The notes beneath the pieces are model-generated. The model saw nothing but the letters and a program-made list of their open reading frames with translations, searched no databases and was not told the DNA's origin. Of a stretch of DNA of 39,144 nucleotides, positions 1 through 39,144 are shown piece after piece. The translations under genes were made by a program, and so were the position numbers. Numbering within the stretch: position 1 is the stretch's first letter; each line of letters starts with the position of its first letter. This DNA is from Chromatiaceae bacterium (lineage in GTDB: Bacteria; Pseudomonadota; Gammaproteobacteria; Chromatiales; Chromatiaceae). The DNA is taken from positions 1 to 39,144 of the forward strand of contig JAHEJD010000020.1 of NCBI GenBank assembly GCA_024639005.1. The letters run 5' to 3'.

Positions 1-211
1 ACGAGGCGGTCAGGGTGCCAAAGCTGCCCTGCAGCTTGTTGGTCGCCAGCGCCTGTATCGGCGGCAGCCCGGCCCATAGGATTGCCGGTAATGCCAGCAG
101 TCCGCCGCCGCCGGCGATGGCGTCGACCATGCCGGCCAGGCACGCGACGGCAACCAGCAACATCAGGGTATCGAGGGCAAGGGGTTCCACGGGCGGCTCC
201 GCCAAAGCCAT
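1..211 (-). CDS. TauE/SafE-family sulfite/anion exporter, N-terminal part (runs off the window)
   Basis: The minus strand is open from an ATG at 211 to the window edge and encodes about 70 residues. After a short acidic start comes a hydrophobic segment (about residues 13-30), then MVDAIAGGGGLL followed by LPAIL, GLPP, ALATNKLQGSFGTLTAS. The DAIAGGGG loop and the TNKLQ motif are the recognisable N-terminal signature of TauE/SafE (DUF81) membrane proteins, which export sulfite, sulfoacetate or related organic acids across the inner membrane. The C-terminal three quarters lie outside the window, so the substrate cannot be inferred. It is in the same orientation as the aminotransferase downstream on its strand but there is no sign of a functional link. 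Confidence 0.8.
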   Translation of the reverse strand, partial: MALAEPPVEPLALDTLMLLVAVACLAGMVDAIAGGGGLLALPAILWAGLPPIQALATNKLQGSFGTLTAS

Positions 212-282
212 GCATTCTACGTCAAGGCACCGTTGTCGCAGCTTCTAATCCGATTGCACCGTTGCCGGTCGTTGCCTGCCTT

Positions 283-1569
283 TCAGATGTCCACCCACTC
301 GGCCATGCGCTCGATCGCGGTCGTCACGCGCGGGCAATGCGTCTTCACGAAGGCCTCGTCCACGACCTCCGTTGCGGCCTCGGCCAGCGCGGTCCCGCCG
401 TCGAAATCGACAAACGCCAGGCGTGTGGAGAGCTCCTTGTGCGGGCGCCCGAAGCAGCTGCCGGGCAGTATCGCGACGCCGGTCTCCTCGAGCAGGCGCT
501 CACAGAATACCTCGCCGGTCTCGATGCCGCGTGCCGCGAGACCGGCGCGGCGCGTCTCGAAGCGCGGAAACAGATAGAAACCGCCGGCGGCGCGATGAAG
601 TTCCGCGCCGACACCCGACAGTGTGAGATAGGCATGTTCCGCCAGCGCGGCGAGGACCTGCCGGCTCCGCTCCAGATAGTCATCCATCTCAGCCCCGGCC
701 TCCAGTGCGGTTACTGCGGCGTATTGGATCGGGGCACTGGTCGAGGTGAAGGTCTCACTGGCCACGGCAGCCATGGCGTCGGCCAGCCAGCCCAGGCTAT
801 GCGGGAAGACGAAGAAGCCCAGCCGCCAGCCGCCTGCACCGCACCACTTGCTCAGGCCGTTGCTGATGATGGTGCCTTCCGGGTAGTAGCGTGCCAGGGA
901 GACGTGTCCGCCGGTGTAATGGGTGGCGCTGTAGATCTCGTCGGACAGGGCCAACACCCGATACTTGCGCAGCACCTCGGCGATGGCCTGTAGCTGCCCA
1001 GCGTCGTAACACAATCCGGTCGGGTTGCTCGGCGAGTTCAGGATCAGCAGGCGCGGGCGATCCGGATCCCTTGCACACAGTGCGTCGAGCGCCTCGGGTT
1101 CCACGCCCAGGCCGGTCTCCGGGCGCGTTCGCAGCCAGTGGATGTGGCGGCCGATGATGCGCGCCTGAGGGGCGTAGGATACCCATGAGGGCGAGGGAAT
1201 CACCAGGTCCCCGTAGTACGCGAGTTGGACCAGGAACATCAGTTCCTTGGTGCCCGGCCCGACCAGCACATTGTCCGGCGAGTAGTCCAGGCCCTCGCTG
1301 CGTCGTACCCAGTCGACGACCGCCTGGCGCAGCGCGGGCAGTCCCTTCACTGACAGGTAGTCCTTCTGGTGGGCGTTGTCGCGCAGGCACTGTTGCACAT
1401 GGCTTGGCACCGGAAACGGCGACTGTCCCAGTCCGAGGCGGTAGATGCGCTGACCTTGCGCGGCCAGCTGGCGTGAACGTTCATTGATCGCCAGGGTCGC
1501 GGAGGGCCCCATACCCCGGATGTTCAGGTTGAGATAGACCTCCGGGGAGCGTGGTTGGCTGATGGGCAT
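283..1569 (-). CDS. Pyridoxal-phosphate aminotransferase, class I/II (aspartate aminotransferase fold)
   Basis: The 428-residue product is a fold-type I PLP aminotransferase of the cytoplasm. Visible motifs are NSPSNPTG (about 178-185), the PLP-ring Asp in SDEIY (D210), the Schiff-base lysine in SNGLSK (K241) and the following GGWRLG with its arginine (R249). The N-terminal stretch YRLGLGQSPFPVP is the usual substrate-pocket beginning. Length is near the family norm of about 400. The ATG at 1569 has AAGGA nine bases upstream. It transfers an amino group between an amino acid and a 2-oxo acid; the exact substrate cannot be told from sequence alone. It is divergent from the acetoacetyl-CoA synthetase gene, with only 66 bases between the two starts. 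Confidence 0.85.
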   Translation of the reverse strand: MPISQPRSPEVYLNLNIRGMGPSATLAINERSRQLAAQGQRIYRLGLGQSPFPVPSHVQQCLRDNAHQKDYLSVKGLPALRQAVVDWVRRSEGLDYSPDNVLVGPGTKELMFLVQLAYYGDLVIPSPSWVSYAPQARIIGRHIHWLRTRPETGLGVEPEALDALCARDPDRPRLLILNSPSNPTGLCYDAGQLQAIAEVLRKYRVLALSDEIYSATHYTGGHVSLARYYPEGTIISNGLSKWCGAGGWRLGFFVFPHSLGWLADAMAAVASETFTSTSAPIQYAAVTALEAGAEMDDYLERSRQVLAALAEHAYLTLSGVGAELHRAAGGFYLFPRFETRRAGLAARGIETGEVFCERLLEETGVAILPGSCFGRPHKELSTRLAFVDFDGGTALAEAATEVVDEAFVKTHCPRVTTAIERMAEWVDI

Positions 1570-1635
1570 GGCGGCGTCCTTGGTGCAGTTGCTTTACTTG
1601 CGTACAGTAGAACGGAATTGGCGGGGGATGGGTAT

Positions 1636-3600
<1,965 letters not shown>

Positions 3601-3712
3601 ATACGCGGCGGGGGCGCCCGAGTCGCCTTGCCCCGGAGAAATCGGCGCGATTCGCGTCGATCACTGCATCTGCCGCGCTATCATGTGCGGCCGATAAGCC
3701 CTGGACCGATCG

Positions 3713-4648
3713 ATGAAGGCCCTTGAGATCCACAATCTTCGCAAGACCTATCACCACGGCCCGGAGGCACTCTGCGGCATCGATCTGGCCGTCGACGAGG
3801 GCGATTTCTTCGCCCTGCTGGGGCCCAACGGTGCCGGCAAGTCGACCGCGATCGGCATCATCAGTTCGCTGGTGAATAAGAGCGATGGCCAAGTCAGGGT
3901 GTTCGGTCATGATCTCGACCGCGAGCCGTCGGCGGTAAAATCCTGCATCGGCCTGGTGCCGCAGGAGTTCAATTTCAACCAGTTCGAACCCGTCGTCGAA
4001 ATCTTAGTAAACCAGGCCGGGTACTATGGGATTGCACGCCGAGAGGCCTACCAGCGGGCCGAGGCATCACTGAAGCAGCTTGATCTCTGGGGTAAGCGCA
4101 ATGCTCAGGCACGGGAGTTGTCGGGCGGGATGAAGCGCCGCCTGATGATCGCCAGGGCGCTGGTGCATCGGCCGCGCCTGTTGATCCTCGACGAGCCCAC
4201 TGCCGGTGTGGATATAGAGATCCGGCGATCGATGTGGGATTTCCTACGCGAGACCAATGCCGCTGGCACCACCATCATCCTCACCACACACTATCTGGAA
4301 GAGGCCGAGAGCCTGTGCCGGAACATTGCGATCATCAACCATGGCCGCATTGCGGAGCGGGCCAGGATGAACGAGCTGTTGCGCCGCCTGCACACCGAGA
4401 CCTTCGTATTGGACGTGCGTGACGAACTTGCGGCCCTCAATGACATCCCCGGCTTCGCCATCTCACGCATCGACGGTACGACGTTGGAGGTCTCGGTGAC
4501 GCGCGAGCGTGGTCTGAACGCATTGTTCGTGGCGCTGGCAGAGCGCGATATCGAGGTGCTTAGTCTGCGCAATAAACAGAATCGCCTGGAGCAGCTGTTC
4601 ATGGACATGGTGCGCACCGGCGTCGAGCTCGGAGACCACGCCGGATGA
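3713..4648 (+). CDS. ABC exporter ATP-binding protein (YadG-like)
   Basis: This 311-residue protein is a complete ABC ATPase: Walker A GPNGAGKST (37-45), signature LSGGMKRRL (about 136), Walker B with catalytic Glu LILDEPTAGVD (about 157-167) and the H-loop TTHYLEE. A C-terminal extension of about 80 residues after the nucleotide-binding domain is typical of the CcmA/YadG branch of multidrug or polysaccharide-type exporters. Its stop codon overlaps the start of the permease gene by four bases, so the two form a translationally coupled pair. The protein powers transport by the membrane partner encoded next; the cargo is unknown. Confidence 0.9.
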   Translation: MKALEIHNLRKTYHHGPEALCGIDLAVDEGDFFALLGPNGAGKSTAIGIISSLVNKSDGQVRVFGHDLDREPSAVKSCIGLVPQEFNFNQFEPVVEILVNQAGYYGIARREAYQRAEASLKQLDLWGKRNAQARELSGGMKRRLMIARALVHRPRLLILDEPTAGVDIEIRRSMWDFLRETNAAGTTIILTTHYLEEAESLCRNIAIINHGRIAERARMNELLRRLHTETFVLDVRDELAALNDIPGFAISRIDGTTLEVSVTRERGLNALFVALAERDIEVLSLRNKQNRLEQLFMDMVRTGVELGDHAG

Positions 4649-5421
4649 GAGACATGACGCTCTACTGGGTGGCCTTCAGGACCATCGTCACCAAAGAGAT
4701 CCTGCGCTTCAGCCGGATATGGGTGCAGACGGTGCTGCCGCCAGCGATCACCATGGCGCTTTATTTCATCATCTTCGGTAAATTGATCGGCGCGCAGATC
4801 GGCGATATGGAGGGTTTCCGCTATGTCGATTTTATCGTCCCCGGGCTGATACTGATGTCGGTGATATCGAACAGCTATGCGAACGTGGTGTCGAGTTTTT
4901 ACAGCAGCAAGTTCCAGCGCAATATCGAAGAGTTGCTGATTGCGCCTTTACCGAATTTTATCATCTTGGCCGGCTATGTCGCCGGCGGGGTGGCGCGCGG
5001 GGTCGTGGTCGGCATAGTAGTGACCGCGGTGTCGCTGTTCTTCACCGAGCTCAATGTGCACAGCTATCTGGTGACGCTGGCGGTATTCGTGCTCACCTCG
5101 ATCCTGTTCGCCACGGCCGGTTTCATCAATGCCGTGTACGCCAACAGCTTCGATGATATTTCGATCGTGCCGACCTTCGTGCTGACACCGTTGACCTATC
5201 TTGGCGGTGTGTTCTACTCGATCAGCATGCTTCCCGAATTCTGGCAGCGGGCGTCGCTGGTCAATCCGGTGCTGTACATGGTCAACGCGTTTCGGTACGG
5301 CCTGTTGGGCGTGAGCGACATCGCCATGTGGCAGGCGTTCATCATCATCTTCGGTTTCATCCTTGCCCTCGGCAGCTTTGCGATGTGGCTGCTGGCCCGT
5401 GGTGTGGGCATCAAGAGCTGA
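4645..5421 (+). CDS. ABC-2 type exporter permease (YadH-like)
   Basis: The 258-residue product is an ABC-2 family inner-membrane permease with about six transmembrane segments. It starts with a short amphipathic helix (FRTIVTKEILRFSRIW), then a first membrane segment, and has the family hallmark PLTYLGGVFYSISMLP near the C-terminal half, followed by NPVLYMVNAFRYG. Family length is about 250-260. It overlaps the ATPase gene by four bases and the following MFS gene by one base (TGATG), so it is probably cotranscribed with both. It should dimerise and form the export pathway with the YadG-like ATPase. Confidence 0.88.
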   Translation: MRDMTLYWVAFRTIVTKEILRFSRIWVQTVLPPAITMALYFIIFGKLIGAQIGDMEGFRYVDFIVPGLILMSVISNSYANVVSSFYSSKFQRNIEELLIAPLPNFIILAGYVAGGVARGVVVGIVVTAVSLFFTELNVHSYLVTLAVFVLTSILFATAGFINAVYANSFDDISIVPTFVLTPLTYLGGVFYSISMLPEFWQRASLVNPVLYMVNAFRYGLLGVSDIAMWQAFIIIFGFILALGSFAMWLLARGVGIKS

Positions 5422-6710
5422 TGGGCGCAACCGTCGTTAAGTCGAAGAGGCGTGCGCAGTGGTCCTGGGCGCTGTATGACTGGGCCAACTCCGCATTCGC
5501 GACGACGGTGATGGCGGGCTTTTTCCCGGTGTTCTTCAAGTCCTACTGGGCGACCGGGATGTCGGCGACCGAGAGTACCGTGCGTCTGGGCACCGCCAAT
5601 GCGCTAGCCTCGCTGTTGGTAGTGCTGCTGGCGCCGCTGCTGGGGGTGATCGCTGACCGCAGCGGCCACAAGAAGGGGCTGCTGCTGCTGTTCGCTATGC
5701 TGGGTGCGTTGATGAGCGCGGGTCTGTTCCTGGTCGCTGAGGGTTACTGGCTGGTGGCCGCCGGTATGTATGTGCTCGGCGTAATCGGATTCGCCGGCGG
5801 AAACGTCACCTACGACGCGATGCTGCTGGATGTCGCCGACAAGAGCGAGCTGGAGCGGGTCTCCGCGCTGGGCTTTGCGATGGGATACCTGGGTGGCGGC
5901 CTGCTGTTCGCGGTGAACGTGCTGATGGTGCTCTACCCGGAGGCCTTCGGCCTGGCCGGCAAGTCGGAGGCAGTGCGCCTGGCGTTCCTGATGGTTGCCG
6001 TGTGGTGGGCGGTGTTTTCGCTGCCGGTGGTGCTCTTCGTGCACGAGGTCCCGCGTCCGCGGGGGAAGATCTCGACGCGGGGTATGGGCATCGCTCTGCG
6101 GGAGCTGCGCGAGACCTGGCGGCTACTGCGGCGCCTGCGCATGGCGTTTCTGTTCCTACTCGCGTACTGGTGCTATATCGACGGGGTAGACACCATCGTT
6201 CGCATGGCGGTGGACTATGGCCTGTCGCTCGGTTTCGCCGCCGAGAGCCTGCTGACCGCGTTGTTGATCACGCAGTTTGTCGGCTTTCCGGCAGCGATCG
6301 CCTTCGGCTGGATTGGCCATCGCATCGGCGCCAAGCGGGCGATCTGGCTGGCCCTCTTGGTCTATGTGCTGGCGGTGTTCTGGGCCTGGCGAATGACCGC
6401 GAGCTGGGAGTTCTATGGGCTTGCCGTGGTAATCGGACTGGTCCAGGGCGGCATCCAGTCGATGAGCCGTGCCCTGTACGCCCGTCTGATCCCTGCGGAA
6501 CATGCCGGTCGCCTATTTGGTCTCTACAACATGATGGGAAAGTTTGCGGCCGTGGTCGGCCCACTGCTGGTGGGCTGGGTCGCCGTGCTAACGGACAGTG
6601 CGCGCACCGGCATTCTGAGCGTGCTAATCCTGTTCGTGGCCGGCGGCTGGTTGCTGGCCAAGGTGGATGTGGCCGTGGGTGAGCGCGAGGCCAAGGCGGC
6701 GGGAGCTTGA
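5421..6710 (+). CDS. MFS transporter, UMF1/Atg22-like family
   Basis: The 429-residue protein begins with WALYDWANSAFATTV, the diagnostic first segment of the UMF1 (Atg22-like) branch of the major facilitator superfamily, and has about twelve hydrophobic segments. The conserved loop GVIADRSGHKKG follows the second to third segment as in MFS proteins, and SMSRALYARLIPAEHAGRLFGLYN is the matching C-half motif. The open frame extends upstream to 5328, but the ATG at 5421 overlapping the permease stop (TGATG) gives the standard N-terminus. Bacterial members are generally annotated as permeases; yeast Atg22 exports amino acids from the vacuole. Substrate here is unknown. The zinc peptidase gene begins one base after its stop. 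Confidence 0.85.
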   Translation: MGATVVKSKRRAQWSWALYDWANSAFATTVMAGFFPVFFKSYWATGMSATESTVRLGTANALASLLVVLLAPLLGVIADRSGHKKGLLLLFAMLGALMSAGLFLVAEGYWLVAAGMYVLGVIGFAGGNVTYDAMLLDVADKSELERVSALGFAMGYLGGGLLFAVNVLMVLYPEAFGLAGKSEAVRLAFLMVAVWWAVFSLPVVLFVHEVPRPRGKISTRGMGIALRELRETWRLLRRLRMAFLFLLAYWCYIDGVDTIVRMAVDYGLSLGFAAESLLTALLITQFVGFPAAIAFGWIGHRIGAKRAIWLALLVYVLAVFWAWRMTASWEFYGLAVVIGLVQGGIQSMSRALYARLIPAEHAGRLFGLYNMMGKFAAVVGPLLVGWVAVLTDSARTGILSVLILFVAGGWLLAKVDVAVGEREAKAAGA

Positions 6711-7394
6711 ATGGCGTATCTATTGGTCGTTTTACTACTGGTTGCGGCGGTGGTACTGCCCCAGTTCTGGGTGCAGCGCGTGCTGGCGCACTACAACCGA
6801 CAACCCGAGAGGAACTTTCCGGGTACAGGCGGTGAACTGGCGCGCCACCTGTTGACGCGCTTCAATCTCGACGATGTCGGTGTCGAGCGTACCGATATCG
6901 GTGATCACTATGACCCTGCGGCGCGCTGCGTGCGCCTCACCCCGGACAAATTCGACGGCAAGACCCTTACAGCCATCACCGTTGCCGCGCACGAGTGTGG
7001 CCACGCGCTACAGCACGCCGGTGCTGAACCGCTGTTTGCGCTGCGCTCGCGTCTCGCCGCCTCTTCGGTCTGGGCAGCGCGCGTCGGTTCCTTTCTGCTG
7101 TTCGCCGCACCGCTGCTGGCGCTGCTGGCGCGTGCGCCGTCGCCGGCCCTGGTGAGCGTACTCGGTGCTTTCCTGATCATGGGCTTCGGTGTGGTCGTCC
7201 AGCTTGTCACCCTACCTGTCGAGCTGGATGCCAGTTTTCGCAAGGCACTCCCGGTGCTGGAGGCAGGATACCTGGAGGCGGAGCAGGTCCCCGCGGCACG
7301 CCGCATCCTGCGCGCAGCGGCCTGGACCTATGTCGCCGCGTCACTGGCCAGTCTCCTGAACTTCTGGCGCTGGTTGACGGTGCTGAGGCGCTAA
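6711..7394 (+). CDS. Membrane zinc metallopeptidase (Zn_peptidase_2 / YugP-like)
   Basis: The 227-residue product has an N-terminal membrane helix (about 3-20), then a soluble segment with the zinc-binding motif HECGH (94-98) inside TVAAHECGHALQHAG, followed by two strongly hydrophobic segments (about 118-165) and a C-terminal one. This is the layout of the PF04298 neutral zinc metallopeptidases such as Bacillus YugP, which are integral membrane proteins of unclear physiological substrate. The two histidines and the glutamate needed for catalysis are present. It starts immediately after the MFS stop and is probably the last gene of the run beginning at 3713. The intergenic region after it holds a hairpin and the fliL promoter. 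Confidence 0.85.
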   Translation: MAYLLVVLLLVAAVVLPQFWVQRVLAHYNRQPERNFPGTGGELARHLLTRFNLDDVGVERTDIGDHYDPAARCVRLTPDKFDGKTLTAITVAAHECGHALQHAGAEPLFALRSRLAASSVWAARVGSFLLFAAPLLALLARAPSPALVSVLGAFLIMGFGVVVQLVTLPVELDASFRKALPVLEAGYLEAEQVPAARRILRAAAWTYVAASLASLLNFWRWLTVLRR

Positions 7395-7469
7395 AACGCC
7401 GCGTCGGTTACGGCCTGCCCGCCAATTTTTTTGCCCTGACGATCTTCCTGTCTTCGTCAAAAGACTGAC

Positions 7470-7490
7470 GGCTCGGCCAGAGCCTTTCTT
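7470..7490 (+). terminator. Possible intrinsic terminator between the peptidase and fliL
   Basis: GGCTC (7470-7474) and GAGCC (7480-7484) form a five-base-pair stem with a five-base loop, followed by TTTCTT. It lies after the peptidase gene and before the fliL promoter, where a terminator is expected. The stem is short and the T-run is interrupted, so this is a weak call. Confidence 0.35.
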
Positions 7491-7530
7491 AAGTCTCTGA
7501 AAATACAAAAATAATTTTGGCTTTCTTGCG

Positions 7531-7546
7531 TGGCACAGGGTTTGCA
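7531..7546 (+). promoter_or_regulatory. Sigma-54 (RpoN) promoter of the fliL flagellar operon
   Basis: TGGCAC (7531-7536), five bases, then TTGCA (7542-7546) is a match at every defined position of the -24/-12 consensus, with the invariant GG and GC separated by exactly ten bases. It points towards fliL, whose start is 61 bases downstream of its end. In polar-flagellated gammaproteobacteria the mid-class flagellar operons are transcribed by RpoN with the FleQ/FlrC activators, so the location is exactly as expected. The activator genes are not in the window and no activator site was identified. Confidence 0.85.
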
Positions 7547-7606
7547 GACCCAGGTGCAGCACGGTTGCGGCCGTCGACATCGGTAGCAGGGCAGGGGATG
7601 ACATCC

Positions 7607-8119
7607 ATGGCAGACGAGAAAGACATTGCAGATGACGTGCCGGGCGGCGGCAAAAAGAAACTGATCATTATTATTGCCGCCGGGGTATTGCTGCTCACCC
7701 TCGGCGCCGGCGCCGCTGCCTATTTTGTCCTCGGCGGCACCGAGCAGGCGGGTGTCGAGGGCGACGCGGACGCAACCGAAGTGGCTGAGATTGAAGAGGG
7801 CGATCCGGTCTATCTCAAACTCGATCCGACCTTCGTGGTCAATCTGCCGCCGGGCGGTCCGGCGAAGATGCTGCAGGTCGCCATCCAGGTCATGACCTAC
7901 AACCCGAACGTGGCCGATACCCTACAGGCTAATGATCCGATGATTCGCCACCACCTGCTGAATCTGCTCGAGCAGCAGCAGGCGGCCGATCTGATGACCC
8001 TGCAGGGTAAGGAGAGCCTACAGGCGGCGATCCATGACCTTCTCGGTAACAAGCTGGAGGAGCTCAAGGTGCCCGGTCAGATCAGGGGCGTTTTCTTCAC
8101 CCAGTTCGTGATGCAATAG
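7607..8119 (+). CDS. fliL: Flagellar basal body-associated protein FliL
   Basis: The 170-residue product has a short charged cytoplasmic start, a lysine run, one membrane helix (about 19-41) and a periplasmic domain with the FliL features YLKLDPTFVVNLPP and the C-terminal GVFFTQFVMQ. FliL surrounds the stator around the motor and supports torque. The frame is open from 7517, but AGGGG (7593-7597) lies nine bases before the ATG at 7607, whereas an in-frame ATG at 7598 would abut it; 7607 is therefore chosen. It is the first gene after the sigma-54 promoter and lies directly before fliM. Confidence 0.9.
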   Translation: MADEKDIADDVPGGGKKKLIIIIAAGVLLLTLGAGAAAYFVLGGTEQAGVEGDADATEVAEIEEGDPVYLKLDPTFVVNLPPGGPAKMLQVAIQVMTYNPNVADTLQANDPMIRHHLLNLLEQQQAADLMTLQGKESLQAAIHDLLGNKLEELKVPGQIRGVFFTQFVMQ

Positions 8120-8121
8120 CC

Positions 8122-9195
8122 GTGGCGAACTCAGAGCTTCTCTCGCAGGACGAGATCGACGCGCTGCTGCATGGCGTCGACACCGGCGATGTCGAGACTG
8201 GTGGCGACGAAGTCGTGGATCCCGCCGAGGCGCGGCGCTATGACTTCGCCAGCCAGGACCGGATCGTGCGCGGGCGTCTGCCGACGCTGGAGATGATTAA
8301 TGAGCGCTTCGCGCGCTATTTCCGTACCAGCCTGTTCAATATGCTGCGCCGCGGCGCGGACATCTCGGTCTCAGGCGTACAGATGCTCAAGTTTTCGGAG
8401 TTCGTACACAGCCTGTTCGTGCCGACCAGTCTGAACATCACTCGGGTGTCGCCGCTGCGCGGCAAGTCGCTGTGCGTGCTCGATCCCAAGCTGGTGTTCG
8501 GCGTGGTCGACAGTTTCTTCGGCGGCAACGGACGTTTTCATACCAAGATCGAGGGGCGGGACTTCACGCCGACCGAGGTGCGCGTCGTCCAGATGCTGCT
8601 CGGCATCGCCTTCAAGGACCTCAAGAAGGCCTGGCAGCCGGTGCTGGATGTCGACTTCGAGTACATCTCCTCGGAGGTCAATCCGCAGTTTGCGAATATC
8701 GTGTCGCCGTCCGAGGTCGTGGTGGTGACCACATTCAATGTCGACCTCGAGTCCGGCGGCGGCGATTTCTACATCTGCCTGCCCTATTCCATGCTCGAGC
8801 CGATCCGCGAGCTACTCGATGCCGGCGTGCAGAGTGACCGCGGCGACCGCGATGAGCGCTGGGAAATGGCGATGCGCGAAGAGGTGATGGGCGCCACGGT
8901 CGAGATAAGCAGCATCCTCGGCGAGGCGACCCTGCCGCTGCGCGTGCTCGCCGGTCTGCAGGTGGGCGATGTCATCCCACTCGACGTCAACGAGACCGTC
9001 GAGGTATGCGTCGAGGAACTGCCGATCTGCCGTGGTGAGCTGGGTGTCCACAACAACAGTTATGCCGTGAAGGTTTCCGAATGGATCGAGCGCAGCAGCG
9101 CACGCCAGCTGCACGACCTGCTGCGGCCACAACAGAAGCGCGCTACCGATATGGTGCCGCAGAAACGGACTACGACGGGACGGGGTACGCCATGA
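8122..9195 (+). CDS. fliM: Flagellar motor switch protein FliM
   Basis: FliM is the middle layer of the C-ring rotor and the docking site of phosphorylated CheY. The 357-residue product opens with the CheY-binding peptide LLSQDEIDALLHGVD (about 6-20), followed by the middle domain that contacts FliG and by a C-terminal SpoA domain that joins FliN. The GTG at 8122 starts two bases after the fliL stop; there is no strong ribosome binding site, suggesting translational coupling. The last four bases overlap the fliN start (ATGA). Length is slightly above the usual 320-340, mainly through a basic tail. Confidence 0.95.
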   Translation: MANSELLSQDEIDALLHGVDTGDVETGGDEVVDPAEARRYDFASQDRIVRGRLPTLEMINERFARYFRTSLFNMLRRGADISVSGVQMLKFSEFVHSLFVPTSLNITRVSPLRGKSLCVLDPKLVFGVVDSFFGGNGRFHTKIEGRDFTPTEVRVVQMLLGIAFKDLKKAWQPVLDVDFEYISSEVNPQFANIVSPSEVVVVTTFNVDLESGGGDFYICLPYSMLEPIRELLDAGVQSDRGDRDERWEMAMREEVMGATVEISSILGEATLPLRVLAGLQVGDVIPLDVNETVEVCVEELPICRGELGVHNNSYAVKVSEWIERSSARQLHDLLRPQQKRATDMVPQKRTTTGRGTP

Positions 9196-9614
9196 GCGAC
9201 GAACAGACGAGTGCCGACGAGGCGTTGGCAGACGAGTGGACCACGGCACTGGAAGAGGAGACTTCGGGTGGCGATGTTGACGACGACAGCGCGGCGCAAG
9301 CGGCACGCTTCGACGAATTGCAGCCCGGGGGTAAAGACGCCGCATCCGGTGACGTCAAGATCGATGCGATCCTGGATGTGCCGATTACGATTTCGATGGA
9401 GATCGGCCGTTCGCGCATTAACATCCGCAACCTGCTTCAGCTCAATCAGGGCTCGGTGGTGGAGCTCGATCGCCTCGCCGGTGAGCCGATGGATGTGCTG
9501 GTCAACGGCACGCTGATCGCGCAGGGCGAGGTGGTGGTAGTCAACGAGAAGTTCGGGATCCGCCTGACCGATATCGTCAGTCCGGCAGATCGCGTGAAGA
9601 AGCTCAGCGGTTGA
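9192..9614 (+). CDS. fliN: Flagellar motor switch protein FliN
   Basis: The 140-residue product has a long acidic N-terminal arm (about 1-55) and a C-terminal SpoA (surface presentation of antigens) domain beginning at ILDVPITISMEIGRS, with LLQLNQGSVVELDRLAGEP and GEVVVVNEKFGIRLTDI. It forms the lower C-ring with FliM and helps to dock export-apparatus cargo. The upstream frame is open to 9081, but the ATG at 9192 overlapping the fliM stop gives the standard protein, about the length of E. coli FliN. Confidence 0.95.
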   Translation: MSDEQTSADEALADEWTTALEEETSGGDVDDDSAAQAARFDELQPGGKDAASGDVKIDAILDVPITISMEIGRSRINIRNLLQLNQGSVVELDRLAGEPMDVLVNGTLIAQGEVVVVNEKFGIRLTDIVSPADRVKKLSG

Positions 9615-9672
9615 CGCCTGCCGCCGACGCAAGGCGCCCAGTCCACAAAATCCTCAGGATGCGACAGCGAAC

Positions 9673-10098
9673 ATGAACCCTACGGCTCTAATCAGCACCC
9701 TGCTGCTCATGTCCGCCGGAGCGGTTGCGGCAGCGCCGGACGAGGCGCCCGCGCAACTGGCGCCCTCGCCGCTGAGTCCGTCGAACCTGATCGATACAGG
9801 CCTCGGGCTGTTGGTCGTTCTCGGCCTGATGCTAGGCATGGCCTGGTTGGTGAAGCGCTATGTCCAGCTCCCGGGTATCGGCAAGGGGCAGGTGCAGATC
9901 CTCGGCGGTGTCTCCCTGGGCTCGCGCGAGAAGGCGGTATTGCTGTCGGTAGAGGGCAAGAGGCTGCTGGTCGGCGTCGCACCCGGGCGCGTGCAGCCCC
10001 TGATGATCCTGCCCGACACCGCCGTGTCGCAGCCCACCTTCGCAGAGCAGCTCGATGTCGCCGCCGCCGCGCCCAACCTCTCGGGTAGCGAGGCATGA
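9673..10098 (+). CDS. fliO: Flagellar biosynthetic protein FliO
   Basis: The 141-residue protein has a signal-like hydrophobic N-terminus (about 1-20), a proline/serine-rich stretch and one membrane helix (about 40-58, [20 protein letters not shown]), then a cytoplasmic domain with [28 protein letters not shown], the conserved FliO core. FliO is the scaffold that assists assembly of the FliP ring of the type III export gate. It overlaps fliP by four bases (ATGA) and is preceded by a 58-base gap after fliN. Confidence 0.92.
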
Positions 10099-10829
10099 AG
10101 GCGCTGTTGTTGCTGCTCGGTTTGCTGCTCAGCCAGGCGACCATCGCGGCCCCGGGCATCGATGCAGTGACGGTGACGGCAGGCGCGGACGGTCAGCAGA
10201 CCTATACGCTGTCGATCCAGGTCCTGTTGATGATGACAGCATTGAGCATGCTGCCGGCAGCGTTGATCCTGATGACCTCTTTCACCCGCATCGTGATCGT
10301 GTTGTCCATCCTGCGCCAGGCCTTGGGCACGGCGCAGACACCGTCCAACCAGATCCTGATCGGTCTCGCGCTGTTCCTTACCTTTTTTATCATGGGTCCG
10401 GTGCTGAGCGAGGTCTACACGGTCGCCCTGGAACCCTATCTGGCGGATGAGATGTCTACCCAGGCCGCGATCGACGCCGCAAAGATTCCGGTGCGCGAGT
10501 TCATGCTGGCACAGACGCGCGACGACGACCTGGCCTTGTTCGCGCGAATCTCCGGTCAGGAGACCTTCGCGCAGGAGGCCGACGTACCGTTCACCCTGCT
10601 CATGCCGGCGTTTGCCACCAGTGAGTTGAAGACCGCGTTTCAGATTGGCTTCCTTTTGTTCATTCCTTTCCTGGTGATCGACCTGGTCGTGGCGAGCGTG
10701 TTGATGTCGATGGGCATGATGATGCTGTCCCCGCTGATCATCTCCCTGCCGTTCAAGATCATGCTGTTCGTGCTGGTCGATGGCTGGGCGCTGGTAATGG
10801 GAACGCTTGCAACCAGTTTCTACGTTTAG
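10095..10829 (+). CDS. fliP: Flagellar export gate protein FliP
   Basis: The 244-residue inner-membrane protein has a cleavable signal peptide (about 1-18), as is usual for FliP, then the conserved first membrane region ([20 protein letters not shown]), [21 protein letters not shown] and the family motif [15 protein letters not shown]. The C-terminal half carries the paired helices after [20 protein letters not shown]. Five FliP subunits form the core of the flagellar export gate with FliQ and FliR. It is coupled to fliO by an overlapping start. Confidence 0.96.
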
Positions 10830-10840
10830 GGGTAGGCGAG

Positions 10841-11110
10841 ATGGATGCAGATAGCGTAATGAATATCGGCCGCCAGGCGATGGAGGTCACGATGCTGTTG
10901 GCGGCACCGATCCTGCTGGCATCACTGGCGGTAGGTCTGTTGGTCGCGATGTTTCAGGCGGCGACGCAAATCAACGAGATGACCCTGAGCTTCGTACCCA
11001 AGCTGATGATTATCGCCGTGGTCATGATGGCGGCCGGCCCCTGGATGATTCGACAGATCACCGGATTCACCACGCGCCTGATCGAAAACGTGCCCTATAT
11101 GATCGGTTAG
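10841..11110 (+). CDS. fliQ: Flagellar export gate protein FliQ
   Basis: This 89-residue protein consists of two membrane helices separated by a short loop (VAMFQAATQINEMTLSFVPK), the classic FliQ/SctS hairpin. Its length equals that of most family members. Four copies pack around the FliP-FliR core of the export gate. The ATG is preceded by GGGGTAGGCGAG. It lies eleven bases after fliP and two bases before fliR. Confidence 0.95.
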   Translation: MDADSVMNIGRQAMEVTMLLAAPILLASLAVGLLVAMFQAATQINEMTLSFVPKLMIIAVVMMAAGPWMIRQITGFTTRLIENVPYMIG

Positions 11111-11112
11111 CC

Positions 11113-11889
11113 ATGCAGTTCACCGAGGCGCAGCTTAGTCAGTGGCTGGCTGGATTTCTCTGGCCCTTGATGCGCATCGGCGCGATGCTGATGGTGGCGC
11201 CGATCTTCAGCGTTCGACAGGTCCCGGTACGCCTTCGGCTGTTGCTGGCGGTGCTGATTACGCTGGTCGTACAACCGGTGCTGCCACCCGCGCCGGTGGT
11301 CTCGGTGTTCGGCGCCGATGCCTTGCTGATTGCGCTACAGCAGATCGTGATCGGCGTGGCACTCGGTTTCGTATTGCAGATGGCGTTCAACGCCTTGATC
11401 TTCGCCGGCCAGGCAATGGCCTACAGCATGGGCCTGGGCTTTGCCAGCATGATGGACCCGACGAACGGCGTGCAGGTGCCGGTTGTCGCTCAATTCTGGC
11501 TAATCCTGGCAATGCTGGCTTTTTTGATGTTGAACGGCCACCTGGTGCTGATCAGCGCCATCGTCGAGACCTTTAGCGTACTGCCAGTCGCCACCGATGG
11601 CCTGACCCGCGCGGGTATCTGGGAGCTGGTGTCCTGGGCCTCGCGCATGTTCGCCGCCGGCGTGCTGATGGCGACGCCGGTAATCATCTCGCTGTTGCTG
11701 GTCAATATCGGTATGGGCGTAGTCTCCCGCGCCGCGCCGCAGTTGAACATCTTCGCGATCGGTTTCCCGATCACGCTGCTGATGGGCTTCGTCCTGATCT
11801 GGATGACCATTCCGCAGGTAATGAACAGCTTTGGCGGCCTGGTGACTGAGGCCTTTGCGCGCTCCGCCCTGGTACTGAGTACGAGATAG
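11113..11889 (+). CDS. fliR: Flagellar export gate protein FliR
   Basis: The 258-residue product is a multi-helix inner-membrane protein with the family features RIGAMLMVAPIFSVRQVPVRLRLLLAVLI near the start and FAGQAMAYSMGLGFASMMDP in the middle. FliR is the single subunit that closes the FliP-FliQ helical assembly of the export gate. Length matches the family (about 260). The ATG follows the fliQ stop by two bases and the flhB gene begins five bases after its stop. Confidence 0.95.
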   Translation: MQFTEAQLSQWLAGFLWPLMRIGAMLMVAPIFSVRQVPVRLRLLLAVLITLVVQPVLPPAPVVSVFGADALLIALQQIVIGVALGFVLQMAFNALIFAGQAMAYSMGLGFASMMDPTNGVQVPVVAQFWLILAMLAFLMLNGHLVLISAIVETFSVLPVATDGLTRAGIWELVSWASRMFAAGVLMATPVIISLLLVNIGMGVVSRAAPQLNIFAIGFPITLLMGFVLIWMTIPQVMNSFGGLVTEAFARSALVLSTR

Positions 11890-11894
11890 CCGAG

Positions 11895-13028
11895 ATGGCG
11901 GAGAACCAAGACGGCCAGGAAAAATCCCATGACCCCACCAGTAAACGGGTCATGGATGCACGCAAGAAAGGCCAGGTCCCCCGCTCGCGTGAACTCAACA
12001 CCATGGCAATCACGCTGCTGGGCGTCGCTTCGCTGATAGCCCTCGGGCCGTCCCTGGCCGACGGTCTGAATCGGCTGTTCGTGGAGCAGTTCGCGGTGCG
12101 GCGCAGCGACATCTTCGATACCAACGCGATGCTGGCGCACCTGGTGAAGGCAATAGGTGATGCCCTGTTCATGCTGGTGCCGTTCTTCCTCGTCATGATC
12201 GTCGCGGCGGTGCTGTCGTCGGTGGCATTGGGCGGGTTCAATGTCAGTTTCGAGGCGATGCAGCCGAAGCTGTCCAAGCTCGACCCGATCAAGGGAATGA
12301 AGCGCATATTCTCGGCCAAGGGACTGATGGAGTTGCTCAAGTCACTGGGTAAATTCGTCCTGATCGCTGCGGCAACCGTGGCACTGCTGCGGCTGTGGGC
12401 GGACGAACTGCTGCGCCTGGGCGACCTCAGTGTCGAGCAAGCGCTGGGCGCGGGTATGGACATGGTGGCCTGGTCGTCGCTGATCCTTTCGTCGACGCTG
12501 ATCGTCATGGCCTTGATCGATGTGCCCTTTCAGCTGTGGCAGTACAAGCGCGACCTGAAGATGACCCAGCAGGAGGTCCGCGACGAACTCAAGGAGACCG
12601 AGGGTCGGCCCGAGGTGAAGTCGCATATCCGACAGATGCAGCGCGAGATGGCGCAGCGAAGGATGATGCAGGAGGTGCCGAAGGCCGATGTGATCGTCAC
12701 CAACCCGACGCACTATGCGGTCGCCCTGCGTTACAACCCAGATGAAACGCAAGCGCCGGTCGTCGTTGCCAAGGGCAAGGATTTTGTGGCTGCCAGTATC
12801 CGGGACATCGCTGACGCCCACGCCATCCCGCGCGTCGAGGCACCGGCGCTGGCGCGGGCCGTCTATTTCAACACTGAACTCGGTCAGCAGATACCCGCCG
12901 CGCTGTTCCTCGCCGTGGCGCAGCTGCTGGCGTACGTGTTCCAGCTTCGGGCCTATAAGACGGAGGGTGGAGATATCCCGACGCCGCCGCAGGAGTACCC
13001 AGTGCCGCAGGAGTATCAACATGATTGA
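11895..13028 (+). CDS. flhB: Flagellar export substrate-specificity switch FlhB
   Basis: The 377-residue product has the FlhB order: charged N-terminus (EKSHDPTSKRVMDARKKGQV), four membrane helices, and a cytoplasmic C-domain with the autocleavage motif NPTH (270-273), where Asn-Pro cleavage switches export from rod/hook to filament substrates. The motif sits at almost the same residue number as in Salmonella FlhB. The C-terminal tail after the conserved domain is proline-rich. fliK, its usual regulator, is not in the window. A 69-base gap separates it from flhA. Confidence 0.95.
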   Translation: MAENQDGQEKSHDPTSKRVMDARKKGQVPRSRELNTMAITLLGVASLIALGPSLADGLNRLFVEQFAVRRSDIFDTNAMLAHLVKAIGDALFMLVPFFLVMIVAAVLSSVALGGFNVSFEAMQPKLSKLDPIKGMKRIFSAKGLMELLKSLGKFVLIAAATVALLRLWADELLRLGDLSVEQALGAGMDMVAWSSLILSSTLIVMALIDVPFQLWQYKRDLKMTQQEVRDELKETEGRPEVKSHIRQMQREMAQRRMMQEVPKADVIVTNPTHYAVALRYNPDETQAPVVVAKGKDFVAASIRDIADAHAIPRVEAPALARAVYFNTELGQQIPAALFLAVAQLLAYVFQLRAYKTEGGDIPTPPQEYPVPQEYQHD

Positions 13029-13097
13029 GGTGATCACGCACATCCCGGGCTTCAGAACGTACGCCCGTGGCACAGGTTCGCACGGAGGAAAGCGCTG

Positions 13098-15194
13098 ATG
13101 GAAATGGTGATGGGGGCCTTCCGCCAGGTTGGTGCGCGCGGACTTGGGGCGCCGCTGCTCATTCTGATGCTGTTGGCGATGGTGGTGCTGCCGCTGCCGC
13201 CGTTTCTGCTCGACCTGTTCTTCACCTTCAATATCGCACTCTCGCTCGTGGTGCTGCTGGTGACGGTGTATGCACTGCGCCCATTGGATTTCACGATGTT
13301 CCCGTCTCTGCTGCTGGTGGCGACACTGCTGCGTCTGGCGTTGAACGTCGCGTCGACGCGCGTCGTGCTGCTCGAGGGACACAACGGCGGCGATGCAGCC
13401 GGCAAGGTGATCGAGGCATTCGGCGAGTTCGTGGTCGGTGGCAACTACGCGGTGGGCCTGGTGGTCTTCGCGATCCTGGTGATCATCAACTTTGTCGTGG
13501 TGACCAAGGGCGCGGGGCGGGTGTCCGAGGTCTCCGCGCGCTTCACCCTGGATGCAATGCCGGGCAAGCAGATGGCGATCGACGCCGATCTGAACTCCGG
13601 GCTGATCGACCAGACCGAGGCGCGCCTGCGCCGCGAGGAAGTGGGGCGCGAGGCCGATTTCTACGGCGCGATGGATGGCGCCTCGAAGTTCGTGCGCGGT
13701 GATGCCGTCGCCGGCATTCTGATCCTGATCATCAACATCATCGGCGGCCTGGCGATCGGCATGGGGCAGCATGATCTGGACTTCGGCACGGCGATGCGAT
13801 TCTACGCGCTGTTGACCATCGGTGACGGCCTGGTCGCTCAGCTGCCGTCGCTGCTGCTGTCGACCTCAGCGGCGATTATCGTGACCCGCGTCTCGCGCGC
13901 CGAGGATCTCGGCAGCCAGGTCTCCACCCAGCTGCTCCACAATCCGCGGGCGCTGGCGATTACCGCAGCGATCTTGCTGATGCTGGGCATGATCCCGGGG
14001 ATGCCGAATCTGGTCTTTCTCCTGCTCGGAAGTGCGGTGGGCGGCACGGCCTACCTGATCGCCAGGCGTGAGAGCGAACCGGCGGCCGCGGCCGAGAGCG
14101 CGCCGCCGCAGGCCACACCGGAGGACGTCGGCGAAGTGCGGGAACTCACCTGGCAGGACGTCCAGCCAGTCGACGTGATCGGACTCGAGGTCGGTTATCG
14201 CCTGATCCCGCTGGTCGACCGGGAGCAGGGTGGGCAGCTGATGACGCGCATCAAGGGTGTGCGCAAGAAGCTCTCGCAGGAGCTGGGCTTCCTGGTGCAA
14301 TCGGTGCACATTCGCGACAACCTGGACCTGGCGCCGAACGCCTATCGCATCACCCTCAACGGCGTCCCCGTCGGCGAGGCCGAGGTGTTCGTCGATCGCG
14401 ACCTGGCGATCAATCCCGGTAAGGTGTTTGGCGAACTCAAGGGGACCCCGACCACCGATCCGGCGTTCGGCCTGCAGGCAGTCTGGATCGATGCGGCACA
14501 GCGCGATCAGGCACAGACCCTGGGTTACACCGTGGTGGATGCGAGCACGGTAGTGGCGACCCATCTGAGCGAACTGCTGCAGTCGCATGCGCATGAGTTG
14601 CTCGGTCATGACGAAGTGCAGCAGCTGCTCGACAACCTGGCGCAGATCGCGCCAAAGCTGGTCGAGGATCTGGTACCCAAGCTGCTGCCGCTGGCGGTGG
14701 TCCTGCGCGTCCTGCAGAACCTGTTGCAGGAGGGCGTGCCGATCCGTGATTTGCGCACGATCGCCGAAACGCTGGCGGAGCAGGCCACCAAAAGTCAAGA
14801 TGCCGGCGCTTTGACGGCCGCGGTCAGGGTCGCACTGTCTCGCTCTATAGTCCAGCAAGCCATTGGTGCAAAAGGAGAAATTCCTGTGATCGTGCTCGAG
14901 CCCGGATTGGAACGGCTCTTGCAGCAGACCTTGGTGAACGCAGGAGAGGACGGTGCCGGCGTCGAGCCAGGGATGCTCGAACAGCTACAGGGCGCCATGC
15001 AGGACACCGCTCGCCAACAGGAGCTCAGTGGCGAAGAGAGTGTCCTGCTGGTGGCCGCGGCGATTCGTCCCTGGATGGCCAAGTTCGCGCGTCACAGTGT
15101 GCCGGGTATGCGCGTCCTCTCCTACAACGAGATCCCCGATAACCGCCAGATCAAGGTGATCAGCACTATCGGCCGGAATCCGACAGAGGCCTAG
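13098..15194 (+). CDS. flhA: Flagellar export platform protein FlhA
   Basis: The 698-residue product has eight predicted membrane segments in the N-terminal half, with the FHIPEP-family stretch RVSEVSARFTLDAMPGKQMAIDADLNSGLID in the conserved cytoplasmic loop, a short linker rich in Ala/Glu/Pro (about 325-345) and the large cytoplasmic domain that forms the nonameric ring receiving chaperone-cargo complexes. Length matches the family (about 690-700). GGAGG lies shortly before the ATG. In pseudomonads flhA begins its own transcription unit; here the 69-base upstream gap contains only a mis-spaced sigma-54-like sequence. Confidence 0.96.
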   Translation: MEMVMGAFRQVGARGLGAPLLILMLLAMVVLPLPPFLLDLFFTFNIALSLVVLLVTVYALRPLDFTMFPSLLLVATLLRLALNVASTRVVLLEGHNGGDAAGKVIEAFGEFVVGGNYAVGLVVFAILVIINFVVVTKGAGRVSEVSARFTLDAMPGKQMAIDADLNSGLIDQTEARLRREEVGREADFYGAMDGASKFVRGDAVAGILILIINIIGGLAIGMGQHDLDFGTAMRFYALLTIGDGLVAQLPSLLLSTSAAIIVTRVSRAEDLGSQVSTQLLHNPRALAITAAILLMLGMIPGMPNLVFLLLGSAVGGTAYLIARRESEPAAAAESAPPQATPEDVGEVRELTWQDVQPVDVIGLEVGYRLIPLVDREQGGQLMTRIKGVRKKLSQELGFLVQSVHIRDNLDLAPNAYRITLNGVPVGEAEVFVDRDLAINPGKVFGELKGTPTTDPAFGLQAVWIDAAQRDQAQTLGYTVVDASTVVATHLSELLQSHAHELLGHDEVQQLLDNLAQIAPKLVEDLVPKLLPLAVVLRVLQNLLQEGVPIRDLRTIAETLAEQATKSQDAGALTAAVRVALSRSIVQQAIGAKGEIPVIVLEPGLERLLQQTLVNAGEDGAGVEPGMLEQLQGAMQDTARQQELSGEESVLLVAAAIRPWMAKFARHSVPGMRVLSYNEIPDNRQIKVISTIGRNPTEA

Positions 15195-15211
15195 GGACCG
15201 TGATGCGGTCC
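15195..15211 (+). other. Hairpin between flhA and flhF
   Basis: GGACCG (15195-15200) and CGGTCC (15206-15211) form a perfect six-base-pair stem with a five-base loop directly after the flhA stop codon. There is no T-run, so it is more likely an RNA-stability or attenuating element than an intrinsic terminator. Confidence 0.3.
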
Positions 15212-15235
15212 GGCAACGAGTGAGGACCGCTGGAC

Positions 15236-16417
15236 ATGAAGATAAAGCGTTTTGTTGCGCAGGATATGCGGCAGGCCCTGCGCATGGTACGCGAGGCGCT
15301 CGGGGAAGACGCCGTCATACTCTCCAACAAATCGATCGACGGTGGCGTGGAGCTGACGGCCGCCGTGGATCTGGTCGACGACGACAGCGCCGACGTCGTC
15401 GATCAACGCATCCCCTCGCGGCAGCCGGTTGCCGCAAAGGCGACCAAAGCTGCCGCCGACAAGCCGGCGGCAGTGCCCGAAGATGCGCTGGCCGACATGC
15501 GGCGCGAGATGCAGAACCTGCGTCGCTGGATGCAGGCCGAATTGAGCGGCCTGAGCTGGTATGACCTGGGGCAGCGCGCGCCGCACTCGCAGGCGCTGCT
15601 CGGCCGATTGATGGCGCTCGGGCTGGATGCCGAGCTGGCGCGCCGTCTGTCGGAGCGAGTCAGCGGTACCGAAGAACTGGAACAGGCCTGGCGCGAGGCG
15701 CTTTATCTGCTCGCCGGCGAGGTTCGCCTGTGCGAGTCAGAGATCCTGGAGCAGGGCGGGATAGTGGCGCTGGTCGGGCCCACCGGGGTCGGCAAGACCA
15801 CCACGATCGCGAAGATGGCGGCACGCTTTGCGCTGCGCCACGGCCACCGTAACGTGGCCCTGATCACGACTGACGACTTCCGCATCGGCGCGCGGGATCA
15901 GCTGCAGACCTACGCCCGTATCCTCAATGTGCCGGTGCGCACCGCGACCGATGCGAATGAAATGCGCGAGGCCTTGAACCTGCTCGGCGACCGCCGTCTG
16001 ATCCTGGTCGATACTGCCGGCATGGCGGCGGCTCACGAGCGCATCGTCGACCAGCGCGACATCCTCGCCACGGCCGGGGCCGGCCTGACCACCCTGTTGA
16101 CCTTGTCGGCGACCACCGAGGCGGCCGCGGTGCAACGCGCGCTGCGCCTGTTCGCCGACTTCCGCCCAAGTGCCTGCGTACTCACCAAGCTGGACGAGGC
16201 CGCCAGTCTCGGCAGTCTGCTGTCGGCGCTGATCCAGGCAGGCCTTCCGACCGCATTCGTCACCGACGGGCAGCGCGTGCCCGAAGACCTGCAGGTGGCC
16301 AGGGCACATCCGCTGGTGACGCGTGCGGCTGAACTGCTGGCCGAGAACCCCACGGCGCTCGACACCGGTTACCTGGCCCTCGCACTTGGCGGAGCACAGC
16401 AACATGCTAATGCCTGA
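15236..16417 (+). CDS. flhF: Flagellar placement SRP-type GTPase FlhF
   Basis: FlhF is the third SRP-family GTPase and sets the position of polar flagella. The 393-residue product has the N-terminal B-domain start MKIKRFVAQDMRQALRMVREALGEDAVILSNK, a low-complexity acidic/alanine region, the N-domain and the G-domain with GPTGVGKTTT (from residue 181), TTDDFRIGARDQL, DTAGM and the TKLDEAASLG specificity loop. Length is in the lower range for the family. It overlaps flhG by 14 bases, as expected for the functional pair. Confidence 0.95.
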   Translation: MKIKRFVAQDMRQALRMVREALGEDAVILSNKSIDGGVELTAAVDLVDDDSADVVDQRIPSRQPVAAKATKAAADKPAAVPEDALADMRREMQNLRRWMQAELSGLSWYDLGQRAPHSQALLGRLMALGLDAELARRLSERVSGTEELEQAWREALYLLAGEVRLCESEILEQGGIVALVGPTGVGKTTTIAKMAARFALRHGHRNVALITTDDFRIGARDQLQTYARILNVPVRTATDANEMREALNLLGDRRLILVDTAGMAAAHERIVDQRDILATAGAGLTTLLTLSATTEAAAVQRALRLFADFRPSACVLTKLDEAASLGSLLSALIQAGLPTAFVTDGQRVPEDLQVARAHPLVTRAAELLAENPTALDTGYLALALGGAQQHANA

Positions 16418-17291
16418 CGGTCAGTTCGATCAGGCCAGCGGGCTGCGTGAAATGATCAACCCACGGCCGATCCGGGCGATCGCGGTGACCGGCGGCAAGG
16501 GTGGTGTCGGCAAGACCAATGTCTCGGTCAACCTCGGCGTGGCCGCGGCCGAGATGGGACAGAAGGTACTGTTGCTGGATGCCGACCTCGGCCTGGCCAA
16601 TATCGACGTCGTCCTCGGCCTGCATCCTCAGTTTGACCTGTCGCATGTGATGCGTGGCGAGCGCGCCCTCGAAGAGGTGCTGATCGAGGGGCCGTTCGGA
16701 CTCAAGGTGATCCCCGGGGCCTCGGGGGTGCAGGCGCTGGCCGAGCTCAGCCCGGCCGAGCATACCGGGCTGATACGCGCATTCAGTGAAGTCGCCTGCG
16801 ATACCGATCTGCTGATCGTCGACACCGCCGCTGGCATCTCCGACACAGTGCTGAGTTTCTCACGCGCGGCGCACGAGATAGTCGTTGTGGTGTGTGACGA
16901 ACCGGCGTCGATCACCGATGCCTACGCAATCATTAAGCTGCTCAACCGAGATCATGGGCACCAGCGTTTCCGCATCCTCGCGAACATGGTGCGCAGCGCC
17001 CAAGAAGGGCGCGAACTCTACAACAAGATGTGCCGCGTAACCGATCGTTACCTCGATGTGACCATCGGATTCATGGGTGCTGTGCCCTTCGATGACAGCC
17101 TGCGCAAGGCTGTCCGGACGCAGCGGCCCGTCGTGCAGGCGTTCCCGCGCAGTCGGGTCGCCCAAGTGTTCCGCAACCTGGCGAAAAAGATAGAGACATG
17201 GCCGCAGCCCAGTGGGGCCAACGGCCAGGTGCAGTTCTTCGTCGAACGCCTGATCAAATATTCCAGTGACTATGGGGAGATGGTGCTGTGA
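16404..17291 (+). CDS. flhG: Flagellar number regulator FlhG (FleN/MinD-like ATPase)
   Basis: The 295-residue protein is a deviant-Walker ParA/MinD-family ATPase: GGKGGVGKT (30-38), LLLDADLGLANIDVVLGL and the switch region VDTAAGISD. FlhG/FleN limits flagellar number by restraining the FleQ-type activator and stimulating FlhF GTPase. The frame is open from 16323, but GGAG at 16391-16394 lies nine bases before the ATG at 16404, giving the usual length. A second in-frame ATG at 16410 is less well spaced. The fliA start overlaps its stop codon. Confidence 0.93.
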   Translation: MLMPDGQFDQASGLREMINPRPIRAIAVTGGKGGVGKTNVSVNLGVAAAEMGQKVLLLDADLGLANIDVVLGLHPQFDLSHVMRGERALEEVLIEGPFGLKVIPGASGVQALAELSPAEHTGLIRAFSEVACDTDLLIVDTAAGISDTVLSFSRAAHEIVVVVCDEPASITDAYAIIKLLNRDHGHQRFRILANMVRSAQEGRELYNKMCRVTDRYLDVTIGFMGAVPFDDSLRKAVRTQRPVVQAFPRSRVAQVFRNLAKKIETWPQPSGANGQVQFFVERLIKYSSDYGEMVL

Positions 17292-18043
17292 GCAATCTTG
17301 CAACTTATGGAGCGACACCGGAGCAGGGTTTTGATGACCTGGTAACGCGGCATGCGCCGCTGGTCAAACGAATCGCCTACCACCTGATGAATCGCCTGCC
17401 GCCTTCGGTGCAGGCCGAGGACCTGATCCAAGCCGGGATGATCGGTCTCATCGAGGCCAGCCGCAACTACGACCCAAGCCAGGGGGCCAGCTTCGAGACC
17501 TATGCGGGGATACGTATTCGCGGCGCCATGCTCGACGAAATCCGTCGTTCGGACTGGACGCCGCGCTCAGTACACCGCAAGGCGCGCATGGTTGCCGATG
17601 CGATGCGCGAGATCGAGAACTCGGAAGGCCGCGACGCACGCGACGTAGAGGTGGCGGAGTCGTTGGGGATGTCGCTGGAAGATTATCACCATGTCCTGCA
17701 GGACGCCTCCGGTGCGCGCATCTTCAGCTATGAGGAGCTCAGCGAAGTGGGCGAGGTAGTCCCCACCGAGGGCAGCATGGCTCGACCGCGCAACCTGTTC
17801 GAGGACGGTCCGGCACGAGGCCTGGAGAAGAGTCATTTCCGCGAGGCGCTGCGCGATGCCATTGCCGGTCTGCCGGAGCGCGAGCGTCTTGTGATCGCCC
17901 TCTACTATGACGAGGAACTGAATCTGCGGGAGATCGGACAGGTGCTTGGCGTTAGCGAGTCACGGGTCTGTCAGATCCACAGCCAGGCTGCGCTGCGGCT
18001 GCGTTCACGGCTGTCCGAATGGCTGTCGGGTGACGTGCTGTAA
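17288..18043 (+). CDS. fliA: Flagellar sigma factor FliA (sigma-28)
   Basis: The 251-residue product is a sigma-70-family factor lacking region 1.1: region 2 with MNRLPPSVQAEDLIQAGMIGLIEA and FETYAGIRIRGAMLDEIR, region 3 (RKARMVADAMREIE), and region 4 with LPERERLVIALYYDEELNLREIGQVLGVSESRVCQIH, the DNA-binding helix-turn-helix. FliA transcribes the late flagellar and chemotaxis genes and is normally held by FlgM (not in the window). The GTG start at 17288 overlaps the flhG stop and is preceded by GGGGAG eight bases upstream. Confidence 0.96.
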   Translation: MSNLATYGATPEQGFDDLVTRHAPLVKRIAYHLMNRLPPSVQAEDLIQAGMIGLIEASRNYDPSQGASFETYAGIRIRGAMLDEIRRSDWTPRSVHRKARMVADAMREIENSEGRDARDVEVAESLGMSLEDYHHVLQDASGARIFSYEELSEVGEVVPTEGSMARPRNLFEDGPARGLEKSHFREALRDAIAGLPERERLVIALYYDEELNLREIGQVLGVSESRVCQIHSQAALRLRSRLSEWLSGDVL

Positions 18044-18057
18044 CGGCGAAAAACAGA

Positions 18058-18077
18058 AAAAACCGCCTACGGTTTTT
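18058..18077 (+). terminator. Terminator-like hairpin after fliA
   Basis: AAAAACCG (18058-18065) and CGGTTTTT (18070-18077) form an eight-base-pair stem with a CCTA loop 15 bases after the fliA stop. The T-run is part of the stem, so it could act as an intrinsic terminator in either direction. It separates the fliL-fliA set from the cheY set. Confidence 0.5.
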
Positions 18078-18157
18078 CATCGCTGTGCCGATATCCGGAG
18101 GTAACCGGTAGCACGGGGCGGATGCGCCTGCCCCTGGATTGACGTTCGGAGGTTGCC

Positions 18158-18544
18158 TTGAACAAGAGTATGAAAATCCTCATCGTGGATGATTTTTCCA
18201 CGATGCGTCGGATTATCAAGAACCTGCTGCGTGATCTCGGATTTACCAACACCCAGGAAGCCGACGACGGCACGACCGCGCTACCGATGTTAAAGGACGG
18301 CGGTTTTGATTTTCTGATCACGGATTGGAACATGCCCGGTATGCAGGGGCTCGATCTACTCAAGGCCGTGCGTGCGGACGACAAGCTGCACGGGCTCCCG
18401 GTCCTGATGGTCACCGCGGAATCCAAGCGGGAACAGATCGTTGAGGCGGCACAGGCCGGTGTCAATGGCTATGTGGTCAAGCCGTTCACCGCCGGGACAC
18501 TGGAAGAAAAGATCAGCAAGATTTTCGAACGCGCTGCGGCTTAG
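18158..18544 (+). CDS. cheY: Chemotaxis response regulator CheY
   Basis: The 128-residue product is a single receiver domain almost identical in pattern to pseudomonad Che[21 protein letters not shown] with the acidic pocket (D11, D12), the phospho-acceptor D56 in [10 protein letters not shown], the switch Thr in VTAESK and the conserved Lys in GYVVKPFT. Phospho-CheY binds FliM and reverses the motor. The TTG at 18158 is preferred because GGAGG (18148-18152) lies five bases upstream; an ATG at 18170 would give a shorter start without a spaced Shine-Dalgarno. It heads the che/mot set after the hairpin following fliA. Confidence 0.96.
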
Positions 18545-18550
18545 ATTCAG

Positions 18551-19306
18551 ATGCAAGCCGAGATGTCAGACAGCCTGGACGCAGCGCAAGACAATGTCGC
18601 GTTGGCCCGAACCCTGGTCGACCACCTCGAGACCGGCAACCAACACGCGGCGATGGCGGTGCTTGCCCAACTGGCCGGTTTCCGTGACAGCGTCTTGTTT
18701 CAGCAGGTTGGGCGCCTGGCGCGCGAGCTGCACGACTCGATCAACAGCTTCGTATTGGATGCGGGACTGGAGGATATCGCCCGGCATGAGATGCCCGATG
18801 CCGCCCAGCGCCTGCGCTACGTCATCGCGGCCACCGAACAGGCCGCCAATGCGACGCTTAGCGCCGTCGAAGACAGCCTGCCGCTGGCCGATTCGCTGCG
18901 CAGCGATGCGCACGACCTCGCAGAAAAATGGGACGGCTTGGATCTCCGGCAGCTCTCGAGCGGGGACTATCGCGACCTCAGCCGTGAGCTCTCGGGATTC
19001 CTCGCGGTTACCCAGACCAACACCCAGGCGCTGCACGAAAAGCTGTCCGATGTCCTGATGGCACAGGCCTATCAGGACATCACCGGTCAGATAATCCGCA
19101 GAGTGATCGACCTGGTGAACGACGTCGAAGACAAGCTTGTCGAGCTGGTCCGTCTGTCGGGGCAACCGGCGACGGGTGCCCAGCAGCAGGGCGGGACAGT
19201 CAAGAATACCGCAGCGCAGGGACCGGTAGTCCCCGGGGTTGATAAGGGCGACTTGGTGAGCGGTCAGGATGACGTCGATGAACTGCTCTCCAGCCTGGGA
19301 TTCTGA
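18551..19306 (+). CDS. cheZ: CheY-P phosphatase CheZ
   Basis: The 251-residue helical protein carries the catalytic motif MAQAYQDITGQ, in which D176 and Q180 align with the E. coli Asp143/Gln147 pair that activates water for CheY-P hydrolysis. The extreme C-terminus DDVDELLSSLGF is the amphipathic CheY-binding helix, separated from the four-helix core by a glycine/glutamine-rich linker (about 203-235). It lies six bases after cheY and three bases before cheA. Its C-terminal helix resembles the CheY-binding end of FliM and two motifs in CheA encoded here. Confidence 0.95.
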   Translation: MQAEMSDSLDAAQDNVALARTLVDHLETGNQHAAMAVLAQLAGFRDSVLFQQVGRLARELHDSINSFVLDAGLEDIARHEMPDAAQRLRYVIAATEQAANATLSAVEDSLPLADSLRSDAHDLAEKWDGLDLRQLSSGDYRDLSRELSGFLAVTQTNTQALHEKLSDVLMAQAYQDITGQIIRRVIDLVNDVEDKLVELVRLSGQPATGAQQQGGTVKNTAAQGPVVPGVDKGDLVSGQDDVDELLSSLGF

Positions 19307-19309
19307 CTC

Positions 19310-21232
19310 ATGGGCCTCAATGCAGAAGACGACATCCTGCAGGATTTCCTGGTAGAGGCCGCGGAGATCGTCGAGCAGCTTGGTGAACAGCTGATCGATC
19401 TCGAGCAACACGCAGGTGACGCGGAGCTGCTCAACGCCATCTTCCGCGGCTTCCACACCATCAAGGGCGGAGCGGGTTTCCTTGGGATCGATCCGCTGGT
19501 CGAGACTTGCCACTGCGCTGAAGACGTATTCAATAGCCTACGCCAGGGCCAACGCGCGCTGACGCCGGATCTGATGGATCCGATCCTACAGGCGCTGGAC
19601 AAGGTCAACGCGATGATGGATGCGCTGCGCGCCGGCGAATCGGTGGAACCCGCCGATCCAGATTTGCTGCAGCGCCTGACCGAGGCGAACGAGACCGGGC
19701 CTGCCGACTGCGATGCCGTCGGCTCGGCACCCGCCGACGACGCCATCGCCGGTTCTGGCGAGGTGGGCACGGCATCTAGCGGTGACGAGATTACCGAGGA
19801 AGAGTTCGACGCCCTTCTGGATGCCCTGCACGGCAACGGTCGGGCGGTTGCAGGCGCGGCGTCCGGGGCATCCGGCGCAGGGGATGAAATGAGCGACGAC
19901 GAGTTCGAGACGTTGCTCGACGACCTGCATGGCAAGGGCAGGCATCGGGGCAATCCGGCCGAGGTCGCGTCCGCGACGGCATCCGCGGCCGGCGAGGCCA
20001 GCCCGGACACGGGTGACAAGGCGGGAGATCCATCGCGCATTGCGGCCAAGAGCGCTCAGGGCGAGACCACCGTGCGCGTCGACACCCAGCGGCTCGACAA
20101 CATCATGAACCTGGTGGGCGAGCTGGTGCTAGTTCGCAATCGCCTGTCGACGCTGCGATCGACGCTTGCGAATGACGAACTGGCAACCGCGATCGCGAAT
20201 CTCGACGTGGTCACCGCCGACCTGCAGCTCGCGGTGATGAAGACCCGTATGCAGCCGGTGAAGAAGGTGTTCGGGCGTTTCCCGCGCGTGGTACGCGATC
20301 TTGCGCGCAATCTGAATAAGGAGGTCGATCTGGTCCTCCAGGGCGAAGATACCGACCTCGACAAGAACCTGGTGGAGGCCTTGGCCGACCCGTTGGTACA
20401 CCTGGTACGCAATGCCATCGATCATGGCATAGAGGCACCCGAACAACGTGAGCGGCTCGGTAAGCCGCGGCGTGGCAAGGTGGTACTTTCGGCGGCGCAG
20501 CAAGGCGATCATATTCTGCTGTCCATCGATGACGACGGCAGGGGAATGGATGCCGAGATCCTGCGCAGCAAGGCGGTCGAAAAGCAGGTGATGGACGAGG
20601 ATGCTGCGGCGCGCCTGGATCCCAAAGGTTGTTACAACCTGATCTTTCATCCCGGATTCTCGACCAAGGAAGAGATCTCCGACGTATCAGGGCGGGGCGT
20701 CGGAATGGACGTCGTCAAGACCCGCATCGCGCAGATCGACGGCACGGTCGAGATCGATTCCGAGCCAGGGCGTGGCAGCAGGATTACCATCAAGCTACCG
20801 CTGACGCTGGCGATCCTGCCGACTCTAATGGTGATCCTCGGCCAGCAGCCGTTCGCGCTGCCGCTGGCCAGCGTCGTCGAGATCTTCAATCTCGACCCAA
20901 CGCGCACCAATACCGTCGACGGCCAGTTGACCGTCCGCCTGCGCGATCGTGCACTGCCGCTCTTTTATCTGCGCGACTGGTTGGTTCCCGGAACTGCCGG
21001 TGACCATGCCGGGGGCCATCAGGGTCATGTCGTCGTGGTCAACGTCGGCGGCATTCAGGTTGGCCTGGTTGTGGATTTCCTGGTTGGTCAGGAGGAGGTG
21101 GTCATCAAGCCGCTTGGCGCACTGCTGCAGGGTCTGGAGGGTATGGCCGGCGCCACGATCACCGGTGATGGCAAGATTGCCTTGATCCTCGATGTCCCGG
21201 GTCTGATGCGCAAGTATGCGCGCCGCCACTGA
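19310..21232 (+). CDS. cheA: Chemotaxis histidine kinase CheA
   Basis: The 640-residue kinase has P1 (HPt) with phospho-accepting H49 in FHTIKGGAGFLG, a long acidic/alanine linker (about 110-250), the P3 dimerisation helices (VRVDTQRLDNIMNLVGELV onward), the P4 ATPase domain (LVRNAIDHGIE, DDDGRGMD, GRGVGMDVVKT) and the P5 CheW-like domain (from LPLTLAILPTLMVI). A recognisable folded P2 CheY/CheB-binding domain is not seen; instead the linker carries two similar short helices, ITEEEFDALLDALHG (161-175) and MSDDEFETLLDDLHG (194-208). It receives signals from receptors via CheW and phosphorylates CheY and CheB. Confidence 0.96.
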   Translation: MGLNAEDDILQDFLVEAAEIVEQLGEQLIDLEQHAGDAELLNAIFRGFHTIKGGAGFLGIDPLVETCHCAEDVFNSLRQGQRALTPDLMDPILQALDKVNAMMDALRAGESVEPADPDLLQRLTEANETGPADCDAVGSAPADDAIAGSGEVGTASSGDEITEEEFDALLDALHGNGRAVAGAASGASGAGDEMSDDEFETLLDDLHGKGRHRGNPAEVASATASAAGEASPDTGDKAGDPSRIAAKSAQGETTVRVDTQRLDNIMNLVGELVLVRNRLSTLRSTLANDELATAIANLDVVTADLQLAVMKTRMQPVKKVFGRFPRVVRDLARNLNKEVDLVLQGEDTDLDKNLVEALADPLVHLVRNAIDHGIEAPEQRERLGKPRRGKVVLSAAQQGDHILLSIDDDGRGMDAEILRSKAVEKQVMDEDAAARLDPKGCYNLIFHPGFSTKEEISDVSGRGVGMDVVKTRIAQIDGTVEIDSEPGRGSRITIKLPLTLAILPTLMVILGQQPFALPLASVVEIFNLDPTRTNTVDGQLTVRLRDRALPLFYLRDWLVPGTAGDHAGGHQGHVVVVNVGGIQVGLVVDFLVGQEEVVIKPLGALLQGLEGMAGATITGDGKIALILDVPGLMRKYARRH

Positions 21233-21275
21233 GCAATAGAGGAGGCAGGACGGGTCGACACAGTCCTGGAATAAG

Positions 21276-22352
21276 ATGGCGGAAAAGGTCCGGGTTCTGA
21301 TAGTTGACGATTCGTCCTTCTTTCGTGGTCGCATACGCCGTGAGCTCGAACAGAGCGGCGAGATCGAGATCGCGGGGGAGGCCGGTAATGGTCGCGAGGC
21401 AGTCGACGCGGCCGCTGCGCTGCGCCCGGATTTGATCACCATGGACGTCGCCATGCCGGTGATGGACGGCATCGCCGCGGTACGCGAGATCATGGTGCGG
21501 CGACCGACCGATATCATTATGTTCTCGGCGCTGACCCGTGATGGCGCAAGCGCCACGTTGGAGGCGCTCGAGGCCGGCGCCGTCGATTTCATGCCGAAAC
21601 TTCGCGGCAGTGACCGCGCGGCCAGCACGAGTGTCGGCGAAAACCTGCGTCACCGCGTAATCAGTATTGCCCGCAGCAGGTCCGGTCGCTATGCCGCGAA
21701 ACCGCGTGTCGCACCGAGCCCGCGCGCCCGCAGACCTCGGCAGTCGGCTCGGGTGCAGCTGGTCGTTATCGGCGCCTCGACTGGAGGTCCAGTAGCCGTT
21801 CAACGCGTCCTCGCTGCATTGTCCGCCGATTACCCCCATCCGGTGCTAGTGGCGGTGCATATGCCGGCGGAGTTCACAGCCACCTTTGCCGATCGTCTGG
21901 ACGCGATGTGTCCAATTCGGGTCCGGCATGCCGCCGATGGCGATGCGCTGATGGGCGGTCAGGTACTGATCGCGCCAGGCGGTATGCAGACCCTGGTCGA
22001 GCGACGCGGCGGCGTTCTCAGGGTGCGGGTGATGCCGGGCAGTGAGCAATTGTACAAGCCCAGCGTCGACATCCTGTTTGGCTCGGCTGCGCGTGTACTG
22101 CAAGACGCCGTGCAGGCGGTCGTGCTGACCGGCATGGGCGCCGACGGCACCGAAGGCGCCCGCCTGCTCAAACACAGCGGTGCTGGAGTCTGGAGCCAGG
22201 ACGAGGCAAGTTGCGTGGTCTACGGCATGCCCTTCTCCGTCGTCAAGGCTGGTTACAGCGATCGCGTCATCCCGCTGGACGCAATCGGTTCGGCACTCGG
22301 CGAGCTGACTGAGCCTGGAAATCTCACCAGCCGGCCAACGGCTGACGGGTAA
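21276..22352 (+). CDS. cheB: Receptor methylesterase CheB
   Basis: The 358-residue product has an N-terminal receiver (acidic pocket D11-D12, phospho-Asp D57 in ITMDVAMPVMDG), a basic linker (about 132-158) and a methylesterase domain with the catalytic triad S168 (GASTGGP), H195 (AVHMP) and D290 (GMGADGTEG). It removes methyl groups from chemoreceptors for adaptation. No cheR partner is in the window, so the methyltransferase must be encoded elsewhere. The gene lies between cheA and motC, the standard order in this cluster type. Confidence 0.94.
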   Translation: MAEKVRVLIVDDSSFFRGRIRRELEQSGEIEIAGEAGNGREAVDAAAALRPDLITMDVAMPVMDGIAAVREIMVRRPTDIIMFSALTRDGASATLEALEAGAVDFMPKLRGSDRAASTSVGENLRHRVISIARSRSGRYAAKPRVAPSPRARRPRQSARVQLVVIGASTGGPVAVQRVLAALSADYPHPVLVAVHMPAEFTATFADRLDAMCPIRVRHAADGDALMGGQVLIAPGGMQTLVERRGGVLRVRVMPGSEQLYKPSVDILFGSAARVLQDAVQAVVLTGMGADGTEGARLLKHSGAGVWSQDEASCVVYGMPFSVVKAGYSDRVIPLDAIGSALGELTEPGNLTSRPTADG

Positions 22353-22362
22353 GTTTAGGCGT

Positions 22363-23103
22363 ATGGATCTCCTCAGTTTCATCGGTGTCGCCATTGCCTT
22401 CGCTGCCATCCTCGGCGGTAACTGGCTCGAGGGCGGTCATCTGGAGACGCTGGCCAATGGTCCCGCGATGGTCATCGTGCTGGGCGGCACCGTCGGGGCC
22501 GTGCTGCTGCAGACGCCGATGCAGGTGTTCCTGCGTACTATGCGCATGTTGGGGATGGTCTTCATGCCGCCGAGCCACTCGCTGGATACCACCGTCAACA
22601 AGCTGGTCAAGTGGAGCAAGGTTGCGCGCAAGGATGGCCTGTTGGGTCTCGAGGCCGTCGTCAAGGGAGAGTCCGATCTGTTCGTGCGCAAGGGCATGCA
22701 ACTGTTGGTCGACGGCAGCGAGCCGGACGATATCCGCCACACCCTGGAGGTAGAACTGGACAGTCGCGAGCGATTCGACCTGCAGGCCAGCAAGGTGCTC
22801 GAGGCGATGGGCGGTTATTCACCGACCATCGGCATCATCGGCGCGGTGATGGGGCTGATCCATGTGATGCAGAATCTCTCTGATCCGTCGAAGCTCGGCA
22901 GCGGCATCGCCACCGCATTCGTCGCGACTATCTATGGCGTCGGCCTTGCCAACCTTTTCCTGCTGCCCATGGCCAACAAGCTCAAGGCCTATGTGCTGCA
23001 AGAGACCCACTATCGCGAGTTGGTGATCGAGGGCCTGGTCGCGATCTCTGAAGGCGAGAACCCGCGGCAGATCGAGAGTCGCCTGCAGGGCTTTTTACGT
23101 TGA
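22363..23103 (+). CDS. motC: Flagellar motor stator protein MotC (MotA/PomA family)
   Basis: The 246-residue protein has four membrane segments (two near the N-terminus, two about residues 147-200) and the MotA/ExbB domain with GGYSPTIGIIGAVMGLIHVM and GSGIATAFVATIYGVGLANLFLLP. The cytoplasmic loop between segments 2 and 3 carries charged residues for rotor contact. In the polar-flagellated che cluster this gene is the MotC subunit of the second stator, paired with MotD. It is eight bases from motD. Ion specificity cannot be settled by eye. Confidence 0.92.
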   Translation: MDLLSFIGVAIAFAAILGGNWLEGGHLETLANGPAMVIVLGGTVGAVLLQTPMQVFLRTMRMLGMVFMPPSHSLDTTVNKLVKWSKVARKDGLLGLEAVVKGESDLFVRKGMQLLVDGSEPDDIRHTLEVELDSRERFDLQASKVLEAMGGYSPTIGIIGAVMGLIHVMQNLSDPSKLGSGIATAFVATIYGVGLANLFLLPMANKLKAYVLQETHYRELVIEGLVAISEGENPRQIESRLQGFLR

Positions 23104-23111
23104 GGTAAAGG

Positions 23112-23963
23112 ATGGCGAGACGACGTCGACACGAGGAAGAACACGAGAACCTGGAACGCTGGCTGGTCTCGTATGCCGATTTCGTTACCCTATTGTTTGC
23201 CTTTTTCGTGGTGATGTATGCCGTCTCGTCGGTCAACGAAGGCAAGTATCGGGTGTTGTCAGAGACGCTGAATTCGGTCTTCGCCGAGGTGCAGCGCAGT
23301 GAGGATCCCATCCAGGTCGGCGAGCCGACCCGCGATGTGGTCGCGCTGCCGGACGGCCCGCTGGCGCCGCCCCAGGGCATAGCCGGTCCAGGGGATGCGG
23401 CAACCCAGGGCGCTGCCTCGGGTCTCGGTGAGCGCTTCAAAGAGGATGGCGCAGCGCTGCGGGTGGCAGATGAGATCGCGATTTCGCTGCAGGAGTACAT
23501 GGACAACGATCTGCTGCGTATCAACCAGGTCGGTGACCGTATCGAGATCGAGATGAAGGAGCGCATGCTGTTCAGCTCCGGCGAGGCGCGTCTGTCGCGC
23601 GACGCGCTGCGGGCCCTGCGTGAGATCGCCAAGACCCTGTCACGCCTCCCGAGTCATCTGCAGGTCGAAGGGCATACCGATAACGTTCCCATCAAGACGG
23701 CGGCATACCCCTCGAACTGGGAGTTGTCCGCCGCGCGCGCGGCCAGTGTCGTGCACTTTCTGGCACGCGCCGGGATCGAGCCCTGGCGTATGGCCGCGGT
23801 CGGACTGGGCGAACACCGGCCGATCGCCGAGAACGGCGACGCTGAGGGCCGTGCGGCCAACCGCCGTGTCACCATCGTGGTCCTTACCGGCCAGCGTGAG
23901 TCCGAGGCCGTAATTGATCATGATGTCCCCTGGGCCGAAGGGCCGGCATTGCAGCGTCAGTGA
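23112..23963 (+). CDS. motD: Flagellar motor stator protein MotD (MotB family)
   Basis: The 283-residue protein starts with a basic cytoplasmic tail (ARRRRHEEEHENLERW), a single membrane helix containing the ion-carrying Asp in SYADFVTLLFAFFVVMYA, a plug/linker region and a C-terminal OmpA-like peptidoglycan-binding domain (about 135-265) with VEGHTDNVPI, NWELSAARAASVV and NRRVTIVV. It anchors the stator to the cell wall. The gene is followed by 125 bases with no gene before cheW, where many relatives carry parC and parP. Confidence 0.93.
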   Translation: MARRRRHEEEHENLERWLVSYADFVTLLFAFFVVMYAVSSVNEGKYRVLSETLNSVFAEVQRSEDPIQVGEPTRDVVALPDGPLAPPQGIAGPGDAATQGAASGLGERFKEDGAALRVADEIAISLQEYMDNDLLRINQVGDRIEIEMKERMLFSSGEARLSRDALRALREIAKTLSRLPSHLQVEGHTDNVPIKTAAYPSNWELSAARAASVVHFLARAGIEPWRMAAVGLGEHRPIAENGDAEGRAANRRVTIVVLTGQRESEAVIDHDVPWAEGPALQRQ

Positions 23964-24088
23964 TCGCCTGGGTGGTGCACGACCCTGATGTCTCTCAAAG
24001 ATAGGCACGATTAGTGCTAATGATTGTTTAGGTATTTCTCCGCGCCGATGTCTTGACGCGTCGTGGGGAGCAGAGGGGGACAGCGAAC

Positions 24089-24577
24089 GTGAATCATGCG
24101 GCGGCGGAAGCCCAGGCGGGTGATACGGTCATCAAGTTTGTGACCTTTCGGCTCAAGGATGAGACCTATGGCATCGACGTCATGCAGGTGCAGGAGGTGC
24201 TGCGCATCACGGAGATTGCGCCGGTGCCCGGGGCAGCCGCATTCGTGCTCGGCATCATCAATCTACGCGGCAATGTGGTCACCGTGATCGACACCCGTAC
24301 CCGCTTTGGTCTGACGACCACCGGGCAAGACGACGCCAGCAGGATCGTGATCATCGAGGCAGAGGACCAGGTGATCGGCATTCTGGTCGACAGCGTCGCG
24401 GAGGTCGTTGAACTGCGCGAGTCCGAGATCAGTCCCGCGCCACACACCGGCAACGAGGAGAACTCGCGCTACATCCAGGGTGTTGTCAGTCGCGAGGATG
24501 ATCTGCTGATCGTGATCGATCTGAACAGACTTCTCAGCGAAGAGGAATGGTCTGAGATGGCGGTGTTGCAGGGCTAG
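24089..24577 (+). CDS. cheW: Chemotaxis coupling protein CheW
   Basis: The 162-residue CheW-fold protein couples chemoreceptors to CheA. It shows FRLKDETYGIDVMQVQEVLRITEIAPVPGAAAFVLGIINLRGNVVTVIDTRTRFGL as its first subdomain and GILVDSVAEVVEL with the C-terminal VIDLNRLLSEEE. The frame is open from a TTG at 24053, but AGGGGG at 24074-24079 lies nine bases before the GTG at 24089, which gives a length close to pseudomonad CheW. The small basic ORF downstream follows at once. Confidence 0.93.
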   Translation: MNHAAAEAQAGDTVIKFVTFRLKDETYGIDVMQVQEVLRITEIAPVPGAAAFVLGIINLRGNVVTVIDTRTRFGLTTTGQDDASRIVIIEAEDQVIGILVDSVAEVVELRESEISPAPHTGNEENSRYIQGVVSREDDLLIVIDLNRLLSEEEWSEMAVLQG

Positions 24578-24583
24578 TGAGCG

Positions 24584-24757
24584 ATGGGCGATGAGATCAA
24601 ACAAACGGACAATATCGGCAGGGTGCTGCCGGTGAATCCCGCGCGTGATACAGGGCCGCGCAAACGGCCGCGCCAGCCGCCCGCCCCTGAGGAGCGCCAA
24701 AAACGCAGGCAACCGCCGCCGGACGATCAGGCGCACCGGGTAGATGAATATGTTTGA
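24584..24757 (+). CDS. Small basic, proline-rich protein between cheW and DUF2802 (unrecognised)
   Basis: An ATG seven bases after the cheW stop opens 57 codons. The protein has a short polar start (MGDEIKQTDNIGRVLPVNPA), a middle rich in Pro, Arg and Lys and an acidic end HRVDEYV. No domain or membrane segment is visible; it should be disordered. Its last 14 bases overlap the start of the DUF2802 gene, which suggests translational coupling and argues that it is real. There is no strong ribosome binding site, so it may be translated by coupling from cheW. Function is unknown; context points to the chemotaxis/flagellar machinery. Confidence 0.6.
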   Translation: MGDEIKQTDNIGRVLPVNPARDTGPRKRPRQPPAPEERQKRRQPPPDDQAHRVDEYV

Positions 24758-25154
24758 CTTCGATCTGACGCTCGTCGTGGTCGTGTCCGTGTTGCTGTTT
24801 GGGGTGGCGGCCTGCATCGGGCTGGCCGTCCTGCTTCGTCGGCTCGCCGAGCAGACCGCCCGAGCGGCGCAGCTGCAGCAGCAGATGACGCTGGTGAGCC
24901 AGAGTATCACTGGGCTTACCGCGGGCGCGGTCGGGATGGATCGCCGCATGCGCCGCCTGCAGGCGCGCGAGAAGGTCCTCACGGAGCGCCAGGAGACCTA
25001 TGACATCCAGCAGGCGGACGATCAGCCCTACGGTCATGCAATTCGCCTGGTGCAGCAGGGCGCAGCCACCAGTCGCCTGATCGAGGAACTGGGTCTCAGC
25101 GAGAGCGAGGCCGACCTCATCCTGCGTCTGCACGGTCGGCGCGAAACCGCCTGA
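24744..25154 (+). CDS. DUF2802 membrane protein of the flagellar/chemotaxis cluster
   Basis: The 136-residue product has one N-terminal membrane helix (about 9-31), a coiled-coil stretch rich in Gln/Leu/Arg (about 32-85) and a C-terminal segment HAIRLVQQGAATSRLIEELGLSESEADLILRLHG that looks like a small helix-turn-helix. This layout is that of the DUF2802 proteins found right after cheW in polar-flagellated gammaproteobacteria; their function is unknown. The ATG at 24744 overlaps the upstream small ORF; an ATG at 24750 is an alternative start. It is the last gene of the motility island. Confidence 0.82.
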   Translation: MNMFDFDLTLVVVVSVLLFGVAACIGLAVLLRRLAEQTARAAQLQQQMTLVSQSITGLTAGAVGMDRRMRRLQAREKVLTERQETYDIQQADDQPYGHAIRLVQQGAATSRLIEELGLSESEADLILRLHGRRETA

Positions 25155-25265
25155 AAGACCCTTCGTGAGCGGCCCACGCGGCCCTCAGTCTCTTCTCTGA
25201 CGCTTGGTTTGCGCGCCGGAAAATGTTACCAATGCCCACCTGAACAATCGACCCTGGGGCGTCCC

Positions 25266-26030
25266 ATGCGATTCAAATCCATTATCGTCGGTCTGACGGC
25301 GGCGCTGGCGGTCGGCGCGGGCAATGCGGCACTTGACGACATGTTCAAATCGGCCGGTGATCTGATGAAGACCGTGCCGGGTGCGGCCAGTGGCGCCGGG
25401 GCGCTGAGCGACTCGCAGATCAGCGCCGGCCTTAAAGAGGCGCTGAGTGTCGGCGCCGAACGGGCGGTCTCCGTGCTCGGCCGCAGCGGCGGCTTCCTGG
25501 ATGACGCCAGTGTGCGCATCCCGTTGCCCGGGGGGCTGGACAAGGCGGCCAGCGCGCTGCGTGCGGCCGGTCAGGGGAGTTACGTCGACGAATTCGAGAC
25601 GACCGTCAATCGCGCCGCGGAGCAGGCCATACCGAAGACCCTGGGGATCGTCGAGCAAACGGTGACCGATATGACCCTGGAGGACGTGCAGGGGATTCTC
25701 AATGGCGGTGACGATGCCGCGACCCAGTTCCTGCGCGAACGCGCCGGCGGCTCATTGCGCGAGGCCATACTGCCGATTGTGTCGAGCGCCACCGACCAGG
25801 CCGGCGCGACCACGGCCTATAAATCGCTCAAGAGCCAGGCCGACGGCATGCTCGGCGGTCTGGGCGGCCTCGGTGGGCTGATGAACAGTGGCTCGCTCGA
25901 CCTCGACGGCTATGTCACCGACAAGACGCTGGATGGCCTGTTCGTGAAATTGGCCGCCGAGGAAAAGGCGATTCGCGCAAACCCCATGGCCCGCACCACG
26001 GATCTCTTGAAAACGGTATTCGGCAATTAA
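25266..26030 (+). CDS. DUF4197 family exported protein
   Basis: The 254-residue product has a signal peptide (about 1-20, ending NAALDD) and a helical body with the DUF4197 pattern: LSDSQISAGLKEALSVGAERAVSVLG, GGFLDDASVRIPLPGGLDKAA, the EFETTVNRAAEQA helix, and the C-terminal LDGYVTDKTLDGLFVKLAAEEKAIRANPMARTTDLLKTVFG. The frame is open from 25209, but only the ATG at 25266 gives a signal peptide start. The family is common in proteobacteria and has no assigned role. A 111-base gap separates it from DUF2802 and 23 bases from the AsmA gene. Confidence 0.85.
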   Translation: MRFKSIIVGLTAALAVGAGNAALDDMFKSAGDLMKTVPGAASGAGALSDSQISAGLKEALSVGAERAVSVLGRSGGFLDDASVRIPLPGGLDKAASALRAAGQGSYVDEFETTVNRAAEQAIPKTLGIVEQTVTDMTLEDVQGILNGGDDAATQFLRERAGGSLREAILPIVSSATDQAGATTAYKSLKSQADGMLGGLGGLGGLMNSGSLDLDGYVTDKTLDGLFVKLAAEEKAIRANPMARTTDLLKTVFGN

Positions 26031-26053
26031 TACGGCAATCTAAGGATTCACAC

Positions 26054-28165
26054 ATGGGCACCCTGTTGAAGTGGCTGTTTGGCCTGATCATCGTCCTCGT
26101 ACTGCTGGTCGCAGCGGCGGTGGTCGTGTTACCGATGGTGGTCGACCCGAATGACTACAAGCCGCAGATCGTAGCCGCGGCCAAGGACAAGCTGGGTCGG
26201 GACCTGGTGATCGAGGAGGACCTTAGCCTGTCGGTCTTTCCCTGGTTGGGCCTAGAGACTGGTGGCGTGCGGATTGGCAATGCGTCCGGTTTTAAGGCCG
26301 AGTGGTTTGCCGAGATCGACCGACTGGGCCTGAAGGTGAAACTCATGCCGCTGTTGAGCCGCCAGGTGGAGGTCGACAATGTGCTGGTCAAGGGCCTGCG
26401 CCTCAACCTGGAAAAAGATGCCAAGGGCAAGACCAACTGGGAGGATCTGGCGGCGCAGCAGGACAAGCCCGCTCCGCCCGATGCCGCCGAGCCGGCGGCC
26501 GATCAGGGGCCGCCGATCGCGATCAGTGTGCAGGGAATCGAGATCGAAGATGCCCGGGTCAGCTGGGAGGATCGCCAGAGCGGGCAGCAGTACGTGGTCG
26601 ACGGGGCGCGCCTGGTGACTGGGGCGCTGGCGCCCGGCGTCGCGGTGCCGATCGAGGCCGCGATGGCCTTCACCAGCAGCAAACCGGCGATGACCCTCAA
26701 GGCCAAACTCGATGCCAGCGTTGAGAGCGATGCCGATCTCAAGGCGTTTCGTATCACCGGCCTCGTGCTGGCACTCGACGCGGCGGGTGAGGGGCTGCCG
26801 AAAGGCGGCGCCGAGCTGACGCTGAAGACCGACCTCGCGGTCGACACCAAGGCCGATACCCTGCAGCTGGATCAACTCGAGATCAGCGGCCCGGCGCTGG
26901 CCGCGCGTGGCGAGCTGGCAGTGACCGCGCTGCAGACCAACCCGGCCGCCAAGGGCAAGCTGAGCATCGCCGAGACCAATCTGAAGACGCTCGCGTCGAT
27001 GTTTGCCAGCCCGATCGAGACGACCGATCCGGAAGCGATGACCCGCGCCAGCGGCGACCTGGTATTCGCTTACGCCGACGGCGCAGTGAAGCTGGATCCG
27101 CTGAAGATCCGCCTGGACGAATCGCAGCTCGATGGGCACCTGCATGTGCTGGACCCGAACGGCCCCGTCGTGCGCACCAAGCTGGCGCTGGATCAGATCG
27201 ACCTCGACCGCTACATGCCGCCTGCGCAGGACAAGCCGCAGGGGGCAGCGCCGGCGGCGAAGGCGGCCGAGTCCACGCCGCCGCCCGCCGCGGATCCGTT
27301 CGCGGCGCTGCGCACTCTGGACTTTGCCGGTGAGTTCACCATCGGCCAGCTCAAGGTCGGCAACGCGCGGATGAGCAATGTCGCCACCAAGGTGGTGTCG
27401 AAGAAGGGCGTGCTTACTGTGGATCCCATCGCGGCAAAACTCTACGAGGGCGCGTTCGCCGGTCGCATCGTCGTCGATGCCAGCGGCAAGCAGGCGAAGC
27501 TGCAGGCCAAGAATCGCCTGACCAATATCCAGGTGGGGCCGCTGCTCAAGGACGTGGCTGACGAGGAGCGGCTGCTCGGGCGCGGCGAGGTGGAGGTCGA
27601 TGTGCGCATGGTCGGTCTGAGCGAAAGCGAGATCCGGCGCAGCCTGAACGGCAACGCGCGTTTCGCCTTCAATGACGGTGCCTACAAGGGGGTGAATATC
27701 GCCCAACTGATCCGCGATGCCAGCAGCCGCCTCGGTCTGGGCAGCGACAAGATCGACACCGGTACCCCGGGGCAGACCGATTTTGCAGAGCTGTCCGGGT
27801 CGTTCAAGATGACCAATGGGGTGATAGAGAATCGCGACCTGCGGGCCAAGTCGCCGCTGTTGCGCATCGATGGCAAAGGCGAGGTAGACCTGCCCAAGGA
27901 TACCGTCGACTATCTGATCACTACTAAGTTGGTCGGGTCGCTCGCCGGCCAGGGCGGCAAGGCAAAGGATGAGCTGGCGGGTGTGCCGATACCGGTGCGG
28001 GTGTCCGGCCCGCTGACCAAACCCAGTTTCCGCCCCGACCTCGAGGCCGCGCTCAGTGCCAAGGCCAAAGCGGCGATCGAGGAGCAGAAAGTGGAGCTGC
28101 AAAACAAGGCGGAAGAGAAGGTGAAAGAGAAACTGGACGGTGTGCTAAAGGGGCTGTTCAACTAG
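26054..28165 (+). CDS. AsmA family protein
   Basis: The 703-residue protein has one N-terminal membrane helix (about 5-30) followed by VDPNDYKPQIVAAAKDKLGRDLVIEEDLSLSVFPWLGL, the AsmA N-terminal signature, and ends with the AsmA C-terminal domain (KGVNIAQLIRDASSRLGLGS, TDFAELSGSFKMTNGVIENRDLRAKSPLLRIDGKGEVDL). AsmA-like proteins are inner-membrane anchored, mostly periplasmic bridge-like proteins tied to outer-membrane lipid transport. An Ala/Pro-rich linker sits near residues 390-415. It ends four bases from the convergent methyltransferase gene with no visible terminator between them. Confidence 0.9.
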   Translation: MGTLLKWLFGLIIVLVLLVAAAVVVLPMVVDPNDYKPQIVAAAKDKLGRDLVIEEDLSLSVFPWLGLETGGVRIGNASGFKAEWFAEIDRLGLKVKLMPLLSRQVEVDNVLVKGLRLNLEKDAKGKTNWEDLAAQQDKPAPPDAAEPAADQGPPIAISVQGIEIEDARVSWEDRQSGQQYVVDGARLVTGALAPGVAVPIEAAMAFTSSKPAMTLKAKLDASVESDADLKAFRITGLVLALDAAGEGLPKGGAELTLKTDLAVDTKADTLQLDQLEISGPALAARGELAVTALQTNPAAKGKLSIAETNLKTLASMFASPIETTDPEAMTRASGDLVFAYADGAVKLDPLKIRLDESQLDGHLHVLDPNGPVVRTKLALDQIDLDRYMPPAQDKPQGAAPAAKAAESTPPPAADPFAALRTLDFAGEFTIGQLKVGNARMSNVATKVVSKKGVLTVDPIAAKLYEGAFAGRIVVDASGKQAKLQAKNRLTNIQVGPLLKDVADEERLLGRGEVEVDVRMVGLSESEIRRSLNGNARFAFNDGAYKGVNIAQLIRDASSRLGLGSDKIDTGTPGQTDFAELSGSFKMTNGVIENRDLRAKSPLLRIDGKGEVDLPKDTVDYLITTKLVGSLAGQGGKAKDELAGVPIPVRVSGPLTKPSFRPDLEAALSAKAKAAIEEQKVELQNKAEEKVKEKLDGVLKGLFN

Positions 28166-28169
28166 CCGC

Positions 28170-29009
28170 CTATTTCTCGGCCGTCAGGTAACAGATCCAC
28201 CCGGCGTCTGCCTCGGCCTCGGTCGCCGGTTTGAAATCGCCGTCCGGCTCGCCGTGCTTGTCCCAACCCTGCCAGTACACTGTTACCCGGCCGAATCCAC
28301 ACTCCGCCAGCAGATCGCGGACCTCCGGAAGCGTCCAGAGGCGCCAATCGTAATCGAATGCGTGCCGCATCTTTGATCCGTCAGGGAAGGCGAAATGGAT
28401 GTGGCAGATCAGGTGGTGGGTGATGGGGTTGAAGGCAGCCTGTTCCCAAATATAGGTAAAGCCCTCGCCGCCATCGTCTATCTCGCGCTCCTCGACGATC
28501 TCCGTGTGGCTGTCGTAGCCGCCATAGGCATCGAGGAAGAAAACGCCGTCGTCCTTCAGCGCGGCGTGGACCCGCTTGAAGTAGCGCGCGAGCGTGGCGC
28601 GGTCCTGCAGCAGCCAGTAGCTGAAATTCATCGCGGAGATGATGTCGGGCTGTTCGGTCTCGACCTCGAGCACGTTCTCGCGCAACAGTGTGATGCGCTG
28701 ACGCTGCTTCTTACTGAGCCGGTTGAGGTTGTTTGCGCGGCCCCACTCGAGCACCTCGGGATCCAGGTCCACCCCGATTGCGCGCCGTTTGTTACCGCGT
28801 TTTACCCACTCGCAGCAAACGGTGGCGGTGCCGCAGAAATCCTCGCGGAACACGCGGGCACGTCGCTTGCGCAGACTTTTGAAGGTATCTTCAACAAAAT
28901 CGATCTCGGCCTCGGCACACTGCACCGAGAGTTCGTAGAGCTGATGTCGGTCTGCCGTCGAGGCAATACTGGGTCTGGATTTCTTGCGACGCTTGGCCTT
29001 CTTTGTCAT
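28170..29009 (-). CDS. SAM-dependent methyltransferase, class I
   Basis: The 279-residue product starts with a strongly basic stretch (TKKAKRRKKSR) and contains a Rossmann-type methyltransferase: motif I REDFCGTATVCCEW, the acidic loop GVDLDPEVLEWGR, a motif IV region PDIISAMNFSYWLL and post-motif GVFFLDAYGGYD. The frame is open further upstream to 29066, but the ATG at 29009 with GGAGAAG upstream is the better start. Substrate cannot be predicted; the basic start suggests nucleic acid or ribosome contact, which is only inference. It is convergent with asmA and divergent from the YbaK-type gene. Confidence 0.8.
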   Translation of the reverse strand: MTKKAKRRKKSRPSIASTADRHQLYELSVQCAEAEIDFVEDTFKSLRKRRARVFREDFCGTATVCCEWVKRGNKRRAIGVDLDPEVLEWGRANNLNRLSKKQRQRITLLRENVLEVETEQPDIISAMNFSYWLLQDRATLARYFKRVHAALKDDGVFFLDAYGGYDSHTEIVEEREIDDGGEGFTYIWEQAAFNPITHHLICHIHFAFPDGSKMRHAFDYDWRLWTLPEVRDLLAECGFGRVTVYWQGWDKHGEPDGDFKPATEAEADAGWICYLTAEK

Positions 29010-29176
29010 CGCGATTACTTCTCCGTTACTGTCCGGAAGGCTGACTATACTTGAATGCAGCAGCAAAGCCCCGCAGCCGCTACCCGTGCCGCGGCAGGGC
29101 CTGGTCTCCCTAAATGAAAGGCGATGCTGCGGGCGGGGCGAATAGCCCGGGTGAAAATCAAATTGGAGGAATCAAC

Positions 29177-29647
29177 ATGGGTGTTGCAACGACACTCCAG
29201 GACTATCTGGAGAGCCGTGGCATTGCTTACGATGTAGTCGAGCATCCACATACCAACTCTGCGATGCGCGCAGCCGAGGCGGCGCATGTCCCAGGTGATC
29301 AAGTGGCCAAACCAGTTCTACTCGGCGATGATCACAGTTATCTCTTGGCGGTAATCCCGGCGACCCACCGGCTCGAGCTGGACCGTCTAAACCAGATGCT
29401 GGCGCGCAACCTGGAGATGCTCCCCGAAGATGAGATCGAGGCGACGTTTTCCGACTGTGAACGGGGTGCGATTCCCGCGGTCGGCGAACCCTATGGTGTC
29501 GACGTCGTGATCGATCCGGCCTTAATGCACCAGCCCGATGTGTACTTCGAGTCGGGCGACCATGAACATCTGATCCATATGCACGGAGAGGTATTTCGCG
29601 GCCTGATGGAACATGCGCCGCGGGCGCATCTCAGCCATCACCTCTGA
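29177..29647 (+). CDS. YbaK/ProX-type aminoacyl-tRNA deacylase
   Basis: The 156-residue protein is a YbaK/EbsC-like editing domain acting in trans on mischarged tRNA. Visible are the start LQDYLESRGIAYDVVEHPHT, the conserved lysine in QVAKPVLLGDDH, and ERGAIPAVGEPYGVDVVID, which corresponds to the G-x-x-P-F-G region of the family. The amino acid edited cannot be deduced. The frame is open to 29114 but TTGGAGGA directly before the ATG at 29177 fixes the start. A strong GC hairpin follows the stop codon. Confidence 0.85.
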   Translation: MGVATTLQDYLESRGIAYDVVEHPHTNSAMRAAEAAHVPGDQVAKPVLLGDDHSYLLAVIPATHRLELDRLNQMLARNLEMLPEDEIEATFSDCERGAIPAVGEPYGVDVVIDPALMHQPDVYFESGDHEHLIHMHGEVFRGLMEHAPRAHLSHHL

Positions 29648-29658
29648 CCCCGGTGAGA

Positions 29659-29681
29659 GCGGGCGCCCTTATTGCGCCCGC
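29659..29681 (+). terminator. Strong GC hairpin after the YbaK-type gene
   Basis: GCGGGCGC (29659-29666) and GCGCCCGC (29674-29681) form an eight-base-pair all-GC stem with a seven-base loop, eleven bases after the stop codon. No T-run follows, so termination would be inefficient or factor-dependent; mRNA 3-prime protection is an alternative. Confidence 0.5.
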
Positions 29682-29764
29682 GACCTGTCTGGTTTAACCT
29701 CTCGCGCCTCGTTGTTGTGCGATGGGCGGGTTCGTCTCTTGAGCCGGCGCGCAAGCAAGGACCC

Positions 29765-29857
<93 letters not shown>

Positions 29858-29979
29858 TTGTATCATAAAAACATATAGTTAAGTCCAATTTTTTAGCAAG
29901 TATAAAATCCCTCGGTACGGTTTGATTTAGCAAGCTTTCCCAAGCGATTGCCCGCATGATCGATGCAATTCGATTTCAT

Positions 29980-30093
29980 GGAATTGGCCAGGTACTTCGC
30001 CATCGCAGCCCACAGTCCACTAGCATCTACGCCAAGGTAGATCTCACTGCACCTCGGGCGTTGGCCATGACTTGGCCCGGAGGTGCGCGATGA
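29980..30093 (+). pseudogene. Tyrosine recombinase relic, C-terminal end only
   Basis: One plus-strand frame reads GIGQVLRHRSPQSTSIYAKVD and then LTAPRALAMTWPGGAR before a TGA at 30091-30093. This is the C-terminal catalytic end of a tandem-type tyrosine recombinase: the LRHRS...T.IYAKVD block carries the H/R region and the nucleophilic tyrosine (codon 30028-30030). Nothing upstream in the frame resembles the rest of the enzyme (a stop lies at 29923), so only the 3-prime end survived. The TGA overlaps the ATG of the next relic (ATGA), as in trios of recombinase genes (RIT elements). Confidence 0.75.
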
Positions 30094-30519
30094 ACACCCT
30101 ACGCGAAGCCCTGCAGGAGTGCCTTGATCTGCGTCGCAGCCTGGGCTTCAAGATGCGCGATGCCGGCTTGCTACTGCCCCGGTTCGTCAGCTTCATGGAA
30201 CAGCGGCAGGCCGTACACATCACCACCCATCTGGCGCTCGAGTGGGCGCAACGTCCATCGGTACAACCCGCAGAATGGGCCAGGCGTCTTTGTTTTGTGC
30301 GCGGCTTTGCCCGACACCGCAGTGCCACCGATAACCGAACGGAGGTTCCTCCGGTGGGCCTTTTGCCGCATCGGTCCACTCGAGCAAGACCTTACCTGTA
30401 CACCGAGCAAGAGGTATAGCAGTTGCTGGATGCGGCACTGGAATTGCCCGTGACCTGGCCGTCGACCACGTTGAGGGGTTTGGCTTTGTTTTCACTGTCG
30501 GCGTCGGTCGCACAATAAG
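30090..30519 (+). pseudogene. Tyrosine recombinase relic, N-terminal half with in-frame stop
   Basis: From the ATG at 30090 the frame encodes an integrase N-terminal SAM-like domain (MNTLREALQECLDLRRSLGF, then the core-binding segment FVRGFARHRSATDNRTEVPPVGLLPHR). A TAG at 30417-30419 interrupts it after YLYTEQEV; reading on gives QLLDAALELP, the expected continuation, so the stop most likely arose from a CAG codon. Similarity fades after about 30450 and the frame ends at 30519 without the catalytic domain. It is coupled to the preceding relic by a four-base overlap. The remnant is clearly non-functional. Confidence 0.75.
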
Positions 30520-30799
30520 GCAGCCGCTCGAGCGTAAGATGAAGGGCTTCTGTGTCGAGGTCCAACAGGACCTTTCCTGCATAGGTTTTGGCAGTCTCCA
30601 ATCGCTCATGATCGAAGCTGTCGGGTAGCGGCACAGCGAATCCGAAACTTAGTGCATGGATTGAAATGGCAGCCCGCACGCGCTCATCCGTGTTCCTGTC
30701 GGATTTCTCGCTTTCCACTTCACAGGCATTATCCGTGCGACGAATGTCAATCGCACGACCTCGCCGACTCGCGGTAAGACCATCTGTCCCCTGCAAGCG
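30520..30799. other. Orphan sequence between the recombinase relic and the Mla-like unit
   Basis: No recognisable gene is seen here. A minus-strand frame from a TTG at 30796 runs 134 codons to 30392 and contains a plausible-looking segment (LPDSFDHERLETAKTYAGKV), but its last third is antisense to the recombinase relic and I know no family that matches. It starts three bases after the lipoprotein stop, so it could be a broken sixth gene of the minus-strand unit; equally it may be chance. Confidence 0.25.
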
Positions 30800-31723
30800 T
30801 CACCGATGAATTGATTCCGCTGAAGAGTCTCCGGCCTCGATCTTGCGCAAAATAGCGTCCGCCTCTTTTGTCAGGGCCGCGTCGCCGCTTTGTTTTCCCA
30901 GGTTCATGGCGCGGCGAAGCCAGTCCTGGGCGTTAGGTTCGGCACGTTGCGCCGCACTGCGGCCAGCGCGAAGCAGGTAGTTGGCCGCGGGCTGTAGGCG
31001 GCCGGCTTGCTCGGCGAAGCCGCCCGCGGTCGCGAGCGCGCGCACCATGCCGCGATAGTCGCGCTCGACGCCCCGCAGATCGGCCGCCTCATCCAGCAGA
31101 CGCAGGGCGCCGTCGATGTCGCCCTCGAGCCCGAGCAGCCTACCTTGCAGTTCCAGGTAATCTGCTCCGGGACCGACGGCCGTATCGCCCAGCATGGCCG
31201 CGATGTGTTCGCGAAGTGCTGGCAGTGCCGAAAGGTCGGCGGCGATCAAGCCTGCCACAAAGTGCGCCCTGGATAGGGTGGCGGGATTCGCCTCGCGGTT
31301 CTGCAGCAACGCAGACAGCGTGGCCTGTGCCCGCTCGAGATGGCCTGCCCGGTAGTGAATTGTGCCGATGAGGAGCTGCAGCGCCGGGTCGACAGGGAGC
31401 CCGCGTCGCCTGCGCTCGGCGTCGGCTAGATCGGTCTGGGTCAGTGCCGCGCTGTAGTCGCCGAGATACGTCCTGCAGAGCGCGAGATTGAAGCGGGCGC
31501 CGATGATGCCGACTGGTGTATCTTCGGCCAGCGCCGCTTGCAGGACGGCTTCATAGAGCGTCGCGGCCTGACCGTACCGATGTTGGTCGAAGGCCAAACG
31601 GGCCGAGCGATCGAGGGATTCGTGCTCGCTGAGCGGTGCCTGCTCCCGCTCCGCTGTAGCACCACAGCCCCCAAGCATCAGGCCCGCGACCAGCAGGCCG
31701 GCCGGAAAGAACGCTTTTGTCAC
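30800..31723 (-). CDS. TPR-like lipoprotein of the Mla-like unit
   Basis: The 307-residue product has a lipoprotein signal peptide with lipobox LGGC (Cys20) and then helical hairpins resembling tetratricopeptide repeats (for example FDQHRYGQAATLYEAVLQAAL and GDYSAALTQTDLADAERRRR). It should be anchored in the outer or inner membrane, facing the periplasm. The GTG start at 31723 overlaps the MlaD-like stop by four bases, so it is the fifth member of the operon. MCE operons often end in an outer-membrane auxiliary lipoprotein (ABC_trans_aux type); this one has a TPR-like body instead. I infer it acts as the periplasmic or outer-membrane partner. Confidence 0.7.
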   Translation of the reverse strand: MTKAFFPAGLLVAGLMLGGCGATAEREQAPLSEHESLDRSARLAFDQHRYGQAATLYEAVLQAALAEDTPVGIIGARFNLALCRTYLGDYSAALTQTDLADAERRRRGLPVDPALQLLIGTIHYRAGHLERAQATLSALLQNREANPATLSRAHFVAGLIAADLSALPALREHIAAMLGDTAVGPGADYLELQGRLLGLEGDIDGALRLLDEAADLRGVERDYRGMVRALATAGGFAEQAGRLQPAANYLLRAGRSAAQRAEPNAQDWLRRAMNLGKQSGDAALTKEADAILRKIEAGDSSAESIHR

Positions 31724-32775
31724 GGGCGAACCTCCTGTGGCGGCAGCCGCCCCCCCGTCGCGGGCGGCGCGCCGTCCCCGCCCAGCAGCCAGCTGCCGCG
31801 CAGCTGGCGCAGCAGCCCCTCCAGCTCCGCGAGCGTCTGTTGGGTCATGCCAAGCAGGACCGGGATGTTCGCCGTCGTCTCGCCGATGTCGCGGGTGATC
31901 GCGGGTAATTGAGGTGCGGTCCTTCGCAGGTCGGCCATTACCAAATCGAGCGATGCCAGCACTGATTTCACGCTGTCGCTGATCTCCGGCAGGTCCCTGC
32001 CCTGGGCATTGATCACTTTCGACAGCGCGGTCACCTGCGAGGCTGCCGCCTGCAATTCCTCGAGGATCGGTGCGAGGCGTGCCACGGCCGCATTGGCGGC
32101 GCTCATAAACCCGTCCAGCTCGCTTGCGGTGCGCTCATCACTGAGCAGCCGGCCCATCGCGCCCTCGCCACGTTCGATCCGAGTCGTCATCGTGTTGAGA
32201 TCTGCAAGCATCAACTGGACATCGCCCTCCGGGTTGGCGAAACGTTCGGTGATGTCGCCCAGCGCTGTCATCGTCCGCTCGGTCTGCTCGAGGATCGGTA
32301 TGACGCGGCTGCGCACGTCCTCGAGGATCTCGCCGATACTGTCGGTCGGCGCCCGGTCCGGCTTCGCCTCCAGCACGGCATAGTCCCAATCCATCGCTTC
32401 GCCGCGGCCACGTGTGATCTCGATATAGCTTTCGCCGGCGACGCCGAAAGTCTTGCGGATGACTGCCTGCGAATCGCGACGCACGAAAGGCGCCATCGAG
32501 CCGGTCAGACGCGCCTCTGCGTGAATATTCTGGTCCGGGTCGATCACGATCCGAAGGACCTTGCCGGCCGGTGTGCCGAGCACCTCGATCTTCGCGCCTT
32601 CGGCAAGGCCGAACAGACCGTCATCGGGCAGCACCAGGCGCAATGTTTTGCCGGGATCGAACAGCTCGTGCAAGGCTTCGGCCTTGATCAGACCCAACAG
32701 CAAGAGCACGAGCGCCACCAGTACGGTCGCGCCCAGCAGCGTGCGGTAGCGGCGGCTCTGGCTTGAGTCTTTCAT
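31720..32775 (-). CDS. MlaD/MCE-family lipid transport protein
   Basis: The 351-residue protein has an N-terminal membrane helix (about 13-31), one MCE domain (about 42-122, with LFGLAEGAKIEVLGTPAGKV and FGVAGESYIEITRG) and a long helical C-terminal region (about 145-330). MCE proteins form hexameric rings or tubes that carry lipids through the periplasm. The frame is open upstream to 33039, but the ATG at 32775 overlaps the stop of the ABC gene by four bases and places the membrane helix at the start. The long C-terminal helices are closer to needle-forming MCE proteins than to compact E. coli MlaD (about 180 residues). Confidence 0.85.
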   Translation of the reverse strand: MKDSSQSRRYRTLLGATVLVALVLLLLGLIKAEALHELFDPGKTLRLVLPDDGLFGLAEGAKIEVLGTPAGKVLRIVIDPDQNIHAEARLTGSMAPFVRRDSQAVIRKTFGVAGESYIEITRGRGEAMDWDYAVLEAKPDRAPTDSIGEILEDVRSRVIPILEQTERTMTALGDITERFANPEGDVQLMLADLNTMTTRIERGEGAMGRLLSDERTASELDGFMSAANAAVARLAPILEELQAAASQVTALSKVINAQGRDLPEISDSVKSVLASLDLVMADLRRTAPQLPAITRDIGETTANIPVLLGMTQQTLAELEGLLRQLRGSWLLGGDGAPPATGGRLPPQEVRP

Positions 32776-33479
32776 GCGGTCGCGCCCAGCTGGAGTAGCC
32801 GGCTCCCGGCGATCCGGTAGCGCCGGTTCGCGGAAATCCCGCGCTCCTCCAGCAGACTGCGGTTGCTTGTAAACCAGATTACGGCACCGTGGCGATGCCG
32901 CACCTGCTGTACCGCATCGATCAGCGGCGCGAATGTTCGGGCCTCCGTGGATTCGATCGGATGCTCCAGAATGACAAGCTGCGGGCGGCCCAGGAAGGCC
33001 CGCACGCATGCAGCGCGTCCGAGATCGGACTCCGAGCACTGGTGCGGCAGTAGGGTTGGGATCCCCGGTAGGCCAAAGCCTAAAGCGAGCTCGCTAGCCC
33101 ATTGGCGCATGATTTCTTCGGCCAGCACGGTGTGATGTCTCAGCGGCAACAACAGGTTCTCCATCACGGATCGGTTCTCCAGCCAGTTCCCACGGCTCAT
33201 GACCCTGCCAATACTGCCGCGCAACCGGCAGGCTTCGTCTGGACCCAGGTCCGCCCAGGCGACGCCCAGGAAGCGCACCTCGCCACCGCCGGCCAAGCCC
33301 AGCAAGGCATCCGCAACGGCTGCGCTTTGCCCAGTCGTGGGCGAAAACACCAGGTGCAGCTCGCCAGCTTGCACGCGCAGGTCGTCCGCAACTGCCAACC
33401 CCACCCGGGGCGCAGCGAAGGACAGACCCGAGGTCTCCATGATTGGGTGGCCTGCGGGCGGGTCATCAGATACGCGCAT
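32772..33479 (-). CDS. Degenerate MlaF-like ABC protein, probably ATPase-inactive
   Basis: The 235-residue protein aligns along its whole length with MlaF-type ABC ATPases, for instance GNWLENRSVMENLLLPLR at the Q-loop region, yet all catalytic motifs are altered. Walker A reads SPTTGQSA, so the P-loop lysine is Gln51; the Q-loop Gln is Ser95; the signature LSGG is CSES (148-151); Walker B plus catalytic Glu reads VILEHP, giving Glu172 and His173; the D-loop Asp is lost (EST); the H-loop His is Asn206. The reading frame is intact, and it abuts the permease gene and overlaps the MCE gene, so it is maintained as a protein. It probably acts as a structural subunit or depends on another ATPase. 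Confidence 0.85.
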   Translation of the reverse strand: MRVSDDPPAGHPIMETSGLSFAAPRVGLAVADDLRVQAGELHLVFSPTTGQSAAVADALLGLAGGGEVRFLGVAWADLGPDEACRLRGSIGRVMSRGNWLENRSVMENLLLPLRHHTVLAEEIMRQWASELALGFGLPGIPTLLPHQCSESDLGRAACVRAFLGRPQLVILEHPIESTEARTFAPLIDAVQQVRHRHGAVIWFTSNRSLLEERGISANRRYRIAGSRLLQLGATA

Positions 33480-34316
33480 CTACAACACCGCCGATACCGC
33501 TATCCCAACCAGTAAGGTTGCCAGCAGGGAGTAGAGGAAGCCACTGGGCAGCGCGCGGCGCACGCCCAGTGCACTCGGATCGACCCTCAATCCAAGCCAG
33601 ATCGCGATGTATCCGATGATGAAGCCGGTGATGATCGGTTTGACAACCAGCAGGAGATGATCACCCAGGCCCATTTTCGACAACACCGCATCGGCAAACT
33701 CCACCGGGGATATCGTGGTGAGGCTAGCGAGCAAAGCGGCGAGATACCCGGACCAAAGTGCCGTATGCAGAAAGATCATCGTGAGCGCGAACAATGCGAG
33801 TGCCGTCGCGAAGCAGCGCGGAATGGCGATGTGGTCGGTGGGGTCTATGCCACAAGACTCGAGCATGCGAATCTGTCCGCCGACCTTGAGATGGCCGACC
33901 TCGTCAAGCATGACTGAACCACTGCGGCCAATCACTATCAGCGCCGTGACGACGGGCGAGATCTCGCGGATTAGCACCAGTACCAAAAAGTCGCCGACCA
34001 CTCCCTCCTGTCCTGTCAACTTCGACCAGTACATGATCTGTAGTACCAGACCCAGACCAACGAGCAGGGCGGTCACGATGACCGCGGGTATGGCACGGAC
34101 ACCCGTCAGGTAGAAAAAGCGCTCGAATTCCACGCGCATCGTCCTGCGCCAGTTGCCCGGTCCCAGGCCGCGAGCCAGCGTCGCAGAGAGGTCCCCCGAG
34201 AAGAGCAGGGTAGCCGAGGTGGCGTCGATTAGTCGCTGGCCAAACCGGCCCAGCAGGCCTGGGCCATCGGCGGCGGGTCCGCCGGCTGCGGTCAAACGGT
34301 GTGCTGGTGGCTTCAC
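33480..34316 (-). CDS. MlaE-type ABC permease of an MCE lipid transport system
   Basis: The 278-residue inner-membrane protein shows the MlaE/permease core REISPVVTALIVIGRSGSVMLDEVGHLKVGGQIRMLESCGIDP followed by IAIPR, with about five to six membrane segments (for example AIPAVIVTALLVGLGLVLQIM). The N-terminal amphipathic region (LLFSGDLSATLARGL) is slightly longer than in MlaE. The GTG at 34316 overlaps the sensor gene stop by four bases; its own stop abuts the ABC gene start. Unlike its ABC partner it keeps the family core motifs, so lipid-handling function seems preserved. Confidence 0.88.
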   Translation of the reverse strand: MKPPAHRLTAAGGPAADGPGLLGRFGQRLIDATSATLLFSGDLSATLARGLGPGNWRRTMRVEFERFFYLTGVRAIPAVIVTALLVGLGLVLQIMYWSKLTGQEGVVGDFLVLVLIREISPVVTALIVIGRSGSVMLDEVGHLKVGGQIRMLESCGIDPTDHIAIPRCFATALALFALTMIFLHTALWSGYLAALLASLTTISPVEFADAVLSKMGLGDHLLLVVKPIITGFIIGYIAIWLGLRVDPSALGVRRALPSGFLYSLLATLLVGIAVSAVL

Positions 34317-36793
34317 AGGCGCCCCCCCAGCAGGTACGTCGAAAACTCCCCTACGCCTTCGAGGTAATGGTGACCGCGCAGCTGAAACAGATAATGATCG
34401 CGCAACAGGTCGTAGACAGACTCCGTTGCATGAATCGTCCCTGGCGGAGCGGAATCGGCCATCGCGTAGGCCGTGTGTGCCACCTCACCCCACAGGTTGA
34501 ATGAACGTCCATCACGATCGACCAGGGTGCCAATCGCCGGTCCCACGTCCATGCCCAGATGGAAAGCCAGGTGGGCATGCTGTTCAGCAAATACGCGCTC
34601 GCAAGCGGCCTGCGTGGCCAGCGCAAACTCGGCGAGGCACGCCGTAGCCTGATGGACGTCCGCGGACGGATCGGCGGCAGCGACCACCCGATCAGTAAGA
34701 AACTTGAGATAGGTAATGCCGTGTTCGGTGGCTGCCGCATCGATCTGCCCGAGCAGGCGGGCGATGGTCGATTCGCCGGATCGGTCGTCGGCCGATCGTG
34801 CCAGCGCCAGCGCGTCGCTGAACCGCAGCGACACGAATGCCAGTTGATCAATGCGCTGTACGCCGTCAGCTCCCACGGTGTCCGCACCATCCGGGAGCTT
34901 GGCCGCAAATGCTGTAGCGCGGCGTGCGCCCAGCCCCGCGTCGATGTCCAATTCGCGATCGCGCGGTTCGGCCTGCTGCGCCGGTTCGATATCGTGTGCC
35001 TTTGCGTCCCCGGCCGGTGGCATGGCCAGCACCGTGCCAGGCGTAACATTGGCGGCCTGGCGGATTGCCATCAAATTGGCGATCGCCCGGGCAAACCGCT
35101 GCACCTGGTTCGACCACTCGCTGCGACGGCCGTCCTCGAGCCAAAGGACGCCGGTCACCTGGCCGTTTACCCTGACGGGCAGGGACAGCAAGGCCTGGCA
35201 GCCCAGCGGGGCGAGGTAGCTTCGGTACAGGGATACGAGGCGTTCGTCTTCGCTGGTTGCGACGTCGCTGACGGCGCTTTCTGTCTGCAGCCATTCGAAA
35301 AGGCCGGGATGATCTGATCTGTCGAGTGTCGCGCCATGCGTATGGCCCTCCGTCTGCTGGTCGAAGCTGTCGATACAGACCAGGGCGTCGCCCGATGGAC
35401 GCAGACGCCACAGGCTCGCGCGGCGAACGCCTGCGGATCGCGCCACGGCCTCGGTCACCTCGGCGAGGCTATCGGTCACACCGTCCGCAAACAGCGTCGA
35501 CTGCGATGCCAGCGTGCCGAAGGCCTCACCCTGCGCGGCTAGCTGCGCCTGGCGTTCCAAGATGGTAATGGCCTCTTGGTCGGCACGCAGCCCCTGGCGG
35601 ACTACGAGCCCGGCAAGTAGGCTTGCCAGGGCGACGACCGCCAGGCCCATCCCCAGGCTGTCGCGCACATTCTCCGCTACGAAGCCGACGAAATCGTCCT
35701 CGGGGACGATCATCAGGATCGACCAGTCGCGCGGCAGCAGATGGTTCAGCGATGACGCCGAGCTGATGTAGCGGCGGTCGCCCATCTCGAAATCGTGGCG
35801 ACCGTGTCCCTCGACGCGGTAGCGGTCAAACGCGCGGCTAACCACCGGCTCGCCGATGTCATCGACCCGCAGTAACCGCAGCTCGCCGCCGGGACCCTCC
35901 GTCACCAATGCCGTCCGCGGGTGTGCAATCACCCGCCCCTCGTCGTCGATGATCAGCGCCAGCCCGGTGTCGCCGATGGCGAGCGTGGCGAGGAACCGAC
36001 TAAGGCTGTCCAACTCGACGTCGGTGCCGACGACCGCAACAAGTTCCCCGTTGGCATCCACATAGGGCGCCGAAACTGTGATCCCTTCGGCCTTGGTGGT
36101 GAAGAAGGGGTAGACATCTGTCCAGAACAGTCCCCTGGCTTCTGCGGCACCGATGAACCACGGACGTCCGCGCGGATCATAGCCATCCCAGGGTGCTTGC
36201 ACGTCGGACAACACCTCGCCCTTTGCGCCATGGCGCGTTAGCTGCATCACGGGCGCACCGGTGGATCCATCCGGCCTGCGGATCGTCTTGGTCTCCAGGC
36301 CGCGCTTTTCACCATCCAGATAACGTCGCACCATAAAAAACTCGCCGGCCGGATTGCCGATGAGCACGCTGGTGAGCTGCGGCGTCTGGTTAAGAATTCC
36401 GGTCGCCAACTTCTCGGCGAGATCGAGCCGCACGCTCAACAAGCTTTCGTCTGCAAGCAAGTCCCGGGTAATCCGGACGACTCCCGGGATAGGCCCCAGG
36501 TAGGCAGCGATCTCGGTTTCGATGCGGCTTTGCAGGTTGACTATGACGTCTGCGGACAGGGCCAGAGCATCGGCACGCATCACCTTGAAATCGTGGACTG
36601 CGTTCCCGATCAGTGCCGCCAGCAGCATTGCGACTGCGGCGATCGGCAGCCAGATGCGCCGGCGCCGGCGTCGTTTGATTGCCTGGGCCTCCTCGAATCC
36701 TACTACCAGATGTGCTGTCGCGTGCAAACCTACCAAGAAGCCCTCCGCAGTGGATTCGTGCTGCAGTGTGTTGTTCCCGATCTGCAGAGGCAA
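34313..36793 (-). CDS. dCache-GAF membrane sensor with degenerate class III cyclase domain
   Basis: Counting from the TTG at 36793 (826 residues): an RRRRRR run, membrane helix (47-63), periplasmic double-Cache domain (about 68-370, with WFIGAAEARGLFWTDVYPFF), second helix (about 381-398), GAF domain (about 435-575), disordered linker and a C-terminal class III nucleotide cyclase fold (about 648-826, HLGMDVGPAIG...FNLWGEVAHTAYAM). The two metal Asp (D660, D701) and a substrate-binding Lys (K697) remain, but the D/T position is Asn766, the transition-state Asn is His773 and the transition-state Arg is Ala777, so catalysis is doubtful. The start is uncertain: the TTG has no ribosome binding site. 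Its stop overlaps the permease start by four bases. Confidence 0.85.
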   Translation of the reverse strand: MPLQIGNNTLQHESTAEGFLVGLHATAHLVVGFEEAQAIKRRRRRRIWLPIAAVAMLLAALIGNAVHDFKVMRADALALSADVIVNLQSRIETEIAAYLGPIPGVVRITRDLLADESLLSVRLDLAEKLATGILNQTPQLTSVLIGNPAGEFFMVRRYLDGEKRGLETKTIRRPDGSTGAPVMQLTRHGAKGEVLSDVQAPWDGYDPRGRPWFIGAAEARGLFWTDVYPFFTTKAEGITVSAPYVDANGELVAVVGTDVELDSLSRFLATLAIGDTGLALIIDDEGRVIAHPRTALVTEGPGGELRLLRVDDIGEPVVSRAFDRYRVEGHGRHDFEMGDRRYISSASSLNHLLPRDWSILMIVPEDDFVGFVAENVRDSLGMGLAVVALASLLAGLVVRQGLRADQEAITILERQAQLAAQGEAFGTLASQSTLFADGVTDSLAEVTEAVARSAGVRRASLWRLRPSGDALVCIDSFDQQTEGHTHGATLDRSDHPGLFEWLQTESAVSDVATSEDERLVSLYRSYLAPLGCQALLSLPVRVNGQVTGVLWLEDGRRSEWSNQVQRFARAIANLMAIRQAANVTPGTVLAMPPAGDAKAHDIEPAQQAEPRDRELDIDAGLGARRATAFAAKLPDGADTVGADGVQRIDQLAFVSLRFSDALALARSADDRSGESTIARLLGQIDAAATEHGITYLKFLTDRVVAAADPSADVHQATACLAEFALATQAACERVFAEQHAHLAFHLGMDVGPAIGTLVDRDGRSFNLWGEVAHTAYAMADSAPPGTIHATESVYDLLRDHYLFQLRGHHYLEGVGEFSTYLLGGRL
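36677..36694 (-). promoter_or_regulatory. Strong Shine-Dalgarno before an ATC codon of the sensor gene
   Basis: On the minus strand GAGGAGG (36694-36688) is followed eight bases later by ATC (36679-36677), in frame with the sensor gene, and the next codons give KRRRRRR and the first membrane helix. Starting here would give a 788-residue protein with a standard sensor N-terminus. ATC is a very rare start codon, so either it is used, or an upstream TTG is, or the site is a coincidence. Confidence 0.4.
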
Positions 36794-37319
36794 AGTAAGC
36801 GAACATAGGGCGATCGCTTCGGCACGACCGGGCTCCTGTTCGACTCTGCGCTTCTAAAAAAATACCGCATTTTCGCCACAATAGCAGCGAGCGAGCAGAC
36901 ATCAGGTAAATTCGTTTCGAACGGGCTTGTCTTGACCGGGGAGAGCGGCTGGCAAAGTCGGAGACGTTGGGCCACCCGCTACCCGAAACAGAATCCCCGC
37001 GGTTTTGCTGACACAAGTATCGCAGCATCGGTTTTGAACGCTGGTTGCGAGAAACTAAGTTTCGACCGCGGGGCCGTGCGCGTTGGGATGACACCAGCTG
37101 GAAAAATGGTGTTCGGCTGTGGTCCAGCCGATATTTCAGAAATAGGCGGGCGGCTTTCAGAAAGCTAGAAGTTGGCTAAATGACCTTAGATTCTTTCCAG
37201 GGGATCGCTCAAGCCTACCTTAGCGCGCCCCGGGGAAGGTCAGCTCCGAAGTGTGCCCGGTGATCGTCAGCGCTGTACGTTAGGTGGATTGCTGCATATT
37301 GCTTCAAGGAGACTGACTC
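36794..37319. other. Intergenic region between divergent sensor and beta-lactamase-like genes
   Basis: These 526 bases hold no gene I can support; short frames here match nothing known. The stretch is somewhat richer in A/T than its neighbours around 36850-36920. Notable are two identical 9-base palindromes TTTCAGAAA (37134-37142 and 37155-37163), 21 bases centre to centre, and an inverted repeat GAAAC-TAA-GTTTC (37051-37063). Promoters of both divergent genes must lie here but I could not define convincing -35/-10 pairs. AAGGAG (37306-37311) is the ribosome binding site of the beta-lactamase-like gene. Confidence 0.5.
37134..37163. repeat. Paired palindromes TTTCAGAAA, possible operator
   Basis: Two copies of TTTCAGAAA lie at 37134-37142 and 37155-37163. 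Each is embedded in a longer palindrome (ATTTCAGAAAT and GCTTTCAGAAAGC). The 21-base centre spacing equals two helical turns, the arrangement expected for two dimers of one DNA-binding protein. Position is about 157 bases before the beta-lactamase-like start and 340 bases before the sensor gene start. Confidence 0.35.
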
Positions 37320-38051
37320 ATGCGAAAGTGTGTTTTTTTATCGCTGCCCGTGACTTTTTTGCTGCGGGCCTCATGCGCCGCTCCGGCCGCCGGCGACAAT
37401 ACGTCTGCACCACAAGAGCTTGGCCGCCTGTCTGACGATGTGGCCGCCCAGCTCGACAAGTTTCTGCAGTCGAATGTCTTCACCAATGGCGCCGATCCAA
37501 AGACACATGCACCCGGTTTGATCCTGCTGGTGGGTACGCCGGGTGGCCGCTATCTGCGCGCCGCCGGCGTCGCCAGCCTGGAGAAGCGCACGCCGTTGAA
37601 GGTCGACGATCGGCTGGAGATCGGCAGCAACAGCAAATCCTTCACCATTGTACTGTTGCTGCAGCTTCAGGAGGACGGCGTATTGACGCTGGACGATCCC
37701 CTAAGCAAGTGGCTGCCCGACTGGGCGGCCAGGATTCCCAACGGCGATCGTGTGATTTTGCGCCATTTGGCACAGCATACGAGCGGCATATGGGATTACG
37801 GCGATCCGCTCATCGGCGCGGCGGCCAACGATCCGAAAAAACTTGAGCAAGGCTACAGTCCGGAACAGCTGGTGCAGTATGCAATCGACAACGGGGTCCC
37901 TGACTTCGCGCCTGGCGAAGTTGAGAAGTTCCTAATAGTGATAAAAAATCTGCGGATTTTCCAAGAGCTAGTGCCTTTAGGGTGCTGGGCGAATAGAGCG
38001 CTAATCCAAGGGCAATCCCCTGTCCAGCAGCTGAATGGGTTGAGCCATTGA
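37320..38051 (+). pseudogene. Truncated serine beta-lactamase-family (class C-like) gene with foreign tail
   Basis: The frame encodes a signal peptide (about 1-22) and the first part of a beta-lactamase/DD-peptidase-like serine hydrolase: IGSNSKSFT supplies the Ser103-x-x-Lys106 catalytic pair, followed by LDDPLSKWLPDW, LRHLAQHTSGI and PDFAPGE. In the family, PxFxPG(E) is followed directly by a YSN motif; here the homology stops at residue 200 (about 37919) and 43 unrelated residues end the frame. The second catalytic motif and the whole C-terminal half are missing, so the product cannot be an active hydrolase. AAGGAG lies eight bases before the ATG. It was probably cut by an insertion or deletion. 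Confidence 0.75.
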
Positions 38052-38160
38052 GAAACGCACCGGAGGCCAACTCTGTCCTAACCGTGGGACGCGAGAGATT
38101 CAGCGTTGGTGTGCCGGAGCGTCCGCCCAAAGGCAAAAGGCGCTCGCCTTTAAAACAAAC
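37920..38160. other. Unassigned sequence joined to the truncated beta-lactamase gene
   Basis: The 240 bases after the break in the beta-lactamase frame show no gene that I recognise on either strand. They contain a small hairpin AAAATC-TGCG-GATTTT (37945-37960) near the junction and a second one at 38136-38151. It may be the remnant of a mobile element or material from another locus; no inverted-repeat ends or target duplication could be identified by eye. Confidence 0.4.
38136..38151. terminator. Hairpin upstream of the lysozyme-inhibitor gene
   Basis: AAAGGCG (38136-38142) and CGCCTTT (38145-38151) form a near-perfect palindrome that folds as a six-base-pair stem with a GCTC loop. It lies 21 bases before the ATG at 38173. 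Short T-runs follow the stem on either strand, so it could terminate transcription weakly in both directions or shape the 5-prime leader of the next mRNA. Confidence 0.35.
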
Positions 38161-38172
38161 GGAGACTTTTCG

Positions 38173-39042
38173 ATGAATAGTCGGGCAGCCGTTCTTTGCA
38201 TCATTGCGGCGGTCTATGCCAACGCAGGCCACGCCAAACAGTCTGCAACGGAACCGATGGTGCTGTGTTCCGATGCTTGGCAACAGTCCATCGACGAGGC
38301 CGTGGTAACTGGCGACGGTCAAGGCCACGGTCCGGATATCGGGTCCGACGAATGGAAGTCAGTGGTCGAGTTCAAACTCGGTATTCGAGACACGCCGGGC
38401 ATTCCAGGCCGCGACAGCGACGCCTGGTGCGGCCACATCGATCAGCTCGTGCGCAGTCGCGGCGAGTCTGTCGGGAAAGGCGGGCACATTGACGCATCGG
38501 CGCACGAAACAGGGCCTTCGTTTTCCTGTGACAAAGTAAAGGCAGGCGGCATTGAGGCGATGATCTGCGCAGACAAGGATTTGTCGGTGCTTGACCGCAA
38601 GCTCGCCGGCGTCTATGCGGCGGCATCCAAGGTGGCCGTAAACGAACACCCCCCGGTCCTCAAGGCGGAGCAACGCGGCTGGCTCAAGGGACGCAACGAG
38701 TGCTGGAAGAGTGATGACGAGCGCAAATGTGTCGGGGAGGAGTACGAGCGGCGCATTGCGGAATTGCAGGCAAGGTATCGGCTCGTATCGCATAGCGGTC
38801 CGTTCTTTTATGCGTGCGACGGAAACGCCGCCAACGAGGTGGTTGCGACGTTTTTCGAAACCGATCCCGCAACGTTGATTGCCGAACGTGGTGACGGGGT
38901 CTCGCTGATGTTCCGGCAGCCCAGCGCAAGCGGGAGTAAGTACCAGGGCCGTAACGAAATCTTCTGGGAACATCAGGGTGAAGTGCTCGTTACCTGGGGC
39001 TATCGTGCGCCGCAGATGCGCTGCGATCAAAAGGCACCCTAA
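38173..39042 (+). CDS. Periplasmic lysozyme-inhibitor-like protein, LprI plus MliC domains
   Basis: The 289-residue product has a signal peptide (about 1-21), an unassigned Cys-containing N-terminal region (about 25-110), an LprI/DUF1311 domain (about 115-202: SFSCDKVKAGGIEAMICAD, LDRKLAGVYAAA, EQRGWLKGRNECW) with cysteines 119, 132, 177 and 186, and a C-terminal MliC-like domain (about 207-286: FFYACDG, then SASGSKY at 251-257, and a final Cys284). In MliC/PliC proteins the SxSGxxY loop enters the lysozyme active site. The ATG has GGAG eight bases upstream. It probably protects the cell wall against C-type lysozyme; this is inferred from the domains. Confidence 0.8.
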   Translation: MNSRAAVLCIIAAVYANAGHAKQSATEPMVLCSDAWQQSIDEAVVTGDGQGHGPDIGSDEWKSVVEFKLGIRDTPGIPGRDSDAWCGHIDQLVRSRGESVGKGGHIDASAHETGPSFSCDKVKAGGIEAMICADKDLSVLDRKLAGVYAAASKVAVNEHPPVLKAEQRGWLKGRNECWKSDDERKCVGEEYERRIAELQARYRLVSHSGPFFYACDGNAANEVVATFFETDPATLIAERGDGVSLMFRQPSASGSKYQGRNEIFWEHQGEVLVTWGYRAPQMRCDQKAP

Positions 39043-39144
39043 GACATGCCGGGGCATACACGAAATCGCGGTGAAGAACGCACCGACGAAGGGAACGATT
39101 GTAGGACACAGGCTGGAGCCTCGATCGGGTGCCTCGGCAACCAT
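39043..39144. other. Window end, no gene seen
   Basis: After the lysozyme-inhibitor gene there is a short palindrome ATGCC-GG-GGCAT (about 39046-39057) without a T-run and then sequence open on the minus strand to the edge. Nothing in these 102 bases is recognisable as coding. Confidence 0.4.

Follow-up and report, generated by a model that had tools for sequence, protein, structure and literature searches.

What energises MCE lipid transporters, which way they operate and what controls them are, to our knowledge, open questions. The locus described here raises the question of whether such a transporter could be controlled by a receptor instead of its own ATPase. The window (the whole stretch of DNA analyzed, 39,144 nt) contains in its ORF list a five-gene module on the minus strand, encoding a sensor, a permease, an ATPase-like protein, an MCE protein and a TPR lipoprotein (Table 1).

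Table 1. Positions of the five genes of the module and of the sensor regions in the window.
Feature	Position	Strand	Basis and remarks
Transmembrane receptor (sensor): periplasmic dCache_1 between TM1 and TM2, followed in the cytoplasm by GAF and a degenerate class III cyclase domain	34313..36793	-	826 aa counted from TTG; start uncertain
Sensor periplasmic region, aa 66-379, flanked by hydrophobic windows aa 47-65 and 380-398	35657..36598	-	Hydropathy; Pfam dCache_1 aa 203-292
Amino-acid-type dCache motif residues in sensor	36020..36181	-	Y205, R210, W212, F213, Y228, D258
GAF domain of sensor, aa 442-577	35063..35470	-	Pfam
Cyclase-like domain of sensor, aa 675-822	34328..34771	-	Pfam
MlaE-type permease, 278 aa	33480..34316	-	Pfam and PDB profile matches
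Pseudo-ATPase, ABC nucleotide-binding-domain (NBD) fold without active-site consensus motifs	32772..33479	-	Pfam, profile, AlphaFold model
MCE (MlaD-domain) protein of 351 aa with a TM helix, a single MCE domain and ~190 residues predicted to be helical (low confidence)	31720..32775	-	Pfam, AlphaFold model
TPR lipoprotein, LGGC lipobox, +2 Gly	30800..31723	-	Pfam, lipobox pattern

Layout and conservation of the module

Two gene starts differ from a simple reading of the ORF list. The TTG start of the sensor is doubtful, the ORF of the second copy of the module beginning further downstream, and the listed ORF of the MCE protein begins upstream of a likely ATG that overlaps the stop codon of the ATPase gene. 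Direct reading of the sequence revealed 4-nt overlaps between the sensor and permease genes (GTGA), the ATPase and MCE genes (ATGA) and the MCE and TPR genes (GTGA), while the permease and ATPase genes abut (TAG/ATG); thus, the 4-base overlaps or direct abutment of five same-strand genes described in the initial annotation were confirmed at all four junctions. Gene abutment alone does not establish equal production of the five proteins. Across loci, overlaps of 4 or 1 nt were found at the sensor–permease (54/60), ATPase–MCE (47/61) and MCE–TPR (52/57) junctions; in this tabulation the window's own rows at three junctions are artefactual, and the values for the window are those read directly. 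No usable promoter-like site (0 seen, 1.5 expected) or terminator-like site (8 seen, 4.5 expected) was found in the scans, and a search for control by RNA gave only a tRNA at a gathering score in the region 28000-39144. An anti-phage system was rejected, since none of the five proteins had a PADLOC match at 0.001.

To evaluate conservation, the window was compared with 60 fetched loci, 52 of which were obtained via the sensor and 8 via the ATPase or the permease. Gene order and strand were kept in all 61 loci, an order that is partly conditioned on the query, and all five genes were present in 59. Because the same genes recur in the same order, their adjacency is not due to chance, and the genome-neighbourhood check proposed initially came out in favor of the unit. 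In 150 genomes, the sensor and the pseudo-ATPase occurred together in 46, the sensor alone in two and the pseudo-ATPase alone in none (Fisher p 1e-36, relatedness ignored); the reverse search, for a pseudo-ATPase without a sensor, scored at most 18 candidates per genome with a threshold unlike that of the first search. In both sensor-only genomes (2/48) the sensor is located at a contig end, and the sensor is thus not usually found alone. These observations support the five genes as one conserved unit.

The gene order spans two bacterial classes, with the identity of the ATPase to that of the window as low as 30%. The flanking genes vary: within 6.5 kb, the most widespread flank family was present in 18 of the 61 loci, and neither a neighbour naming a substrate nor an output gene was widely shared. 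Class samples of 369, 142 and 190 genomes yielded no carriers beyond those known; therefore, the module is patchy. It was absent at 1e-60 from four of nine same-genus genomes (G001, G005, G007 and G008), and no plasmid-borne relatives were found at 1e-40 using the sensor of locus L069 as a query. The locus tree included 56 of the 61 loci. The dN/dS values of module genes were 0.07-0.37 in 31 of 35 comparisons (four saturated); those of the permease and MCE protein, 0.07-0.36 in 12 of 14 (two saturated), indicate purifying selection. A stop codon was found inside the permease frame of L086, and one TGA each was counted in the ATPase matches of two genomes (G1150 and G1233) in the reverse search, the spans used here being open.

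Sequence motifs of the five proteins

Comparison of the ATPase-like protein with Pfam ABC_tran gave a score below the cut-off (15 bits, E 0.036). Its 15-row profile matched ABC ATPases from the PDB at 1e-21 and its AlphaFold model has a complete NBD fold. The consensus of the four motifs that mark an active ABC ATPase (Walker A, signature, Walker B and H-loop) is missing. The Walker A lysine was kept in none of the 60 scorable pseudo-ATPases, whereas Walker A was found in 27/27 control ATPases, 26 of which also showed the SGG signature and the Walker B DE by pattern (the exception, L015, is without both). Thus, the description of this ATPase as dead holds at the level of motifs. In the AlphaFold model the glycine-rich P-loop is gone, only three residues being located between the strand (41-45) and the helix (49-59), and the H-loop histidine stands at its column in 6 of 61 pseudo-ATPases only. 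The Walker B residue remains acidic, with Glu replacing Asp in 57 of 61 pseudo-ATPases and Asp itself in two. The fifth signature position is Asp in 60/60 scorable pseudo-ATPases, and W75, G136, P138, G139 and P141 are also fixed in the family, which in a small tree forms a branch separate from MlaF-type ATPases. Judging by these sequences, the protein is an ABC subunit that has lost its ATP-site motifs while being conserved.

The permease belongs to the MlaE family (Pfam PF02405, E 3e-42), its profile matches MlaE structures in the PDB (6xbd at 4e-23), and its coupling-helix region is rich in invariant residues among nine permeases compared. The fourth protein contains an MlaD domain (Pfam PF02470, E 3e-8) and one hydrophobic window near the N-terminus, as in an anchored MCE protein. 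Modeling led to a beta-rich domain (residues 43-139) and a helical tail with pLDDT mostly <50; past residue 141 the monomer model is too uncertain and therefore cannot support a needle by itself. The TPR protein matched Pfam TPR_12 with E 2e-6 at 28.2 bits, below the cut-off of 30.1, and the lipobox pattern was matched by 49 of 59 TPR proteins. Neither the permease nor the TPR protein gave a Pfam match to a STAS or PqiC-like domain, in the window (E up to 1) or in L070 (E up to 0.01), and the five module proteins of the window gave none to STAS, MlaC or MlaA (E up to 1). The permease and the MCE domain place the module among Mla/MCE-type transporters, lipid transport itself being putative. The idea of repurposed Mla parts thus stands for these two proteins but not for the ATPase, with its branch apart from the MlaF type.

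In the sensor, Pfam identified dCache_1 (E 2e-17), GAF (5e-13) and Guanylate_cyc (9e-15) domains; exactly two hydrophobic windows at set places were found in only 31/59 sensors. All six positions of the dCache_1AA motif (Y, R, W, Y/F, Y, D) are present in the window sensor. They correspond in order to Y121, R126, W128, Y129, Y144 and D173 of PctA as given in the available part of its description (PMC10104139), with identical spacing save one inserted residue; in contrast to PctA-type receptors, this sensor has a degenerate cyclase domain as its output, and its gene lies next to those of a lipid transporter. The full motif, with aromatics interchangeable, was found in 24 of 60 sensors, including 9/9 of the Accumulibacter type, and five positions, the Asp disregarded, in 39 of 60. 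The Asp173 equivalent is Asn in 32 of 61 sensors and Ser in three; since this position varies, family members probably do not all bind the same ligand. In Accumulibacter, the motif indicates that the ligand is probably an amino acid or a like compound.

The GAF domain was kept in the scanned members (the window, L069 and L070). The profile of the cyclase-like domain matched PDB cyclases to 1e-36, i.e., it is homologous to class III adenylate cyclases. In the window, K697 and D701 are kept, WGD is changed to WGE, and the catalytic Asn and Arg are replaced by H773 and A777, respectively. Among 61 sensors, the Asn was found in one, the Arg in four and both in none. An active class III cyclase was rejected on these two residues, the first metal Asp being ambiguous by a 3-residue shift under which it is Asp in 36/61. 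The cyclase domain, also presumed dead beforehand, appears so by its motifs.

Possible modes of action

The loss of the ATP-site motifs in the presence of a receptor for an outside signal suggests a transporter switched by such a signal rather than powered by its own ATP. We give an even chance to the reading that the five genes encode one envelope machine, a receptor-gated lipid path with the pseudo-ATPase as a mechanical adaptor. Two permeases and two pseudo-ATPases would be located in the inner membrane beneath an MCE hexamer that forms a ring and a needle, the tip of which would reach the outer membrane and dock there close to the TPR lipoprotein. The dCache domain would bind a small ligand (in Accumulibacter, probably of the amino-acid kind), and the signal would travel via the GAF domain and the dead cyclase domain, the latter now serving for binding only, to the pseudo-ATPase. 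The pseudo-ATPase would relay it to the permease via the retained coupling helix, opening or closing the path mechanically, and lipid would move down its own gradient or be drawn by another system. The further-reaching version, which we lean somewhat against, is a ligand-gated conduit across the whole envelope, where the ABC subunits would, throughout an old family, have turned into pure allosteric adaptors that link a transmembrane small-molecule receptor, via its dead cyclase domain, to the permease, and a periplasmic metabolite, not ATP hydrolysis by the transporter, would control inter-membrane lipid exchange.

An MlaF-type ATPase encoded elsewhere could instead energise the permease, the pseudo-ATPase being a scaffold, placeholder or inhibitor displaced or regulated by the receptor. 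The genome of the window does contain MlaE-linked ATPases with intact motifs, and mycobacterial MceG, an MCE ATPase, is encoded away from its transporters according to the available text of PMC9882608. We consider this unlikely, since the NBD fold of the pseudo-ATPase is still complete and its gene adjoins that of the permease in 61/61 loci. In addition, an ATP site combines the Walker motifs of one subunit with the signature of the other, as stated in the accessible portion of PMC7756269, and because both are lost in the pseudo-ATPase, neither site of a mixed dimer would be intact. The retained Walker B acidic residue and intact fold would also agree with a live ATPase that binds or hydrolyses nucleotide via unusual residues, making the module a conventional ABC transporter plus a receptor; with the P-loop gone in the model, the signature lost and the H-loop histidine rare, this is very unlikely.

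Signalling could also run in reverse, with the permease, pseudo-ATPase and MCE tube informing the receptor about the state of the envelope lipids. The GAF and cyclase-like domain of the receptor would then inform a partner, bulk lipid transport having been lost. Two enzyme-like domains dead by motif and the kept GAF domain fit this scheme, but purifying selection on the permease and MCE protein and the failure to find a nearby output gene common to many loci make it quite improbable. Finally, clusters are able to persist within a lineage, and common descent or mere coincidence could have left an ordinary Mla relative next to a receptor with which it does not work. This is hardly credible, as the order is kept across two bacterial classes, with ATPases down to 30% identity to that of the window, while the flanks change, and no genome of the 150 had the pseudo-ATPase without the receptor.

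Evolution appears to have stripped a motor of its active site, given it a receptor as a constant neighbour and preserved this arrangement across two bacterial classes. If the module moves lipid without its own ATPase, MlaE–MCE assemblies can act as gated conduits; if it moves none, it shows a transporter turned into a signalling assembly. For the dedicated receptor, the class of ligand can be predicted (amino acids in the case of Accumulibacter, known for phosphorus removal in wastewater plants), which makes gating directly testable.

Known systems and the host genome

Mpc (MpcEFDA) of Brucella and other Hyphomicrobiales is similar to the module in its MlaE-type permease, ABC-type subunit, long helical-tailed MCE protein, lipoprotein last in the operon, lack of MlaC and proposed trans-envelope bridge. 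However, the available part of its description (PMC12436622) reports a STAS-fused permease, a PqiC-like lipoprotein and an MlaF-homologous ATPase, the ABC transporter being well conserved, and its operon of four genes includes no receptor. The module, in contrast, gave no STAS or PqiC-like match; its first gene encodes a receptor, its ATPase is devoid of active-site motifs and its lipoprotein is of the TPR type. The MlaEFD system of Veillonella parvula shares a long MlaD, the lack of MlaA and MlaC and a proposed trans-envelope path, but has a three-part core with no receptor or TPR lipoprotein, and the accessible text (PMC10665443) mentions no dead MlaF. Mycobacterial Mce1 likewise combines a permease with an MCE needle and accessory regulators; it differs, in the available sections of PMC9882608, in that its MCE subunits are of six kinds and its MceG is active and encoded elsewhere.

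E. coli MlaFEDB with MlaA and MlaC has the MlaE family, an MCE ring protein and an NBD contacting the coupling helix in common with the module. Its own features, in the portions of PMC7790496 and PMC7367683 available, are an active MlaF with a C-terminal extension, the MlaB STAS regulator and the MlaC shuttle. The MlaB, MlaC and MlaA of the canonical six-part operon are missing from the cluster, and the loss of the ATPase motifs extends to every scorable member; an ordinary Mla operon was therefore rejected. The stated absence of MlaB and MlaC is correct for the cluster but not for the genome as regards MlaC, two genes of which are located elsewhere.

The same genome carries two copies of the module (the second is L005) and two MlaE genes outside both. 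A sixth lipoprotein gene 3' of the second copy (L005 9508-10230) was rejected as a part of the module because it is seldom present: among the 61 loci, it was found only in L005 and, as an 88-residue remnant, in the window.

Gene order and occurrence of the module

The initial annotation described five same-strand genes joined by overlap or abutment, and this arrangement was found: the junctions from 36793 down to 30800 on the minus strand are a 4-base overlap, an abutment and two further 4-base overlaps. Named relatives identified via the ATPase gene were Candidatus Accumulibacter regalis, meliphilus and appositus (74–80 percent identity).

Features of the module, its surroundings and related loci
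Feature	Position	Strand	Match or remark
Gene 1, sensor		minus	dCache_1, GAF, Guanylate_cyc (Pfam)
Gene 2, permease		minus	MlaE (Pfam)
Gene 3, ATPase-like		minus	ABC_tran below threshold (Pfam)
Gene 4, MCE protein		minus	MlaD (Pfam)
Gene 5, TPR lipoprotein		minus	TPR below threshold (Pfam); LGGC lipobox
Sensor-gene segment	about 34620-35419		92-98 percent DNA identity to L005
Lipoprotein-gene remnant	30518-30778		last 88 residues; 52 percent identity to L005 9508-10230
ORF beside tRNA-Ser	30072-30419		recombinase-like by eye; no Pfam match
tRNA-Ser (gga)	29765-29855
AsmA-family gene	26054-28165	opposite to module	E 2e-78; also YhdP-like
Second module (L005, contig C44)	3320-9241		complete; 78-88 percent protein identity to window copy
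Intact lipoprotein gene (L005)	9508-10230		no Pfam match
Decayed module (L121, genome G1240)	6053-9607		sensor, permease and ATPase-like genes partial; TPR gene not found

Sixty loci were fetched, namely 52 via the sensor, 7 via the ATPase and the second copy in the window's genome via the permease. Joint conservation, on which the proposed system depended, was confirmed: the order sensor, permease, ATPase-like, MCE, TPR on a single strand was found in 60/60 fetched loci and in the window (61/61), and all five genes were present in 59/61. The exceptions were L078, located at a contig edge, and the decayed remnant L121, whose genome is 2.0 Mb. The permease gene of another locus, L086, contains one in-frame stop in an otherwise intact module.

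The sensor profile matched 5 of 9 genomes of the same genus (own genome counted) and 6/210 of the same family in total, including one other genus. Outside the class, it was found in 48/150 genomes (33/102 genera) of one family and in 5/17 of another; some members of these families have small genomes of about 36 percent GC, and on that basis one of the families is probably Acetobacteraceae. The distribution is patchy, since broader samples yielded few matches: 1/369 in the class, 6/398 in the phylum, and 3/142 and 3/190 in the other class (own or seed genomes counted). The sensor is not usually found alone; a mostly solitary sensor was what the initial annotation had named as speaking against the system. 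Among the 150 genomes, searched at thresholds of 1e-50 for the sensor and 1e-30 for the ATPase-like protein, all 46 ATPase-like matches fell within the 48 sensor genomes (Fisher p 1e-36, relatedness uncorrected), and in the remaining two the sensor lies at a contig end.

Flanking genes differ between lineages, the commonest flank family occurring in 18/61 loci. Pairwise distances of the five module families correlate at 0.66–0.94 (56 loci), as joint inheritance predicts. In the midpoint-rooted tree of these loci, the window-family copies are nested inside the diversity of the other class, which suggests transfer.

Sensor domains

The cyclase domain is clearly homologous to PDB cyclases. In the window, the Lys and the second metal Asp are present, while His replaces the catalytic Asn and Ala the Arg; among 61 sensors, Asn was kept in 1, Arg in 4, both together in none, and the second metal Asp in 11. 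Judged by these residues, the cyclase domain looks dead. This reading is based on Asn and Arg because the register of the first metal Asp is ambiguous: its position holds R in the window (HMMER register), and a D three residues further on in 36/61 sensors is a possible counterpart.

The periplasmic domain of the window sensor contains all six positions defined for the PctA amino-acid motif (PMC10104139), with the same spacing except for one inserted residue. With aromatics treated as interchangeable, the full motif was found in 24/60 sensors and its first five positions in 39/60. It was present in the Accumulibacter-type sensors (9/9), the other-genus copy and the smaller outside family (5/5), so the ligands in these groups are predicted to be of the amino-acid class. 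The full motif occurs in 9/45 sensors of the larger family, and the motif Asp is replaced by Asn in 32/61 sensors overall; an altered ligand is predicted for many of the remaining sensors.

Transporter parts and possible mechanism

The MlaE coupling helix, between TM2 and TM3, is described as touching MlaF (PMC7790496), and the corresponding region of the module permease has many invariant residues. The helical subdomain of MlaF is bound by MlaB, which may regulate it (PMC7367683). In the MCE protein, a TM helix and a single MCE domain are accompanied by some 190 residues for which helix is predicted with low confidence. Among solved structures, this protein was best matched by chain I of PDB 13hr, an Mce/MlaD protein with 312 residues (E 6e-5). 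Long MlaD proteins have been proposed as envelope bridges (PMC10665443, PMC12436622). A lipobox was found in 49/59 fifth-gene products using a strict pattern, with Asp at position +2 in 0/49.

The most economical reading is that binding of the putative ligand would change the receptor, whose dead cyclase and GAF domains would contact the dead ATPase; the latter would set the state of the permease and hence of the conduit. An active ATPase encoded elsewhere could instead act in trans on the permease, as MceG is described to do (PMC9882608); despite this precedent it is unlikely. Somewhat less probable is that the module serves as a lipid-state sensor, and it is more doubtful still that the ATPase-like protein uses ATP in an unrecognised way.

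The nearest system is Mpc, which shares with the module a permease, a long MCE protein and a lipoprotein, but is without the receptor, the dead ATPase and the TPR lipoprotein. Among MCE transporters the module ranks as a new variant, and it would merit a separate class were it shown to be gated with no ATP use of its own. No module of such composition was found among the matches listed in open-access full-text literature, which is weak evidence of novelty, since the listed matches are a share of all matches and most subscription literature lies outside them.

Second copy and genomic surroundings

The window's genome, assembled in 155 contigs, carries a second, complete module. Apart from the sensor-gene segment, 200-base blocks of the two copies share 72–91 percent DNA identity, one reaching 94; the locally raised identity suggests local gene conversion. 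The lipoprotein gene that remains as a remnant next to the window module is intact behind the second copy. The tRNA-Ser and the adjoining ORF are perhaps the edge of an inserted element beside the module. The AsmA-family gene, whose product belongs to a different protein type also associated with lipid transfer, lies a few kilobases from the module.
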